This document shows positions 1-64,000 of a stretch of 64,000 bases of DNA, piece after piece (position 1 is the first letter of the stretch; each line of letters opens with the position of its first letter). Under the pieces are notes generated by a model that had not been told where the DNA came from, ran no database searches, and was given only the letters and a program-made list of their open reading frames with translations. Both the position numbers and the translations under genes were made by a program. This DNA is from Methylophilus medardicus (lineage in GTDB: Bacteria; Pseudomonadota; Gammaproteobacteria; Burkholderiales; Methylophilaceae). Location: positions 1,798,001 through 1,862,000 of the forward strand of contig NZ_CP040948.1 of NCBI RefSeq assembly GCF_006363955.1, written 5' to 3'.

Positions 1-108
1 CCACGTACCCCGCTGATCGAACGCGCACGACTAGTGAAATGGCAATGGCTGGCCATCATCTCACTTTGCATCAACCTATTACTGATTTACTTGTTACTGG
101 TCTCTTGA
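1..108 (+). CDS. 3' end of a membrane-anchored protein (partial)
   Basis: Frame 1 is open from the window edge to a TGA at 106-108 and gives the last 35 residues of a protein. They form a short basic stretch (PRTPLIERARLVKW) followed by about 20 strongly hydrophobic residues ending in LLLVS, a C-terminal membrane anchor. It lies 32 bases upstream of nirD in the same direction, so it probably belongs to the nitrate-assimilation operon. Such clusters often include a nitrate transporter or a membrane-anchored Ser/Thr kinase/phosphatase; a C-terminal anchor fits the second slightly better. The catalytic part is outside the window, so the identity is only a guess. Confidence 0.5.
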   Translation, partial: PRTPLIERARLVKWQWLAIISLCINLLLIYLLLVS

Positions 109-140
109 GATCGGTATTACTGCAACAAAAGAGGAAAAAA

Positions 141-452
141 ATGAGCTGGACTAAAATCTGCCCGATGAACGAAATCCCGGTGCTGGGTGCACGCGTCGTA
201 CGCCATGGTGAGGTCGACATCGGCGTGTTTCGTACCGATGACGACCGAGTGTTTGCGCTAAACAACCGTTGCCCGCACAAGGGCGGGCCGTTGTCACAAG
301 GCATGGTCTATGGCGATAAAGTCGCCTGCCCATTACACAGCTGGAAAATCAGCTTGGTGGATGGCAAAGCTGAAGAGCCGGATGTCGGGCAGACGGCGTG
401 TTTTGCGGTGAAAATTGAAAACGGCGATGTTTATCTACAACTCAATCCTTAA
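141..452 (+). CDS. nirD: Nitrite reductase (NADH) small subunit NirD, Rieske-type
   Basis: This 103-residue cytoplasmic Rieske-fold protein is the small subunit of assimilatory NADH-nitrite reductase, which reduces nitrite to ammonium together with NirB. The Rieske pair CPHKGGPL and CPLHSWKI is intact, so a [2Fe-2S] cluster is predicted. Many stand-alone NirD proteins lack these ligands. I start it at ATG 141, which follows a good ribosome-binding site (GAGGAAAAAA, 131-140) and gives the family-typical opening MSWTKICPMNEIP. The frame is open further upstream to ATG 39, but that extension overlaps the preceding gene and is not family-like. nasA follows after six bases, so the two are co-transcribed. 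No nirB is visible and it may lie further upstream. Confidence 0.9.
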   Translation: MSWTKICPMNEIPVLGARVVRHGEVDIGVFRTDDDRVFALNNRCPHKGGPLSQGMVYGDKVACPLHSWKISLVDGKAEEPDVGQTACFAVKIENGDVYLQLNP

Positions 453-458
453 TCAAAG

Positions 459-3239
459 ATGCAAGACCATTTTATGATGCAACCGTCACCGCGCCCACCC
501 ACCTCCAGCGCCGTCTCTACTGCGCCGGTCACGTTTTATCCCACGCGCAAAGAGACGCGGAGCACTTGCTGTTATTGCGGGGTGGGCTGTGGCGTCATCA
601 TTACCAGCGAAGGTAAGCAGATCGTCGACGTGAAGGGGGATCCTGAACATCCTGCCAATGCCGGTCGCTTGTGCTCCAAAGGCGCAACGCTGCACCTGAC
701 TACCAAGCTGGATGCACGCGCGCTTTATCCCGAGCGGCGCCTCTCACGTGACTTGCCGCGCGATCGCGTGGATTGGGATACCGCGTTAGACCATGTGGTC
801 GACCGCTTTGCGGACATTATTCAAACGCATGGCCCGGATGCGGTTGCATTTTACATATCGGGCCAATTGTTAACCGAAGACTATTACGTTTTTAATAAGC
901 TGGCCAAAGGGCTCATTGGTACCAACAACGTCGATACAAATTCCCGCTTGTGCATGAGCTCTGCCGTGGCAGGCTACAAAGCCACGCTGGGTGCCGATGC
1001 GCCACCCGCCTGTTATGAGGATATCGAACAGACCAATTGTCTGTTTATTGCCGGCTCGAACACAGCGTTTGCGCATCCGGTGCTGTTCCGCCGCATTGAG
1101 GATGCCAAAGCTAAAAATCCAGCGCTCAAGGTGGTCGTGGTTGATCCGCGTCGCACCGACACCGCGCAATTTGCCGACTTACATCTGGCCATTTTGCCCG
1201 GCACCGATGTTGCCCTGTTTAATGGTTTGCTGCATGTGATGTTGTGGGAAGGTCTGCTCGATATGGCCTATATCCGCCACCATACCGAAGGCTTCGAAGC
1301 GCTCAAAGAAACCGTGCGCGAATACACGCCAAAAATGGTAGCCGATATCTGCGGCATCGGCGAAAAAGACATTATTCAGGCAGCCAAGTGGTTCGGGGCT
1401 GGCCCCACCTTGTCCCTGTATTGTATGGGGCTGAATCAATCGATCCACGGCACTGAAAAAAATGCCGCTTTGATTAACTTGCATTTAGCTACTGGCCAAA
1501 TTGGCATCCCAGGCGCAGGTCCGTTCTCTCTCACCGGCCAGCCCAATGCCATGGGGGGTCGTGAGGTCGGTGGCATGGCCAACCTGTTATCTGGTCATCG
1601 CGATTTGGCCAACGCAGCACACCGTGCCGAAGTGGCGCAGTTGTGGGGCATACCCGAGGTGCCGGCGCAGCCCGGCAAAACGGCGGTCGAAATGTTTGAA
1701 GCGCTAAAAACGGGCGAGATTAAAGCCATTTGGATTGCCTGCACCAACCCTGCGCACTCAATGCCCGATTTAAATCCAGTGCTATCTGCCTTGCAACATG
1801 CCGAACTGGTGGTGTTACAAGATGCTTTTAACAACACCGAGAGCAATGCCTATGCTGATGTGGTGTTACCAGCGACCACTTGGGGAGAAAAAGAAGGCAC
1901 GGTGACGAACTCAGAGCGTCGCATCACAAGAGTGCGCCAAGCGGTCCCCAACCCCGGTGAAACCCGCCATGACTGGGAAACCGTGGTCGACTTTGCGCAA
2001 AGACTGGAACGAAAACTTGGCAAAGCCAACTTGCTTTTTCAGTATCCCGATACAGAAAGCATTTTTAATGAACACCGTGAAACCACACGAGAGCGTGATC
2101 TCGACATTTCAGGGCTGAGCTATCACATTCTGGAAACGCAAGGTCCACAACAATGGCCTTTTAAAGCGGGGGCCACGCAAGGCCAGGCGCGTCTGTATGG
2201 CGATGGCGTGTTTCAAACTGCGAGCGGCAAGGCACAGTTTATGCGCGCCGTTTACAAAGGCACCGCAGACAAACCAGATGCCCGCCATCCATTTCACCTA
2301 CTCACTGGTCGCTTGCGGGATCAGTGGCACGGCATGAGCCGCACGGGCACCTTGGCACAGCTCTATCAACATGCCGAAGAACCTGTGGTGTCTATGCATG
2401 CCGATGATATGCAGCGCCGACAAATCAAAAATGGCGACATCGTCAACATTCGTAACAAACGTGGCAATTTGGTGATTAAGGTACAACAATCCAACGAAGT
2501 GAAACCGGCTGAACTGTTTATTCCGATGCACTGGGGAAGCCAGCACATGCAAGGCTTAGGCGTGAATGCACTGATGCCCTCAGCCTTTGATAAAAACTCC
2601 AAGCAACCAGAGCTCAAACACACTGCGGTCAATGTTGAAAAACTCCAGTTGCCTTGGCAAATGACGGTGATGCGCAAGTGTAATCAGCCCCATTTAATGG
2701 CTGACATCCGCCCGATGCTGGCAAAATTTGACTATGCCACCCTTGGCTTGTATGGACGTGGCGATGGCATGCTCATCTTACGCGTCGCCCATAAAACGGC
2801 ACCGGACGCGTCGCTGATTGCCACGCTCGACGGCTTGCTGGGCATGGTAGAAGGTGCGCCTATGTTGCAGCTGGATGACGTGAAACGCGGCATCAGCAAA
2901 CGTATTTTGGTTGAAGCCGCACAAGTGACCGGCGTCAGATTGATTGGTGAAACACTGGCCGCCGAGTGGCTGAAACAAGTCATGGTTGAGGGTGCATTTA
3001 CCGACGCCGTGCGCAAATGGGCCTTAGCGCCGCTGGCTGCACCGCCCACCGGGCAAAAAACGCGCGGAAAAATTGTGTGCAATTGCCTAGATGTGTCTGA
3101 AAATGAAATTATCGACACCTGTCAGATGGGCGCCGATCTAGCAACTTTGCAGGCAAAGCTCAAGTGCGGCACCAGTTGCGGTTCATGCAAGCCCGAGTTG
3201 CTTCGATTGGTCAACCAATATGGAAAAAATCATGGTTAA
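459..3239 (+). CDS. nasA: Assimilatory nitrate reductase catalytic subunit with C-terminal BFD-like [2Fe-2S] domain
   Basis: A 926-residue molybdopterin oxidoreductase that reduces nitrate to nitrite in the cytoplasm. The N-terminus carries the [4Fe-4S] motif (CCYCGVGC at residues 37-44, fourth cysteine in RLCSKG near 72). The bis-MGD domains follow, with a typical molybdopterin signature (TGQPNAMGGREVGG) and a C-terminal dinucleotide-binding domain (about 620-740). The last 60 residues form a BFD-like [2Fe-2S] domain (C874, C876, C907, C910), an additional electron-entry module typical of Klebsiella-type NasA. The start could be ATG 459 or 474; neither has a strong ribosome-binding site, but both lie just after nirD. 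With nirD it makes the nitrate-to-ammonium assimilation operon. No defect is visible. Confidence 0.95.
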   Translation: MQDHFMMQPSPRPPTSSAVSTAPVTFYPTRKETRSTCCYCGVGCGVIITSEGKQIVDVKGDPEHPANAGRLCSKGATLHLTTKLDARALYPERRLSRDLPRDRVDWDTALDHVVDRFADIIQTHGPDAVAFYISGQLLTEDYYVFNKLAKGLIGTNNVDTNSRLCMSSAVAGYKATLGADAPPACYEDIEQTNCLFIAGSNTAFAHPVLFRRIEDAKAKNPALKVVVVDPRRTDTAQFADLHLAILPGTDVALFNGLLHVMLWEGLLDMAYIRHHTEGFEALKETVREYTPKMVADICGIGEKDIIQAAKWFGAGPTLSLYCMGLNQSIHGTEKNAALINLHLATGQIGIPGAGPFSLTGQPNAMGGREVGGMANLLSGHRDLANAAHRAEVAQLWGIPEVPAQPGKTAVEMFEALKTGEIKAIWIACTNPAHSMPDLNPVLSALQHAELVVLQDAFNNTESNAYADVVLPATTWGEKEGTVTNSERRITRVRQAVPNPGETRHDWETVVDFAQRLERKLGKANLLFQYPDTESIFNEHRETTRERDLDISGLSYHILETQGPQQWPFKAGATQGQARLYGDGVFQTASGKAQFMRAVYKGTADKPDARHPFHLLTGRLRDQWHGMSRTGTLAQLYQHAEEPVVSMHADDMQRRQIKNGDIVNIRNKRGNLVIKVQQSNEVKPAELFIPMHWGSQHMQGLGVNALMPSAFDKNSKQPELKHTAVNVEKLQLPWQMTVMRKCNQPHLMADIRPMLAKFDYATLGLYGRGDGMLILRVAHKTAPDASLIATLDGLLGMVEGAPMLQLDDVKRGISKRILVEAAQVTGVRLIGETLAAEWLKQVMVEGAFTDAVRKWALAPLAAPPTGQKTRGKIVCNCLDVSENEIIDTCQMGADLATLQAKLKCGTSCGSCKPELLRLVNQYGKNHG

Positions 3240-3430
3240 ACGGCGCTCGCCAGTCAACCAAACAACTAGTTAAGCCGCCTCGCTAATGATGAGCTCGAAA
3301 AAAATCAATTGAATCAAACATCACTGACTAGCTATTGTGATTGCGTGGCTGAGGATTTAAGCGGCGTGGTAGTTGCAACGGGTAGGCGCACGCGGCAGCT
3401 TGCCAGCGCCATTTCAATGCCGCGGATAAG

Positions 3431-3742
3431 TTACGATGGATTCAGTGCGCGCAATACCGATTGCAATACGCCGGGAAACTTCTGCTCAATCTCACCCACT
3501 CTGAGCGCATTCATATGCTCAGTGCCCTCAATCAGCGTCTCCACCAAGCCTGCCGCACGCAGAATTTTAAAGTGATGCGACATACTGGATTTAGGACGGT
3601 TTAAGTCTAGTTCACCGCAGGTCATCTTACGCCCTGCCTGTGCCAAGCGCCCGACGATTTCCAAACGCGTTGGATCTGACAGCGCGTACATAATGTCTGT
3701 TAATTCAACCTGATCCAAACTGGGATGTTTAATTTGTCGCAT
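3431..3742 (-). CDS. ArsR-family winged-helix repressor
   Basis: A 103-residue one-domain ArsR/SmtB-type DNA-binding protein. ALSDPTRLEIVGRLAQAG matches the family's first helices, and RPKSSMSHHFKILRAAGLVE is the recognition helix-turn-helix and wing entry. There is no CxC metal motif (ELDLNRP stands where ELCVC is found in ArsR), so it is probably not a metal sensor. It may respond to a reactive organic compound or to redox state. It is divergent from the ene-reductase at 3856. A perfect 13-bp inverted repeat lies between the two genes, so it probably represses the reductase and itself. Confidence 0.88.
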   Translation of the reverse strand: MRQIKHPSLDQVELTDIMYALSDPTRLEIVGRLAQAGRKMTCGELDLNRPKSSMSHHFKILRAAGLVETLIEGTEHMNALRVGEIEQKFPGVLQSVLRALNPS

Positions 3743-3772
3743 GGTTAAAATTTAACATAGCTGTTGATATTA

Positions 3773-3804
3773 TTCTATAGTTCGATTATATTCGAACTAT
3801 AGAA
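3773..3804. promoter_or_regulatory. Inverted-repeat operator for the ArsR-type repressor
   Basis: The half-site TTCTATAGTTCGA (3773-3785) is followed by six bases and its exact reverse complement (3792-3804). It lies between the divergent arsR-type and ene-reductase genes, 31 bases from the former's start and 52 from the latter's. AT-rich inverted repeats of this kind are typical ArsR-family operators. Binding by this regulator is inferred from position. Confidence 0.75.
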
Positions 3805-3855
3805 GTTAACAAGCACAAGCCCTGCTTTTATGATCAACTGAATGAAAGGAACACC

Positions 3856-4962
3856 ATGGCAGATTTATTTTCAAGCTACACACTGAAAGACGTCACCCTC
3901 AGAAACCGGATTGCTGTGCCGCCAATGTGCCAATATATGGCCGAAGACGGTCTCGCCAATGATTGGCATAGGGCCCATTACGCCACATTGGCCCGCGGCG
4001 GTAGCGGATTGGTGATTGTCGAGGCCACCGGCGTAGCCCCAGAGGGTCGCATCACTCCGGGTTGCTTAGGCCTGTGGAATGACACCCAAGCAGAAAAACT
4101 GCGCGAGATTGCGGCTGCCATCAAAGCTACCGGTGCGGTGCCTGGCATTCAGATCGCCCATGCCGGGCGCAAAGCCAGCGCTAACAAACCGTGGGAAGGC
4201 GATGACCACCTGCCGGAAAACGATCCGCGTGCTTGGCAACCGATTGCCCCCTCTGCGATTGCCTTCGGGGGCGACTTGCCAAGAGTCCCCAAAGAGATGA
4301 GCATCGCCGATATTCAGCGTGTAAAAAACGATTTTGTCGCCGCTGCAAAACGAGCACTGGCAGCAGGTTTTGAGTGGCTCGAAATCCACTTTGCGCATGG
4401 TTACTTGGGGCAAAGCTTTACCTCGGCGCATTCGAATCAGCGCACCGATCAATATGGGGGCAGCGTTGAAAACCGTTCGCGCTTCACCCTCGAAACGCTA
4501 GAGGCCATCCGCGAAGTTTGGCCTGAGCACCTGCCGCTCACCGCACGTTTTGGCGTGATTGAATATGATGGCAACGATGAAGCGACCTTGAGTGAATCTA
4601 TTGAGTTAGTAAAAGCCTGGCGCGCACGTGGCTTGGATATGCTGAGCGTCAGCGTCGGTTTTACTATTCCGGAGACCAACATTCCATGGGGTCCCGCCTT
4701 TTTGGCGCCTATCGCGCAACGCGTGCGGCTCGAAGCCGACATCCCAGTGTCCTCTGCTTGGGGCTTTGGTGCACCGACGCTGGCAGATAATGCGATCAGA
4801 CAAGCAAAACTAGACCTCGCCATGATCGGCCGTGCACACCTCGAAAACCCGCATTGGCCCTACTTTGCAGCAAAAGCGCTACATCAAGAAAACCCTGCTT
4901 GGGTATTACCAGCGCCCTACGCACACTGGCTAGCCAGATACAGAAGCCCGACAGAAGCGTAA
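3856..4962 (+). CDS. xenA: Old Yellow Enzyme-family NADPH:flavin oxidoreductase, XenA/YqjM class
   Basis: A 368-residue FMN-dependent TIM-barrel ene-reductase. The early VPPMCQYMAEDG contains the cysteine typical of the thermophilic-like/XenA class, where it tunes the flavin potential. EATGVAPEGRITPGCLGLW, the FAHGYLGQSF / HSNQRTDQYGG / ENRSRF block (about 178-218) and MIGRAHLENPHWPY near the end are all family landmarks. It reduces activated C=C bonds of enals and enones and, in some members, nitro-compounds or xenobiotics, using NADPH in the cytoplasm. The ribosome-binding site GAAAGGAAC precedes ATG 3856. It is controlled, by inference, by the divergent ArsR-type repressor. Length and motifs look intact. 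The symbol reflects similarity to Pseudomonas XenA and is not proof of substrate. Confidence 0.88.
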   Translation: MADLFSSYTLKDVTLRNRIAVPPMCQYMAEDGLANDWHRAHYATLARGGSGLVIVEATGVAPEGRITPGCLGLWNDTQAEKLREIAAAIKATGAVPGIQIAHAGRKASANKPWEGDDHLPENDPRAWQPIAPSAIAFGGDLPRVPKEMSIADIQRVKNDFVAAAKRALAAGFEWLEIHFAHGYLGQSFTSAHSNQRTDQYGGSVENRSRFTLETLEAIREVWPEHLPLTARFGVIEYDGNDEATLSESIELVKAWRARGLDMLSVSVGFTIPETNIPWGPAFLAPIAQRVRLEADIPVSSAWGFGAPTLADNAIRQAKLDLAMIGRAHLENPHWPYFAAKALHQENPAWVLPAPYAHWLARYRSPTEA

Positions 4963-4979
4963 TGCTACATGCCCCAATA

Positions 4980-5010
4980 AAATAAACCTGCCTCTTGGGC
5001 AGGTTTATTT
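4980..5010. terminator. Bidirectional intrinsic terminator after the ene-reductase
   Basis: AAATAAACCTGCC (4980-4992), a 4-base loop, and GGCAGGTTTATTT (4998-5010) make a 13-bp hairpin flanked by A and T runs. It ends the ene-reductase transcript. Before the transposon inserted it would also have served amtB, which points toward it from the other side. Confidence 0.85.
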
Positions 5011-5043
5011 ATGTAAACAGCAAATGCGCTGCTTAAGGAATAT

Positions 5044-5143
5044 TGGTTATAGATAATTAAGTCCGTCGGAAATGATCTCGTAACCCATTGATTTAGTTAT
5101 ACTAATAATTAAGAAAAACTATATTAAAGTAGGTCGGACAATT
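5044..5143. repeat. Left end with two TnsB-type binding repeats
   Basis: Two copies of a degenerate motif lie in the same orientation: TTAAGTCCGTCGGAAAT (5057-5073) and TTAAAGTAGGTCGGACAAT (5124-5142). The first is the terminal copy and mirrors the right-end copy. Tn7-like ends typically carry several TnsB sites, with different numbers left and right. Binding is inferred. Confidence 0.75.
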
Positions 5144-5249
5144 TAAGCTTTATTTGCTCAAAACTAGCTCTACTAAGCGGTGATATTTTTTTAAAGAATA
5201 TTGTTATATTCTCAACATCTGATTAGAAATAGCCTTTCTCTGAGAGTAC

Positions 5250-6956
5250 TTAACCGATTAGTGGAAGTGTACGTTTTGAACCCACGACAAAAAGTAATGA
5301 CTTGGCTCTCGTTATCCCAACATACAGTAACTCCTGATAACCGACATCTATAATTTCATCACCTAACCACAAAATCACAACAGGTGCTTCTAGCCCTTTG
5401 AAACGAGCAACGGTATCTACAAGTATGGCGTTTTTTCGACCAACTGTACCTTCACTCCACTCAGTGCTTGGCGTTAATTTGTGAGCTTTTAGCAATTCGT
5501 ATAAGTAGTTTTTTGGTTGTTTTGCCAATAGAACCACGATGTCTTCTGGACGAACACCTTGAGATAGAAGTCCAATAATAATCCTGGAGATTTCATTCGC
5601 TTGAGATGAATCGCTCTCTACAGAAATACGTTTTATTTCTTGACCATTCAAATCAGGTTCATCCACATCTTCACCAGAGTAATATGCGTAGCCACACCGA
5701 TGAATTTGCGCTGTATTGCGGCAATTAGCTGCCAAGTAAAATGGCTCATCTGTAATAGGGAGCTCAGCGGGTCTTCGGTATAGTGACTGATTCTCATCTA
5801 AAAAAATATAAAGATGACCCGCGTCATAATTTTTTAATAAGCCATCCATGGCTAGCCAATAGTCGCTGCTGAAGTCTTGTGCCTCATCGATTAGTAACGC
5901 ATCAAATTTTTCATCCAAAATTTCGTTCGAGAGAGCTAAAGCAAATGGCATCTGAAATTCATATTTATGTTTATCGCTGTTTCCGGGGTATGCATCTGAT
6001 GCCTCTTGGCGAAGATTGCGATTATGAAGCTTTTGAACCTTTTGCATTCGAAGCTCGCAAAGCTGATGAAAGCTCATTGCAGAAATGTTCTGGGTATCGC
6101 CCAACCCCCTTGAAATAGCGTCGGCTAGAGGCCGGTTATAGCAAAGCAAGAGAACATCTAATCCTTGTGCTGCCAACTGTCGTGCTTTCTCCACAGCAAT
6201 CAGTGTTTTACCAGTACCCGCACCACCGGAAATAATGGCTTTTTTTCTACCTCCGATTGTTCTTAGAATCTTAGATTGCCCTGCAGTAAGTCTTATCCGA
6301 GTTTGCTCAGCATCGTCGAGGTATGACTTAAGTGCAGGCAGTACTTCAGACGAACCGCAGAGGATTCTCTGAACAAGTTCAACTCCCTGATTACCTAGTG
6401 GCTGATCCTCCCCACTACGCCAGAAACCATAAACGCGAGAGATCCATGCGCTTAACGCCTGCATGTCCTTATCAATCCCAACAAACTCGATTCTTCTCTC
6501 TGGTGAAAGGAGTGGGCGAGCATCATGCACATCTGGTAGCATAACTGCGTGACCCAAGGTAAAGCGCTTTCCTCGCCAATCTTTCCATAACGTGCTGCCT
6601 ACCAGCTGATCCTTTATAGAGTGACGCTCTTTGGAAGCCTGACGGAATGGATCTTTGATCTTATTGCGGTTGTGATGACGGTCGATTGAATGCCAGCTTC
6701 CTGTCTCAGCATCAAAGGCAACACCACCACCTTTAACCTCTATTGTTAGAATACCTGCATTTGGAGAAATGACCGTGAAGTCTGCCTCACCTTCTCTCAA
6801 TCGACCGTGGTCATCTCGGTAAATCCACCCTACAGAATGAATTACCAACACATCATCTGGGAGCTGCTCTCTGCAAGCTCGGTAAAACTTTGCTTCGGCC
6901 TTCGACTGTATATTTCTAAGCTGCTCATCAGTCATCCCAGGAATCATTCTTGCCAT
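5250..6956 (-). CDS. NERD nuclease domain fused to UvrD-like SF1 helicase
   Basis: A 568-residue protein. Residues about 15-110 form a NERD domain, a PD-(D/E)xK-like nuclease fold with D59 (GEADFTV) and E73-x-K75 (TIEVKGG). The rest is an SF1A helicase: Walker A GGAGTGKT (244-251), the DEAQD Walker B (357-361), and a C-terminal YVGITRAKSLLFVV motif. Such proteins are predicted to unwind and cut nucleic acid. The gene starts one base after the DUF3883 gene stop, so it is the last gene of the mcrB-mcrC-sacsin-like-NERD operon. It is also the cargo gene nearest the left transposon end. Role in restriction of foreign DNA is inferred from this operon, not shown. Confidence 0.85.
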   Translation of the reverse strand: MARMIPGMTDEQLRNIQSKAEAKFYRACREQLPDDVLVIHSVGWIYRDDHGRLREGEADFTVISPNAGILTIEVKGGGVAFDAETGSWHSIDRHHNRNKIKDPFRQASKERHSIKDQLVGSTLWKDWRGKRFTLGHAVMLPDVHDARPLLSPERRIEFVGIDKDMQALSAWISRVYGFWRSGEDQPLGNQGVELVQRILCGSSEVLPALKSYLDDAEQTRIRLTAGQSKILRTIGGRKKAIISGGAGTGKTLIAVEKARQLAAQGLDVLLLCYNRPLADAISRGLGDTQNISAMSFHQLCELRMQKVQKLHNRNLRQEASDAYPGNSDKHKYEFQMPFALALSNEILDEKFDALLIDEAQDFSSDYWLAMDGLLKNYDAGHLYIFLDENQSLYRRPAELPITDEPFYLAANCRNTAQIHRCGYAYYSGEDVDEPDLNGQEIKRISVESDSSQANEISRIIIGLLSQGVRPEDIVVLLAKQPKNYLYELLKAHKLTPSTEWSEGTVGRKNAILVDTVARFKGLEAPVVILWLGDEIIDVGYQELLYVGITRAKSLLFVVGSKRTLPLIG

Positions 6957-6957
6957 A

Positions 6958-9900
6958 TCAGTCCTCGCTCACAGTCATTGTTGCAGGACTGAACATTTTT
7001 GTCTCTACTCTTTTGTCTTCAAATTCAAGTCGCAACTTTGTAAGCACCCCAGTACCTATGACTTCAAGAATTTTGGCTTTTCCAAATTCAGGATTAGTCA
7101 CGTATAGGCCAGCTGCAGGACTCATCGATTTATTTGTATTTCGGTTAGCAACGTCTTGCCAGCCGCGATCGAAACGGAATTGATCCGCTTTTCCGAATGG
7201 ATTTTGCACTAACCATAGACGGCGGCGACCCTCATCTTGTGCGTACTCGACAACGCAGAGCCAATAGCGCTCACCATGATGGATGGCTGTACGCAGTTCT
7301 GTTGGAGTCAGCGCTACCCCTTCTTCCGTCCATGCTCCACTTTGACCCTTGATTTCGATATATTCTTGGCTCCCATTGAATGCTTCAGCAAGAAAATCGA
7401 AACCTGGGTTGTTTGGTGGCATCTCTTCAACTTTTCTCCATTGATTAGCTGCATTGACAATAAAGTAATCAATTGCAGCGCGTTCAATAGCTTTTTTACG
7501 GTCAGATGATGCGGAATCTGGGGAAACTGATGGCTCATTTTTCGAAGTCGTAGGTTCCGCATAACTGAGCAAACGGCCAGATTTTGTTGTTGTTTTTTGC
7601 TTGGGATGATTTTCTTTGTGATGAGTTTGAGGCTCATAGGTTGTAGATGAATGCCTGTAGCTCCCCATACCATCAGAAGTTTTATTTTCTTGCTCGATGT
7701 CAGGGGTCACATTTTGCGATTGACTGCTTTTGATCTCATTTTTGGTTTTAGCATCATCATGTTTAGGTCTTTCCTCATGATTAGCAGCTCGGGCATTTGC
7801 AACAGCTTGACTGCCATCATCTTCTTCATGCTCAATTTTAGGCAAGCGCTCACTCCGATCGTAATTAATCGGATAATCATTTGAGCTTGAATATGCTTTC
7901 CTAGAGGCATCACCAGTAACTTCAACGGTATCGGCGTTTATGAAATTTTCATCAATTGGCTCAACAACTTCGACTTCAAGAGGTCCTCTTGATTGAAATA
8001 GAGCATCCATTTCGTCTTCAGGTAACATGGGGATGCTGTTTATTTTTAAGTACTCATTGGCGTCTTCTATGTCCTCGGCCATTAGGATGCGACCAAAGTA
8101 TCCCTCTGCACCTCTGCGACTCTTTAAAAGAAGCTTGTCTAACTCCCTGGCCACGTAGTCATGTTTTGAGCGAGTGCTTGAGTCAAGCAATATTTCTTTT
8201 TGACGTGATGCCGACTGACCTGATGTTACTTTTGACCATTCTCCCAGTGTTACTTTTAAGGAGAGCGACTCAACATCTATCACAATTGTATTGCTCAAAT
8301 CGTTGAACAGACCATTTTTAATATTTTCCTTAAAGGATGCATGACTTTGTTCGTGAATGACTCTTGCGATAGGTATAAGCATTTCCCTTAGCTTGGCTGT
8401 AAGTCGATTGTTAATTTCGCCACCGATGTCTTCTGGGACTTCAATATTGATTACATCAGAAACACGTTGTATTTCCAGAGCATTCAATAGCGTGCTCACT
8501 GATGGAATCTGCGAAGACATAACATTCAAGAAAGAAACTTCTTCCTCATCCTCAAATAGCTTGGATAGTTCTGGTCGATCGTCAGCGTAAAGATGCTCAG
8601 ATTTATCTACCATCTCGCCGCGTCTGTTAAGCAGAAGAGAATAGAAATCTAGGTCGTCCAACCAATCCGGCATATTGTCGGAGTCAATCATAGAACTCAA
8701 TCTACGATATATAAATAGCGCAAACTCTTGTCGATCAGCTTCATCCACTTCATCAATTCTCTTTAGACCCTCCAGCCAGTTCTCAATGTATAGTGCTTCT
8801 GGTACCTTTAACTTTATTACAAAGAAACCATGAAAATCTCGGAATGCCACATCCAGAGGTGGAAAAAACTTATCAAAATATTTATTTCCTGTGGATTTCC
8901 AACAGGCTTCATCAGGAACTACCCACTTTGCAGAATCGCCTCTGCCAACTCTTATAAGTCCTTCCTTTGAGAATCCAGCCTGAATGGACGCTCTTTCTTT
9001 ATCCCACAGCCTTTCTAGGTAACGATAAATTCGTGCTAATTGATCGCGATCCCTTATATCCTCAGACTTTATTTGCCGGAGGCGTTTAAAGCATGCTTCA
9101 GCATCTACCTTATAGGTAATGCCGCATGCGTCCATGAAGTCGTGATTTTGTAGTTTGGCTTCAACGAACAACACTCCATTACCAAGTACTGATCTGATTT
9201 CTTCATTATCTGCGTATGCTAAACTAAGAGTTACTTGAACATGTTTTCGAGTTGGAACGACTACCTGTCTGAGCTTAGATACAAGACTAGTTGTTGCCGA
9301 GTTCCAACTTCTCCCAGATTTATATGTATAAGTTGTTTGACTTGGATATAAATTCCAGTTGCGATCTAATGCCTCTAACGTAGCTCGACGAACGGCTGCT
9401 TTTGGTGATTGTAGCAAGGCGCTAAGTTCATCACTGCAAGCTACATTGCCAGAGTCGAACCTCGAAACCCTTGGCGTAATGTTTATGCCAATTTTTGCAA
9501 AGAAATCTCGCCACTCGGAAATATCTTGCTCCTGTTTTTCCAAACCATTGATAGTTCTAGAACTTTTCATGTAGTTAGGAGAAACGAACAAAGTTGGTGA
9601 TAACTCATCCCCTATTAGGTTTTCTAAGTCAAAAGTAGGATTAAATTCCTTACCAAGATAGAGTTCTTCGGAACGAGCAAATCGCCATGTTTCGTTCGTC
9701 TTATCCTTTGTACCTATATATATCCCTTTTGAAAGTTGAGAGATGGCTGCAGACTCCTGTTGACCATTTTCTAGTGCTGAGGCGAGGTACTGAGGGAGCT
9801 TATCTTTGATGTAGCGCACATGACCAATCAACGCAGCGTAATCTGAGCTCTTCCATGAATTGGTTGCGTGAAGCTTAAGAATGTGCGAATGAATTAGCTC

Positions 9901-11565
9901 AATAGGTTTGTCGTGCTTTATACCAAGCTCATTGAAAAGCTTCATAACATCTTGTGAAGACTTTAGAGCCTCATTGAGTAATTCTGAATTTAAAATTGAT
10001 AACTCATGTTCGAATCCATACTTCTTACCTGTATGCAATGGAAAAAAAACAGTTTGATTAGATGGCGTTATGAACTCACCGCTCTCTAAAGGAATACATG
10101 GTACTTTTTCTAGTTCCTTTACCATGCTGGCTCGATGGCCATCATAAGCGAGATATGTATAAAAAAGAGCTTTCCACTCCAATTCACGTTCTTTTAGCCA
10201 ATCTGCATGCTTAATAAAAACAGAAGCGACATCTTGTACTGTCAAGTTTATGAACCCAAGAGAGTCTTTAAATGCTTTAGGTAATGAAAATCCATTTGCC
10301 AAGTAATCAGCATCGAAAACTATCAGAGCATCTTCTGAAGTAAAAAGCCCTCTCATTTTTTCAGATGCCAACAGAACTTCCGCAGGCTTTTTCCAGCCCC
10401 CTCCGGCTACCGGAATACACTCGATGGATTTAAGTTCTTTGATTAAATGATCAATGACTGGAGCAAAAAACTTATCGTGAATATCTTCCTTAATTGGAAG
10501 GTAATTAAAATAGGTCGTTGCTAATTCTGGACGTTGTTTGAACTCATGGATTGCATCCAAAAATGCAGAAGATATTGAATCGCGTAGACGTTTATTCCAC
10601 TCTAACTCTTCATGAATTCCCTCGCGACTTGATGCGAGAACGAAATCTGCCTGAATATAGAACTTAAAGCCAAACTCTCGGATTGGAAGAAAAGCAAAAG
10701 TTTCGCAGCCGTGAGTTGGGGCTGCTTTTCCTGATTCATCAATTGGGAAGGCGAGCACGATTTCAGTTTCATTGATGCCGTCACGTTTTGGCTCATGAAT
10801 GTCACTCATGTCTACCTTGAAAGATTTGCGCAAAAAAATCTGGCACTTCTCTTCTTCATTAGGTTTTATAGTTACTAGTGTTGTAACAGCGCCTTGGTCG
10901 GTGCGCTGAAAGCTAATCAGACCCTCGTTGGTTTCAATTTCAAGTTTTCGCAACTTCTGCAGAAAAAGCAGCAATGTGTCGCTGATGTCTGATAATGATG
11001 AAATTGAAAAAGAATGTTTAGCCTTAGCAGGGATAATTAACGTGGTTCTATCGTCTAGCTTTATGTCAGGCTCATGCCAATGAGGAACGACGTAGCCCAG
11101 CAAGTCCTGAGGATTTGATCTATCAAATCGGAAATGATACCCATTAGAATGAATCTCTGGCGAATCCGTTACCTTGAAGATAGATTTAAAGCCGATACCC
11201 TTTTCACCGATGTAACCTTTTCTTTTCTCGGCTTTCTTGGAACTTTCACCTGCTGAGCATAGTGCACGGACGTTTTTTTCTTCAAATCCGATTTCATTAT
11301 TTTTCACAACTAGCCTGTTGCCGTCTAGTGTAAATGTAAGACTTGGATCAATCTCGGGATTATAAGTATTGTCGTCAGCATTCTGAATAAGCTCAAGAAT
11401 AAAATGAGACTCTTTAGAGTTTAGATCCTCGGCGACGGTGGCCAGTAAGTTGCGATATTTACGTCGCATATTTTCGACAACTATCTTCGCTTCGCCTTGC
11501 AATTCGACGCCGATGCCAAATTCCTCACGACGGATTCGCTCAACAAGAGCTTTCTTATCATGCAT
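6958..11565 (-). CDS. Large sacsin-like GHKL ATPase with C-terminal DUF3883 nuclease-like domain
   Basis: A 1535-residue protein. Near the N-terminus, FILELIQNADDNTY (about 54-67) and GEKGIGFKSIFKV (about 123-135) are the N and G1 boxes of a GHKL (Hsp90/sacsin/histidine kinase-type) ATPase fold. A long unassigned middle follows, then a low-complexity linker rich in S, E, K and N (about 1230-1370). The C-terminal DUF3883 domain is restriction-endonuclease-like: PGFDFLAEA and EYIEIKGQSG give D...E-x-K. I read it as an ATP-gated sensor or scaffold joined to a putative nuclease. It sits between mcrC (71-base gap) and the NERD helicase (1-base gap). Similar large proteins are known as islanders next to McrBC-like systems. 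Enzymatic activity is inferred from motifs only. Confidence 0.8.
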   Translation of the reverse strand: MHDKKALVERIRREEFGIGVELQGEAKIVVENMRRKYRNLLATVAEDLNSKESHFILELIQNADDNTYNPEIDPSLTFTLDGNRLVVKNNEIGFEEKNVRALCSAGESSKKAEKRKGYIGEKGIGFKSIFKVTDSPEIHSNGYHFRFDRSNPQDLLGYVVPHWHEPDIKLDDRTTLIIPAKAKHSFSISSLSDISDTLLLFLQKLRKLEIETNEGLISFQRTDQGAVTTLVTIKPNEEEKCQIFLRKSFKVDMSDIHEPKRDGINETEIVLAFPIDESGKAAPTHGCETFAFLPIREFGFKFYIQADFVLASSREGIHEELEWNKRLRDSISSAFLDAIHEFKQRPELATTYFNYLPIKEDIHDKFFAPVIDHLIKELKSIECIPVAGGGWKKPAEVLLASEKMRGLFTSEDALIVFDADYLANGFSLPKAFKDSLGFINLTVQDVASVFIKHADWLKERELEWKALFYTYLAYDGHRASMVKELEKVPCIPLESGEFITPSNQTVFFPLHTGKKYGFEHELSILNSELLNEALKSSQDVMKLFNELGIKHDKPIELIHSHILKLHATNSWKSSDYAALIGHVRYIKDKLPQYLASALENGQQESAAISQLSKGIYIGTKDKTNETWRFARSEELYLGKEFNPTFDLENLIGDELSPTLFVSPNYMKSSRTINGLEKQEQDISEWRDFFAKIGINITPRVSRFDSGNVACSDELSALLQSPKAAVRRATLEALDRNWNLYPSQTTYTYKSGRSWNSATTSLVSKLRQVVVPTRKHVQVTLSLAYADNEEIRSVLGNGVLFVEAKLQNHDFMDACGITYKVDAEACFKRLRQIKSEDIRDRDQLARIYRYLERLWDKERASIQAGFSKEGLIRVGRGDSAKWVVPDEACWKSTGNKYFDKFFPPLDVAFRDFHGFFVIKLKVPEALYIENWLEGLKRIDEVDEADRQEFALFIYRRLSSMIDSDNMPDWLDDLDFYSLLLNRRGEMVDKSEHLYADDRPELSKLFEDEEEVSFLNVMSSQIPSVSTLLNALEIQRVSDVINIEVPEDIGGEINNRLTAKLREMLIPIARVIHEQSHASFKENIKNGLFNDLSNTIVIDVESLSLKVTLGEWSKVTSGQSASRQKEILLDSSTRSKHDYVARELDKLLLKSRRGAEGYFGRILMAEDIEDANEYLKINSIPMLPEDEMDALFQSRGPLEVEVVEPIDENFINADTVEVTGDASRKAYSSSNDYPINYDRSERLPKIEHEEDDGSQAVANARAANHEERPKHDDAKTKNEIKSSQSQNVTPDIEQENKTSDGMGSYRHSSTTYEPQTHHKENHPKQKTTTKSGRLLSYAEPTTSKNEPSVSPDSASSDRKKAIERAAIDYFIVNAANQWRKVEEMPPNNPGFDFLAEAFNGSQEYIEIKGQSGAWTEEGVALTPTELRTAIHHGERYWLCVVEYAQDEGRRRLWLVQNPFGKADQFRFDRGWQDVANRNTNKSMSPAAGLYVTNPEFGKAKILEVIGTGVLTKLRLEFEDKRVETKMFSPATMTVSED

Positions 11566-11635
11566 ATCTAACTCACAACATTAAATAAATTTTGAATTTT
11601 TTGAATCGCCACAAACCTTGTAAATTTTATTCAGT

Positions 11636-12931
11636 TCAATGAATGGGTATGTGTATGTTCCAAGTACCACTTACCAATTTGCAGCTGACCAAATCAAAAG
11701 GCACTACCCATAAATGCAACTCTTCATTAAAACTGAAAATAGATAAAGGTTCCATGAAATCTTTGTGGGCTGGATAAATCAACATCATGTGGCCTTGCCC
11801 ACCCATATATTTGTGACCATAAGCAAATAACTGATAAAAATCTCCTTGGCTTAATTGATACTTATCATTTGAGCTATTCAACTTGCTATTAAGCAACTTC
11901 CATTTCGTATCCAACACATTTCTTTGGTCATGCGATACCACCATTAAATCTGGCTGAAGCTGGAACCAGTTTTGATTCTCCAAATTATTCAAAGGTTGGT
12001 GATTAACGAAGTACTGAGAGGATGCTTGTACCTTTAAATAATTCGGCTTTGAAATTTGCTTACTTAAATTTGTAGCAACATAAATTTCAAACAACTTTTC
12101 CATCGAAAATAAGAAGCTTATTCCTTCTTTAGAACCTACCTGGAAGCTTGGATTGAAGTTTTGAATGATGATTTCGCACCATGGAAACACGTGCTCATAT
12201 TGCAACATAAATCGATTATGTTGCCACTTGGCTACATATTTCTCTGGATTTAATAGGCTTGGAATTTCCGCCAAGTAATGAGATAGCTCATTTGCAAATC
12301 GCCAATTCTGTGGCGATTTCGTTAGTTTCAAGATAAACATTACTGCTGTTTTAAGCAGTTTATTTTCAATTCTTTCTGGACTATAAACGTCATGCCGAAT
12401 ATTGAACCAATTAGATTTATCCGGTGATTTTCTAAGCTGCTTAGTAAGATCAATTTGACCACGAATAAACCGACTATCTTCTTCAACACGAACATAATCA
12501 TGTTTCAAACCTTTGCGATAAAGCGTTAATAACTCCCCTAAGAACTGAGCAAAAATCCACTCATGAATGGGTGTGTTGGTAGAGTCTAACGCGGCTCGCC
12601 CAGACTCGCGTGGCTTGAGTGACAACGCTGTCATCAACATGCGTTGCATAAGCTGTCTTAGTTCGGTCAGCTCTGGGTCTGAAGGCATACCTTCCTGAGT
12701 TTTTGGCAATATCTCGATAACTTCACCAGTTGGACTTTGTAAGATGCCAACATAACTATTGAGCCTTAAAAATTGTTTGCCATTTTGCTGAAGAATAGGT
12801 GCTTTACTATTCCAGCTAGCATGCAATTCGAGCAACCAATTATAAGTAGCTTGCGATACGATGCCCAAATCTAATGATCCAAAGTGATCTTGCGAGCTTG
12901 TAATCAATGCTCTTTCACGTACTTGTATCAT
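11636..12931 (-). CDS. mcrC: McrC-type nuclease subunit of a type IV restriction system
   Basis: A 431-residue protein of the McrC/LlaJI family. The N-terminal half is the family's McrB-contacting region. The C-terminal half has the PD-(D/E)xK nuclease core: QPDLMV (P327-D328) and VLDTKWK (D341-x-K343). McrC stimulates the McrB GTPase and cuts DNA between bound modified sites. The start is 2 bases from the mcrB stop, so expression is translationally coupled. Length is close to the family norm and catalytic residues are present, so it looks functional. Confidence 0.9.
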   Translation of the reverse strand: MIQVRERALITSSQDHFGSLDLGIVSQATYNWLLELHASWNSKAPILQQNGKQFLRLNSYVGILQSPTGEVIEILPKTQEGMPSDPELTELRQLMQRMLMTALSLKPRESGRAALDSTNTPIHEWIFAQFLGELLTLYRKGLKHDYVRVEEDSRFIRGQIDLTKQLRKSPDKSNWFNIRHDVYSPERIENKLLKTAVMFILKLTKSPQNWRFANELSHYLAEIPSLLNPEKYVAKWQHNRFMLQYEHVFPWCEIIIQNFNPSFQVGSKEGISFLFSMEKLFEIYVATNLSKQISKPNYLKVQASSQYFVNHQPLNNLENQNWFQLQPDLMVVSHDQRNVLDTKWKLLNSKLNSSNDKYQLSQGDFYQLFAYGHKYMGGQGHMMLIYPAHKDFMEPLSIFSFNEELHLWVVPFDLVSCKLVSGTWNIHIPIH

Positions 12932-12933
12932 AG

Positions 12934-15264
12934 CTATACTTTAATGATACCTTGATACGCCTCAGGGCAACTAAATGCACTAATATTCACATAGCTTCTT
13001 CTATCTTGAATCATGTCAAATTGCGAATTACCAAATAGCTCTGACACTGAACGCTTACCTCCTACAGATAAGAAGCGATGATCCTTTTGTTTGGAGTGAT
13101 CATTAAGAACTAAAGATATTTTTTCCCAATCATCAAAAAAATACTCTTTAAGCAAAGGTAAAATTTTATTCTTGAATATCTCTGCCAATTGATCTTCGCG
13201 TTCATTATCAGCAAGTTTTTCACGTAAACCCATAAAATAGCTGTGCCCGATTTGATGTTCTGGATCTAATAAAACCTCTATTCTTTCGTTAATGATCTCT
13301 AGCAATTGACCTATGTCTACACCATGAACTTTTATACCTTTTAAAAGATCTGGCTGTGGATTCATTTCAATAAAATCAAACCTACGGCGCAATGCTAAAT
13401 CGAGTTGAGCGAGAGATTTATCTGCGGTGTTCATCGTACCGATGACATACAAATTTTCTGGTACTGAAAACGGTTTTTTTGAATATGGGAGGACGACCTC
13501 GAGTGCATCAGTTCTACCTTTACGCTTACTATCTTCTAGTAATGTAATGAGCTCCCCAAAAATTCTAGAGATGTTACCTCTATTGATTTCATCAATAATC
13601 AATACATATGGCTCTGGGGGTAAGTCTTCTCTATGTGGCTCCAACAGCGCATGAAGCTTATCCAAATTGATTGTTTTACTTCCGAGTTCATAGAGTGTCA
13701 TTTGTGATAGAGATTTATCAAATAACTGCTCTTTTGGTTTACTAGGCTCGTATGTTTGCAGCCACTTAACTTTCCTCATTTGCTGAAAATAATTACGGTC
13801 AGCATTTTCTAAGTATTCATAATCGCCTACTACTTCAGCTATTGCCCTGAATTTATGGTTGCCATCTGAAATTATAATAAGATCATTTTTTTTAATAGAG
13901 TTGATAAATGTAAAAACTGACGTGACCGCATAATCAGTATTTGTAAGTGTCACATTAGAATCTACATAGACCTTTACAACCTCCTCCTTTGTATGACAAC
14001 CACTGAAATCAAGATTGTCACCATAGCCTAAAAGTATGTAATCGTTTTCTAGACACTCTTGGTAAATATAATCCTCATTTTCCAGCGTATTCCCTAGTGA
14101 CATTTTCCATATCCTTCTACCCTTTAAATGTATAGGATTGCTGATATTGGAAGTAGCTTTTGTGGATGCCGCCTCACTTATTTGTTTGAATACGCCATCT
14201 TCGACTTTGAACTTTAGTGCTTCGTCTTGAGAGGTATCCGCTCGAACACCTTCAATAAAATCTTCATAAGAAAAACTCTGATGAAAAGTTGTCATTGCAA
14301 TTCTTTTATCAGCAACGAGGACATCAAACCTTTCTTTAAATAACCTTCTTAGATCTTCTGAAGGCAGGTCCTTATTTTCATTTAGTATTGTCTGATACAT
14401 TTCCGGCTCAGCAATTTTTACTGCCAAGCTAATAGTTTCATATGTTTTTCCTGTACCAGGTGGCCCATATAAAATCTGATTCAAAGGCATTTTTCTGATA
14501 GCCTCCGTTACATCTAGATCAGTTTCAGATTCTGGTACTGTCTGCTTAATCGGCCTGATGCTCAGCTGATCACTATATAATGCTTTGACAAATCCATATG
14601 GGGTAACATCGGCGTTGAAACGTCGCTTAGCCTCTTCATAGTATTCTTTTAGTAGAAGCATCAATGCTATTGGCCTGTCTTTAGATGGAACCTCTTCAAC
14701 CGGATGACCAAGTTCTAATAAAAAATGTCGCAGATGCTCACTTGATGAAATAACTAGTACTTTATCGGGATGGTAAGCGCTTAATATGCGAAGCTTGCGG
14801 CCATCCCCTATAGTAACCCTTGCTTTTAAACCAGCTCTAGCAAATATCTTTTCGTCGTCGTCAATCCATAAAAGATCTTCGTCTACATTTGCATTAGCTA
14901 TTAGAGATTGAATCTTAGTCGTGTACTTCAGAGCTTCTTCTGGCGTTAAATCGCTTAGTGCTCTGTTACGATAATATTCGCCATTTTGAGCTTTATATAA
15001 GATATGACCACGCGACGTTCCTGGCATGTACCTGCCTAATACCTTTTCAAGCCCCCGTTCGAGCCACCAACAAAAATTTTCAGGTAGTGAATCTTTACCA
15101 AGACAATATTGATCAAGTGTAAGACTTTCTATACTAGTGGGAGGGTATTTAGCAATAAAGCTATCGTAGCGTGCATCATTATTAGTTCGTTGCGTGTAAA
15201 GATTTTCCGATATTAGTAACTTACCAAGTTTCTGAAATACTTCAGATTCAAAATTAAAAGTCAT
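12934..15264 (-). CDS. mcrB: McrB-type GTP-dependent AAA+ motor with an EVE-like domain inserted in the ATPase module
   Basis: A 776-residue protein. Residues 1-250 form an N-terminal region of unclear fold, presumably target recognition. The AAA+ motor starts at YGPPGTGKT (266-274) and continues to FHQSFSYEDFIEG (327-339). About 150 residues then intervene (383-530). They begin with RIWKMSLGNT and contain ENDYILLGYGD and INSIKKNDLIIISDG, which resemble an EVE/PUA-like modified-base reader. The motor resumes with Walker B VLIIDEINRGNIS (554-566) and the McrB signature GTMNTADKS. Recognition of methylated or otherwise modified cytosine is known for the family; the target here is not predictable. 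It is first in a minus-strand operon with mcrC, the sacsin-like gene and the NERD helicase. The 176 bases upstream hold its promoter. Confidence 0.9.
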   Translation of the reverse strand: MTFNFESEVFQKLGKLLISENLYTQRTNNDARYDSFIAKYPPTSIESLTLDQYCLGKDSLPENFCWWLERGLEKVLGRYMPGTSRGHILYKAQNGEYYRNRALSDLTPEEALKYTTKIQSLIANANVDEDLLWIDDDEKIFARAGLKARVTIGDGRKLRILSAYHPDKVLVISSSEHLRHFLLELGHPVEEVPSKDRPIALMLLLKEYYEEAKRRFNADVTPYGFVKALYSDQLSIRPIKQTVPESETDLDVTEAIRKMPLNQILYGPPGTGKTYETISLAVKIAEPEMYQTILNENKDLPSEDLRRLFKERFDVLVADKRIAMTTFHQSFSYEDFIEGVRADTSQDEALKFKVEDGVFKQISEAASTKATSNISNPIHLKGRRIWKMSLGNTLENEDYIYQECLENDYILLGYGDNLDFSGCHTKEEVVKVYVDSNVTLTNTDYAVTSVFTFINSIKKNDLIIISDGNHKFRAIAEVVGDYEYLENADRNYFQQMRKVKWLQTYEPSKPKEQLFDKSLSQMTLYELGSKTINLDKLHALLEPHREDLPPEPYVLIIDEINRGNISRIFGELITLLEDSKRKGRTDALEVVLPYSKKPFSVPENLYVIGTMNTADKSLAQLDLALRRRFDFIEMNPQPDLLKGIKVHGVDIGQLLEIINERIEVLLDPEHQIGHSYFMGLREKLADNEREDQLAEIFKNKILPLLKEYFFDDWEKISLVLNDHSKQKDHRFLSVGGKRSVSELFGNSQFDMIQDRRSYVNISAFSCPEAYQGIIKV

Positions 15265-15440
15265 AAATGCTCCAGCTAGATATAGCCAATTTTATTAATA
15301 TTGTTACAGCGAATTACCAAACTATTTATTTCTTCTAAAGTCACAATGTGGACTTCACCCTTTCTGGTAGACATTCATAATGTTAAAACTGAAACGGAGA
15401 AAGCGGAATGAAGCTCGGTAACTTATTATGAAACTCTTAT

Positions 15441-16059
15441 TTAATTTGAGAGCTTGAGTTGAGGAAAATCAGTATACCAATCTGAAAATCCCTTTTGATC
15501 ATGCGCATCCCTCAGCAGCACTCTTGGAGTCATCCAGCTCGTAATATTTTTCTTAGGTATTTCATGCCAGCTAAGATTGAATGAACACATGCCTTTATCG
15601 TCAAAGATTCCAGCTCGCTGTAAGGTAAATGATCATGAATCCAATAAGCTAAAAGCGCCAGTCAGCACCTTCTGCATACTTATCCATAAACCATGGAATT
15701 ATCACACATGCAGTAGCGCGTTTTTTTTCATTTTCATCTGGCTTATCCCATATGTGATGAGCAAAGTTAGATTCATTACTAGCACAGTTATGCCCATGTT
15801 CATTACCAAATGAATTAACTGATAATGACCTGTAAGCTGACCTCACTGCAATTCGACCAAATGTGGCATTTAGAGGCTCTAATAGCTCTTCACAAAGAAG
15901 TTTTCCAACCTCTATCGCTAAATCTGTATTTTCTGGCAAATTTGGTATTCCATATAGGTTTGATATTTCACTATATAGAAATTCACGCATAAAGAAGTTT
16001 TTCGATAATCTCACCCGTCCAAATTTCTCTAGTGCGTCATATGAGGTTATTGCGCGCAT
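15441..16059 (-). pseudogene. M15-like peptidase gene broken by two frameshifts
   Basis: From ATG 16059 the reading frame gives LSKNFFMREFLYSE, the opening of peptidase M15A-like proteins, and ends early after EGADWRF at 15649. Downstream the family's next block reads in another frame (LAYWIHDHLPYSELE, about 15607-15651), and the final block in a third frame (IFDDKGMCSFNLSWHEIPKK to KLSN, ending with TAA at 15441-15443). Each break is explained by one missing base, the first in a TTTT run. Restored length is about 206 residues. Relatives are cell-wall or phage-type metallopeptidases. Two independent breaks make true decay more likely than a single sequencing error, but raw reads were not available. 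Confidence 0.75.
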
Positions 16060-16183
16060 ATTAAATTCTTCCTTTCTAGGGGCTTGATGTACTCAAAATC
16101 TAAATTAGTTAATCATCTTTGAGCTGGGAGGAATAGCTAAACATTTTCTAGATATTTACCTGAAATTCAAAATTATTAGGAGC

Positions 16184-16786
16184 TTACTGGCTCATTCTTG
16201 AAATGATGTGGGAAATTGGAATAGCCAAACAATGATCCTGATAATCTCTCCTTGTACCAAAAACCAAACCGATTAATTCACCCAAACTGTTTACTAAAGG
16301 GCCGCCTGAAGAGCCCGGATGGCAAAAGGTAGACGTTTGTAATACTTGTCCAACATCCGTATTAATTTGCCCAACCATTACTCCCTGACTCATAGCGGCG
16401 TATTGGTTTGGATAACCATACGCCCAAATACTTTCACCAATTTTATATTGCGCATTCATTCGAACCGGATTCCCTTCGAACTTTGCCCCTTTTAAAAGAC
16501 ATGCATCTAAAGATCCAAGATTTTTATAACTTTGAGTTGGATAAATATTTCCTGTTTTTCGATTCACCACTCTAAAAAATCCGTTATGTCTAACCACATG
16601 GCAATTAGTAAGTATCGTATCTCTAGCAATTAATACCCCTGTGCCTGTGTGCAACTGGTTCCCATCTTCAATTTCAATTTTATAAATTGCATCTTCAATT
16701 GAATAAGGGTTTCCAGCAAAGCAGATATTGACCATGGTGAGCGTCATCGCGAGTGCTACCGCACTTCTTTTCAGTAAATCAATCAT
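16184..16786 (-). CDS. Exported trypsin-like serine protease
   Basis: A 200-residue protein. A signal peptide is clear: MIDLLKRSAV, a hydrophobic core, then NICFAGN, with cleavage after FAG or near it. The mature part is a chymotrypsin-fold protease with the triad histidine in ILTNCHVVRH, aspartate in GSLDACLLK, and serine in HPGSSGGPLVN. It should act in the periplasm or outside. It stands alone between the decayed peptidase gene and a divergent HTH gene, and there is no PDZ domain. Trypsin-like proteases appear in several anti-phage systems, but those are usually cytoplasmic, so a defence role is doubtful here. Confidence 0.85.
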   Translation of the reverse strand: MIDLLKRSAVALAMTLTMVNICFAGNPYSIEDAIYKIEIEDGNQLHTGTGVLIARDTILTNCHVVRHNGFFRVVNRKTGNIYPTQSYKNLGSLDACLLKGAKFEGNPVRMNAQYKIGESIWAYGYPNQYAAMSQGVMVGQINTDVGQVLQTSTFCHPGSSGGPLVNSLGELIGLVFGTRRDYQDHCLAIPISHIISRMSQ

Positions 16787-16886
16787 CCATAACCTTTAAC
16801 ATTTTCTAAATTCTGTCTCATACTTAGCCTAAGATGAACTCCTCAAATTGTCCACTTCAATAAAGCTAAATTTTGGGAGTCGCGAT

Positions 16887-18113
16887 ATGTCTGTTAGCCG
16901 TGAAAAACTTTACGAACAAATCTGGTCTGAACCGATTAGAAAAGTATCTGAAAACTATGGCGTCTCTGATAGTTATCTCGTTCGAATTCTAAAAAAACTA
17001 AACATTCCGAGACCTCCTAAAGGCTACTGGGCAATGAAGGCCGTTGGAATTGAAGCAGAAAAATCAAAACTTCCAGCCCCCAATCCTGGCGATCCTATCA
17101 CCTGGTCCAGAGATGGTGAAACAGAGTACGCGCCAGAATCTGCAGCACAACCCAAAACTTATAAGACAAGGTCAAAACTATTAACACATGGCCTAATTAA
17201 AGAGGCCAGAGAGCACTTCAGTAATGTTCGAGAGTCGCATGGGGAATATCTCAAACCTTATAAAAAGCTGTGCATTGATCTTATTGTTTCAAAGGAAGGT
17301 TTAGAAAGAGGTCTCGAAGTTTCCAATAATCTTTACTGTGCACTACATCAGTTAGGTCACAGGGTACAAATTGCTCCTGATCACAGAGACACGCATATGT
17401 TGGATGTCGATGAACGAGAGAATCCGAAATCGACAAATCATTACTCGAATATATGGCGGCCATATCGTCCAACGATCACCAAAATTGATGATGTGTCGAT
17501 TGGACTAACTATTTATGAAATGTCAGAAGAGGTTGAGGTTGGTTATCTTAATGGCAAGTATGTTCCTATAAAAGAATACCTAAAGAGCTCACTAGCAAAG
17601 ATCAGATCACCATTCAGCTGGACAACAACTAAAGAAATACCTTCTGGTCGCTTTTGCATTCAAGTCTATTCAACTTATTTAGGCAACAAATGGGTTAAGC
17701 AATGGAGAGAGACCAAAAAAGGGGAGTTTTCAAAAACCATGAAACCCATCCTAGAGGAGCTTTGCAACTCAACAAACGAAATCAAGAATCTAATTACGCG
17801 TGCTAAGGATGAGGCTGCTGAACGAAAACGCTTGTGGGATGAGCAACGAGAAAGAGATCGCATTGCATCTGAAGAGAGGCGTATTGCTAAAAACTTGAAG
17901 GACAGTTCTGACGAACTAAATCAAATTATTGAATCGTGGGGGAAATTAAAGCACATCGAAGAGTTTTTTAAAGAGGTGGAATTGCGCACAAATAAATTAG
18001 CTGATGATGAGCGTATGGTGGTTTTAGCGAGATTAAACAAAGCAAGGGCTCTTATTGGGCCTTTAGACGCATTTGAACATTTGCAAAAATGGAAGTCACC
18101 TGAGGAGCGATAA
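16887..18113 (+). CDS. HTH-bearing protein of unknown function found in accessory regions
   Basis: A 408-residue protein. Residues 1-50 (SREKLYEQIWSEPIRKVS, then VSDSYLVRILKKL and PPKGYWA) form a DNA-binding-type helix-turn-helix that recurs in uncharacterised proteins of islands. The middle has no motif I recognise. Residues about 300-360 are highly charged and likely a coiled coil (RKRLWDEQRERDRIASEERR). I prefer ATG 16887, which has the ribosome-binding site GGGAG at 16875-16879, over an in-frame ATG 13 codons upstream that has none. It is not in an operon. Function is unknown. Confidence 0.65.
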   Translation: MSVSREKLYEQIWSEPIRKVSENYGVSDSYLVRILKKLNIPRPPKGYWAMKAVGIEAEKSKLPAPNPGDPITWSRDGETEYAPESAAQPKTYKTRSKLLTHGLIKEAREHFSNVRESHGEYLKPYKKLCIDLIVSKEGLERGLEVSNNLYCALHQLGHRVQIAPDHRDTHMLDVDERENPKSTNHYSNIWRPYRPTITKIDDVSIGLTIYEMSEEVEVGYLNGKYVPIKEYLKSSLAKIRSPFSWTTTKEIPSGRFCIQVYSTYLGNKWVKQWRETKKGEFSKTMKPILEELCNSTNEIKNLITRAKDEAAERKRLWDEQRERDRIASEERRIAKNLKDSSDELNQIIESWGKLKHIEEFFKEVELRTNKLADDERMVVLARLNKARALIGPLDAFEHLQKWKSPEER

Positions 18114-18306
18114 CCGTTCGGTAAAAGTATACTGTTGTAAGGGTTTTAAACCTTCTAAGATACAACATTAACTTGTGTTCAATATGGAACTAAGTTAATT
18201 TAGGTACCGATATAGACTTACTAAAACTAACAATAAATTTGAATAATAAAATCTAATTTCCGGACTGATGTTTCCACACCGGATTGTCTACTTTGGGAGA
18301 GAGCAC

Positions 18307-19404
18307 GTGTTCCAGAACCTGAGCATCAACAGAATCATCATTCACGAGGTTTATAAACGAAACACTGATAAAACCATCAAAGAGCCGAATTATGGCCAGC
18401 AACTTATCCAGCTAGACGATGACGCAAAAGCTGCGTTGCAAATTCGTGTTACTGAGGCGCTAGGCACGTCAACTCATGGTATCGAGATGACCATTGAGAA
18501 CTCTTCGGACGAAAGCCTGTGGCACTTGGCCAGTCAAATTGTTGAAACTACCGGAGACGACGCTGCCTTCATTAATCTCTCGCAACTCGTTACGGCAGAG
18601 CTTGCAAAATCTCAAAAAAGCAGAGGGATTCCTGGCGGGATTTTAGTCGTTATTGAAGGCACTTGTGGTCATCCAGCACGAAAATTAATGTGTGTGATTA
18701 AGGCTGAGCCACATGCAGGATTCATTAAGAGGCAAGAGCAAGGTCAGCTTTTTCTGGAGTACCTAAAGGACCTGATCCTCACTCCCCAATCTAAACTGTA
18801 CAAGATCGGCGCGTTCATACAAGCCGATCTCGCAGCGGTTGCAACCCCAGAGCAACCCTCAGCCCAATGGAAGGGATACTTATTTGATGATCTTGCTACC
18901 AAGGGCAACCGGGAAGGCGCTGCGCAATACTTCTACGAAACCTTCTTGGGATTAGGTTTTCCAACCAATAGCGCTTCCTTGACTAAGGAATTTCACAAAT
19001 TAACTAAAGACTTCATCAAGGGTGCCAATATTGATGAAGAAAAAAGAAGTGACCTTCTTAATGCACTTACAACCTATCTGAAAGTAGACACGAATACTAC
19101 CGTGCAAGTAGGCGCATTTTCAGATAGCTTTATATCAGACGATAACTTAAAAGATGCTTATAAAGAATACATGGTTCAAAATGAGTTTACCTTGAACGCT
19201 GTTCACAAGGATTTAACGGAAGTGGCTTCAGAATTGAAACAACGAAAAATCGTGTTCGGCCACAACATCAAACTGATTGCTCCCCCTAAAGAGTTTGCAG
19301 ACTATGTCAGCATGACCGTGATTGATGGCACTCCAACAGAAACCAACCCAGCGACAAAATGGACTCAGATTATTATTCGTGACCGAATCATGGATCAAGA
19401 ATGA
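18307..19404 (+). CDS. NdpA/YejK-like nucleoid-associated protein
   Basis: A 365-residue protein of the 37-kDa nucleoid-associated (NA37/NdpA) family. The start VFQNLSINRIIIHEV matches the family's opening (...I-HRV-LHEI), and GGILVVIEGTCGHPAR with FIKRQEQGQLF is typical of its middle. I choose GTG 18307, which follows GGGAGAGA, over an in-frame ATG 13 codons upstream without a ribosome-binding site. The next gene overlaps by four bases (ATGA), so the two proteins are made together. Housekeeping NdpA is normally a solitary gene; a copy coupled to a RelA/SpoT-domain gene inside a transposon suggests a dedicated system. It may sense DNA or bind foreign nucleoid. That role is inference. Confidence 0.8.
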   Translation: MFQNLSINRIIIHEVYKRNTDKTIKEPNYGQQLIQLDDDAKAALQIRVTEALGTSTHGIEMTIENSSDESLWHLASQIVETTGDDAAFINLSQLVTAELAKSQKSRGIPGGILVVIEGTCGHPARKLMCVIKAEPHAGFIKRQEQGQLFLEYLKDLILTPQSKLYKIGAFIQADLAAVATPEQPSAQWKGYLFDDLATKGNREGAAQYFYETFLGLGFPTNSASLTKEFHKLTKDFIKGANIDEEKRSDLLNALTTYLKVDTNTTVQVGAFSDSFISDDNLKDAYKEYMVQNEFTLNAVHKDLTEVASELKQRKIVFGHNIKLIAPPKEFADYVSMTVIDGTPTETNPATKWTQIIIRDRIMDQE

Positions 19405-20393
19405 CCGAAGACCAGTTCCGCAAGCGCTGGGATACCGAAAAACCGGTTTACCAGGCTTGGGCAGACTTCATTAAGCACAACATAGAGCAAGCGTTAGCCG
19501 CGTCAATTGCTCCGACAACGCTCGATTATTTTCTGAAGATCCCAGTCAAGCCAAGGCTTAAACTTGAGTCAACGTTGATTGATAAAGCCTTCCACCGTAA
19601 GCAGTATCAAAATCCTTATGACGATGTCCAAGATAAAGTTGGCATGCGCTTCGTCGTGCTGTTGACGAGTGATATCAAGAAAGTTTGCCAGGTAATCGAA
19701 TCTGAAGAGAGTAAGAAATTCTGGGTATTCTCCAGAGATCGCGACTATGAAATCGAACGGTTGGCCAAACCACTGGAGTTTACTTATCAGTCTGTACACT
19801 TCGTTTTAAAAGCTACTGCAGGCAATGTATTTGGTGGCATCAACATCCTTGAGCACACACCATGCGAGGTGCAAATCAGAACGCTATTGCAACACGCACA
19901 TAGCGAATTAACTCACGATACGATTTATAAACCTAAAACGACAGCGCAACCTGGAGTCAAGCGCACTGTTGCCAAAAGCATGGCTTTGATTGAAGCAACC
20001 GATGAGTTCTTTGAAAAAGCCATGCAGGATATTGAGGAAGCTCTTAAACCTCAAAACGACATTCTGAATTTGCTCAAAAAAATATACACCGACAACGTCG
20101 GCACGGGCGTGGGAGACGAGCAATCCAATCAGCTTCTTACCGATACCTACATAGATCTTTTGCAAGCACCTGATGTTGGCGAAAAGATTTCGAAATTCCT
20201 TGAGGAAAAATCCTTCATTTATAAACGTGTCAATGAACGACGCGCCAGCAAGCATCTTTTTTCTCAGCCGGGCATATTGTTAAGCTATTACTTGGCTTCA
20301 AAAAACCCCGCTCAAACTAGGGGATTGTGGCCTTTCGAGATAGATGATCTGGCACTGATATTCAGTGACTTAGGCGATAGAATGCCGGATTGA
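19401..20393 (+). CDS. RelA/SpoT-domain nucleotidyltransferase (alarmone-synthetase-like)
   Basis: A 330-residue protein. Residues about 40-175 form a RelA/SpoT synthetase fold: KPRLKLESTLIDK (R52, K54, S57), QDKVGMRF (D78, R83), YQSVH (129-133), and CEVQIRTLLQHAHSEL (E156, Q158, R160, H165). These are the ATP- and acceptor-binding positions of (p)ppGpp synthetases, so a pyrophosphokinase or related activity on a nucleotide or RNA is plausible. There is no HD hydrolase, TGS or ACT domain. Residues 180-330 are a helical C-terminal extension without recognised motif. It overlaps the NdpA-like gene by four bases. Toxic small alarmone synthetases and CapRel-type anti-phage proteins share this fold; the NdpA pairing is unfamiliar to me. 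Confidence 0.82.
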   Translation: MTEDQFRKRWDTEKPVYQAWADFIKHNIEQALAASIAPTTLDYFLKIPVKPRLKLESTLIDKAFHRKQYQNPYDDVQDKVGMRFVVLLTSDIKKVCQVIESEESKKFWVFSRDRDYEIERLAKPLEFTYQSVHFVLKATAGNVFGGINILEHTPCEVQIRTLLQHAHSELTHDTIYKPKTTAQPGVKRTVAKSMALIEATDEFFEKAMQDIEEALKPQNDILNLLKKIYTDNVGTGVGDEQSNQLLTDTYIDLLQAPDVGEKISKFLEEKSFIYKRVNERRASKHLFSQPGILLSYYLASKNPAQTRGLWPFEIDDLALIFSDLGDRMPD

Positions 20394-20445
20394 TGTGGAG
20401 GATTCTCGTTCCATACACGCCTCGAAGGTAAAGTTGTATCTAACT

Positions 20446-21048
20446 TTAAGCCCCATGTATGTCATTGTGACACTTATCGAAAATTGTCAGGAGCAAATTG
20501 GCTTTATCGGGCAAGTTGCTACTTTGAATAACCTTCCTGGCCTCAGCCAACGCATACCACTTGAAGTCCAGGACTTCCGTCATGTTTGGAACTGGTTTTA
20601 TTGAATCTTGCTTATCAATAATGATCGTGCATTTCCAGTATGCCTTTTTGGTCATGCTAATATGCTCCATCCAAGTTCCTATTGCATCATCGGCTACGAG
20701 TCTTTCGTTTCGCCTATCTTTGATAAGCGGAATAGTGGCGATATATCTAATCGATTTTATGTTGTTTGAAAGTAATTCCTTACGAATTTTACTATCTAAC
20801 CCGAACTCTTGTGATAAACATCTATCGACTGCATCTTTAAATGAATCCTTCAGGTTCACACCTTCCTGGGGCGGCATCCACCGATCATGATAAATAGACT
20901 TCGCTAACAAAATAGAGGAATCAGGTTCTCGAGTTATTACACAAACTACCACCTGGACTCTTGCACCCAGCAAGCGGGATATATTTTTACGATCGGCAAC
21001 CCATTTTATGGGCGACACAGTTTTTGACACTAATTTATACCATGACAT
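20446..21048 (-). CDS. Nudix-fold protein with degenerate Nudix box
   Basis: A 200-residue protein with a Nudix-like core. WMPPQEGVNLKDSFKDAVDR (57-76) then CLSQEFG (77-83) aligns with the Nudix box, but the REUxEE signature reads R76-C77-L-S-Q80-E81. Two of the three metal-binding glutamates are thus replaced. The protein may be a weak hydrolase, use other ligands, or be a nucleotide-binding regulator. It is convergent with the RelA/SpoT gene, 52 bases away. Nudix enzymes can hydrolyse (p)ppGpp, so a counteracting role is conceivable, but the altered box makes this a hypothesis only. The family member is otherwise unassigned. Confidence 0.6.
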   Translation of the reverse strand: MSWYKLVSKTVSPIKWVADRKNISRLLGARVQVVVCVITREPDSSILLAKSIYHDRWMPPQEGVNLKDSFKDAVDRCLSQEFGLDSKIRKELLSNNIKSIRYIATIPLIKDRRNERLVADDAIGTWMEHISMTKKAYWKCTIIIDKQDSIKPVPNMTEVLDFKWYALAEARKVIQSSNLPDKANLLLTIFDKCHNDIHGA

Positions 21049-21189
21049 TTTGTTCTTCTTATCTATTTTTAGAAATTGATGTAGATTTTTGGAAATTTAG
21101 AGCATATTAATTTTAGATGTGAATAGCCACTAACTTTTCATACATTATTCAGATCAGCAACTAGCCTGATTTTAGCCTTCATAACTACA

Positions 21190-21564
21190 CTAAAAAAGAT
21201 CTACTCTAAACCTTATATACCGAGTCTTCGCAGTTAACACTTTAACTCGACCTTGTCCTGGGTTGGTTTTATAAGTAGCTTCAATTAGACCAGCAAGTAC
21301 CAAAGCATTAACATCACGCATTACTGACCTTCTACTTCTATTTAGCCTTTCCGAAACATCACTAATAGTTCCAGGCTCCTTCATGATGGATCGCAGTAAA
21401 TTCAATCTTGCTGGTGAAATTAACTTCCTAAGATCTTCAAAATCCTCAAAAGTTAAGATTAACTCTTCTTCAAGAGTCTCACCTGCATCCGCAGCTCTAG
21501 AAATAAGACGCCCCCTCACAAAAAAGTTTGAGTCAGTTCCAGTAGTGATTGTTACTTTCTTCAT
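21190..21564 (-). CDS. HTH protein resembling HVO_A0114/TumA-type antitoxins
   Basis: A 124-residue protein. Residues 45-105 form a winged helix: ISPARLNLLRSIMKEPG, then ISDVSERLNRSRRSVMRDVN as helix-turn-helix, then a wing ending GRVKVLTAKTRYIRF. This layout resembles HTH antitoxins that pair with DUF6516 (TumE) toxins. No such toxin gene stands beside it: the 86 bases upstream are too short, and downstream is the Nudix gene. It could be an orphan antitoxin or a local regulator. The ribosome-binding site before ATG 21564 is weak. Confidence 0.6.
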   Translation of the reverse strand: MKKVTITTGTDSNFFVRGRLISRAADAGETLEEELILTFEDFEDLRKLISPARLNLLRSIMKEPGTISDVSERLNRSRRSVMRDVNALVLAGLIEATYKTNPGQGRVKVLTAKTRYIRFRVDLF

Positions 21565-21650
21565 TGAACTATAAAACTTCGCCTTCAGTGTAAGCCTTGT
21601 TGTTAATCCATAAGAGATAGTCTTGCGCTTGCAAAATATGTGAGTGAACT

Positions 21651-23105
21651 TTAAGAAATGAGCAATTTTTCTTTTTGATTATGAAGTAATTTTTTAATTG
21701 GACCACAATCGTTAGGCTTCTCATGCCCAGCACTTCCTTGGATGTATTTTCTGACGAGAGTTTCTATAAGATTAACGGCCTTACTATCTGTACAAATAAA
21801 ACCAACTGGCATTGTGACTGGATAGCTCTCTGGAAATGACATATGGTAGACAACTACAGCTAGCTCGCGCTCTAAAGCTAGGACCTCAACATTCCCCCCC
21901 AAAAAGCCCTCTCTGATGCCGTGAGCATTTTCCAAGTCAGGATCTAACTCATTTTTCCACTGTTTGATCGCTCTTTGATCCTCTGAATTTTCTATAGGTA
22001 AATAGAGCGTTGGAGAGTACAGGGTCTTGTCTTTTGTTTTTGCTTTATTGTAAAAATCGCTTAACGCAACATGTAGTCGATTGCTTTTACTCCAGTATGG
22101 GTCACTAGATGCCAACCAAATAAAAGATCTTTGATCGTCATTAATGCCATTTTTGATACGAGAATTCAATGCTGGGGCCAAGTGCTTTTGTAATAACGCC
22201 CAGTTTTCTTCAGAGTATAGTGGGCCAATAAAGGTAATTCTCTTAGCGCTATTCTCTTCAATTTTATGAAGGTCTTCTAAAAAATTTAGATTTATAGAGT
22301 GTGTCTTAGACTCAATTAATTTGATTGTGAAATCATCGTTGATTTGCATCATTGCCTTGGCAATCTCAATCATGTTATTTGGCCTAGCTAAGCGATCTAA
22401 TTCAATCGTAATAAGCTGTTGCACATAATCTGAATCATTTAATATTTCAAAATCTTCACGCTCAACACTTCTACCTTGTTCATCAACATTGAAATTGACT
22501 GTTAGGCGAAGAGGCATTTGCCCGATTTTGTTAACTGTGTTCACAGTGTATACAGTGGGATTATCTTTTTCATCTTGAGTAAGACTTTTTGAAAGAAGAT
22601 TCTTATTTAAAATTTCATGGAACTGATGCTGGAACGCCTTTTCAACCAGACTCTCACTCTTAGCAATACTCTCAGTTGCAACTGGGAGTGAAATCCCTGA
22701 TTTCCACTTATCAGAGCGAAGATTCCCATGGCAAGAGAGTGTAGCCAAATCAAAACATAGCCTTGCCCAACTATCTTGAAGTAGGGCTAGTTTTGGAGCT
22801 TCTCCCAGGTCTGAGAAATACCCGATTGATTTCTCCGTGAGCGCTAATCTCCCTGTTTCATTAAGCATCAACTCCTCTCGCGTAACTAAGTCTGCTACTG
22901 CCTCATCAATCTCTCTACGACTAAATCCAAAAAAGACAGAAATCTGGCTTTTGGTCATTGGTGACAAATGAACAAGCCTCAGAACGAACTCTCTGACAAA
23001 CGGCAGTCCTCTTTGACTGACATAAGAAAAATGAATATTGAATCTTTGAGCGGGTAATAAAAAATCAACCGCATGGTATTTAAAAGTACGATCCAATCTA
23101 ACCAC
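21651..23105 (-). CDS. Partner protein of the kinase-helicase; N-terminal winged helix, otherwise unknown
   Basis: A 484-residue protein whose start overlaps the kinase-helicase stop by eight bases, so the two are translationally coupled. Residues about 28-95 look like a winged helix (FVREFVLRLVHLSPMTKSQI, then REIDEAVADLVTREELML). The C-terminal half has recognisable alpha/beta character (KRITFIGPLYSEENWALLQK near 290-310 and MPVGFICTDSKAVNLIETLV near 440-460) but no motif I can name. In type I Mokosh systems, a helicase-kinase is paired with a phospholipase-D-like protein. I looked for an HxK(x)4D motif here and found none. Function is unknown; partnership with the preceding gene is well supported by the overlap. 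Confidence 0.6.
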   Translation of the reverse strand: MVRLDRTFKYHAVDFLLPAQRFNIHFSYVSQRGLPFVREFVLRLVHLSPMTKSQISVFFGFSRREIDEAVADLVTREELMLNETGRLALTEKSIGYFSDLGEAPKLALLQDSWARLCFDLATLSCHGNLRSDKWKSGISLPVATESIAKSESLVEKAFQHQFHEILNKNLLSKSLTQDEKDNPTVYTVNTVNKIGQMPLRLTVNFNVDEQGRSVEREDFEILNDSDYVQQLITIELDRLARPNNMIEIAKAMMQINDDFTIKLIESKTHSINLNFLEDLHKIEENSAKRITFIGPLYSEENWALLQKHLAPALNSRIKNGINDDQRSFIWLASSDPYWSKSNRLHVALSDFYNKAKTKDKTLYSPTLYLPIENSEDQRAIKQWKNELDPDLENAHGIREGFLGGNVEVLALERELAVVVYHMSFPESYPVTMPVGFICTDSKAVNLIETLVRKYIQGSAGHEKPNDCGPIKKLLHNQKEKLLIS

Positions 23106-26100
23106 CTGTTTTCTTCTTTTTTGCTGCTATAAATTTATAACCGTTTTGCTCACCCATCTCACTCATAAAGGCAACAACCTTCCCCAATGGCTTATCTTTA
23201 TTGTGAGTTGTCCACATTTCTGCATTGCCTACTATCAGTAGCCTATCCATTGCCCTGGACATTGCGACATTAATACGATTAGGCGCTCTTAGGAACCCTG
23301 GACTGCGTTGTTTATCTGACCTTGTAAGACTCAAGATAATAATTCTGTTTTCTTTACCTTGATAACTATCAACAGTATCAATTTTGACCAACTCTTTGAA
23401 ACCTTCACTCCAAATCGCCTGATTGAATTTCTGTCGTAACAATCGCTTTTGCTCTGCATACATGCAAATAACACCAATCAAAGCCTCGCCCTTATCTTTA
23501 AATTTTTCTAAGTCATTTAAAAACAGTTCATTAACGGAAATTTGTTTAAGAATCTCAATAATTTGGTCAGCCTCACAGCGATTGTAAATACTCACCCCAC
23601 GATCACCTAGATGATTTGCTGCATCTTTAAAAGATGAAGTATCCAACCAAGTAACTGATGTACGAAGAGCTTCAGGTGCTCTTTTGTAAATATCAGGGAT
23701 CACTCGAGGACCATTAACAAGCTTGCCATCATAAAATGTCTTTGATACTAAGTCGCCAATAGATGGCGCCATTCGATATTGCGTCAGGAGCGTTGCACTT
23801 GTTTGCTTTCCATACTCTGAGTTAAAAGCACGAGCAAAATCACTTCTAAGAATTTCATCTAACTCTGCATGTTTGTCATTGATTCCTAATCGTCGGGCTA
23901 ATGCAGCTTTATGTGCATCAGAATACAAGGGTGGCAATTGCAGATGATCTCCGACTAAAAGCACGCGCTTAGCAGATTGTATTGCGATGGCAAGTTCGCT
24001 AGCGATTGATCGAGCAGCCTCATCAATAATAACGAAGTCATAAATATTGTCCTGAATTCCAATATGACCCTGCCCAATCCCAACGCAAGTTCCAGTAACT
24101 AGTTGTCTAGAGCGTGCGTAGAACTCATCAAGATTAACTCTCTCAGCCGACAAAGCCTCTTGCATGTCTCGTGAAATCTTAGCTAAAGCCCTAACTCTCC
24201 TAACCTCACTAGGACGAACGTTATACTCTGAACAAAGCTTGGATATTAAGAGTGATTTAGCTTCAGAAATATTGCTCTCTTTTGAAAATGGAATACCATA
24301 ATCCACGTAGAGAGTTGTTCTAATACTATTATCCATTTCTGCAGAAATCTTCTTAAGAGCTTTTAAATCAATTTCATCATCAATACGTTGCAAACTATTT
24401 AACATCGCCTCTAGATGATCTATCTGCTTGAAAAGCTTTAACTCTACGTCTACAACTGCGGATATGAACTCTGGATCAAGTCCTAAAGCATCCGCAAAAG
24501 TAGCAACTCGATAGCGATATTCCGCATTGAACAACTCTCGTTTTTCAGCCGTAATTGCGTGAGAATAGACATCTTTAAGCCCATCTGACACAGCACCTTC
24601 ACGATTACTGAATCGAACTACCTCTAGCTCCGTACCAAGCCTGTTGCAATGCTTTCTGATTCTCTCCGCCGCAGTGTTAACGGCTTCATGTGACTGACTA
24701 ACCAAAAGAATCCTACGTACATCAAGCTTTTCTACAAGGAAGTGAACGAATGCAGAGATAAACTCCGTCTTCCCAGTGCCAGGAGGCCCTTGCAATAAAG
24801 ACAAAGGTCCATAATTTAAAAGCTTAGAGAAGGCTTCTCTCTGTTGCTCGTTGAGACTCACTCTATTTCCGTGTTTGTCCTCACGATCATATCTGGCAAA
24901 ATCTTCATCATTTACAGAGATGTTGTAATGTATTGCTGGCTCTTTGCACCCCGGGTCGAAGAAATCAACGAGTGCAGGCAAGACCCCCTCCCTATCAAGA
25001 AGACGTTCAAGAGCCGCTTTACGCTTACGATAAGAAGCCCGGTCTTGCTTTGTCCTAAAGTAGACTGAATCACCATCTTTGAGAGCGTAAGCCGCACTGC
25101 GAATCTTATTTAATCTAACTTCATTCAAAGCTGATTTTTTAAGCAGCACCTCTCCAATCACTTTTTCCGAGCCATCTCTATCAATGAGAAGAGCCTCAAC
25201 TTCATCTGTGCTTACAAAAGCCCCTAAGGGATCAACATCTGCCTGATAAGGAATAATCAATTCATTGTCGTTATCCAAAGGCTTAAAATAGGCTCCAATC
25301 AATTCAATATTAGGATTTGATTCTGTCTCAGTATCAAGTATTGCCCGCCATAACGATTGCGTAGAAATATCGGCAGCAATTTCGGCATACTCCCTATCAA
25401 TTGATGCGTCAGCTTTCTCGAAAATATCTTTGAGCTGATTGCTAAGCTCTGACTCATCAATTTCAGGTTGAACAAATTCAAGAAGCTCGATTGCCCTGGA
25501 AAAAGCTTCATTATCACTGAGATAATCCGATAACCCTGAGAGTAGTGTAAGTCGACCAGGCTTAATACAAATCGGCCGATTGATCTCGAATTGACTCTCT
25601 TCGGCTGTCCTAAAAGTTACATCAGATCTCGCTCTTGGAAGTGATGCTCCAACAAAGCCTTTTTTAGCTTTGTCATAGAAAGCAACAAACGAACCTCCAA
25701 TACCGGAAAAGGTCACTGCGTAATCAGTTTTGCCAAGTTTAGGCTTATCAACTTTGACATAGAGATGCCCATTATCTGGAAAAATGGTAAAAGACTCGTC
25801 AATACCGCTAAGTATTAATTCAATAAGTTCATGTTTTGGCGCCTCGTTTTGCGTTCTCAAGGCCTTTTTAAACCGTCCTAAATCTCTGAATCCGAAATCT
25901 AAATCGCTTAACTCAAACTGAACAACTTCAGCGACTTTAGGATATTCGTTGGACTCCGCACCCCATTCCATCCCCAGTAGCTCACACGACATTCGCATGA
26001 CTGCGAAAATGTCCCTTTGCTGAGAAGAACTAGCATCTATATTTTCAGGGCTGTATCTATGATTTTTAGCTTCTGCTGAATTGTGGCAAAAGTCTGGCAT

Positions 26101-28065
26101 GTCAATCAGGTAAATATCACTGCCACTATTAGCAACCATAACGTTTTCAGGGTGTAAGTCACCATGAGTAATGCCTAGACCATGAAGATACTCGATAGCA
26201 TCGGTCAATTTCTCAATCAAGCCAATTTTGGCCTCATTTTCCGAGACCATGTTTGCCCAAGTCACTCCATCAACAATATCAGTTACCAGATACATACTGT
26301 TCGACCTGGAAGCCAAGCCGTACTCATGAATCCGTGGTAAGCAAATCGGATTTACCGTTGCAATTTTATCTAACTGTTTTAGAAAAGTTAGAACCCTGAA
26401 GTTGCTGACAGCAGCATCTCCTTTTCCGCCTACATTTAACCAGGCTTTTACTAATCTGCCACTGGAGTAATAGACCTCTTTATCATCTGTCCCTACCAGA
26501 AAATCCCCTTCATCAGGAAACTGTCTCGTGTGGTTTATAGGGTGTCGATAGGCATCTAATTCAAAATCATCAAAAGTAGGGATTGATTCAGCATCAGGCT
26601 CTGCTCGCTTGAGTGCATCAAAAAATTCTGCAGCATCTTTGAATTTGGCTGTCACAGCCTCAAGAATAACTCCAACATACCAGTCCTTGCTTGCGAGTAT
26701 GTCACCCTCGATGCTTTCCAAACTTTTAGAAGACATTCTCTTCGCACTTAAGAGATGCCAAGCTAACAGGCCAAGCGCATGAACATCTTGCTGAAATGGA
26801 GTTATTGACGCCCCCTCAAGCATGTCCTTAATCTCTGCAGCGCCAACTGACAGACTGCTTCGATAATCGCCAACCGTTCCTATCGGTTGATGGTAAGCCG
26901 AAATGAAGTTAGAGAGCGCAATTTCCTTGGATGGTGAAAGCCACAAACTATGATCCGCAATATCACGGTGAGCAATTTTGATTCCATGTAGATCAGCAAA
27001 CTTAGCGATCAACAGCTTTGTTAGGTTAAGCCTGTCGACCATATTAAATGACTGACCATATTTCCCAACGAACTCGTTGAATCTCACATGTCCGGGAGGT
27101 AATTCGTAAACCTCACTATATTGAGATGTAACTTCATCTCTCTCGAAACTTGTCAGAGAGCGAAGACAATGGTTGTAAAGATCACGGTTTTGATAGTTAA
27201 TGAATTGCAAAACCTCTCTTTCACGAGACACAATTTCCGCCCGACCCTGAGAGGTGATGGCTTTGTTGCCGTCAAGCTTTTTAAAATCCCAAACTCTAAG
27301 TAAGGAATCCTTCCCCTTTGATATCTCTGAACTTGCCAAGTACTCTTTATAGACAGAATTGGGGTGTTCAAAAATTGGTTCTACCGCTGTAAAGCCTCCA
27401 ATCCTTAGAGCTTTAGGAGCTGTATTTCCTTTAAGAAACAACTGATCAAAAATTGGAAAATCTTGATTTAGAACTTGAGCATTCGGATGAGGACGGAAGA
27501 AATGATTAAATTTGCCCTTGTCGGAGAAACGAAGAAAGTCTTGAAGAGACAGAGTATGTTGACGCTCAACTTCTGGGAGCTGACTAAAATCGGCGTTCCC
27601 AGTCATTACAACAAAGAAATGAACTTGCGGCACATGATGCTTATTAGTAAATTGGGATGAATATCTTTTTAATTTATTTTCTAATAAGAATTTCTTGTTT
27701 CTCGTGACAGTAACCGGTGAGCGCCCCATATTCTTATCGCCCTTAAACCAATTATCACCACTTAACGTAATTGGATCACGATTCCAATCCTTCAACTCAA
27801 CTACGATAACATTGCAGTGAGTAATGATGACTAAATCGAACTCTCCCTCTTTTCCCTTAGCGTCAACAAATCGAAATCCGGCATACCCCTTCCAGGGGAA
27901 CATGCTGTCCCGTCCAAGCCCACTCGCTGCGAGTTGATCTCTTAGTGAACCTCCTCTTTGTGAGGTTGCCCGTTCAGCAGCAGTAATACTAAACGCTTGC
28001 CCAATTTTTCTAATTGCTTCGGCCTCATGCTCTTGAAGGCCACCGTCCCAAATCTCGATTTCCAA
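23098..28065 (-). CDS. NERD - tandem protein-kinase-like - SF1 (Upf1-type) helicase fusion, Mokosh-like
   Basis: A 1655-residue protein. Residues about 25-170 hold a NERD nuclease-like domain (EFDLV, D77; VVELKDW, E90-x-K92). Two kinase-like domains follow. The first has HRDIADHSLW (366-375) but SNF where DFG is expected. The second has HGDLHPENVMV (634-644) and LIDMP in place of DFG, so both may be atypical or inactive. The last 600 residues are an SF1 helicase of the Upf1/COG1112 kind: GPPGTGKT (about 1092), VIIDEAARS (about 1348), GDHLQLPPL, QYRM, SYQGKE and NVAMSRA. Such fusions resemble MkoA of Mokosh and PglW-like kinases. It precedes the 484-residue partner gene. An anti-phage role is inferred from architecture and location. 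Confidence 0.82.
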   Translation of the reverse strand: MEIEIWDGGLQEHEAEAIRKIGQAFSITAAERATSQRGGSLRDQLAASGLGRDSMFPWKGYAGFRFVDAKGKEGEFDLVIITHCNVIVVELKDWNRDPITLSGDNWFKGDKNMGRSPVTVTRNKKFLLENKLKRYSSQFTNKHHVPQVHFFVVMTGNADFSQLPEVERQHTLSLQDFLRFSDKGKFNHFFRPHPNAQVLNQDFPIFDQLFLKGNTAPKALRIGGFTAVEPIFEHPNSVYKEYLASSEISKGKDSLLRVWDFKKLDGNKAITSQGRAEIVSREREVLQFINYQNRDLYNHCLRSLTSFERDEVTSQYSEVYELPPGHVRFNEFVGKYGQSFNMVDRLNLTKLLIAKFADLHGIKIAHRDIADHSLWLSPSKEIALSNFISAYHQPIGTVGDYRSSLSVGAAEIKDMLEGASITPFQQDVHALGLLAWHLLSAKRMSSKSLESIEGDILASKDWYVGVILEAVTAKFKDAAEFFDALKRAEPDAESIPTFDDFELDAYRHPINHTRQFPDEGDFLVGTDDKEVYYSSGRLVKAWLNVGGKGDAAVSNFRVLTFLKQLDKIATVNPICLPRIHEYGLASRSNSMYLVTDIVDGVTWANMVSENEAKIGLIEKLTDAIEYLHGLGITHGDLHPENVMVANSGSDIYLIDMPDFCHNSAEAKNHRYSPENIDASSSQQRDIFAVMRMSCELLGMEWGAESNEYPKVAEVVQFELSDLDFGFRDLGRFKKALRTQNEAPKHELIELILSGIDESFTIFPDNGHLYVKVDKPKLGKTDYAVTFSGIGGSFVAFYDKAKKGFVGASLPRARSDVTFRTAEESQFEINRPICIKPGRLTLLSGLSDYLSDNEAFSRAIELLEFVQPEIDESELSNQLKDIFEKADASIDREYAEIAADISTQSLWRAILDTETESNPNIELIGAYFKPLDNDNELIIPYQADVDPLGAFVSTDEVEALLIDRDGSEKVIGEVLLKKSALNEVRLNKIRSAAYALKDGDSVYFRTKQDRASYRKRKAALERLLDREGVLPALVDFFDPGCKEPAIHYNISVNDEDFARYDREDKHGNRVSLNEQQREAFSKLLNYGPLSLLQGPPGTGKTEFISAFVHFLVEKLDVRRILLVSQSHEAVNTAAERIRKHCNRLGTELEVVRFSNREGAVSDGLKDVYSHAITAEKRELFNAEYRYRVATFADALGLDPEFISAVVDVELKLFKQIDHLEAMLNSLQRIDDEIDLKALKKISAEMDNSIRTTLYVDYGIPFSKESNISEAKSLLISKLCSEYNVRPSEVRRVRALAKISRDMQEALSAERVNLDEFYARSRQLVTGTCVGIGQGHIGIQDNIYDFVIIDEAARSIASELAIAIQSAKRVLLVGDHLQLPPLYSDAHKAALARRLGINDKHAELDEILRSDFARAFNSEYGKQTSATLLTQYRMAPSIGDLVSKTFYDGKLVNGPRVIPDIYKRAPEALRTSVTWLDTSSFKDAANHLGDRGVSIYNRCEADQIIEILKQISVNELFLNDLEKFKDKGEALIGVICMYAEQKRLLRQKFNQAIWSEGFKELVKIDTVDSYQGKENRIIILSLTRSDKQRSPGFLRAPNRINVAMSRAMDRLLIVGNAEMWTTHNKDKPLGKVVAFMSEMGEQNGYKFIAAKKKKTGG

Positions 28066-28113
28066 TTTAAGTCCTATTTATTATGTTTTTTGTTTACTCT
28101 ACGACTTGTTAGA

Positions 28114-28230
28114 TCATTTTTTAACTGACCTTAACTTCTTATTTTTCTTTCTCAAGAAAATCGCTCCAGCAAAAGCAGCAATCGTGCAGATTATTGTGAC
28201 TACTAATAATGCATATGCAACAACAAGCAT
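28114..28230 (-). CDS. Small single-pass membrane protein (38 residues)
   Basis: ATG at 28230 is preceded by an AGGA ribosome-binding site and opens a 38-codon frame. The product is one hydrophobic helix (MLVVAYALLVVTIICTIAAF, then AGAIF) followed by a basic tail (LRKKNKKLRSVKK). Topology would be N-out, C-in. It lies between the RHH-like gene and the kinase-helicase gene on the same strand. A similar open frame by chance with such a clean hydrophobic/basic split is unlikely, but there is no homology support. It could be a membrane effector or a small regulator. Confidence 0.45.
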   Translation of the reverse strand: MLVVAYALLVVTIICTIAAFAGAIFLRKKNKKLRSVKK

Positions 28231-28279
28231 TTTAAAGTCCTACACATTTATACAATAATTAGTTTACCCTCTTCAGGGA

Positions 28280-28651
28280 TCATTTACGCATGTCGATTAA
28301 GTCATGTTTATTTTCTTCTGTAACTCCTGATAGCAACTCCTCCAGTTGAGACTCACTCCCACACGTCTTCTGTTCGTTGAAGTCATTGAACAAACTTGAT
28401 ATAAGTTGAACTTCAATGTCTTGCGGAGCGATCCGTGCTATCGCTGCGAACTGCTGAATAGTTGGAAACCCATCATCAGGAGGATATGAAATTTCAGTCG
28501 CATTTATTAAATTTACAAGAGCCCTGTGAATCAGATCCTCCATTGAGGATGCACCGACTCTTTCCTTCAGTGCTTCAGCTGTTTCATAACTGACGGAAGA
28601 AGAAGTGTCCTCCCTGAAGTTCACCACCACTTTAGTATCACTATCTGCCAT
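28280..28651 (-). CDS. Ribbon-helix-helix-like small protein behind tnsC
   Basis: A 123-residue acidic protein. Residues about 7-47 (KVVVNFREDTSSSVSYETAE, then ALKERVGASSMEDLIHRALV) have the strand-helix-helix layout of ribbon-helix-helix DNA-binding proteins. The C-terminal half is helical and acidic with no recognised motif. It follows tnsC by 53 bases on the same strand and so is probably transcribed with tnsABC. It might regulate transposition or act as an accessory targeting factor. It does not resemble TnsE. The assignment of fold is by eye. Confidence 0.55.
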   Translation of the reverse strand: MADSDTKVVVNFREDTSSSVSYETAEALKERVGASSMEDLIHRALVNLINATEISYPPDDGFPTIQQFAAIARIAPQDIEVQLISSLFNDFNEQKTCGSESQLEELLSGVTEENKHDLIDMRK

Positions 28652-28704
28652 GATTTAGCTCCATCTCTAAGTCCTCAGAATTCGCAGAAAATTAGTAAAT
28701 TCGA

Positions 28705-30036
28705 TTAAAGCTGACTCAAAAAATCCCTAGTGCTTTCTTCAAGAGATTTTGTTAGCGCTTTTTTCTCTTTTTTCTTTTTTGGTGCGTCCATATCTGCAGA
28801 TAAATTTAAACTTGTATCTTTTTGAAAACTCACTAAATTCTGGCGCTCAAGCACTGATAGCGTACTCAATAGTTCAACTTGTGCAGCTTGTTGATTTCTA
28901 TATTCAATAGCTTCATTTTTTTGCCTATTTGACTCATCAACATACTCTGCCGGACAGTACAAGTCTGAGCGACCTCTCATCGGTTTTCCCAAAATAGCTT
29001 GCTGATAAATTAATTCCGTGTCCTGCCGTAAGGTTGCATACTCTTTTGATAGATAAACTTTCTCAAGCGTACTCATTGTCACCAAACTTTTGGATTTAGC
29101 AGCAACTCTCACGCCCTCCATCAAAAGCTTAACTAATGCTCGATTACGTCCTGCAGTCATCTGAAATAGTCTTTCAGAATCATTGTTAATATCCAGCCTA
29201 AACATAGTAGGGATGATTTCCAACAATTTACCAATTGTTAGTTGCCAGCATTTAGATTTTGGATCTTCTGGAATCATTACGATCACATTGGCTAAAGCAC
29301 GATCACGCTCCTCTTGAGGCCTCTTCAACAACTTATGAAACAAACTAAAGTTTAATGAACAAACATAAGGAATATTAAGCAAACCAAGGCCTAAAAGTAA
29401 CTTTGAAGACATTGTATTAGCATCACTTGATGTCGCAGAAAATTGGAATTCATCCACCAAAAGAAGCGGAATAGATTTTGTGTAAATACTTTCTTTAACT
29501 AGCTGAATAAAATTTGTTCTAGTTTTTTTGACTTTAAAAACATCCACAAGCACTTTGTTCAGAACAGCTCTATCACCCACTTCAAAATACTTCGCAGAAC
29601 TTAATTTAAAGTTTGGATGATTGTTAGCGACCTTCACGCTTACTTCGGGAATTGAACGTCTAATTGCCAACAACAAGGAAGACTTACCGAGCCCAGCTAG
29701 TCCTGTAAGTACAATAGGGCAATGAAATTTCGTGATTACGGCTGACTCATCGTTTTCTACAGGTTCATAAACTAATCTGATGAATTCATTAGGCCCAGGA
29801 TAGGTCCTTTTTGCATGAGAGGCCGCTTCGCCTATTATTCTTAATGCAATATCTATTGATTGCTCCGTGGGATAAAAGCTATTGTCGCACTTAACCTCGA
29901 ACTCTTTGCAAAGGTCGCTGAGCTCCATTTCCCATGGTGAATCAATTGGTATTGGAGTTAACTCCATACTTTTTTTCAAGGTCTGTCGATCCAGTAAGTT
30001 ACTAAGACGACTTACCCAAGGGTTTGCAGTACTCAT
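28705..30036 (-). CDS. tnsC: TnsC/TniB-like AAA+ transposition regulator
   Basis: A 443-residue AAA+ ATPase. It has Walker A TGLAGLGKSS (111-120) and Walker B PLLLVDEFQF (189-198), followed by a typical AAA+ lid region. In Tn7-like systems, TnsC links the target selector (TniQ/TnsD) to the TnsAB transposase and provides target immunity. The C-terminal 60 residues are lysine-rich (KKKKEKKALTK), probably a contact or DNA-binding tail. It starts 14 bases after the tnsB stop. All motifs are intact. Confidence 0.88.
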   Translation of the reverse strand: MSTANPWVSRLSNLLDRQTLKKSMELTPIPIDSPWEMELSDLCKEFEVKCDNSFYPTEQSIDIALRIIGEAASHAKRTYPGPNEFIRLVYEPVENDESAVITKFHCPIVLTGLAGLGKSSLLLAIRRSIPEVSVKVANNHPNFKLSSAKYFEVGDRAVLNKVLVDVFKVKKTRTNFIQLVKESIYTKSIPLLLVDEFQFSATSSDANTMSSKLLLGLGLLNIPYVCSLNFSLFHKLLKRPQEERDRALANVIVMIPEDPKSKCWQLTIGKLLEIIPTMFRLDINNDSERLFQMTAGRNRALVKLLMEGVRVAAKSKSLVTMSTLEKVYLSKEYATLRQDTELIYQQAILGKPMRGRSDLYCPAEYVDESNRQKNEAIEYRNQQAAQVELLSTLSVLERQNLVSFQKDTSLNLSADMDAPKKKKEKKALTKSLEESTRDFLSQL

Positions 30037-30050
30037 TTAATTCTTCGTAA

Positions 30051-32033
30051 TCAGAAATTTCTTACGGAAAAGACTTCTTGAGTTTCTTGTTTAGACCTCC
30101 TTGAGGTTTTGGATCGGCCACTCACCCGCTTAATTGCCAAGTGCCATTCAACACCAACGTGTTGCTTGAAACGCTCCCGATACTCGATCTTACTTGCTAA
30201 CTTTAGATCGTTAAGTGCTGACTTCTTAGCTAACACAACTTGATTATATTCATTTAGGTCTGAGAGTGTTATGTATAAGTCTTCTACGTCACCACGAATC
30301 TTGAGTTGAGCTTCAAGCTCATATAACTTGCCATTCCAATCGATCCAAACGTACCTTACACACATGTCCAAAACATACCCTTCAACATAGGTTGCATGAG
30401 AATTGAACAGGCCATCATCATGGATTGCTGAGGAGTAAAAAATCCGCTCCAAAAGTTTTACTCGACCATTATGTATTTGAAATTTTGTTTTGCTCAAAAA
30501 AGTGCGAACTGCTCGGTCAAATGACATCCGCTCACAGTCATTCCTGAATCTTTCATCGTAATGCCCCCAAATACCCAAGGGAGTAGGGAATACATTGATC
30601 AAATCCGCACTTGGATCAAGTCTCTCAACCGCGCTCGTCGTTTTGATATGCTCCAATACCCTTAAAATCTCTGCCTTTGCCAATTGCACTGCGGTGAGAC
30701 TTGTTGTTTTATAAGTTGGCTGGCCTTCAAGCTTCATAAACTTGGGATGCGTAGTTTCGACAGTGGCTTTAGATTGCCCAGAATAAGATGGCGCAAGCTG
30801 TCTTATGGGTATGAGCTTTTCAAAATCATCAATAATACTTTTAGCAGCGCCAGGCCCACGGTCTAATAATAAGTGAGGAGGCAAGCCTTCGGATGGCCAT
30901 TCGTGCTTCTCTATCTGTATACCAAATAATGCGCAGAATTTTTGTTTATCGATTGCCATACTGAATAGCAGTGCTCGATATCCCTCATGGCGCTCACTTC
31001 CGAAGCTAAACCCAAGCCCCAAAATCATTCCTGAAAGTGCATCTACAGCGCTAACTCCCACTAATCCCGGAAGGACACTGCTATCAAGCAGTCCTCTTGG
31101 TTTGGCTTCAATCTCATAAGCATCGAGGTATATTTTTTCACCTAAATTGGATACTTCTTGAGAGTACATCCCCTTGGAAGGAGCCTTTGAATTGCGATAT
31201 CGCGCTTCACCATAAAGTATTCTTTGCCGAACCTCAACGGAGTAAACTTTGTCAATGACATACTTGAATTGGTTAAATGTAGGAAACGGTGCGTCGCTTA
31301 AGATTTCTAAATTTTGCCCCTTCCCTACAGTTTTACATTTGAACTCGTGATGGATAACATCAGCATGAATTTCGACTAAAGATTTGCCATTTTTCGCAAA
31401 CCTTTCAAATCCTTCAATGCATTTAGCACTCATTTCAGATGTCATCCTAGATCCATAATGTTTTCCGGAAGAGATCGAGGGAGCACCTTGCTTAACTTTG
31501 GCGTGAACATTCCGATCCCACTTCCCACAGTTGTGAAAATCTGGAAGAAGGACAGCAGGATTATTGCCATATGCTGCGAAAGTTAATGTCCAATTCCGAA
31601 AACGTTTTTCGTTTTGTGGTGGATTCAATAATCTTGCGTGCTTATTTAATAACTTTTCTGGATCATTTTGACTGAGAATGTCTGGTAGCTGAGTTTTCAC
31701 GCTTAAAACAAACTCAATTCTTTGTTTTAGATGTTCTTTAGTTTTCAAACTTTCATGCGTAGATTCATCCTCCAACCAACTGTAAATATCAAGACCCTCA
31801 AATGCGCTTAGGTGCTTTGGCAGTATCAGCTGGTTTTCACACTTAATAATTTTATGAGCTTGAATACCGTCTTCAAAATTGGAACGATTTATCTGTTTTA
31901 AGTAAGCATTTTTACCAATAAAAAATACAAGAGAGACATGAGAGGATTGCGCCCGATTATCAATTTTGTGATAAACGACTCCTTTTTTTAATGTTCCATA
32001 TCCCTCAGGTGAGTACAATTGGAGACCGTTCAT
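30051..32033 (-). CDS. tnsB: TnsB/TniA-like DDE transposase
   Basis: A 660-residue Mu-transposase/retroviral-integrase-fold protein. N-terminal residues 1-270 include DNA-binding helices (for example KRFRNWTLTFAAYG and SRMTSEMSAKCIEGFERF). The catalytic core carries D304 (IYLDAYEIEA), D391 (LLLDRGPG) and E426 (KATVETTHP), the DDE triad with a spacing that fits. A mu-type beta-barrel and C-terminal helices follow. It binds the transposon ends and joins the 3' ends to target DNA. The start overlaps the tnsA stop by four bases, so TnsA and TnsB are coupled, as in Tn7. Confidence 0.9.
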   Translation of the reverse strand: MNGLQLYSPEGYGTLKKGVVYHKIDNRAQSSHVSLVFFIGKNAYLKQINRSNFEDGIQAHKIIKCENQLILPKHLSAFEGLDIYSWLEDESTHESLKTKEHLKQRIEFVLSVKTQLPDILSQNDPEKLLNKHARLLNPPQNEKRFRNWTLTFAAYGNNPAVLLPDFHNCGKWDRNVHAKVKQGAPSISSGKHYGSRMTSEMSAKCIEGFERFAKNGKSLVEIHADVIHHEFKCKTVGKGQNLEILSDAPFPTFNQFKYVIDKVYSVEVRQRILYGEARYRNSKAPSKGMYSQEVSNLGEKIYLDAYEIEAKPRGLLDSSVLPGLVGVSAVDALSGMILGLGFSFGSERHEGYRALLFSMAIDKQKFCALFGIQIEKHEWPSEGLPPHLLLDRGPGAAKSIIDDFEKLIPIRQLAPSYSGQSKATVETTHPKFMKLEGQPTYKTTSLTAVQLAKAEILRVLEHIKTTSAVERLDPSADLINVFPTPLGIWGHYDERFRNDCERMSFDRAVRTFLSKTKFQIHNGRVKLLERIFYSSAIHDDGLFNSHATYVEGYVLDMCVRYVWIDWNGKLYELEAQLKIRGDVEDLYITLSDLNEYNQVVLAKKSALNDLKLASKIEYRERFKQHVGVEWHLAIKRVSGRSKTSRRSKQETQEVFSVRNF

Positions 32034-33004
32034 TGTTGCCCCTCAAAATATTCAGCATAATGTTCTAGCACATCTACTTTTTCGGGCCTTAATGGGCGAT
32101 CAATCAAAACTGGTCTAAATAAATCGACTCTTAACGCTCTATTCCAAATTGCTTTATAAAAAATTTGTTTAGATTGCTCAGGCGTAAATTTATTAAGCAA
32201 ATCAAAATACCCAATAATTTCACTCGGTGGTGTACCTTGTTTATAAGCAGTTTTGAAATAGTCCAGTAACTTCTGTTGTTTGCTAGTGCTCAACCCACTT
32301 GATGATTGGCAATGGACATAAATCTGTCTCAAGTTATCAAAAACATTACGGTCAAACTGATCTTCACTTAAAGCATGAGTAGTAATTCCGCAAGACTCAT
32401 ATTGAACTTGTTCGATTAAATGACGAAGATACTGACTTTCGCGTTTAGCTTTGTTTCTGTTGAAAACATTAAATTGATAGAGCTCTTTAACTCTAAATTC
32501 CGATTGATTTGATTTGATGCTCCAATTGATACATGAAATTTGTGATCCACTTTTTATTGCTAAAAGATGATCTCCGATAAATGGCACTGCCAAAGCCACT
32601 CTTTCACCTTGCTTATTGGTAATCAAGACTTTCCTTATCAGATTTTCACACCCTAACTCCTTAGCCACCTCCAAAGTGCCCATCATAGGAGCAAGCCTCA
32701 CTTTATCAACACCAGGAAACCCAGATAGCGGGTGCTCCGACTTTAATGGTGGCAACATTCTCTGCTCTTGAATTCCAACAATATTTGGGTGGTAGAGAGC
32801 CAATAGTGCAAAATTAAGCTCTGGATTGGACAAACAGTGAATTCTTCTTTTGAACTTCGAAGAATAGATTTCTGCGGGTTTAGATACTGAAGGTGCTTCA
32901 GAACGAGTAGCTAAAATTGATGGGACATAGGATTCATCCCAGCTTGGATTATTTTGACGTATGTATATAGTTTTGACACGTGATGCTGTAATGCTTGCAC
33001 CCAT
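32030..33004 (-). CDS. tnsA: TnsA-like endonuclease
   Basis: A 324-residue protein whose first 180 residues fit TnsA. SNPELNFALLALYHPNIVG holds the first acidic residue (E62), FIGDHLLAI the second (D145), and NWSIKSN the lysine (K164), the restriction-endonuclease-like set. IVGIQEQRM matches the family's conserved V-x-I-x-E-Q. TnsA cuts the 5' ends so the element moves by cut-and-paste. The C-terminal half is helical and probably contacts TnsB/TnsC. A ribosome-binding site (GGAGTTGC) lies just before ATG 33004. Confidence 0.8.
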   Translation of the reverse strand: MGASITASRVKTIYIRQNNPSWDESYVPSILATRSEAPSVSKPAEIYSSKFKRRIHCLSNPELNFALLALYHPNIVGIQEQRMLPPLKSEHPLSGFPGVDKVRLAPMMGTLEVAKELGCENLIRKVLITNKQGERVALAVPFIGDHLLAIKSGSQISCINWSIKSNQSEFRVKELYQFNVFNRNKAKRESQYLRHLIEQVQYESCGITTHALSEDQFDRNVFDNLRQIYVHCQSSSGLSTSKQQKLLDYFKTAYKQGTPPSEIIGYFDLLNKFTPEQSKQIFYKAIWNRALRVDLFRPVLIDRPLRPEKVDVLEHYAEYFEGQQ

Positions 33005-33046
33005 AGCAACTCCTCCAAAAAAATTGGTATATTTAAATCAAACATC

Positions 33047-33075
33047 TTGACAATGCCTGTTTAAATAGAGATACT
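33047..33075 (+). promoter_or_regulatory. Sigma-70-type promoter upstream of tnsA, pointing away from it
   Basis: A perfect -35 box TTGACA (33047-33052), a 17-base spacer and GATACT (33070-33075) as -10 box make a strong predicted promoter on the plus strand. It lies in the tnsA-HTH intergenic region and points at a hairpin-rich stretch with no reading frame. Confidence 0.6.
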
Positions 33076-33081
33076 AAAGGT

Positions 33082-33146
33082 GTGAACAAAAGTACTCTGC
33101 TTAAGCAGACAAAATCAAGCCGAATTCATCCGAGTTCGGCTTTTTT
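33082..33146 (+). ncRNA. Candidate small RNA between tnsA and its regulator
   Basis: Downstream of the predicted promoter lies a palindrome TCTGCTTAAGCAGA (33096-33109) and then an intrinsic terminator (AAGCCGAA 33117-33124, loop, TTCGGCTT 33135-33142, T run to 33146). A transcript from about 33082 would be about 65 nt with two hairpins. No start codon with a credible ribosome-binding site opens a frame within it. It could instead be a leader of no function, or the terminator of something else. Its 3' edge reaches the stop codon of the minus-strand HTH gene. Confidence 0.4.
33117..33146 (+). terminator. Intrinsic terminator downstream of the promoter near tnsA
   Basis: AAGCCGAA and TTCGGCTT pair around a 10-base loop and are followed by a T run (33141-33146). 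On the plus strand it would end the putative small RNA. On the minus strand it lies directly behind the HTH gene at 33148, where the T run is weaker. Confidence 0.7.
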
Positions 33147-33147
33147 G

Positions 33148-33396
33148 TTAAAGGCTCACCATCTTCTGCTCTTGAGAAATTTTTTCAAGTTTAGTATTTA
33201 ACTCTTCCACATTCATACTACTTCCAGGCTTCAATCCCAATGCCACGGCTATTTGATGGCTTTGGCCGCGCATACATTTTCTTTTTCCGTCTAAAACTTG
33301 GTAAACAAGGCCAGAGGAAAATCCGCGTAACCGAGCCCATTCCGAGACTGATAGCCCTGATTCATTGAACATATTCCTAACTTGGTTTGCATTCAT
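33148..33396 (-). CDS. Small HTH DNA-binding protein, phage-regulator-like
   Basis: An 82-residue protein: VRNMFNESGLSVSEWARLRG followed by FSSGLVYQVLDGKRKCMRGQ is a helix-turn-helix of the kind found in BcepMu gp16-like and Cox-like regulators. It stands upstream of the tnsABC operon on the same strand and divergent from the XRE gene at 33483, so it probably controls the transposon core. The 86-base divergent region to the XRE start is AT-rich. The ribosome-binding site of ATG 33396 is unclear. Confidence 0.7.
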   Translation of the reverse strand: MNANQVRNMFNESGLSVSEWARLRGFSSGLVYQVLDGKRKCMRGQSHQIAVALGLKPGSSMNVEELNTKLEKISQEQKMVSL

Positions 33397-33482
33397 ATTG
33401 AAAACTGTTTAATGTTTATTTAAATATACTACAAAGTCACTTTAATTTGCAATCATATTTTTTTGTGTATACAATTTCAAAC

Positions 33483-33929
33483 ATGAATAACGATCAAACA
33501 AAAACACATGGAATTGCACCTGGCTTTGGGGAACGCCTCAAAAATGAACGTAACCGCTTAAACTATTCGCAGGGAGAACTTGCAGATATAGGGGGCGTAG
33601 GTAGGCTTACACAACTGCAATATGAGAGCGAAAAAACTTTCCCCACAACCAAGTATCTCAATTCAGTATCGCTAGTGGGCGTAAATTTAATTTATCTGCT
33701 TTTCAATTATGACAAACAAGCCGCATCAGTTTTAGAAATGCAGGATATTGATGAGAAGGTTCTTAATTTAGTTAGTAGAGCTATCGAAAGCTATCCAGAC
33801 AAAAAGGTTACAGCGGAGACCTTCTCCTTACTATTTAAAATAACTAAAAATATGATGATTGAAAAAGCACGTGGCGAAATTTCAGCTGAGTTTGATATTT
33901 TGAGCGTGATTTCAAAAACGGCAGCTTAA
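33483..33929 (+). CDS. XRE-family transcriptional regulator
   Basis: A 148-residue protein. FGERLKNERNRLNYSQGELA (about 15-34) and the residues that follow form an XRE/Cro-type helix-turn-helix. The C-terminal part is helical and probably mediates dimer or effector contact. ATG 33483 is preferred; an in-frame ATG 12 codons earlier would add a non-family stretch. It is divergent from the gp16-like gene and starts a plus-strand run with a membrane protein gene (two bases later) and tniQ. It likely regulates target-selector expression. Confidence 0.75.
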   Translation: MNNDQTKTHGIAPGFGERLKNERNRLNYSQGELADIGGVGRLTQLQYESEKTFPTTKYLNSVSLVGVNLIYLLFNYDKQAASVLEMQDIDEKVLNLVSRAIESYPDKKVTAETFSLLFKITKNMMIEKARGEISAEFDILSVISKTAA

Positions 33930-33931
33930 TC

Positions 33932-34480
33932 ATGGCAATTGACTCCGAGGATGAAATCACCCAAAAGTACTTAACTGCTTTATACAAAGCTGTGAGAGCT
34001 AATCCAGATGATAAGAATTTGGATAATTTCAGCGATAACGTCATATCAAATTTTCAGACCCTGAACTCAGACCAAAAGCTAAAAAATCAAATTAATGATT
34101 TAAGACCAACAACATCAGCACTGGCAGCTACATCTGAGCCGTTGGAAACCCTACAGAGAGTCACTGGCATCACAAATAACCAAATTAAGCTTCTAAGAAC
34201 TCAAAAAATACTGGACTTGACTGAAGGAAAGTTAATAATTTCATTCAAAAATATACTGCCAAAGAAAATAGCATTTTCAATAGCTACTGCACTATTTCTG
34301 ATAACAGGATTTTTAACTGTCGGAATTTTTATGATTCCTGTGATGCAACCCTCTCATTGGTTACTTCTATTTTCTGTAGGCCATTTGATTGGAGTTGGTA
34401 TTGGTAAAACTGCCGACAGGTCATTTCGCATTTATAACTTGCAAGACAAATTGAAATCTCTTGGTTCCTGGGTTGCCTAA
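33932..34480 (+). CDS. Membrane protein of unknown function in the tniQ operon
   Basis: A 182-residue protein. The first 110 residues are charged and helical. Two hydrophobic segments follow (IAFSIATALFLITGFLTVGI and HWLLLFSVGHLIGVGIG), then a short basic tail. It lies between the XRE gene (2 bases) and tniQ (8 bases), so it is in their operon. A membrane protein inside a Tn7-like core operon is unusual, and I do not recognise the family. Confidence 0.6.
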   Translation: MAIDSEDEITQKYLTALYKAVRANPDDKNLDNFSDNVISNFQTLNSDQKLKNQINDLRPTTSALAATSEPLETLQRVTGITNNQIKLLRTQKILDLTEGKLIISFKNILPKKIAFSIATALFLITGFLTVGIFMIPVMQPSHWLLLFSVGHLIGVGIGKTADRSFRIYNLQDKLKSLGSWVA

Positions 34481-34488
34481 ACAAAACA

Positions 34489-35961
34489 ATGTTTGAAGCA
34501 GACTTTGAACTGCCAAATATTTTCCCGGATGAAACGGTATATTCATGGTCAGCCAGATATCACAAACTATCGGCACACCACGCTGAATACCTGACAAGCA
34601 ACATACTGTTCGGAAACACAAGTTCAGCATTAAGACTAGACATTCCAAATCGATTAAATCAGTTTGGGCATAATACTAAGCAAGTACTTGGCTCACCTCT
34701 GCAATTGCTTTTGAATCACACGAACTTGAAGTTCCACATACCCTTTCTTGATAAAGTATTATTCAATACAGTCATTGATAACCTATTAATTACCGAAAAT
34801 AACTCAAGGGCAAGGGGCTTACTTGGTCTCAATAAATTTCCTGGAAATTTATTGCATACATTGAAGATTTGCCAAAACTGCAAGAAAGCTCAATTAAGCG
34901 AGCATCACTTCAATTACTGGATAACCGAACATCAATTTGCCAGTTCCTTTTTTTGCTCTAATCACCAGATGCCATTGGATACATATTTAGTTCCTTTTTA
35001 TAGAGGCTATGTAGATCGACTTTATTTACCCTCACAAGCGCAACGTGATTTAAAAGAAATAGCACTCGACATAAGCACACTTGAATTGAGTCTAAGAAAA
35101 GTGAGCAACTGGGGATATTGGCTATCAACTCAAAAAAATTTACACCTAGATCAATCTAAGTTGAGATGGTGCTATTTGTATAAATGCACAGAATTGAACC
35201 TTGTCAGTTTTGATGGTGCTGCACGCACAATCCAACTGAGAGATAAGTTCGTAAAATATTATGGTTCAGATTTTTTGAGTATTTTTGGACAGGAGCTGTT
35301 AGGTGATTTATTCGATGTGAATTGTGGCTTTATTTCATCATTAGTGAGGGGCTCGAAAGCTAGCAAACACCCGTTGAAACACATATTGATGCTCAACTTA
35401 TTATTTACATCACCAGAAGAGTTTGAATCAATCTTAAGCAGAGTTATTGAAGATCTAACTCTGGGAGGAGATGTTGCCTGTTTTAATAGGATCACAATTA
35501 ATCAGCACAAGCTTAAAGAAGCAGTAAGACTTGGAATCCCAATTAGTAGAGTTGCGGTCGACTTTAATACAAATATTACTTCAGCAATTAAATATATTGA
35601 TAAAAAGCAAATCAGCCGGCCCAAAAAACCAAGAATCAAAGGCACAAATTTAGAGCAACAGCTTGTCCAAATTATAGAAAGTGGTATTGATCGAAAATCT
35701 ATTTGTATGTCGCTTGGAATTAAAGCATCATTTTTAAGAGATTACTTATCAAATCATCAAAAGTTAAAGGAATTATGGTCAAGCCAGCAACAAATAAAAC
35801 TGATTGAACGACACCGAGATGATTTTAGGAAAATCTTAAATGATAATCAGGGCCGCTCTGTAAGGGGTTTATTAAGGATTCCGGGCAATGGCATTCAATG
35901 GTTAAGAAAACACGATTCTGCCTGGCTTGAGGAAAACTTAAAGGCCCTTTGGAATTTATGA
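34489..35961 (+). CDS. tniQ: TniQ/TnsD-like target-selection protein (larger copy)
   Basis: A 490-residue TniQ-family protein. The N-terminus ETVYSWSARYHKLSAHHAEY is typical of TnsD/TniQ, and the zinc finger is intact (LKICQNCKKAQLS, then FFCSNHQMPLD). The long C-terminal part (300-490) carries several helix-turn-helix-like segments, for example IDRKSICMSLGIKASFLRDY. This size and layout fit a TnsD-type protein that binds a fixed chromosomal site, rather than a short CRISPR-type TniQ. No CRISPR genes are present. It is last in the XRE-membrane-tniQ operon. The chromosomal site it reads is unknown; the 3' end of amtB is a candidate. Confidence 0.85.
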   Translation: MFEADFELPNIFPDETVYSWSARYHKLSAHHAEYLTSNILFGNTSSALRLDIPNRLNQFGHNTKQVLGSPLQLLLNHTNLKFHIPFLDKVLFNTVIDNLLITENNSRARGLLGLNKFPGNLLHTLKICQNCKKAQLSEHHFNYWITEHQFASSFFCSNHQMPLDTYLVPFYRGYVDRLYLPSQAQRDLKEIALDISTLELSLRKVSNWGYWLSTQKNLHLDQSKLRWCYLYKCTELNLVSFDGAARTIQLRDKFVKYYGSDFLSIFGQELLGDLFDVNCGFISSLVRGSKASKHPLKHILMLNLLFTSPEEFESILSRVIEDLTLGGDVACFNRITINQHKLKEAVRLGIPISRVAVDFNTNITSAIKYIDKKQISRPKKPRIKGTNLEQQLVQIIESGIDRKSICMSLGIKASFLRDYLSNHQKLKELWSSQQQIKLIERHRDDFRKILNDNQGRSVRGLLRIPGNGIQWLRKHDSAWLEENLKALWNL

Positions 35962-36024
35962 CCAAATCATTATTTTTTCAGGGTGAATTCTGAATAATTT
36001 AGTTGGTCGACTCAACAAGAGACA

Positions 36025-36195
36025 ATGAATAATGAAGTGGGTAAAAAACTTATTGAAGTAGTGAGTAACGTTGGAAAAGAAAAAAACTGGTCAGTTATAC
36101 GTTGGATTACCGCTGAAAACAATTACCGCGCCAGAAGCACTTACGATAAGTTAGCAAATCAAACCCAATGGGTTACGTACGATATAAAGCTATGA
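36025..36195 (+). pseudogene. C-terminal remnant of a GNAT acetyltransferase, probable integron cassette relic
   Basis: A 56-codon frame. Its product (VIRWITAENNYRARSTYDKL, then ANQTQWVTYDIKL) matches only the last third of GNAT N-acetyltransferases, including the arginine-tryptophan-isoleucine-threonine-alanine strand and the final W-x-T-Y. The acetyl-CoA-binding loop and everything before it are missing; the upstream sequence does not continue the fold. The frame ends seven bases before an attC-like site. GNAT genes are common in integron cassettes, so I read this as the tail of a captured cassette. Confidence 0.6.
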
Positions 36196-36201
36196 AAAAT
36201 T

Positions 36202-36261
36202 GCCTAACCTATCCATCAAGTGGGGCACGCTAAAGCGCGCCCCTCATGTCAAACGTCAGAA
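36202..36261 (+). other. attC-like integron recombination site
   Basis: GCCTAAC (36202-36208) fits the R'' core RYYYAAC. It is followed by TCAAG, then an imperfect hairpin (GGGGC-a-CGC, TAAA loop, GCG-c-GCCCC, 36222-36243), then TGTCAAAC and GTCAGAA (36255-36261) where GTTRRRY is expected. Total length about 60 bases fits short attC sites. Two positions of the R' core deviate, so it may be inactive. No integrase gene is visible. Confidence 0.5.
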
Positions 36262-36320
36262 ACGAGCCAAACTCTGTGGTAAGGCGCTAAAGATTAAAAA
36301 GCTCTTACCGGCCGAGTTAA

Positions 36321-36689
36321 TCATGATTCACCATGAATTGTAATTGCATATCCATCAGGATCTTTTAAAACAAAAAATCGCCCAAATGGGCCATCTTGAA
36401 TTGGCTTTAGTATTGTCACTTCTTTTTCGATCAACTTATTGTAAAGTTTGTCAGCATTCGCAACTTTAAACCAAAGTGATATCCCAGCCCCCTTTAGTTC
36501 TACATGACTTAAATCAATTAAAGGTGTTCGAATAGCAAAAATACTACCAGCCTCTGTCTCAAACACAACAGCATGTTGGTTTGGGCTATCTCCCTTTTTA
36601 AAACCCATTACATCAGTATAAAAAATTGCAGATTTGTTGATATCAACGACCTGTAGTGAAACAAAATCTAAATTTGTTTGCATTTGCAT
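36321..36689 (-). CDS. VOC-family (glyoxalase/bleomycin-resistance-like) protein
   Basis: A 122-residue one-domain protein with the beta-alpha-beta-beta-beta pattern of the vicinal-oxygen-chelate superfamily: FVSLQVVDINKSAIFYTDVM at the start and GRFFVLKDPDGYAITIH at the end. Members are dioxygenases, glyoxalases or drug-binding resistance proteins. Substrate cannot be read from the sequence. It is divergent from a MarR-family gene across a perfect palindrome, so it is probably induced by a small ligand of that regulator. Confidence 0.85.
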   Translation of the reverse strand: MQMQTNLDFVSLQVVDINKSAIFYTDVMGFKKGDSPNQHAVVFETEAGSIFAIRTPLIDLSHVELKGAGISLWFKVANADKLYNKLIEKEVTILKPIQDGPFGRFFVLKDPDGYAITIHGES

Positions 36690-36710
36690 TTATCATCTCC
36701 TTTTTAATCA

Positions 36711-36746
36711 TGCGAACATATATTAGCATGCTAATATATGTTCGCA
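36711..36746. promoter_or_regulatory. Perfect 36-bp palindromic operator between VOC and MarR genes
   Basis: The 18-base half TGCGAACATATATTAGCA is followed directly by its exact reverse complement, with no spacer. It lies between divergent genes, 22 bases upstream of the VOC start and 19 upstream of the MarR start. TTAGCATGCTAA at its centre is the likely core for a MarR dimer. The extent of symmetry is greater than a single dimer usually needs. Confidence 0.8.
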
Positions 36747-36765
36747 AGCTAATACAGGACTAGAA

Positions 36766-37215
36766 GTGCATAATATTGAGTTTGAAGACTCTATTAAAAG
36801 TCAGATAGGGTTCTTAATTAAGCGAGTGCAACAGGGGTTGAGAGGAAAAATGGATGAGGCACTCTCACAGCATGGATTAACAACATCTCAATATGCAGTG
36901 TTGTCACATCTTCGCGAAGCTACCTATCTATCAAATGCTGAACTTGCAAGACTCAGCTTTGTATCCGCTCCGACAATGATTCGGATTGTCCAAGAATTAG
37001 AGCGCATTGGGTTCATAGATAGAACAGAAAATAAAGTTCATCGTAAAGCTGTAGACATAACTATCTCGCCTGAAGGGGCTAGAGTTTTAAATCAGTGTGA
37101 CTCTATTGTCCAAGGAATTCAGCAACAAATGCTTTCTGGCTTTACTAAAGACGATATAACCAATTTTGCAGGACTACTCATATCCTGTGCTGAAAAGCTT
37201 GAGGCTGCCGCTTAA
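36766..37215 (+). CDS. MarR-family transcriptional regulator
   Basis: A 149-residue winged-helix protein with the MarR layout: helices for dimer formation at both ends, LTTSQYAVLSHLRE then LSNAELARLSFVSAPTMIRI as helix-turn-helix, and a beta-wing ending RKAVDITISPEG. The start is GTG 36766. Together with the divergent VOC gene and the palindrome it forms a small ligand-responsive unit, probably for detoxification of an electrophile or drug. It is not related to the transposition genes and reads as carried cargo. Confidence 0.88.
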   Translation: MHNIEFEDSIKSQIGFLIKRVQQGLRGKMDEALSQHGLTTSQYAVLSHLREATYLSNAELARLSFVSAPTMIRIVQELERIGFIDRTENKVHRKAVDITISPEGARVLNQCDSIVQGIQQQMLSGFTKDDITNFAGLLISCAEKLEAAA

Positions 37216-37709
37216 AACTCAAACCATGTTTAATACCTTGAGAGTGATTTTGTTGCTTATGGATTTTCTAATATGGTGTCCGAGGTCTGCATAGTCAAGC
37301 AACAGTCTTTTTTGATTAACCAAGATAGTGAAGGTGGAATATTGTTCGCCATGAACGATATACTCCACCATTTTTCGCTTTTAGAATTTAGAGCATTTGG
37401 TGAAAAAGGGCGATGTGATTATTAGACTATGAAAAAATAATTCAAATCGCTGGTAATCAAAAATATGCCGAACCAAAAAACAAAAATGTTTACATCACCA
37501 ATCTAAATACAGGCACCACTGTTATAAGATATGTCAAATAAAACCTTGATTACTAAGAGTTAACACTCCCAAAAATCTTCTACAACTAATAATGTCAGTC
37601 TGATAAGCAATTATTGGCGAGTAAATAAAAATATAACTTTGATTTTTATAACTTTAGACCATTAAGCTTTTTCAGTCTGTCCTGCTTAAAATGACTTGAT
37701 GGAGCCTTA
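37216..37709. other. Gene-poor interval with remnant frames
   Basis: No complete gene is supported in these 494 bases. An imperfect hairpin lies at about 37334-37370 (GGTGGA ... TCCACC). A 41-codon frame without a start, after a TGA at 37414-37416 (LLDYEKIIQIAGNQKYAEPK, ending TTVIRYVK at about 37540), looks protein-like and may be the tail of a lost gene. The last 130 bases probably hold the hsdM promoter. Confidence 0.5.
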
Positions 37710-39449
37710 ATGAATACTCAGGCAGTTAACATAAACTCTTCCTTAATTTGGTCTGTAGCCGATTTGTTACGTGGTGACTTTAAGCAATCAGATTATGGAA
37801 AGATTATCCTTCCATTCACAGTATTAAGACGTTTAGATTGCGTTCTTGAAAAAACAAAGGGTGCAGTTCTATCTGAATTTGAATCCAATAAGAACTCCCC
37901 TCCAGAAGCACTTGACCGCTTTCTAGTCAGAAAATCAGGTTATCAGTTTTACAACACCTCGAAACAATCTTTTGTATCCGCCTTAGATGATTCCAATAAT
38001 GCGTATGCCAACTTGGTTAATTATGTTGGTGCATTCTCAGATAATGTGCGCGATGTGTTTGACCGTTTTAATTTTCAGGCAACACTAGACCGCTTAAATG
38101 ATGCCAATTTGCTCTACATGGTGGCTAAGCAGTTTGCTGCCATTGATTTGCACCCAGATAACGTAAGCAATGTGCACATGGGGTTGATGTTTGAGGAGTT
38201 AATTCGTAAATTCGCAGAGCTCTCCAATGAAACCGCTGGTGAGCACTTTACGCCGCGTGAAGTGATACGCTTAATGGTGGAACTGCTGTTTGAGTCTGAT
38301 GATGAAGTGTTAAGCAAGCCAGGTATTGTTAGAAGCATTTATGACCCTACCGCTGGTACAGGCGGCATGCTTTCTGTGGCCGAAGAGTATCTAAACAGGT
38401 TAAACCCTGATGCCAGATTGGTATTGCACGGGCAAGAGCTTAACCCTGAGTCTTATGCAATCTGTAAAGCTGACATGATTATCAAAGGCCAAGATATTGG
38501 TAACGTCATTTTTGGTAATACATTATCCGCTGATGGGCTTCCAGCCAAAAAGTTTGACTACATGCTTTCTAATCCACCATTTGGCGTGGAGTGGAAAAAG
38601 ATTGAAAGCGTTATTCGTAAAGAGTTTGAGTCAAAAGGTTATGAGGGTAGGTTCGGTCCTGGCTTGCCGAGAGTTTCTGATGGCTCACTATTATTCTTAC
38701 TTCACCTTATTTCAAAAATGCGTCCAGTACATGAGGGTGGTTCGCGGATCGGGATTGTTCTCAATGGATCACCTTTGTTTACTGGTGGTGCTGGTTCGGG
38801 TGAGTCAGAAATCCGTAAATACATTATAGAAAATGATTTACTTGAAACCATCGTAGCCTTGCCTACCGATATGTTCTACAACACGGGTATCAGCACCTAC
38901 ATTTGGATTCTATCGAACCACAAATCAGCCAACCGAAAAGGTAAAATTCAACTCATTAACGCAGCTGACTACTTCCAAAAAATGCGTAAATCGCTTGGTT
39001 CAAAACGCAAAGAGCTAGGTGAAAACGACATCAACACCATTGTAAGCTTGTATGGCAAGTTTGAAGATAACGAGCACAGCAAAATCTTTGATAACGCTGA
39101 CTTTGGTTATAGCACCATCACTGTTGAACGCCCACTTAAAGACGATTCTGGCAATTTAATCTTAAGTGAAAAAGGCAAAAACAAAGGTAAGCCGCAGCCA
39201 GATTCGAGCCTGCGCGACACTGAGAATGTGCCTCTCAAGGCTAATATCCAAACCTACTTCGAGCGAGAAGTGCTGTCGCATGTACCTGAAGCTTGGATCG
39301 ATCATGACAAGACCAAGGTTGGCTATGAAATCCCGTTAAACCGCCACTTTTACAAGTACGTCGCGCCGCGCTCGCTGGAAGACATAGATGCAGATCTGAA
39401 GAAGGTTTCTACCGAAATTATGGAACTCCTGAGGGAGATAACGGCATGA
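37710..39449 (+). CDS. hsdM: Type I restriction-modification DNA methyltransferase subunit
   Basis: A 579-residue N6-adenine methyltransferase. The N-terminal helical domain ([21 protein letters not shown]) is typical of HsdM, followed by the SAM-binding motif [11 protein letters not shown] (about 213-223) and catalytic motif SNPPFG (about 289-294). It modifies the host's copies of the target site as part of the M2S and R2M2S complexes. The stop overlaps the hsdS start by four bases. Nothing suggests inactivation. Confidence 0.95.
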
Positions 39450-40672
39450 AGCTGAAGCCGTATCCGAAATACAAGGGCTCGGGGGTTGAGTGGCTTGGGG
39501 CGATTCCAGAGCAATGGTCTGTTAGCCAGATTGGTCGCTTGTTTGAAATCCATAAACGTATTTCTGGTGAACTAGGTCATGATGTGCTATCCATAACTCA
39601 GCGTGGGATTCAAGTAAAGGATATTGAAAGCAATGATGGTCAATTGTCGATGGATTATTCGAAGTACCAGATAGTGGAGGTGGGGGATTTCGCTATGAAT
39701 CATATGGACTTGATCACTGGGTTCATTGATTTGGCGCAATTTCCCGGAGTAACAAGCCCTGACTATCGCGTATTTCGCCATCGAAAAACATCCAATGTAG
39801 AAGATAGATATTTTCTAGCAGTATTTCAGGACGCGTATCTCCGCAAGCTCTTCTTCCCTTTTGGCCAAGGAAGCTCTCAGCTTGGTCGTTGGAGATTGCC
39901 AACGGAATCATTTAAGTCATATCCGATCCTTGTGCCTTCGATAGACGAACAATCAGCCATCGCCACCTTCATCGATCGCGAAACGGCCAAACTCGAGACC
40001 CTGATCGCCAAGCAAGAAAAGCTGATCGAATTTATCAATGAAAGAATCATGGCAACAGTTATGGCTGCAATGACCTCGGCTGAGACTGAATACATTCGTT
40101 TTGGGTACGTGTGTGAGGTTATTTCTAGGCCAGTAATTCAGGCTCCTGATGATTCTTTTACCCGACTCGGGATTCTGAATCGTGGTCGAGGGCTGTTCAA
40201 GCGGGAGGAAGCTGATTCTGAAGATATGGGCGATTCGGACTTCTTTTGGGTTAAAAAAAATGACCTAATTTTAAGCGGCCAGTTTGCATGGGAGGGATCC
40301 GTCGCAATGGCTCAAGATGCGCACGATGGATGTGTTGTCTCCCACCGATTCCCAATCATTAGAGGAGTATCCGGTGTTGTATTGACCGAGTACCTATTTG
40401 CTTTGCTTATGACACCACATGGTGATTTTCTTTTAAATGAGAACTCACGCGGTTCAGCTGGTCGTAATAGACCATTGAACTTGAATCTTCTGCTAAAAGA
40501 GAAGATACCTATTGCCTCCATGACTGTGCAAAATGAAGTTGCAAAACTTTTAACCTTGCGAAGCAAATTAATCGAAAAAGCCAAGCGATCCATTGAGCTG
40601 TGCAAAGAACACCGCACAGCCCTAATTTCAGCAGCGGTGACAGGCAAAATTGACGTGAGGAATTATGCCTAG
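39446..40672 (+). CDS. hsdS: Type I restriction-modification specificity subunit
   Basis: A 408-residue specificity subunit with two target-recognition domains. Conserved helical regions lie in the middle ([20 protein letters not shown]) and at the end ([18 protein letters not shown]). Its first TRD begins [16 protein letters not shown]. The recognition sequence cannot be read directly. It overlaps hsdM (four bases) and the next gene (eight bases), so it is in the middle of a coupled operon. The GC content of the first part is higher than the rest, consistent with TRD exchange. Confidence 0.93.
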
Positions 40673-41255
40673 GTCACAAAATCTTTTTATAGCTTATGAC
40701 ATTGGCATGCAACGTGAAGATGCTTACTCTGGGCCTTTGGTGTTTTCGTTAACTCCAATGGGTAAACCTACCTTATTAGAGCTGTCACAACAGTATTTTG
40801 ATGCGGCTGACACCCTGGTTGAGTCTATCAAAAAACAAAGAATTGAAGACTACAAAGTGGCTTATCCAACACTTTATTTGTACAGGCATTCTATTGAGCT
40901 AATTCTTAAGTTTATTACTGACTCAAATGAGAGTACTCATAACCTAAATACTGTAACTGATAATTTCATTGCGTATGTGAGCAAAAATCATAATCAAAGT
41001 GTTCCCAATTGGATTAAAGAGTCCTTGAAAGAGTTGGCTAAAACTGACCCAACATCGACTGCATTTCGTTATGCAGAAGATAAATACAACGGAAAGAAAC
41101 ACCCACCTTCAAGCGTAGAGGATGTTTATGTATATGTAGTTAACTTTCAATTAAGAATGACTGAGTTATACAAAGCCTTGTATAGAGTTGCTACTTACTT
41201 TGCGAAAACATCAACAGAACAACTTATTAAAGAGATGGCAAAGGAGATCAAATGA
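40665..41255 (+). CDS. HEPN-like helical protein embedded in the type I R-M operon
   Basis: A 196-residue protein. AYPTLYLYRHSIELILKFIT (about 67-86) matches the central helix of a group of HEPN-like proteins. I see no clear catalytic RxxxxH pair. Its start overlaps hsdS by eight bases and it lies before hsdR, so it is co-expressed with the restriction system. HEPN-like proteins often act as RNases or nucleic-acid-sensing partners, so this may be an abortive back-up or a regulatory add-on. Family assignment is tentative. Confidence 0.55.
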   Translation: MPRSQNLFIAYDIGMQREDAYSGPLVFSLTPMGKPTLLELSQQYFDAADTLVESIKKQRIEDYKVAYPTLYLYRHSIELILKFITDSNESTHNLNTVTDNFIAYVSKNHNQSVPNWIKESLKELAKTDPTSTAFRYAEDKYNGKKHPPSSVEDVYVYVVNFQLRMTELYKALYRVATYFAKTSTEQLIKEMAKEIK

Positions 41256-41338
41256 CCGATACACTAACAAAATACAGGGTTGTCGATTTCATTAGTAAGT
41301 TACTGCCCATATCTAAGATGGAAGTTGGATATAAATGA
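41252..41338 (+). CDS. Very short open frame between the HEPN-like gene and hsdR
   Basis: ATG 41252 overlaps the preceding stop (ATGA) and is preceded by GGAG (41243-41246), a good ribosome-binding site. The frame encodes 28 residues (MTDTLTKYRVVDFISKLLPI, then SKMEVGYK). It may be a real leader or coupling peptide, or the stump of a deleted gene. No similarity is recognised. Confidence 0.3.
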   Translation: MTDTLTKYRVVDFISKLLPISKMEVGYK

Positions 41339-41369
41339 CTAAGTACAAAAATAAAAAATAGGGAGTTTT

Positions 41370-44300
41370 ATGGCTAACTTACATACTGAAATTAACTTCG
41401 AGAAAGATATTTGCGACTATCTAAACGCCCAAGGTTGGCATTATTCGCCTGATGACACTGGCTATGACAGTGAGCTTGCCTTGTTCCCTGAAGATGTCAT
41501 TGATTGGATTAAATCCACGCAAGATAAAGAATGGCAAAAGGTAAAAGCACTGCACAACGGCAACTCTGAAAAAACCCTTCTTAAAAGGCTTGCTGAAATG
41601 CTTGATAAAGATGGTTCGCTATCGGTTCTGCGCCATGGGTTTAAAAACGTCAATGCCAAGTTTGCCATGTGCCAGTTTAAACCAGCACAGTCAGTAAACG
41701 CCGATACGATTGCCAAGTATCAACAAGTGAAATTGCGCGTTATGCGACAGGTGCATTATTCACTATCTAATCAAAATTCGATTGATTTGGTTTTCTTCAT
41801 CAATGGTATTCCAGTTGCCACAGCAGAACTCAAGACAGATTTCACACAATCGGTTCAGGACGCGATAAATCAGTACAAGCATGACAGAGTACCCAAAGAT
41901 GTTGTAACGAAGCGTGAAGAGCCTTTGCTTATATTTAATAAGCGTTCTTTAGTGCATTTTGCAGTCTCAACTGACGAAGTGTTTATGACCACCCATCTTA
42001 AGGGTAAAGATACTTTCTTTTTGCCATTTAACTTAGGCGACCATGGTGGTAAGGGTAATCCAGTTAATCCAAATGGCTACCGCACCAGTTATTTGTGGGA
42101 GCGTGTGCTGGATCGTGATGCTTGGTTAAATATCGTCGGTAGATTCGTTCATCTGGAAAAAGAATCCATTGCTGATGACGATGGCACATCCACTGAAAAA
42201 ATATCAATGATATTCCCTCGCTTCCATCAATGGGAAGCTGTCACAAAATTGGTAGATACTGCACAAATTGAAGGTACTGGTCAAAAGTATCTCATCCAGC
42301 ACTCAGCGGGTTCTGGTAAAACCAACTCGATTGCATGGACAGCACATCAACTTGCCAGTTTGCATGATCCAAATGACAAAAAACTGTTTGATTCAGTCAT
42401 CGTAATTACCGACAGAACCGTGCTCGACTCACAATTGCAGGATGCGATTTATCAGTTTGAGCATAAACATGGTGTTGTTGAAAAAGTCACCAATGAAGGT
42501 AGCTCTAAATCCTCAAAACTCACCAAAGCATTACAAGACAGAGTGCCTATCATTATTGTCACCATCCAGACGTTTCCATTCGTATTGGATGCCATCCGTG
42601 AATCAACCAGTTTGAAAGATAGAAGCTTTGCCGTGATTGCTGATGAAGCGCATTCATCGCAAACTGGCGCTACAGCAAAGAAATTAAAGCAAGTATTGAG
42701 TGCTGAGCGTACGCAAGAAATTGAGGATGGCGCTGAGATTGATATTGAAGAGCTACTTGAGGCTGAAATGGCTGGCAGGCTCCAACCAAAGAATATTAGT
42801 TTTTTTGCTTTTACTGCCACACCTAAAGCGAAAACCATGGAATTATTTGGCCGTGTTGGTGCATTTGGCTTACCTGAGCCATTCCACGTTTACTCAATGC
42901 GCCAAGCCATTGAAGAAGGCTTTATTCTTGATGTGCTTAAAAACTATACGCCCTACAAAATGGCGTTTAGATTAGCTTTTAATGGTCAAGACTATGACAG
43001 CGAACAGGTAGACCAAAGCAAAGCCTTAAAGTCACTCATGCGTTGGGTCCGTCTGCATCCTCATAATATCTCGCAAAAAGTACAAGTGATTGTCGAGCAT
43101 TTCAGAGCGAATGTCGCATGGCGTTTGGATGGTAAAGCAAAAGCCATGGTAGTCACCAGTTCACGCAAAGAAGCTGTGCGCTACAAAATTGCGATTGATA
43201 AATACATTGAAACACAGGGCTACAAAGACGTTTCATCATTAGTGGCGTTTTCTGGAGAGGTGTTTGACGCAGAAAGTGGCCCTGACAAGTTTACTGAAAA
43301 CAATATGAACCCAGGCCTTAAAGGGCGTGAGTTACGTGAGGCGTTTGATACGGACGAGTATCAAGTTATGTTGGTGGCCAATAAATTCCAGACTGGTTTT
43401 GATCAACCAAAACTGGTTGCGATGTATGTCGATAAGAAGCTATCAGGTGTTACAACTGTACAAACCTTATCCCGTCTTAATCGCACATATCCTGGAAAGA
43501 CAGACACGTTTGTTATCGACTTTGTAAACGATGAAAACGAGATATTGTCCGAGTTCAAGAAATACCATGAAACTGCTGAGCTATCGGATGTAACCGATCC
43601 TAACATAATTCATAATTTACAAACCAAGCTTGATGCCACGGGCATTTACACATTCAGTGAAATCGATGCGTTTGTTGCTGCTTACTTGAAACCTAAAGCA
43701 AAACAGTCAGAGATTCAGTCGCATATCGCTCCTGCTGTTCAACGATTTAGAGTACGCATGAAAGAGGCTAAAGCTTCAGTACCTGAGCAACAAAAGGAAG
43801 TGGATGCGCTTGAATTGTTCCGAAAGGATATTGCTACATTTGTGCGTATTTATGACTTTCTATCGCAAATCGTTGATTACAGTGACACAGACCTTGAACG
43901 CAGAAGCATATTCTTTAAACATTTGAGTCCTCTGATTGTAGAGGATAACAGAACAGACGAGATTGACCTTTCTGATGTTTTAATGACCCACTATAACTTG
44001 CGTGATAAGGGCACAAAGAACCTTTGGGGTGGTGGCAAAGATGAGGGTGAAGATAACACGCTCAAACCGATTACGGGGGCTGGTAGTGGTGCTCCTAAGG
44101 ATCCGGCAAAAGCAATGCTCAGAGAGATTGTTGCTCAAATGAATGAACTGTTTGAAGGCAATGAGCTAACTGATGCTGATATGATTAACTATGCCGCCCA
44201 CATTAGAGACAAAATGATGGAATCGGACGTGTTGGCTAAACAATCTGCTGCCAATACCAAAAACCAGTTCGGGGCGAGTCCAGACTTTATCAATATCTTT

Positions 44301-44441
44301 GAAGACGCAGTTATTTCCGCCTATCAATCGCATAAGTCTATGTCAGAACAAGTCATGGGTAAAATCCATGTGAAGAAGGCTATGGCTGCAATGCTTTTGG
44401 ATTTGGTTTACAAAGGTTTTGAAGAGCAACGGACTAAATAG
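41370..44441 (+). CDS. hsdR: Type I restriction endonuclease subunit R
   Basis: A 1023-residue protein. The N-terminal nuclease domain has the D...E-x-K core (NSIDLVFFINGIPVATAELK, about 137-156). The SF2 motor carries Walker A QHSAGSGKTNS (about 310-320), DEAHSSQTG (about 425-433) and FTATPKAKT. A C-terminal helical part contacts HsdM. It translocates DNA and cuts it away from unmodified sites. It completes the hsdM-hsdS-HEPN-like-hsdR operon. All core motifs are present, so the system looks active. Confidence 0.95.
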   Translation: MANLHTEINFEKDICDYLNAQGWHYSPDDTGYDSELALFPEDVIDWIKSTQDKEWQKVKALHNGNSEKTLLKRLAEMLDKDGSLSVLRHGFKNVNAKFAMCQFKPAQSVNADTIAKYQQVKLRVMRQVHYSLSNQNSIDLVFFINGIPVATAELKTDFTQSVQDAINQYKHDRVPKDVVTKREEPLLIFNKRSLVHFAVSTDEVFMTTHLKGKDTFFLPFNLGDHGGKGNPVNPNGYRTSYLWERVLDRDAWLNIVGRFVHLEKESIADDDGTSTEKISMIFPRFHQWEAVTKLVDTAQIEGTGQKYLIQHSAGSGKTNSIAWTAHQLASLHDPNDKKLFDSVIVITDRTVLDSQLQDAIYQFEHKHGVVEKVTNEGSSKSSKLTKALQDRVPIIIVTIQTFPFVLDAIRESTSLKDRSFAVIADEAHSSQTGATAKKLKQVLSAERTQEIEDGAEIDIEELLEAEMAGRLQPKNISFFAFTATPKAKTMELFGRVGAFGLPEPFHVYSMRQAIEEGFILDVLKNYTPYKMAFRLAFNGQDYDSEQVDQSKALKSLMRWVRLHPHNISQKVQVIVEHFRANVAWRLDGKAKAMVVTSSRKEAVRYKIAIDKYIETQGYKDVSSLVAFSGEVFDAESGPDKFTENNMNPGLKGRELREAFDTDEYQVMLVANKFQTGFDQPKLVAMYVDKKLSGVTTVQTLSRLNRTYPGKTDTFVIDFVNDENEILSEFKKYHETAELSDVTDPNIIHNLQTKLDATGIYTFSEIDAFVAAYLKPKAKQSEIQSHIAPAVQRFRVRMKEAKASVPEQQKEVDALELFRKDIATFVRIYDFLSQIVDYSDTDLERRSIFFKHLSPLIVEDNRTDEIDLSDVLMTHYNLRDKGTKNLWGGGKDEGEDNTLKPITGAGSGAPKDPAKAMLREIVAQMNELFEGNELTDADMINYAAHIRDKMMESDVLAKQSAANTKNQFGASPDFINIFEDAVISAYQSHKSMSEQVMGKIHVKKAMAAMLLDLVYKGFEEQRTK

Positions 44442-44844
44442 CGGTATCTAATGATGAACGTCTTTCTTAATCTAAGATACATTAAAACCATTGGTGTTGA
44501 CGATAACGACGACCACTATATAGTTAGTGTTCATGGCATCGTTATTCCTTTTTTCTAAATCAGCACAGCTGCCATCAATTTGCCTAATCGTGTCATTAAC
44601 CGCCTCGAAGATATCTTGTCTCTAAGGCAAATTCGCTAAATAGTCATACTGCGACTTTTCAGGGAGCATCATGGCTCCAGCAACTAGAAAGTCTATCTGC
44701 GTAATAGCACTTTGCCGCGAGGCCCCTCTGGATAGGGGGCTTCGATGGCTAGCTTGGCCTCTTCATATCGGTTTTGAGCAATATCTCAATCAAAACATAA
44801 AAAAATCATTCCAACAATATATGTATTTATGCATAATATCATGG
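44442..44844. other. Interval between hsdR and the right-end regulator
   Basis: About 400 bases without a supported gene. A 35-codon frame (44451-44558, MMNVFLNLRYIKTIGVDDND, then DHYIVSVHGIVIPFF) has no ribosome-binding site. The region around 44665-44760 is GC-richer and reads open into the next gene but lacks family-like content. It may be leader sequence or debris of an older insertion. Confidence 0.4.
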
Positions 44845-45177
44845 ATGAAAATTGAATATTCACCAGTGCAACTTTCAGCAAAAATAAAAGCTAAAAAAAT
44901 TACCCAAAAGCAGATAGAGATTGCTACTGGTGTTAGCCAATCTCAAATTAGCAGACTATTATCCAGCGAAAGATTCAACAATTCTAAGTCGTATAGGAAA
45001 ATATGTAATTATGTATTTTTAAACAATGAAAAAACAACTAGAGACTTGGTTTTAAATAATGAAGATTTGATAAATGCATTATCCACCGTCTGGGATGGTA
45101 GCGAAGACCAGGCAAAACTAATCGCCGATGTTATCTATTCTCTAGGAGGCTTATGCGTACGACCGCAAATGAAATAA
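44845..45177 (+). CDS. HTH protein preceding the right-end tniQ
   Basis: A 110-residue protein with an XRE-like helix-turn-helix (ITQKQIEIATGVSQSQISRL, about 16-35). I start it at ATG 44845; the frame is open for 58 more codons upstream, but that part is GC-rich and unlike a regulator. The tail overlaps the start of tniQ by 25 bases. It probably regulates the right-end tniQ or helps it bind DNA. It is distinct from the XRE protein at 33483. Confidence 0.65.
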   Translation: MKIEYSPVQLSAKIKAKKITQKQIEIATGVSQSQISRLLSSERFNNSKSYRKICNYVFLNNEKTTRDLVLNNEDLINALSTVWDGSEDQAKLIADVIYSLGGLCVRPQMK

Positions 45178-46319
45178 GTTCAGGATTGATAATTCCACCA
45201 CTAATGCCAGATGAATTTTTGGCTGGATACGCTGGAAGAGTTTGTAAGTTAAATGACTTTAATGACCTTGAAGCTCTGCGAATGCATTATTACAAGAAAT
45301 ATCTAAAGAAAAACCCAGAGCACAAAAAACAACAATTGCTAACTTACTTAGCACAGGAGTTACAACTTACTGAGGAATTTCTATTCAAACACCATAGCGT
45401 CCTGAAGGTCTGGCAAAACCACTTAAAAATAAGTAACAACTCATTTGATGCTCATAAATATTGGAGTTGCACTCTCAAGGCAGATCAATCAACTCATGCC
45501 TTTTGTGAAAAATGCATATCTGAAGATTTAAACTTCCATGGTTTCAGTTATTGGAAAACGCAACATCAAATACACGGCTTCGACGTTTGTTACAAGCATG
45601 AAAATGAACCACTCAAATATAGGCAATCAAATAACTCTCTTCGTTACTCACCATTCTGGAACTTGAGGTCCAACAACTCTCAAACCAATTTAATCGATTC
45701 AAACAGTTCAAATAATGTTTTTATCAATAGATATCAGAGATTCATAAAGGAATATCTCGACTCTGACACGATATTGCCTGTCCGTAAACTTTCAACACAT
45801 CTGCGAAATACAATAAACTCAGATGAGTGGAAAATTAAAAGAAATGTCGATATTTCATCACCATCTCAATACATTGTTGATAACTTTCCAAAAGAATGGC
45901 TAGAAATACATTTTTCAGCCTTTTTCAAACATAACACTAGCAAAATACCTGCTTTAGATCGTTGCTTAAATCCGTATAGTGCAGACCCATTAACTGAAGT
46001 AACCCTGATAATTCTTGCAATGGCGGCATTCCTTGAGAGCTCAGATTTTTGGTCTTTTCAGGCCAAATTTCAAACCAAACATCAATTACGTGCAATACCG
46101 AGAGAAAAAGATAATGAAATTTTAGAATCATTTATACGAAACGGAAAATCTATCAAACAAACAGCAATAGATCTCAATCTTAACTACGATGGATTAAGAA
46201 AAAGACTAAAAAAAATACAAAAAGGGATAGGGACTGCTGATAAAAATTCTGAGACAACCAAATTATTGTTGAGTCAAATTCCCATAAGAAATTACACCCG
46301 TCAGCTTGTTCATATTTAA
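45153..46319 (+). CDS. tniQ: TniQ-family protein at the right end (smaller copy)
   Basis: A 388-residue TniQ protein. It opens with PPLMPDEFLAGYAGRVCKLN. The zinc finger reads FCEKCISED then YWKTQHQIHGFDVCYKHE, which gives CxxC and CxxH. The C-terminus has a helix-turn-helix-like segment (GKSIKQTAIDLNLNYDGLRK). GGAGG precedes ATG 45153. It ends about 140 bases from the right transposon tip. Two TniQ proteins in one element usually serve two targeting routes, for example a fixed chromosomal site and mobile elements. Which does which is unknown here. Confidence 0.85.
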   Translation: MRTTANEISSGLIIPPLMPDEFLAGYAGRVCKLNDFNDLEALRMHYYKKYLKKNPEHKKQQLLTYLAQELQLTEEFLFKHHSVLKVWQNHLKISNNSFDAHKYWSCTLKADQSTHAFCEKCISEDLNFHGFSYWKTQHQIHGFDVCYKHENEPLKYRQSNNSLRYSPFWNLRSNNSQTNLIDSNSSNNVFINRYQRFIKEYLDSDTILPVRKLSTHLRNTINSDEWKIKRNVDISSPSQYIVDNFPKEWLEIHFSAFFKHNTSKIPALDRCLNPYSADPLTEVTLIILAMAAFLESSDFWSFQAKFQTKHQLRAIPREKDNEILESFIRNGKSIKQTAIDLNLNYDGLRKRLKKIQKGIGTADKNSETTKLLLSQIPIRNYTRQLVHI

Positions 46320-46342
46320 AACCTAAGCAACACGTACTGACC

Positions 46343-46377
46343 AACAAAAAAACCTGCATATCGCAGGTTTTTTTGTT
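46343..46377. terminator. Bidirectional terminator inside the right end
   Basis: AACAAAAAAACCTGC (46343-46357), a 5-base loop and GCAGGTTTTTTTGTT (46363-46377) form a perfect 15-bp hairpin with A and T runs on its two sides. It ends the tniQ transcript and can also stop amtB transcription arriving from the other side. Confidence 0.88.
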
Positions 46378-46383
46378 GCTTAA

Positions 46384-46463
46384 TTTCCGACAGGCTTTAT
46401 TTTCTAAAGTCCATTTTCCGACAGACTTTATTATCTCCCGACAGACTTAATTATCTTAAGTCA
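46384..46463. repeat. Right end with three TnsB-type binding repeats
   Basis: Three copies of TTCCGACAG-R-CTTTATT-type sequence lie in one orientation. Their CCGACAG cores are at 46387-46393, 46418-46424 and 46438-46444. The last copy runs into CTTAATTATCTTAAGTC, the mirror of the left tip. Three sites on the right and two on the left give an asymmetric pair of ends, as usual for Tn7-like elements. Confidence 0.82.
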
Positions 46464-46475
46464 ATATTTTTTTGA

Positions 46476-47678
46476 TCAATCCCCAGAAACAGAAGGGATT
46501 TTATGGATGCTTAAATCAGCGCCGTCGAACTCAGATTCTGCGTCCAGACGAATCCCAACAAATTTCTTCAACAAGCCGTAGACCAGCACACCACCGACCA
46601 CGGCAATGACGATGCCAAGCAGTGTGCCGAGCAATTGGCTCATGAAACTCACACCGCCCATACCGCCCAAGCTGGTGCAGCCAAAAATACCAGCGGCCAA
46701 GCCACCCCATGCGCCACACAAGCCGTGCAGGGGCCATACGCCAAGCACATCATCGATTTTGAGGCGGTTTTGCGTGACCGTAAATGCCCACACAAACAAG
46801 CAGCCAGCCACTGCACCGGTGACCAACGCGCCCAGTGGGTGCATGACATCGGAGCCAGCACAGACGGCAACCAGCCCGGCCAACGGGCCGTTGTGCACAA
46901 AGCCGGGGTCATTTTTACCCAGCACCAGCGCAGCAAGTGTGCCGCCAACCAGTGCCATCAGCGAGTTGACTGCGACCAAGCCTGAGATGTTTTGGATGGC
47001 CTGTGCTGACATGACATTAAAACCGAACCAGCCGACGGTGAGAATCCACGCGCCCAATGCCAAAAATGGAATATTTGAAGGAGGATAGGCATGCAAACGA
47101 CCTTCTTTGGTGTAGCGGCCGTTACGCGCACCCAGCAAGATCACTGCAGCTAACGCAATCCAGCCGCCCATAGCATGCACGACGACCGAGCCGGCAAAAT
47201 CGTGAAAGCCCACTCCAAAACTGCCCTTTAACCAGTCTTGAAAGCCATAATGGTTGTTCCAGGCGATGCCTTCGTAAAAGGGATAGACCAAGCCTACGAT
47301 GAGAAAGGTGGCTGCTAACTGCGGATTAAATCTGGCCCGCTCAGCAATGCCACCAGAGACGATGGCGGGGATCGCAGCGGCGAAGGTTAACAAGAAAAAG
47401 AATTTGACTAGGTCGTAGCCATTTTTTGCCGCCAACACCTCGGCGCCATTGAAAAAATGAATGCCATAAGCAATGCTGTAACCAATAAAAAAGTAGGCAA
47501 TGGTCGACACACAAAAATCCACCATGATTTTAACCAAGGCATTAACTTGGTTTTTTTGACGTACTGTGCCGACTTCTAAAAAGGCAAACCCCGCATGCAT
47601 GGCGAGGACCATGATGGCTCCAAGCAAGACAAACAACACGTCATTTGCTGACACTAATGCTTCCATTTCGCTCTCCAA
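46476..47678 (-). CDS. amtB: AmtB ammonium transporter
   Basis: A 400-residue inner-membrane channel protein of the Amt/Mep/Rh family with 11 predicted membrane helices. GGIAERARFNPQLAA, FHDFAGSVVVHAMGGWIALA and PLHGLCGAWGGLAAGIFG carry the family's conserved residues, including the twin pore histidines (VVHAMGG and LHGLCG). There is no signal peptide extension, so it is a short form. A ribosome-binding site (GGAG) precedes ATG 47678. No glnK lies beside it. An NtrC-like site about 190 bases upstream suggests nitrogen control. The transposon right end lies 12-14 bases beyond its stop codon. Confidence 0.95.
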   Translation of the reverse strand: MESEMEALVSANDVLFVLLGAIMVLAMHAGFAFLEVGTVRQKNQVNALVKIMVDFCVSTIAYFFIGYSIAYGIHFFNGAEVLAAKNGYDLVKFFFLLTFAAAIPAIVSGGIAERARFNPQLAATFLIVGLVYPFYEGIAWNNHYGFQDWLKGSFGVGFHDFAGSVVVHAMGGWIALAAVILLGARNGRYTKEGRLHAYPPSNIPFLALGAWILTVGWFGFNVMSAQAIQNISGLVAVNSLMALVGGTLAALVLGKNDPGFVHNGPLAGLVAVCAGSDVMHPLGALVTGAVAGCLFVWAFTVTQNRLKIDDVLGVWPLHGLCGAWGGLAAGIFGCTSLGGMGGVSFMSQLLGTLLGIVIAVVGGVLVYGLLKKFVGIRLDAESEFDGADLSIHKIPSVSGD

Positions 47679-47869
47679 CTATAAGTATTATTAGGGTGGC
47701 GTTTTGCTTTATTGCACGCCTTATGTGAAATTTGCACGCACCAAAAATGCACAAATTTTTATGCGCATGGCTAAAGCAAATTTCAGACCATTTTTATGTG
47801 ATTGATTTTAAAAGAAAGTGCTAGGGGAGCAAGCCAAAATTGCACCAATATTGAACTAACGAAAGTGCA

Positions 47870-47888
47870 TTGCACAATTTTAGTGCAA
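47870..47888. promoter_or_regulatory. NtrC-like binding site upstream of amtB
   Basis: TTGCAC, 7 bases, GTGCAA is a perfect inverted repeat matching the NtrC consensus (GCAC-N7-GTGC). It lies 192-210 bases before the amtB start, a normal distance for an enhancer. Weaker TGCACC and GTGCA half-sites lie at 47840-47870 and about 47740-47760. I could not fit a clean sigma-54 promoter. Confidence 0.6.
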
Positions 47889-47890
47889 AT

Positions 47891-48565
47891 TTAGATAATT
47901 TCCGGCGGCTGCAGTTGTTTGAGCATTTCGGCCGCATCGGGATGGGCTGCCCAAAAATAATAAAACTCGCGCACGGCATTCAAAAATAAATGACGTGTGT
48001 TCTTGAGATTAAACAGCGGCAACGTCGCATCGGCGGTGATCCGGAACGCATTTTTTTCCGAGAGCGGCGCTTCGCGCAGGCGCAACAACATCAGCTTAGC
48101 CATTCGGGTGCGCAACTCGATATCCATCTCTTGCTTGTTTTCCATGGACTTTAGCGCCTTCACATAGCCATTGAGCGCCCACAGCTCTGACGTCTCAAAT
48201 TTTTCAGATTGCAAGGCGGGCCACACGGATTGAAGATCGATGACCGCGGGTTGCCAGCCAATCGGGTGTAATTCAAAGCCCACTGTTTCTGCGTATTGCA
48301 TGACCGCTTTAACATCCCCGCGCCAAAACGGGTAAAACTCACGGATAATGGTGAGTAACTCGGGCCAACGCTGGGCGGGTTTATCTGCCAAGCAATCGTC
48401 TACCGCTTGGCGATAAGCGGCACTGGTGCTTGGCTGATTTTGAAGCATCGGGGTCAGTTCAGCGAGCAAGGCATCCCGTTGCGCCATAATGCTGGCATCC
48501 GCCCCTTTGCCATGCAATAAATTATAATAAGCTTGAATAGCATTTGCTTCGCGGGTTGAATTCAT
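47891..48565 (-). CDS. Conserved hypothetical protein
   Basis: A 224-residue protein, helical, with no motif I recognise. It contains REFYPFWRGDVKAVMQYAET and, near the end, AVREFYYFWAAHPDAAEMLK, two similar YFW-containing segments. I start it at ATG 48565; upstream in-frame starts would overlap the divergent DUF3301 gene. It lies upstream of amtB on the same strand, separated by about 200 bases with the NtrC-like site, so it is probably its own unit. Confidence 0.55.
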   Translation of the reverse strand: MNSTREANAIQAYYNLLHGKGADASIMAQRDALLAELTPMLQNQPSTSAAYRQAVDDCLADKPAQRWPELLTIIREFYPFWRGDVKAVMQYAETVGFELHPIGWQPAVIDLQSVWPALQSEKFETSELWALNGYVKALKSMENKQEMDIELRTRMAKLMLLRLREAPLSEKNAFRITADATLPLFNLKNTRHLFLNAVREFYYFWAAHPDAAEMLKQLQPPEII

Positions 48566-48644
48566 AGCGGGCTGCACTGATATAGGAATATGAACTTGAA
48601 TCATCATACACTGAAACACTTGGTCGCTTACGGGGAGAACAACG

Positions 48645-48953
48645 ATGGCTGAATGGGCTTTATTAGCCATTTTAATTACAAGTGCTTGGTTTTGGATGGA
48701 TTCGATTGCCAAACGTGAGGCGGCATTAAAAATCGGCCGTCAGCTGGCAGAGCGCTGTCACTTGCAGTTTTTGGATGAAACGGTTGCCTGCGCACGCGTG
48801 GGTTTCGCGCGCGATCACAATGGCCGCATGCAACTGCAACGCACCTATACGTTTGACGTTTCCAGCCAAGGCATAGAGCGTATGGCCTGTCATTTACAGT
48901 TGCGCGGGGCGCAACTGGTGGCTTGGCATATTCCACCTTACGCGGCAAAGTAA
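48645..48953 (+). CDS. DUF3301 membrane-anchored protein
   Basis: A 102-residue protein. One N-terminal membrane helix (WALLAILITSAWFWMDSIAK) is followed by a soluble domain typical of DUF3301 (REAALKIGRQLAERCHLQFL, FLDETVACARV, and RTYTFDVSSQGIERM). The function of the family is unknown. It is placed four bases before gluQ, and the two are probably co-transcribed. Confidence 0.82.
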   Translation: MAEWALLAILITSAWFWMDSIAKREAALKIGRQLAERCHLQFLDETVACARVGFARDHNGRMQLQRTYTFDVSSQGIERMACHLQLRGAQLVAWHIPPYAAK

Positions 48954-48957
48954 GCGC

Positions 48958-49815
48958 ATGGTGGTTGGCCGCTTTGCCCCCTCTCCCACCGGGCCTTTGC
49001 ATTTTGGCTCTTTGGTCGCCGCCGTTGCCAGTTATTGTGATGCAAAAAGTCGCCATGGCCAGTGGTTATTGCGGATTGAGGATGTGGATCAGACCCGATG
49101 CCTACCCAATGTCAGCGATGACATCATCAGCACCTTGCAACGCTTCGGTTTTGAATGGGATGCTGAGATTATTTATCAAAGCCAGCGCACTGATCTATAC
49201 GCGCAGGCGCTCTCACAATTACGCCAGCAAGGTCTAGCTTACCCTTGCACCTGTTCACGCAAAGAAATTGCCGATTCAAGCACTTTGCAAGGCATAGAGG
49301 GCATCCTCTATCCGGGCACATGCTTAGTGCAGCCAGTGAAACCGGGTACAGCTGCCGCTTGGCGCATCAAAACCGACGCACAAACCATCCAGTTTCACGA
49401 CCGTATCCAAGGCGTGCAACAGCACCAAATGCGTCGGGATATCGGCGATTTTGTCATTCAACGCGCCGATGGCTTATTTAGTTACCAACTGGCCGTGGCC
49501 GTGGATGATGCCTTGCAAGGCATCATGCATGTGGTGCGCGGGGCAGATTTATTACATTCCACGACGCGACAAATATATTTGCAACAACAACTTGGCTTCC
49601 CCACACCCACCTATGCGCACATTGGATTGGTGCGCAATGCACAAGGCCAAAAGCTCAGCAAACAAACTCTGGCGGCGGCTTTACCTAGCGATAACCTTGT
49701 CAGCACATTACGCAGTGCCTTTGACTTTTTACCTCAACTCCCGAACCCAACACCCGCGCTGCAGTCTATGCCTGCACTGTGGCAATGGGCGATCGAGTCC
49801 TGGCAATTGCATTAA
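48958..49815 (+). CDS. gluQ: Glutamyl-Q tRNA(Asp) synthetase
   Basis: A 285-residue enzyme that links glutamate to the queuosine base of tRNA(Asp). It is a shortened glutamyl-tRNA synthetase without anticodon-binding domain. The class I HIGH-type motif is PSPTGPLHFGSL (about 8-19) and the KMSKS-type is GQKLSKQ. A zinc-binding region is present (YPCTCSRKEI to YPGTC). Length fits the family. Often the gene is near dksA; that is not so here. Confidence 0.92.
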   Translation: MVVGRFAPSPTGPLHFGSLVAAVASYCDAKSRHGQWLLRIEDVDQTRCLPNVSDDIISTLQRFGFEWDAEIIYQSQRTDLYAQALSQLRQQGLAYPCTCSRKEIADSSTLQGIEGILYPGTCLVQPVKPGTAAAWRIKTDAQTIQFHDRIQGVQQHQMRRDIGDFVIQRADGLFSYQLAVAVDDALQGIMHVVRGADLLHSTTRQIYLQQQLGFPTPTYAHIGLVRNAQGQKLSKQTLAAALPSDNLVSTLRSAFDFLPQLPNPTPALQSMPALWQWAIESWQLH

Positions 49816-49867
49816 CGCGCATCGTTGCGCAATTGATCCCCCATGGCACAGAATTTATTAGATTATT

Positions 49868-49886
49868 ATTGATAACGATTATCAAT
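49868..49886. promoter_or_regulatory. Fur box upstream of the siderophore receptor gene
   Basis: ATTGATAACGATTATCAAT closely matches the Fur consensus (GATAATGATAATCATTATC) and is nearly palindromic. It ends 27 bases before the first start codon of the TonB-dependent receptor. Iron repression is expected. Confidence 0.85.
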
Positions 49887-49913
49887 TAGTTTAACATTCG
49901 CGACAATCATTCA

Positions 49914-52151
49914 ATGAGTATTAAATTGACTACTATGAAACGTCCTGCCACTCCCCGTCTCACCCCTCGTCCTGTATTGATGGCCTTTGGTTTTTTGATG
50001 GCTAGCGCCGCGCTACCAGTCACAACGTTAAGTGCTGCAGAAAGCAATGTCATCGAGCTAGAAACCGTTGAGGTGAAGGCAAGTAAAAAAAGCGACACCA
50101 AGCCCATCAGAGGCTATAACGCCAAACGCTCCAGCACGGCTACCCGTACCGATACCGACTTGATCAATGTGCCGCAAGCCATTACGGTCATTACCCGTGA
50201 CATGATGCAAGACCAGTCTATGCAAAGCATTGCTGATGCCGTGCGCTATGTGCCCGGCGTGCAAGCCGCACAAGGCGAAGGCAATCGCGATCAACTGGTG
50301 TTGCGCGGCAACCAGACCACGAGCGACTTGTTTGTGGATGGCATGCGCGACGACATTCAAACCTATCGTGATTTATACAACACTGACCGTATCGAGGTTT
50401 TAAAAGGCCCCAACGGCATGATCTTTGGTCGAGGTGGCGCGGGTGGTGTGATCAATCGGGTCAGCAAAAAAGCCGGTTGGGACCCAGTGAAAGACCTCAG
50501 CGTCAGCTATGGCAGCTTTGATCACCGTCGCATCAGCGCAGACTACGGTCAGGGACTGACGGACGAAGTGGCATTCAGACTCAATGCGGTCTATGAAAAC
50601 TCTAATTCTTACCGTGATGGCGTGGATTTACGACGCTATGGTTTTTCACCGACGTTTACGATCAAGCCAGGCGATAAAACCGAAATGGTATTGAGTGCAG
50701 AGTACTTTAAAGACGAGCGCATTGCAGACCGGGGGGTGCCTGCACAGGCAACACGCACGGGCGCACTGACGACAACCAATGCAGATTTTAATCGCCGACC
50801 ATTCAGAATTGGCGATTATGATCAGTTTTTTGGTAATGCTAAGCTCAGCCCAACCGAGACGGAAACCGTTGCCTTCAATGCAGCAATCAGCCACGCTTTT
50901 GATAACGGTGTGCAAGTCAAAAATAGCTCACGATTAGCCTTTTATGATAAGTATTATCAGAATGTTTTTGCTAACAGCCCAGTGAGCACCACAGGCCTAC
51001 TCAGTCTCGCCGCCTACAGAGATGAAACCAAACGTGAAAATCTGATTAATCAGACGGATATTACTTACACACTGAAAACCGGTGAAGTTGAGCACAATGT
51101 ATTAGGTGGCTTTGAAATCAATATACAAGATACGCGAAACAACCGTACTGCACCGACGGGAACAACAGACGATAATGGCACATTTACCTCGACCGCATCC
51201 TCCCAGTCGCCTTTTGGTGTGCCAGTAAACTTCAATCGGTTGGTGAGAAATCAGCAAAGTGACTTCACAGTAATGGGTGTCTACATGCAAGACCAGATCG
51301 TATTTAACCCCCAATGGCAAGCGGTCATAGGCTTGCGGCATGATCGTATTGATACAGACTTCAGGGATCTGAGACCAACAGCGCCTGTGAGTAACATCAA
51401 CGTAACCAACAACTTACTCTCACCACGCGCTGGTTTAATCTTTAAACCAAGTGACAATAGCTCAATCTATGCGAACTATAGCACCTCATATGTTCCACGC
51501 GCCGGCGATCAGCTCATTGGACTTACTGTTTCTGCAGCCAGCTTCAAGCCAGAAAAGTTTGTGAACAAAGAAATTGGTGCCAAGTGGGATATCCTACCAT
51601 CCCTGTCATTAACGGCTGCAATCTTTAAACTGGAGCGGGAGAACATATTGGCTGCTGACCCAAACTCACCAGCCAATAACATCTTGATCGATGGCCAAGA
51701 AACTACTGGCCTAGAGCTTAGTTTGAGCGGAAAAGTTACTGATCAGTGGCAAGTCATGGCTGCTTATACTTTACAAGAAGGCGAAACGACCAAACAGCAA
51801 GGGGCTGGTAACGGAGCTATTCTTGCAGGTAGCGCATTAGCGTTAACACCTACTCGCACATTCTCTTTATGGAACAAATACCAAATCAATGATACCTGGG
51901 CAATTGGTGTAGGTATGGTGAGTCGTTCAGAGATGTATGCCGCCCCGCCTACTGCAAGCCAAAGCACAATTCTCCCCGGTTATACCCGCTTTGATGCCGC
52001 AATTTTTGCCAAGCTCAGCCCCAAGTGGGACGCGCAGGTCAACATTGAGAACCTGACCAACAAAGACTATGCATTGTTTGCGCACAACAACAATAACATT
52101 ACGCCGGGAGCGCCATTAAATGCGCGTGCGACCTTGAATTACCATTTTTAA
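49914..52151 (+). CDS. TonB-dependent siderophore receptor
   Basis: A 745-residue outer-membrane receptor. The N-terminus is a signal peptide (cleavage near LSAAES). A TonB box-like stretch (ETVEVKASK) is followed by the plug domain (VPQAITVITRDMMQDQSMQS, LRGNQTTSDLFVDGMRDD, VLKGPNGMIFGRGGAGG) and a 22-strand barrel ending in NYHF. The plug type (VPQAITVI) is that of catecholate/FhuE/Fiu-like ferri-siderophore receptors. Start could be ATG 49914 or 49935. Fur regulation is indicated by the box at 49868. The ligand is not predictable. Confidence 0.92.
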   Translation: MSIKLTTMKRPATPRLTPRPVLMAFGFLMASAALPVTTLSAAESNVIELETVEVKASKKSDTKPIRGYNAKRSSTATRTDTDLINVPQAITVITRDMMQDQSMQSIADAVRYVPGVQAAQGEGNRDQLVLRGNQTTSDLFVDGMRDDIQTYRDLYNTDRIEVLKGPNGMIFGRGGAGGVINRVSKKAGWDPVKDLSVSYGSFDHRRISADYGQGLTDEVAFRLNAVYENSNSYRDGVDLRRYGFSPTFTIKPGDKTEMVLSAEYFKDERIADRGVPAQATRTGALTTTNADFNRRPFRIGDYDQFFGNAKLSPTETETVAFNAAISHAFDNGVQVKNSSRLAFYDKYYQNVFANSPVSTTGLLSLAAYRDETKRENLINQTDITYTLKTGEVEHNVLGGFEINIQDTRNNRTAPTGTTDDNGTFTSTASSQSPFGVPVNFNRLVRNQQSDFTVMGVYMQDQIVFNPQWQAVIGLRHDRIDTDFRDLRPTAPVSNINVTNNLLSPRAGLIFKPSDNSSIYANYSTSYVPRAGDQLIGLTVSAASFKPEKFVNKEIGAKWDILPSLSLTAAIFKLERENILAADPNSPANNILIDGQETTGLELSLSGKVTDQWQVMAAYTLQEGETTKQQGAGNGAILAGSALALTPTRTFSLWNKYQINDTWAIGVGMVSRSEMYAAPPTASQSTILPGYTRFDAAIFAKLSPKWDAQVNIENLTNKDYALFAHNNNNITPGAPLNARATLNYHF

Positions 52152-52162
52152 ACTTTGTAGAT

Positions 52163-52192
52163 AAAAAAATGCCCGCCTTGTGCGGGCTTTTT
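52163..52192. terminator. Terminator after the siderophore receptor gene
   Basis: An A run, GCCCGC (52171-52176), CTTGT loop, GCGGGC (52182-52187) and a T run (52188-52192) form a strong bidirectional hairpin terminator 12 bases after the stop codon. Confidence 0.88.
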
Positions 52193-52239
52193 CATGTCGT
52201 GCATCAGCAGGCATCCGCTTAAATGTTAAAATAGCGGTT

Positions 52240-53112
52240 ATGACAAAAGCACATTCCCAAGACTATCTGCATCCCTTTATTTTTGAACAGTCAGCTGTGC
52301 GTGGCAATTGCGTTCAGCTTGATCAAAGCCTGTTTACTGCGTTAGAGCATCAGCCTTTGCCAGCGGCCTTGAAAAAAACCATTGGTGAGTTTACGGCGGC
52401 CAGCGTATTGCTCACGGCGACATTAAAAATGCAAGGCAAACTGATTTTGCAATTGCAGAGCCAAGGCGCGCTGCAGTTACTGGTGGTCGAATGCACCTCA
52501 GACTTGAGTATTCGTGCCACGGCGAAAGTCAACGGCGAGCTAGAGGGTGACACGCTGACCGATTGGTTGAAACATGGCCAAATGGTGATCACACTTGTAC
52601 CAGAAGCAGGAGAACCTTATCAAGGCATCGTCCCGCTCGAGGGCGACAGTATTGCCAGCATGCTGGAAAACTATATGTTGCGCTCGCAGCAAATTGATAC
52701 CCGTCTTTGGCTGGCGGCTGAGGGCGACAGCGCAGCAGGCCTGCTGTTGCAAAAGCTACCGCAACAACAAGAAAGTGATCTCGATTGCTGGAACCGCGTA
52801 CAGCATTTGGCAGGCACCGTCAGTGACCGTGAGTTGTTGGATTTAGACGCCGTGACCTTGTTGCAGCGCCTATTCGTAGAAGAGGATGTGCGTTTGTTTA
52901 GCAGCCGCGAAGTGCTGGCCTATTGCAGCTGCTCACAAACCACAGTCACCAATATGTTGCAAATGCTCGGATTGGCCGAAGTGCGTAGTATTTTGGACGA
53001 ACAAGGCAGTGTGCAGATTCAATGCGATTTTTGTAATAAACATTATGTGGTGGATGAACAAGAGGCCATGGGCCTATTTGACGCCGACGATGACCATGCG
53101 CTCACCCACTAA
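52240..53112 (+). CDS. hslO: Hsp33 redox-activated chaperone
   Basis: A 290-residue holdase activated by oxidation. The C-terminal zinc site carries four cysteines, CSCS and CDFC about 30 residues apart (AYCSCSQTTV; IQCDFCNKHY). The N-terminal domain opens with YLHPFIFEQSAVRGNCVQLD. I start it at ATG 52240 (MTKAHSQDYL); the open frame upstream overlaps the terminator. It protects proteins under oxidative heat stress in the cytoplasm. Confidence 0.93.
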   Translation: MTKAHSQDYLHPFIFEQSAVRGNCVQLDQSLFTALEHQPLPAALKKTIGEFTAASVLLTATLKMQGKLILQLQSQGALQLLVVECTSDLSIRATAKVNGELEGDTLTDWLKHGQMVITLVPEAGEPYQGIVPLEGDSIASMLENYMLRSQQIDTRLWLAAEGDSAAGLLLQKLPQQQESDLDCWNRVQHLAGTVSDRELLDLDAVTLLQRLFVEEDVRLFSSREVLAYCSCSQTTVTNMLQMLGLAEVRSILDEQGSVQIQCDFCNKHYVVDEQEAMGLFDADDDHALTH

Positions 53113-53131
53113 CCATCAGCGAAGTGCCGCA

Positions 53132-53932
53132 CTAAGCCAGCGATAGCGCCAAACGTTGGCGCTGGCACTCAAACAGGGCCACGGCGGTCGCTGCGGCGGC
53201 ATTGAGTGATTCCAGTGCTAATGTCCCCTGATGCGCCATCGGAATCGTGATGCAAGTATCCACTGCAGATTGAAGTGCCTTCGAAATCCCGGCGCCCTCG
53301 TTCCCTACCGCAAACAACAGCGGCTCACGTAGATTTTGTTGGTACAAGCTATCGCCTTGCATGGTCAGGGCGAGTGTCTGACCGCCAAACGCACTCACCA
53401 GAGACAGTGCGTTGACGCCTTCAACCACCGGCAGCACAAATTGTGCGCCTTGCCCCCCACGCAACGCCTTGGGTGACCAAGCATCGGTACAGCCTTGAGT
53501 CAGGTAGGCAATTTGTACGCCAGCGGCAGCGGCTGTGCGTAACATGCTGCCCAGATTGCCCGGGTCCTGAATATCTTCAATCAGTAGGGCAAAGTCTATG
53601 GTGGATGGCACAACAGCCTCAGGAATATCGACCAGCGCCATCACGCCGCTGCTGGAAGCCACTGGTGTTAATTCGGCAAACATCAACGTGGGCAACAACA
53701 TGGTATCCACATCCGCTAACTGTTGAATCAGCCCAGTCGCCTCTACACTGCTCTGTCCTTCAGGAATAATCAACAGCCGCGGTTCGCCATACACCTGCCA
53801 ATAAGCCTCAATCAGATGAACACCCTCTAAAAGGCTGGACGCTGTTTTCTTCCGTTCACGCGACTGGTCAACCAGTTTGCGTAATTGTTTAAAGACGGGG
53901 TTATCGCGCGAAGTAATGTGTTTAAAAGCCAT
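53132..53932 (-). CDS. TrmH/SpoU-family RNA 2'-O-methyltransferase
   Basis: A 266-residue SPOUT-class methyltransferase. A short N-terminal substrate-binding domain starts ITSRDNPVFKQLRKLVDQSR. The knotted domain has the three family motifs: LLIEDIQDPGNLGSMLRTAA, LLFAVGNEGAGISKAL, and IPMAHQGTLALESLNAAAAT. The start is ATG 53932; a longer frame to 54028 would overlap the divergent rsuA-type gene. It probably methylates a ribose in 23S rRNA. The gene converges on hslO. Confidence 0.9.
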   Translation of the reverse strand: MAFKHITSRDNPVFKQLRKLVDQSRERKKTASSLLEGVHLIEAYWQVYGEPRLLIIPEGQSSVEATGLIQQLADVDTMLLPTLMFAELTPVASSSGVMALVDIPEAVVPSTIDFALLIEDIQDPGNLGSMLRTAAAAGVQIAYLTQGCTDAWSPKALRGGQGAQFVLPVVEGVNALSLVSAFGGQTLALTMQGDSLYQQNLREPLLFAVGNEGAGISKALQSAVDTCITIPMAHQGTLALESLNAAAATAVALFECQRQRLALSLA

Positions 53933-54046
53933 GCGATGATTATACTTGAATTGATCAGGGGGCTTGTGGCGGCTTACCGCTCTTTTACATGCGTGTGGCC
54001 AAGCAACCACGCCATGGCCCGGCGCCAATTCACGTATAATCTCGCT

Positions 54047-54763
54047 ATGGCAAAATTATTAGACTTAGAACGTATTCTGCACCGGCAGGGCTTTGGCACG
54101 CGTAAGATGTGCCGCATTTTAATCATCAACCAAGCCGTGACGGTCAATGGCGAAATATGCGATGATCCAGACGCTAAGTTTGCACTCGATGACCAGTTGC
54201 ATTTCACCGTCGATGGCGACGCTTGGCAATATCGTGAACATAGTTATTTGCTCATGCACAAGCCAGCGCACTATGAGTGCACGCACAAAACGCAATTTCA
54301 TCCCACCATTTACACATTGCTGCCCGAGCCGCTGGTGGCACGGGGCGTACAATGTATCGGTAGGCTGGATGAAGATACCACCGGTTTGATTTTACTGTCT
54401 GACGATGGGCAGTTCATTCATAAAGTCAGCTCACCCAAACACCATGTCCCCAAAGTGTATGCCGTCACCTGCAAACATCGTTTGAGTGACGAAGATCTGC
54501 AACATTTGTTGTCGGGCGTTAAATTGATCGATGAAGAAGAAACCATTACCGCCCTCGCCGTCACCCGTCGCACAGAAACACTCATAGAAATGACATTGGC
54601 CGAAGGCAAATACCATCAGGTCAAGCGAATGATTGCCGCCATTGGCAATCGCGTGGAGGAACTCCAGCGCATCCGTATCGGCCAACTGACCTTACCAGAT
54701 GATCTAGCCGCTGGCCAATGGCGTTGGTTATCTGCCGAGGACTTAATCGCAGTACAATCCTAA
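54047..54763 (+). CDS. rsuA: RsuA-family rRNA pseudouridine synthase
   Basis: A 238-residue protein with an S4 domain (LDLERILHRQGFGTRKMCRI) and the RluB/RsuA catalytic domain. The catalytic aspartate is in IGRLDEDTTGLILLSDDGQF, and the family tail is MTLAEGKYHQVKRMIAAIGN. It makes pseudouridine in rRNA, by best fit 16S position 516. I start it at ATG 54047; the frame is open for 54 codons upstream, but that part overlaps the methyltransferase. RsuA and RluB/E are not fully separable by eye. Confidence 0.85.
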   Translation: MAKLLDLERILHRQGFGTRKMCRILIINQAVTVNGEICDDPDAKFALDDQLHFTVDGDAWQYREHSYLLMHKPAHYECTHKTQFHPTIYTLLPEPLVARGVQCIGRLDEDTTGLILLSDDGQFIHKVSSPKHHVPKVYAVTCKHRLSDEDLQHLLSGVKLIDEEETITALAVTRRTETLIEMTLAEGKYHQVKRMIAAIGNRVEELQRIRIGQLTLPDDLAAGQWRWLSAEDLIAVQS

Positions 54764-54804
54764 GGTAGCGGCTGCATGCAGGCAGCATCATTTAAGGGGA
54801 CATC

Positions 54805-55128
54805 ATGACTTGGCTCGTATTAATTATTGCAGGCTTGTTTGAAACAGCCTGGGCGATTGGCCTGAAATATACCGACGGCTTTTCTAAGTTCTGGCCCTCA
54901 TTTTGGACAATCCTCGCCATGGTGATCAGCGTCTGGTTACTCGGTCTGTGTGTCAAACAGCTGCCTGTAGGCACCGCCTATGCAGTGTGGGTAGGGATTG
55001 GCGCGGTAGGCACGGTGATTGGCGGCATATGGTTATTTAACGAACCAGTGTCAACATTACGTGTCATAAGTTTAGGCTTAATCATGGCCGGTATCATTGG
55101 TTTAAAACTGGCCACTACAACTCCTTGA
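54805..55128 (+). CDS. sugE: SMR-family guanidinium exporter Gdx/SugE
   Basis: A 107-residue four-helix membrane protein. [20 protein letters not shown] has the essential glutamate of the SMR family, and [20 protein letters not shown] is the Gdx/SugE-type core. Family members of this subtype export guanidinium in exchange for protons and are often riboswitch-controlled. The 41 bases between it and the preceding gene are too short for a guanidine-I riboswitch. Ribosome-binding site AAGGGGAC precedes ATG 54805. Confidence 0.9.
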
Positions 55129-55202
55129 GTGAGCATCCTGCTGCGCTGACAGCCCCTCCACCTGATGATTAACATCACTTTAAACAAACTGGATGGTTTA
55201 TT

Positions 55203-56174
55203 TTGCAAACACCCGCAATTCCCGCAAATGAAATAGAGCGCTTGCATGTGTTGCGTGCGTTAGCCATTTTGGACACCAAAGCAGAAGAACGCTTTGACCG
55301 GGTCACCAGGATTGCCACCCGCATGTTTAATGTACCGATTGCAATGGTCACGCTGGTAGATGCGAATCGCCAATGGTTCAAATCGTGTATCGGTCTGTCA
55401 ACCACCGAGACATCCAGAGATATCTCCTTTTGCGGCCATGCGATTTTGGGTAATGAAGCCTTTGTGATTCATGATGCCACCGAAGATATTCGGTTTCATG
55501 ACAACCCGCTCGTCATCGGAGAGCCGCACATTCGATTTTATGCTGGCCGGCCAATTCGCACCACGCATGGGTTTAAAATTGGCACGCTGTGTCTGGTTGA
55601 TTCGCAGCCGCGCACATTTTCAGCCAAAGATATCAATGACTTGGATGATTTGGCCTGTTTGGTTGAAAGTGAGTTAGCGGCCATTGAATTGGCAATCATG
55701 GACGAACTCACTGAATTGAGTAATCGGCGCGGCTTTAGCATGCTGGCAGAAAAATATATCAGTTATTTTCGCCGGCACAAGGTGTTCGCATCGCTGGTGT
55801 TTATCGATTTAAATGGCTTTAAAAGCATCAATGATACGTTTGGCCACGAGGTCGGCGATCAAGCGCTACAAGCTTTCGGCAAAGCCTTGAAACATGTCGG
55901 ACGAAGCTCTGATATTTTAGCCCGGCTGGGCGGCGATGAGTTTGTGGTGTTGCTGTCAGGCACACGGCCGCCTGAGGCGCACTTGTTTATCAAGCGCTTA
56001 AAACAGTATTTAGAAAACGTTAGACAGCAATCACAGCAACCCTATCAAACCTTATTTGCATATGGCGTGGTCGAGTTTGACCCGCATCAGCCAACATCGG
56101 TAGACCAATTGCTGCTTGAAGGCGATGCCTTAATGTATCAACTGAAAAAAAACGGCACGGCAAGTGCAAGTTAA
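55203..56174 (+). CDS. GAF-GGDEF diguanylate cyclase
   Basis: A 323-residue protein. Residues about 20-160 form a GAF domain (RIATRMFNVPIAMVTLVDAN, SFCGHAILG, FYAGRPIRT). Residues about 165-320 form a GGDEF domain with the active site LGGDEFVVLL, so it should make cyclic di-GMP. No EAL domain and no membrane helix are present. The start is TTG 55203, since no better start fits. The signal sensed by the GAF domain is unknown. Confidence 0.88.
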   Translation: MQTPAIPANEIERLHVLRALAILDTKAEERFDRVTRIATRMFNVPIAMVTLVDANRQWFKSCIGLSTTETSRDISFCGHAILGNEAFVIHDATEDIRFHDNPLVIGEPHIRFYAGRPIRTTHGFKIGTLCLVDSQPRTFSAKDINDLDDLACLVESELAAIELAIMDELTELSNRRGFSMLAEKYISYFRRHKVFASLVFIDLNGFKSINDTFGHEVGDQALQAFGKALKHVGRSSDILARLGGDEFVVLLSGTRPPEAHLFIKRLKQYLENVRQQSQQPYQTLFAYGVVEFDPHQPTSVDQLLLEGDALMYQLKKNGTASAS

Positions 56175-56217
56175 CCCGCTTGCCGCACCTTCATTCAACC
56201 GATAATCGATCTAGGCT

Positions 56218-56661
56218 TTAATCGTGACCACGGTGTCCGCGGCCATGATGATGACCATGTTTTTTGCCTTTTTTAGCGCGATGCGGACGGTCATAAGGAT
56301 CCGGCTCGTCAATCACCTTACCCACTACCGCGCCACCTGCACCGCCCACGCCAGCGCCGACCACAGCACCCGTTGTGGTACCACTGACTTTACGGCCGAC
56401 CATTGCCCCCGTCGCACCGCCGGCAGCGCCACCTAAAATCGCCCCCGTTCTTCCAGCGCGCCCAGTCGTGGCCGCCCCGCCCAGTCCGCCGCCCACAGCG
56501 CCGCCAATGACTTCACCGGTCGAGCCACCCAGCACACTGCCAACAGCAGTACCGGCTGCAGCACCGACTCCCCCACCTAAGCCTGTTTCAAGATTGTCCG
56601 CCATGACCTGCGTCGATAACAGTAAAAACACGCTCAATACTTTAAAACTGATGTAATGCTT
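56218..56661 (-). CDS. Glycine-zipper outer-membrane-type protein
   Basis: A 147-residue exported protein. A signal peptide (ISFKVLSVFLLLSTQVMA) precedes a glycine-zipper region made of repeats such as GGGVGAAAGTAVGSVLGG. It ends in a histidine/lysine-rich tail (KKGKKHGHHHGRGHRG) that may bind metal. Start is ATG 56661; an in-frame ATG nine codons earlier would spoil the signal peptide. Glycine-zipper proteins insert in or line membranes. Function is unknown. Confidence 0.75.
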   Translation of the reverse strand, partial: KHYISFKVLSVFLLLSTQVMADNLETGLGGGVGAAAGTAVGSVLGGSTGEVIGGAVGGGLGGAATTGRAGRTGAILGGAAGGATGAMVGRKVSGTTTGAVVGAGVGGAGGAVVGKVIDEPDPYDRPHRAKKGKKHGHHHGRGHRGHD

Positions 56662-56788
56662 CATGACCTGACCTTCGTTGCCTCTCAAAATTAACCAACG
56701 GTAACTTACAATTCGTTCTAGACGCGATTGAATTTATGCTATTTTAGTCGGTCTTGCACTACAACATTGATTCATACACAAAATATTT

Positions 56789-57394
56789 ATGCTCATACGC
56801 CCTTCGCATTACTTTCCTATCCTTTTTGCACTACTGACACTCTCGATCAGCGCTTGTACTGAACCGTTACCCACGCAGGCCGAACAAGCGATTATTAGCC
56901 GTTTTGACCCGAATCAGTATGTGGGGACTTGGTACGAAATCGCTCGTTTGGAAAATCGTTTTGAAAAAGGGCTGGAACAGGTTACCGCTGAATATAGCGC
57001 TGAAGCGGACGGCACACTTAAAGTAGTCAATCGGGGCTTCGACCCTGAAAAAAATGACTGGAGCACGGCTACTGGTAAAGCAAAGTTTGTCGATCCACCC
57101 AATGCAGATGGCAGCCGCACGGGCCGCCTCAAGGTGTCTTTCTTTGGGCCATTTTATGGCGACTACCATATTCTCGAATTAGACCAACCTTATTACAACT
57201 ACGCGTTGGTCAGCAGTGGTCGCGACTATCTTTGGATACTCTCGCGTACACCACAATTGGCTTATCCCATTAAACAGCACCTGATGGCAAAAGCCAAAGC
57301 GCTGGGTTTTGCCACCGAGCAGCTACTGTTCATCCGTCAAGCCAACCAGATCGAGTACGAAACCGGTCGACATGTGATGCCGCAGCAGCAATAA
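56789..57394 (+). CDS. blc: Outer-membrane lipocalin
   Basis: A 201-residue lipoprotein. The lipobox is LSISAC, so it is anchored by lipid. The lipocalin signature DPNQYVGTWYEIARLENRFE carries the conserved GTWYEIAR. DYLWILSRTPQL near the end also fits Blc. Family members bind fatty acids or lysophospholipids at stress or stationary phase. Its neighbours are envelope stress genes. Confidence 0.92.
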   Translation: MLIRPSHYFPILFALLTLSISACTEPLPTQAEQAIISRFDPNQYVGTWYEIARLENRFEKGLEQVTAEYSAEADGTLKVVNRGFDPEKNDWSTATGKAKFVDPPNADGSRTGRLKVSFFGPFYGDYHILELDQPYYNYALVSSGRDYLWILSRTPQLAYPIKQHLMAKAKALGFATEQLLFIRQANQIEYETGRHVMPQQQ

Positions 57395-57442
57395 CTCTTT
57401 GCGGGTCCAGCCGCGGGCACGCTGCTGCGCGCCGCCCGCAGT

Positions 57443-57874
57443 TCATTGCGGGTCTGTGGGGGTGTTGCCAGCCGCTGGCACGTCCATTGGTTCATTACCC
57501 GCCGCTGGTGCTTCCATCATCGGGTCCAAGCCATCTGGCGCCGGCGCAGCCACTACTTCACCGGTCTCGTAGCGCAATGAACCAAGCACTGCATACACAC
57601 CCTCTGACTGCTTAGCCAGCTTCGTCACAGTTTCAGCATCCTGTTTCGAGGCAACTTCACCTCGCAGTTGCACAACGCCTTCTGCATCGGCATCCACTTG
57701 TACCGCAGAGATGTCTATGCCCTGATTTTGCAGGCTGGTTTTAACATTATTCACCACAGTGTCACTCGGCAAAAAGTGATACATTGGCTCGCCTTTGGCC
57801 ATCGCATGCACACTTGCGGAAAGCAATGCTGCAATTAATGTACTCTGGATCAGATATCGGTTCATCGTTATCAT
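57443..57874 (-). CDS. Exported BON-domain protein
   Basis: A 143-residue protein. A signal peptide (NRYLIQSTLIAALLSASVHA) is followed by one BON domain (VVNNVKTSLQNQGIDISAVQ, VVQLRGEVASKQDAETVTKL) and a Pro/Ala/Met-rich tail (MEAPAAGNEPMDVPAAGNTP). BON domains bind phospholipid or peptidoglycan; OsmY is the best known. I start at ATG 57874 (or 57865); a longer frame lacks a signal sequence. Confidence 0.8.
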   Translation of the reverse strand: MITMNRYLIQSTLIAALLSASVHAMAKGEPMYHFLPSDTVVNNVKTSLQNQGIDISAVQVDADAEGVVQLRGEVASKQDAETVTKLAKQSEGVYAVLGSLRYETGEVVAAPAPDGLDPMMEAPAAGNEPMDVPAAGNTPTDPQ

Positions 57875-57962
57875 GATGTTGCCTTTCTGTTGAATAAAGG
57901 GGGCGGATTGTTCAAGTTGTACAGAGGATGAATCAGTCAACACATGCAGAACAACCCGCCGT

Positions 57963-58007
57963 AAAAAAAAAGCAAGCTACGCAATGGGGAGAGAGTCAGT
58001 AGCTTGC
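57963..58007 (-). terminator. Terminator after the EF-hand/BON gene
   Basis: Read on the minus strand, GCAAGCTAC (58007-57999) pairs with GTAGCTTGC (57980-57972), followed by nine T. It lies 14 bases beyond the stop codon of the EF-hand/BON gene. Confidence 0.88.
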
Positions 58008-58020
58008 GAGGGGGTGTTTA

Positions 58021-58536
58021 TTAACCTTTTACCACGATGGCATTTTTGACAGATTTGACGCCTTCAACGCCAGCCACCAATTCCTCGGCTTTAGACTTCA
58101 GCGACGCCTCAGACACAAATCCACTGATCAGCACCTCACCTTTGTGCGTTTCTACGCTAATCTTGAGTGACTTGAAAGCCTCTTCTTCTAGCAAGCGCGC
58201 TTTCACTTTGGTGGTGATCCAACTATCAGACATGGCGCCTTTAATGGCTTTTTGACTGGTTTGCGTTTTCAGCTCAGCATATTCTTCATAACTTAGGCTG
58301 CCATCTTTGTCATGGTCATACGCCTTGAAGTCACGCTGCTTGACCGCTTTATCTTGTTGGACCTCGGACCAAGTCAGGGTTTGATTGGTATTTTTGTCGA
58401 GGGCGTTAAATTGTTCCAGATATGGTTTATCACCGTTCTGGACTTCCTGCAAATCGAATGCAAAGGCATTTAATGTGATGGTTGCTGCCAACAGGCCGCC
58501 AAAAATTGTGGCTTGTGTATAGGTTGAGATTGACAT
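58021..58536 (-). CDS. Exported EF-hand plus BON-domain protein
   Basis: A 171-residue protein. A signal peptide (TQATIFGGLLAATITLNAFA) is followed by an EF-hand pair (ALDKNTNQTLTWSE and YDHDKDGSLSYEEY, about 45-90) and a C-terminal BON domain (ITTKVKARLLEEEAFKSLKI to VVKG). The EF-hand loop DHDKDGSLSYEE is canonical for calcium. The combination suggests an envelope protein whose contact is tuned by calcium. Expression is probably single-gene; terminator at 57963-58007. Confidence 0.82.
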   Translation of the reverse strand: MSISTYTQATIFGGLLAATITLNAFAFDLQEVQNGDKPYLEQFNALDKNTNQTLTWSEVQQDKAVKQRDFKAYDHDKDGSLSYEEYAELKTQTSQKAIKGAMSDSWITTKVKARLLEEEAFKSLKISVETHKGEVLISGFVSEASLKSKAEELVAGVEGVKSVKNAIVVKG

Positions 58537-58668
58537 GAGTGTCTCCTTTTTTGTAAGTCAAAACAGTTCGCTGTCTTGTGTTGCCATACTAATGGGGAAA
58601 GCACTTGGGGTCAGTCGTCCAGCGACTGAATCCCCTGTCAGAATGGGACTACATGGGCGCGCGCGGCT

Positions 58669-60099
58669 TCAGGCAGCGTCAGGTTCACTCTTGAGGTAAG
58701 GTAATAACACACGGGTGCTGGTGCCCTGTTGCGGGGCACTGGCGATTTCATAATGCCCGCCAATCGACTCCACACGGTTAGACATGCCACTGATGCCATG
58801 CGTGCTATTCGTGAGCTTCTTGGGCTCAAACCCAACACCATTGTCGGCAATTTCTAATTTGACATGCGTCTCATCATGCATCAAGTGGACCGAAACGGCG
58901 CTCGCCTTGGCGTATTTACTGCAGTTATTCAAACTTTCTTGCACCAAACGATAAATAATCAGGCTCACAGTCTCATTAATCGCCATTTCTTGCTCTGGCA
59001 AAATAACATCCATTTGCCATTGGTTACGCACTCTGGCCTCATCAATCAAATTTTGCAATGAGGCGATCAAACCAAAACTCTTCAGCATTGCCGGATGCAG
59101 GTTTTGTACGATTTCACGTTTAAAGTTAATACTGCGATCCAGATATTGATTGGTTTTCTTCAGCTTTTCGGTCACTTGCGGCAACTGATCTTTCAAGTGC
59201 TTGATAGCCCAAGAAACATCCATTTTGATTGCGGTGAGCAAAGAACCCAACTCGTCGTGCAGCTCTCGTGACAGTTGATAGCGCTCATGCTCTATATTGG
59301 TTTGCGCCAGCAATGCTTGGCCTTGCACCGTGGTGGTCAGCCGCTGAATATTGCGCTCATACTCCGCGTTTTCATCGGTCAGACGCACATATAAGTCTGC
59401 TTTTTCGGCAAGCTCTCGCAATAAACGTCGAATCACCAGCACCACCAGCGACACAAAAATAAGCGGGCAAGCCATGACAAACCAACGCATGAGCTTGCGC
59501 GTAGTATCACGGTTTTGCGCCACCTGACTGCGGTAATCCAACACAAGGTTTTCAAACCGACGTGACAACACTTCAATATTCCGGCTCTCTTTGACCCCAG
59601 AATCCAGTTTGACCACATCTAGCGCTTTGTCAAACTGTCGTTTTTTGGCGAAATCAATGGTCACACTCATTTCAGCTGATTTTTTAACGATACTGTTAAC
59701 CAGTTCATTCATGGTGGTTTGAATGATCGGGTGCCTGACCAGATTGGTGTGGTTTAACAGTTTGTTGATATTTTGTAGCTGTTGCCCGATCTGTTTGGTA
59801 GCCTCGTCATATGGCTGAAAATAGTTTTCTGAGCGTGTGAGCAAATAACCGCGTTGAGCACTCTCAGCAATTGCCAGGTGTGATTGTGTTTTCCAGGTCT
59901 CGAGCAACAGTTGATCCAACATCGTGACAACATCGGTCTTTTCGCGCGTCGTGACAATAAAGCGATCATTCACCACCAGCATGGCGGCGGCGAGAATCAG
60001 GCTGACAGTCAGTAATGCAACCGTGTTACCACCAAAGGTATCACTGATTCTCTCTAACCGGTCAAGCAAAGCTATGAGTGTTGTTCTTAATTTTTGCAT
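58669..60099 (-). CDS. CHASE3-type sensor histidine kinase of the NarL/HisKA_3 class
   Basis: A 476-residue inner-membrane kinase. A membrane helix (about 25-45) and a periplasmic CHASE3-like domain (QSHLAIAESAQRGYLLTRSE, about 75-95) precede a second helix (about 205-225). The HisKA_3 domain has ELHDELGSLLTAIKMDVSW with the phospho-accepting histidine. The HATPase domain has LVQESLNNCSKYA, IADNGVGFEPKKL and GISGMSNRVESIGGHYEI. Its probable partner is the NarL-type regulator at 62762, on the other strand 2.7 kb away. Confidence 0.9.
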   Translation of the reverse strand: MQKLRTTLIALLDRLERISDTFGGNTVALLTVSLILAAAMLVVNDRFIVTTREKTDVVTMLDQLLLETWKTQSHLAIAESAQRGYLLTRSENYFQPYDEATKQIGQQLQNINKLLNHTNLVRHPIIQTTMNELVNSIVKKSAEMSVTIDFAKKRQFDKALDVVKLDSGVKESRNIEVLSRRFENLVLDYRSQVAQNRDTTRKLMRWFVMACPLIFVSLVVLVIRRLLRELAEKADLYVRLTDENAEYERNIQRLTTTVQGQALLAQTNIEHERYQLSRELHDELGSLLTAIKMDVSWAIKHLKDQLPQVTEKLKKTNQYLDRSINFKREIVQNLHPAMLKSFGLIASLQNLIDEARVRNQWQMDVILPEQEMAINETVSLIIYRLVQESLNNCSKYAKASAVSVHLMHDETHVKLEIADNGVGFEPKKLTNSTHGISGMSNRVESIGGHYEIASAPQQGTSTRVLLPYLKSEPDAA

Positions 60100-60295
60100 C
60101 GCGGGGTCAGGTGTGTTCTAGCAATTCGGAATAATATGGCCAACAATTGCATTGCAGACAAAGCATTAATGCATCATATCCAACTTGAGATATATCGGCA
60201 ATCTAAACCTGAGCGCGATTCTGTGATTGTAAAACAGGTATTCTAAAAGCGCGCTTGAACCTCCCCTTACGGCTGGCCAACGCGCTATTATCCGT

Positions 60296-61030
60296 TTAAA
60301 AGATGCCCTGTTGCATCCAAAGAAAAACCACCCCACACATCGTCAACAGCACAATAAACAGCAACATCAACAGCAGGTATTTCACCACGATCTGTAAGTG
60401 ATATTCGGCCGACATCACCTTAGAAAACACCAATCCCAATACCGTATAAAACAATATGGTAAATAGCGTCGGGCTCATCAGGCTGAAGCCCTGAACGCGC
60501 CAGTGCTCAAGCACCAGCTGTAGTACAGACAACACCAAGCCATAAGAGACTAAATAGAGTTGAATCGCCACATGTTCTGCATAACGATACCCGGCCCATT
60601 TAAAGCTGATATGAGTCAGCCATGCAAATGGTAAGCTGGTCAGCAACAAAGAGAAACCCAAGTTCTGGTAAAAGCTTTGCAGAAAATACTTGATCAATAC
60701 TATATTTCGGCTATCAGTCGCAGCGATATGGGCTTTCAGGGTATGGTCACCCAAATAAGCATTAAACAGCAGATAGATACCCGAGGTAACAAACAATACC
60801 GAGAGCGGTTGCGCAATCTGCATGCGTTTACACTGTATAAAATCGACGATGGTTTGGGCAGGGTGTAACAGAAAGCCCAACAGCGTCGCGTTCCCAGCAT
60901 GCAATGGATTGATTTTACTGAGAAGTTGCTGACTAAAATAGGCCAGCGTCACCGGTGGCTCAGCGCTTTTCTGTCCGCAGTGGCTGCAAAAATGTCCGGA
61001 CACCTCACGTGTACAATTTTTACAGATCAT
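60296..61030 (-). CDS. DUF3667-like membrane protein with N-terminal zinc ribbon
   Basis: A 244-residue protein. It opens with a zinc ribbon (MICKNCTREVSGHFCSHCGQ) and has about five hydrophobic helices (for example PLSVLFVTSGIYLLFNAYLG and YLLLMLLFIVLLTMCGVVFL). This layout is that of DUF3667/DUF3667-like proteins of unknown function. It stands alone between the kinase and an EF-hand lipoprotein. Confidence 0.7.
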   Translation of the reverse strand: MICKNCTREVSGHFCSHCGQKSAEPPVTLAYFSQQLLSKINPLHAGNATLLGFLLHPAQTIVDFIQCKRMQIAQPLSVLFVTSGIYLLFNAYLGDHTLKAHIAATDSRNIVLIKYFLQSFYQNLGFSLLLTSLPFAWLTHISFKWAGYRYAEHVAIQLYLVSYGLVLSVLQLVLEHWRVQGFSLMSPTLFTILFYTVLGLVFSKVMSAEYHLQIVVKYLLLMLLFIVLLTMCGVVFLWMQQGIF

Positions 61031-61071
61031 ACGACACCTCCCCTCCTGACCGGCACATCCCTAGCCCGGTC

Positions 61072-61404
61072 TTAAGGCATGTTTTTATAGTATTCATTGG
61101 TATTCCCCTGCAAAATAAATTGGTCATATTCTTTTTTAGAAACAGTGCCATCATGATCGGCATCCACTTTGATAAATAGCTTGTGATCAAACAGCGCTTT
61201 GTCGCTGTAACCGACCGCTTTTGCTGTTTTCACCGAGCGGTCCTGCATATAAATCGCCCACTCGTCTTGATTAAGTCTGCCATCATGATTGCTATCCGAA
61301 TACGCAAAGTTATCTTCATAAATACGCTGATCCAGCGCGACACACCCCATCAGCATCAGGCTGAGTGCGGCACACATTCCTGTTTTGGTCATGGTTTTGG
61401 TCAT
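61072..61404 (-). CDS. EF-hand lipoprotein
   Basis: A 110-residue lipoprotein. The lipobox is SLMLMGC, followed by two EF-hands: YSDSNHDGRLNQDEWAIYMQ and KVDADHDGTVSKKEYDQFIL. The repeat MTKTMTKT at the start suggests a short tandem duplication (CATGGTTTTGGT, twice). I start it at ATG 61404, with AGGGGGGAAC upstream. It is probably periplasm-facing and calcium-binding. Its relation to the EF-hand/BON protein at 58021 is one of similar theme. Confidence 0.8.
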   Translation of the reverse strand: MTKTMTKTGMCAALSLMLMGCVALDQRIYEDNFAYSDSNHDGRLNQDEWAIYMQDRSVKTAKAVGYSDKALFDHKLFIKVDADHDGTVSKKEYDQFILQGNTNEYYKNMP

Positions 61405-61813
61405 GGTTTTGTTCCCCCCTCTTTTCAAAGGAATAATGCCCTGGACGCTGCTTTTTAAGACCCGGGATGAGCGGAACACTATCACCAAATATTAACATAT
61501 GTAAATATTCGTTTAAAGTCGTGTGCGACGCAACGAGTGATCAAACATGGTGAGACGAAAGGTCGCTTGTCAAACTGCAGGCGTCAGCGTAAGGTAAACA
61601 GCGATAGGTGGATGTCGAACGTGCGCGGCAAACATGCAGGGCCTCGCACCCTGTCAGAGAATTCTGACTCGGATATCGGTGACTAGCTGATGAGACATCC
61701 TCTGTATTTGGATTACGATGATCCCATGTTGAAAACAATCCTATTCAGTTCAGCTTCATACAAACTGAATGTTTTCATTTATATGTCCGACGATTTAAAT
61801 AAGGAGTTTCAAA
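61405..61813. other. Interval upstream of the DUF883 gene
   Basis: No gene is supported. An 8-bp inverted repeat, ATTCAGTT (61743-61750) and AACTGAAT (61763-61770), lies 44-71 bases before the DUF883 start and could be an operator or a leader hairpin. The rest holds both divergent promoters. AAGGAG (61801-61806) is the ribosome-binding site for 61814. Confidence 0.5.
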
Positions 61814-62230
61814 ATGTTTAATTTTTCAAAAGACAATGTTGAGAACACAACTGACCGTTTAGCCAAAAAATCTGACCAAGCCATTGAGCAAATTGCTGCG
61901 CAAGTAAAATCCACCGCCAACGAGCTATTGGATGCGGTCAATGACACGGCTGACACCACGCAAGACAAAGCAAAAGATTTGATTCAAACCCTGAAGAGCA
62001 ACATTGATCGGCTCACCAATGAAGAAAATGCTGCGGCAATCGCATCCGATCTTTCTTCTAAAGCTGGCCGTGTGAAGGAACAAGTGCAGCGCGAAGTCAG
62101 CGATACTTATCATTCTATTAAAGATAAAACAGTGGATACTGTGCAAGAGCATCCGCTTGGCACCGTGCTGGTAGCCGCTGGCGTTGGTTTACTGATAGGA
62201 TATCTGTTAGGCACCAAACGTGGTGAGTAA
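61814..62230 (+). CDS. DUF883 (ElaB/YqjD-like) membrane-anchored protein
   Basis: A 138-residue protein. It has a long amphipathic helical part with many A, D, T, K residues (about 10-105), then a C-terminal membrane helix with glycine pattern (LVAAGVGLLIGYLLGT). This is the DUF883 family, whose E. coli members bind ribosomes to the inner membrane in stationary phase. The next gene encodes a DUF1469 protein, the usual partner. Confidence 0.88.
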   Translation: MFNFSKDNVENTTDRLAKKSDQAIEQIAAQVKSTANELLDAVNDTADTTQDKAKDLIQTLKSNIDRLTNEENAAAIASDLSSKAGRVKEQVQREVSDTYHSIKDKTVDTVQEHPLGTVLVAAGVGLLIGYLLGTKRGE

Positions 62231-62242
62231 GCAAGGAAAGTT

Positions 62243-62743
62243 ATGTGGTTAAACCTCTTGAAATTTGCCGCTGTTTTATTTTTAAATCGCAAAGTGAGCG
62301 CTTTGAAAAGTAGTCTATTCAATTTGCGACATCATGTTGCCGATTACACAGAAGACCGTGCGCAGCAATTAAAACAGGACTTTCTGGAGGAAACCGAGCG
62401 CTTGGCCACCAGCATGGTAGGCATGCTGGTGGTTTTTAGTATGTTCATTTTTACTGGGCTGCTTGGATTGATGTGGTTGTTCTCGCTGTTGTGGCAACAC
62501 CCGCATCGCACACTGATTCTAGGATTGGCCATGCTGGTACCGACGATCATTGGTATACTCGCTTTTGTGGCAGTACGTGCCATCTGGCATAAAAAACCGC
62601 TATTTGCGGATTCGCTGGCCATGATTAGTCAAGACTGGCAATTGTTTAGACAAGAGATGGCACCAGCCCCAGATGCAGCACCAGCACCCACTGGCGAGAC
62701 AGAGGCTGCTAGTCCCGCCCCTGCACAAAAAACACCTGACTAA
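62243..62743 (+). CDS. DUF1469 (YqjE-like) membrane protein
   Basis: A 166-residue protein of the phage-holin superfamily III / YqjE group. Two hydrophobic segments (MLVVFSMFIFTGLLGLMWLF and LILGLAMLVPTIIGILAFVA) are separated by a short polar loop. The C-terminus is Pro/Ala-rich (PAPDAAPAPTGETEAASPAP). It follows the DUF883 gene by 12 bases and precedes the response regulator by 18 bases, so all three are likely one operon. Confidence 0.85.
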   Translation: MWLNLLKFAAVLFLNRKVSALKSSLFNLRHHVADYTEDRAQQLKQDFLEETERLATSMVGMLVVFSMFIFTGLLGLMWLFSLLWQHPHRTLILGLAMLVPTIIGILAFVAVRAIWHKKPLFADSLAMISQDWQLFRQEMAPAPDAAPAPTGETEAASPAPAQKTPD

Positions 62744-62761
62744 CAAGTTTAAGAGAACCAC

Positions 62762-63394
62762 ATGAAAAGAATTCTTTTGGTAGATGATCACAGTATTGTG
62801 CGTGATGGTTTACGTAACTTGATCGAACTTGAAAACGACCTGCAAGTCACCGGAGAGGCTGCTTCAGGCGCGGAAGCCATTCAATTGGTACGCAAAAATA
62901 CATTTGATGCGATGGTGCTGGATATCTCCATGCCGGATAAAAACGGCGTCGATACCCTGCATGAGTTAAAGCATGTCGCACCTCAATTGCCAGTGCTGGT
63001 GCTCAGTGGTTATGCTGAAGACCAATATGCGCTTAACTTGATGCGCAATGGCTGCAAAGGCTACTTATCCAAAAATGCCGATTCAGACGAGATCATTTTA
63101 GCGATTCGCACAGTGGCGGCGGGTAAACGTTATATATCAGCCGAACTCGCGGAGTTAATGACCAACGAACTGAGCCACCCCTCTGAAAAACAGCTACATG
63201 AAACGCTGTCTGATCGGGAATTTCAGGTCTTTGTCAAACTGGCCACCGGCCAAACCCCGACCGCGATTGCAGATGAACTGTTTATTAGCATTAAAACCGT
63301 TAGCACTTACCGTAGCCGCATTTTAGAAAAGATGGCAATGAAATCAAACGCAGATTTAACCTACTATGCCATTAAATACGGTTTACTTAATTAA
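62762..63394 (+). CDS. NarL/FixJ-type response regulator
   Basis: A 210-residue protein. The receiver domain has the acidic pair DDH near residue 8, the phospho-acceptor aspartate in AMVLDISMPDKNG (about 54) and the lysine in GYLSKNAD. The C-terminal LuxR-type helix-turn-helix is LSDREFQVFVKLATGQTPTA then ISIKTVSTYRSRILEKM. The probable sensor is the HisKA_3 kinase at 58669-60099, and its own upstream genes may be targets. Confidence 0.92.
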   Translation: MKRILLVDDHSIVRDGLRNLIELENDLQVTGEAASGAEAIQLVRKNTFDAMVLDISMPDKNGVDTLHELKHVAPQLPVLVLSGYAEDQYALNLMRNGCKGYLSKNADSDEIILAIRTVAAGKRYISAELAELMTNELSHPSEKQLHETLSDREFQVFVKLATGQTPTAIADELFISIKTVSTYRSRILEKMAMKSNADLTYYAIKYGLLN

Positions 63395-63479
63395 GCGCAG
63401 CACATCTGCTAACCCTATGTTTGCCACCGTCTATTGTCTAGATTTGTCATTATTGACACCAGTCATGGGTTAATTTGTC

Positions 63480-63860
63480 ATGTATAGACTGCTCTTGGTT
63501 GAAGATTCTGCGCTGATCCGTGACGTGATCGTTGAGATGTTGCATGACTGTGATCAGCTCGATGTGAAGGACATCGCCACCACCAGTGACGAGGCGATTG
63601 CGCTGCTTAATAGCAAACAGTACGACATGATTGTGTTGGACATTGAACTCGCCAAGGGCACGGGCTTTGATGTGGTGCGGCATACGCGCCAGCAAAGTTA
63701 TGCATTCAAAGCCCCAGATATCGTCATGTTAACCAATCATGGCAACAGCTATTACCGTAACCTCGCGCACAACATGGGCGTGGAGTATTTTTTTGATAAA
63801 TCTCTGCAGTTTGACGAATGCATGGATGTCATTCAGCAACACGCCAGCGCAGTGAGCTAG
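63480..63860 (+). CDS. Single-domain receiver protein (CheY-like)
   Basis: A 126-residue receiver domain without output domain. It has the acidic pair EDSA at 8-9, phospho-acceptor aspartate in MIVLDIELAKGTG (about 52) and lysine in YFFDKSLQFDE. It may be a phosphate sink or a partner of the preceding kinase/regulator. A separate promoter is likely, as 85 bases lie between it and the response regulator gene. Confidence 0.88.
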   Translation: MYRLLLVEDSALIRDVIVEMLHDCDQLDVKDIATTSDEAIALLNSKQYDMIVLDIELAKGTGFDVVRHTRQQSYAFKAPDIVMLTNHGNSYYRNLAHNMGVEYFFDKSLQFDECMDVIQQHASAVS

Positions 63861-63886
63861 TCACGCGCAGCTGGTCAAGGCCCCGC

Positions 63887-64000
63887 ATGAACCTCGCCAC
63901 TTGGGAACTGCTCAGTTACATCGTCACCGTCGTGGGCTTACCACTGGCCATCCTCACCTTTATGTTAGAGCAGCGTAAAGAACGCGAAAATGAAGATGAA
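63887..64000 (+). CDS. 5' end of a membrane-anchored protein (partial)
   Basis: ATG 63887 opens a frame that runs off the window. The first 38 residues contain one membrane helix (LLSYIVTVVGLPLAILTFML) and then a charged stretch (EQRKERENEDE). The upstream AAGG (63878-63881) is a usable ribosome-binding site. Function is not recognisable from this part. Confidence 0.55.
   Translation, partial: MNLATWELLSYIVTVVGLPLAILTFMLEQRKERENEDE

Follow-up and report, generated by a model that had tools for sequence, protein, structure and literature searches.

The window, a stretch of 64,000 nucleotides from contig NZ_CP040948.1 of Methylophilus medardicus, carries two overlapping genes on the forward strand, the first for a protein of the NA37 family with a YejK-type fold and the second for a RelA/SpoT-type synthetase (Table 1). 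The sequence-only reading had claimed an NdpA-like gene joined to a RelA/SpoT gene by a four-base overlap (ATGA), and its coordinates, strand and overlap all proved correct. The longest version of the NA37 frame starts at an in-frame ATG at position 18268 and encodes 378 amino acids (aa). Its unbroken relatives measure 345-378 aa, mostly 354-366 aa, and the GTG at 18307, which is preceded by a purine-rich stretch, is preferred as the start because of its better length agreement with them. The spacing of -4 between the genes recurs in 55 of the 69 rows that show both. Promoter-like sites number 5, with 4.6 expected, and terminator-like sites 4, with 2.2 expected. Elsewhere in the genome of M. 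medardicus, RelA_SpoT also matches two open frames, one of 742 aa and one of 740 aa, which are taken as long RelA/SpoT proteins; NA37 has no match besides that of the pair.

Table 1. Features of the two-gene locus and its surroundings, in window coordinates
Feature	Position	Strand	Remark or basis
NA37-like (YejK-fold) protein gene, 365 aa from GTG 18307	18307..19404	+	First of the pair
ATGA overlap between both genes	19401..19404	+	Suggests translational coupling
RelA/SpoT-type synthetase gene, 330 aa, without hydrolase domain	19401..20393	+	Second of the pair
Catalytic core of the synthetase, residues 52-177	19554..19931	+	Invariant residues, 69 aligned proteins
Helical C-terminal extension of the synthetase, residues ~214-330	20040..20390	+	Secondary structure and confidence of the model
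Genomic island carrying the pair	5011..46475	.	Flank comparison with same-genus relatives

The synthetase and its NA37 partner

The synthetase matches RelA_SpoT (PF04607) with 51 bits at a cut-off of 27. All 69 aligned synthetases, that of the window included, share twelve residues, namely R52, K54, K62, D78, R83, H133, E156, Q158, R160, H172, Y176 and K177; the tyrosine Y129 of the G-loop (Y129-H133) is conserved in 68 of the 69, and Q164, H165 and E169, which follow the EVQIRT motif, are invariant in the family. Judged from these positions, the enzyme looks catalytically intact, which bears out the earlier claim of preserved ATP and acceptor residues; a hydrolase domain is absent, as had been claimed. 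Their positions suggest that R52, R83 and Y129 are the counterparts of R79, R116 and Y155 in CapRel, three residues named in PMC9712102.

The structure model of the synthetase (pLDDT 94.8) is closest to RelP among the solved structures (6ewz; Z 18.9, rmsd 2.8 over 194 aligned residues), followed by RelQ (5ded; Z 18.5), with lower scores for CapRel (7ztb; Z 13.4), Tas1 (Z 11.3) and FaRel2 (8pu3; Z 8.0). With RelP and RelQ nearer, the likeness to CapRel named in the sequence-only reading amounts to an analogy. The matches to solved structures mainly comprise residues 1-211 and hardly cover the extension at 214-330, whose mean conservation is 0.43 compared with 0.63 for the core. The supposed absence of regulatory domains has to be qualified: a second Pfam family was listed neither for this protein nor for its partner (E values up to 0.01), but the helical extension is confidently modelled. 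The acceptor-side motif of the synthetase, QHA.(S/A)EL, is less like MNFWATIEH of YjbM in the alignment, and its form QH..SEL resembles the MH..SEL of L153, one of the long RelA/SpoT proteins of the same genome; the pattern used for the acceptor motif did not match in the other long frame (L154). The RelP/RelQ-like fold scores and the motif resembling that of long RelA/SpoT proteins therefore favor, without proving, GDP/GTP as the acceptor of the pyrophosphate. The YjbM equivalog NF053588 is the only NCBIfam model listed for the synthetase and scores 33.9 bits at a cut-off of 320. The PADLOC candidate PDC-S33, which is matched by 64 of 65 relatives at E up to 0.001, reaches 38.2 bits and is covered at positions 54-174 of 349 only, hence not over most of the model.

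The first protein exceeds the gathering score of NA37 (PF04245; 53.2 bits, cut-off 24.6). It matches no other Pfam family with an E value of 1 or less, and PF04245 is matched at this threshold by all 61 members of the NA37 set A6. Its AlphaFold2 model (pLDDT 87.7) finds YejK (9be2) as the best PDB match (Foldseek E 7.9e-10), and the superposition by VIA-align (Z 14.3) has an rmsd of 10.0 over 303 residues, so that the domains may be arranged differently in the NA37 protein. The Pfam family and the best structural match are thus common with NdpA/YejK, but the paired subtype stands apart from YejK by its mobility, its pairing and a score of 16.5 bits with the NCBIfam YejK equivalog NF001557, far under the cut-off of 341. 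NA37 proteins carry the name of nucleoid-associated proteins, and this family name would suggest DNA binding; the mostly acidic pI of the paired subtype (median 5.5, range 4.6-9.1, window protein 5.4) does not favor it. Eight other NA37 proteins are likewise acidic (pI 5.2-5.4).

Next after YejK, the NA37 model resembles structures of KwaB from the Kiwa system (Z 5.3-5.5), a weak match by the threshold of Z < 8 that is equaled by a human kinetochore protein (Z 5.3). With E values up to 1, the window protein has no match to the KwaB family PF16162, and the 25 of 35 Pfam families listed for the other 60 members of the set do not include KwaB. A single KwaB was present in 185 genomes of the class and the profile comparison with it yielded nothing; kinship with KwaB was accordingly set aside as a lead only.

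Conservation and decay of the pair

Relatives of the synthetase were collected in a scan of genome contigs that used three paired proteins as seeds; 91 were found and 80 kept, with 11 weaker ones dropped. The 68 close relatives (L006-L073) comprise 67 near-full-length proteins and L067, which is restricted to residues 5-204. In all 68 loci the synthetase is immediately preceded by NA37, be it whole, partial or a remnant, and in none of the 12 core-only relatives is this so. The NA37 profile matches in 66 of the close loci, including L013 and L019, which are cut by the contig edge, and L010 and L037, which are broken; the remaining two are L009 with an NA37 C-terminus at a contig edge and L067 with a C-terminal NA37 remnant and a shortened synthetase. 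The adjacency of the two families, on which the sequence-only reading hung, is thus conserved, and this reading stands in that respect. Since all seeds were paired proteins, the pairing is to be understood as a property of this synthetase clade. The NA37 gene comes first in all pairs that were examined. A Streptomyces plasmid carries a diverged pair whose synthetase, annotated as “hypothetical protein”, reaches 71 bits with the profile of the enzyme.

The reverse test started from NA37, which is matched in 50 of 399 genomes of the order. From 55 rows, 45 distinct NA37 places were obtained after leaving out 8 unexamined rows and the locus of M. medardicus itself and counting two that share one region once. 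Three places score 347-533 bits with the profile of the paired subtype, and all three are followed by the synthetase. The remaining 42 have less than 32 bits or no score, and a synthetase was found at none of them, in DNA that for some loci of this test covers only ~1.5 kb per side. The distance matrices of NA37 and synthetase are correlated with r 0.958 over 64 loci, a value that retains shared ancestry; the best of 2000 permutations reached 0.274. The sets used for the counts differ in their omissions: the 12 core-only loci are missing from all of them, A3 also lacks L005, L017 and L067, A4 also lacks L005, L009, L010, L013, L019, L037 and L067, and A5 and A6 additionally lack L003 and L004, which a rule of structure prediction removed, and the near-copies L071 and L072. 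Altogether, it is well supported that the pair represents a real and portable two-gene unit.

Five loci document the decay of the pair. L010 has a full synthetase frame and an NA37 gene reduced to residues 276-360 in the DNA examined, and L037 has a full synthetase frame with NA37 in two frames, for which a sequencing error is possible. The reverse situation of a broken synthetase next to an intact NA37 is present in L005 and L017, and in the latter the last residues of the synthetase are found ~4.1 kb downstream. Both genes are reduced in L067. If NA37 were an antitoxin that cannot be dispensed with, the loss should be one-sided, and these loci show no such bias; as read from their frames, L010 and L037 would argue against a simple inhibitor and toxin relationship.

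Mobile carriers and neighboring genes

The paired subtype is rare and scattered, with three carriers among 398 genomes of the phylum and three among 187 of the family (M. medardicus included in both). Loci were found in Pseudomonadota, Thermodesulfobacteriota, Bacillota, Verrucomicrobiota, Kiritimatiellota, Myxococcota, Nitrospinota and Bacteroidota; some of the source genomes, several in number, are metagenome bins and possibly misassigned. Near-identical synthetases in different families, one example being L027 and L028 from Pseudomonadaceae and Alteromonadaceae, are indicative of horizontal transfer. In the same-genus relative G468 the pair is located on a different contig from the site of the window island. 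This island measures ~41.5 kb. Seven same-genus stretches were compared: its flanks, which in the window end at 5010 and resume at 46476, are separated by 41 bp in L159 and by 775 bp in L164, L161 and L165 harbor other inserts at the site, and the right flank is absent from the 16 kb examined in L160, L162 and L163. Its contents comprise McrBC genes, homologues of Mokosh (MkoA, MkoB) and Timantti (TmtA), a type I restriction set, and homologues of TnsD and TniQ.

Mobile elements of several kinds carry the pair. The plasmid collection contains eight records with a synthetase relative. The four with a coverage of at least 80%, namely an Ochrobactrum plasmid, a conjugative Klebsiella plasmid and two Neisseria gonorrhoeae records, all possess an NA37 relative as well, and the synthetase frame is broken in the N. 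gonorrhoeae record that was examined (L005). The four records with partial synthetase matches do not appear in the list of NA37 matches. Distant-mode searches, which more diverged copies would escape, retrieved the pair from 6 of 5,426 Escherichia coli genomes, four of them checked by profile and two (BEC1-S17-ESBL-07, hereafter BEC1, and CEC15) by annotation. It lies within integrase-linked elements in all six: adjacent to tRNA-Thr in KFu023, SCU-102 and BEC1 (integrase with an internal stop), in an element of M37H that has conjugation genes and adjoins guaA, and in guaA-sited prophages of L725 and CEC15. The CEC15 stretch starts inside the integrase gene, and guaA is assumed there from L725, which has the same integrase record. 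Both prophages are called P2-like on account of gene names that we take to be those of P2. A scan of viral contigs with the synthetase returned two pattern matches and no relative, and the phage collection has three records with a core-type synthetase, none of them with an NA37 protein.

No further constant partner of the pair emerged among the neighbors examined. The most recurrent family among 699 neighboring genes occurs at 8 of 71 loci and looks like a tyrosine integrase from its sequence; the next largest is found at six. The upstream 421-aa gene, the serine protease gene, the 136-aa gene and the NUDIX gene of the window were rejected as further members of the pair; no blastp relative of any of them lies next to another pair in the 75 regions compared. 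A PADLOC test compared 100 of the 397 eligible neighbors (150-800 aa) of L006-L073, drawn from 49 loci, with 100 of 148 proteins around L074-L085 and 17 other NA37 regions, the genes being called by a crude script. It matched 81 families for the neighbors and 159 for the controls, 25 of them being listed for each set, and hence showed no defense enrichment. The control is a poor one, as some of its regions are those of other accessory synthetases with restriction genes nearby. The test counts as no support for a defense context.

Eleven loci (L004, L021, L043, L046, L047, L057-L059, L062-L064) have a small gene of the SLATT/DUF4231 type upstream of the pair, and in the tree of the synthetases they are set apart together by a branch with a support of 98/98. 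The gap to NA37 is 5-24 bp in nine loci and 129 bp in L043, and the called frame of L059 overlaps NA37. By a crude count, two hydrophobic segments are present in ten of the 11 proteins and none in the frame called for L021. The Pfam scores for SLATT are partly below the cut-off, and L059 and L063 were recognized by our own profile only or as a seed; this profile matched 12 of 75 regions, nine of which supplied its seeds. Among the E. coli carriers, a SLATT gene precedes the pair in SCU-102 (SLATT_1, 86.9 bits, cut-off 41), KFu023 and, by annotation, BEC1. L094 has a SLATT-type gene downstream in convergent orientation, and the window stretch 9001-29400 contains no SLATT profile match. SLATT was reportedly the subject of a study by Burroughs et al. 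2015. In the SLATT-bearing clade, which is gammaproteobacterial, SLATT may serve as an additional effector or else as a sensor or anchor at the membrane.

Proposed function of the pair and competing explanations

The toxSAS and CapRel systems (FaRel2/ATfaRel2, CapRel-SJ46) are comparable in that a single-function RelA/SpoT synthetase with a common core fold is placed under a partner or partner domain, and CapRel likewise occurs in prophages. A survey of 2020 reportedly covers the toxSAS systems. Their partners are pseudo-zinc-finger, Tis1-like or Panacea proteins, whereas the window synthetase is accompanied by a 365-aa protein with YejK fold, has a core nearer to RelP/RelQ, possesses its own helical C-terminal extension and is preceded by its partner gene (for the mechanisms of toxSAS and CapRel, see PMC11782079 and PMC9712102). 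RelQ (YjbM) and RelP (YwaC) are the closest solved structures, but the window enzyme differs from them by its length of 330 aa, the additional C-terminal region and the constant NA37 partner. In Kiwa a membrane protein and a DNA-binding protein are joined, as SLATT and NA37 might be; as described in PMC12904381, KwaA-KwaB has two parts and no synthetase. The nucleoid-associated protein in PMC12409358 is Fis and hence irrelevant to the pair. A description of an NA37-synthetase pair was not found in a literature search whose coverage excludes bioRxiv and most subscription journals, which agrees with the initial statement that no such system is described.

We regard the pair as a mobile two-gene growth-arrest module, most likely directed against phages or other mobile elements, with a probability of about 0.5. 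This interpretation is the best that we can draw from an enzyme class capable of acting as a toxin, the mobility and patchy distribution of the pair and its island context, with homologues of restriction, Mokosh and Timantti genes and a site that is empty in a relative; according to PMC12691689, growth inhibition is possible when (p)ppGpp-making synthetases are expressed in the cytoplasm. The two proteins would bind each other, with NA37 as the controlling or sensing subunit, although its role as a sensor is a guess. The synthetase would be kept quiet before infection, an altered nucleoid or foreign DNA, and would then move pyrophosphate from ATP, most probably onto GDP/GTP to yield (p)ppGpp and with less probability onto adenosine nucleotides or tRNA, so that growth would halt before the phage completes. 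A SLATT membrane protein may have joined the two as a third component in a single clade of gammaproteobacteria. A bolder version, in which a sensor with the fold of a nucleoid protein perceives the DNA state or an attack on the nucleoid and directly activates a (p)ppGpp-type synthetase as a private, phage-triggered stringent response, joined by SLATT in one lineage, is offered tentatively and is somewhat doubtful.

The features of the pair could also be those of a plain toxin-antitoxin addiction module, whose toxSAS-like synthetase toxin and large NA37 antitoxin would benefit the stability of the element instead of phage defense. Its location on plasmids and integrative elements, the NA37-first order with the 4-nt overlap and the lack of another constant partner among the neighbors examined would all suit such a module, but by its fold scores the synthetase is closer to RelP/RelQ than to enzymes of the toxSAS type, and the intact synthetase frames beside broken NA37 genes in L010 and L037 speak against it. 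YejK is the best match of the NA37 model and no known toxSAS antitoxin fold is among its best 50 structural matches listed, which proves nothing. Altogether, we consider an addiction module unlikely.

Less weight is given to a nucleotide second-messenger system, in which infection would be sensed by NA37 as trigger and converted into an alarmone-type signal, and the SLATT two-helix protein would kill where it is present. The upstream SLATT/DUF4231 genes of the 98/98 clade and the three E. coli strains and the convergent gene of L094 speak for this mechanism, but most pairs, including that of the window, lack an adjacent SLATT gene; SLATT can therefore not be the general effector, and we judge the proposal rather improbable. 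The same low probability is assigned to a regulator of the element or of host physiology without a role in defense, for which NA37 would organize or silence the DNA of the element and the synthetase would tune transfer to the growth state. The naming of NA37 proteins as nucleoid-associated and the presence of the pair on several unrelated element types are compatible with regulation, and NdpA2 is reported to participate in the control of PAPI-1 transfer (PMC8565334). The pair resembles cargo in P2-like prophages, integrative elements, plasmids and the TnsD/TniQ island, however, and because these elements are unrelated and no constant element gene lies beside it among the neighbors compared, portable cargo fits better than an element's own regulator.

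If confirmed, the growth-arrest module would have a controlling subunit related to the little-understood nucleoid protein NdpA/YejK and would thereby open a route into the function of NA37 proteins. It would link a classical enzyme of the stringent response to the sensing of DNA or invaders, and it would show that mobile elements bring along alarmone synthetases of their own, each constantly accompanied by a protein that is not a hydrolase and does not belong to a known type of antitoxin. The compact copies of the pair in P2-like prophages of E. coli make direct testing feasible in laboratory strains.

An island at an apparent insertion hotspot

The pair of NA37-family and RelA/SpoT-type synthetase genes lies in an island of 41.5 kb (window 5011-46475), which is missing from the same-genus relative L159, where its flanks are 41 bp apart. 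In two further same-genus stretches (L161 and L165) the site is filled by other inserts, and it therefore looks like an insertion hotspot. The island's further genes are compiled below.

Defence-type, possibly Tn7-like and neighbouring genes of the island
Feature	Window position	Remark
NERD-helicase protein	5250-6956	adjoins Timantti-like TmtA
Timantti-like TmtA	6958-11565	1040 bits
McrB-like AAA protein	12934-15264	
Small trypsin-like protease	16184-16786	hydrophobic stretch at N-terminus
NUDIX gene	20446-21048	convergent with the pair's synthetase gene
Mokosh-like MkoA and MkoB	21651-28065	by homology
Genes of 324, 660 and 443 aa	28280-33004	minus strand
TnsD and TniQ homologues	34489-35961 and 45153-46319	

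Gene content of the island

The trypsin-like protease matches the protease portion of a reverse-transcriptase-protease defence model, and blastp relatives of the NUDIX gene were absent beside other pairs in the 75 regions compared. Residues about 385-530 of the McrB-like AAA protein, which are matched by the PADLOC PDC-S02 models, are perhaps, at a guess, an EVE-type insert. The 324-, 660- and 443-aa genes may represent the TnsA, TnsB and TnsC components if the element is Tn7-like; their sole matches were one AAA and one endonuclease, both below the cut-off, and an NCBIfam search of the three genes gave no match.

Variants of the pair and of the synthetase

A diverged RelA/SpoT-type synthetase, annotated as 'hypothetical', adjoins an NA37 gene on a Streptomyces plasmid (L132:6190-7173). 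At L017:6001-11068, where NA37 is intact, the synthetase is broken off after residue 303 and its final residues lie about 4.1 kb downstream, an arrangement as after an insertion. Synthetase-like genes without NA37 are found in phage and prophage records (L156:2950-3969, L157:1947-2957), namely in two equal-length Mycobacterium prophage records and an 8.1-kb filamentous Vibrio phage. The three-gene version of E. coli SCU-102 (SLATT gene, NA37 and synthetase) is directly followed by DprA and RecQ-type genes (L098:11977-15398), which perhaps represent another defence unit.
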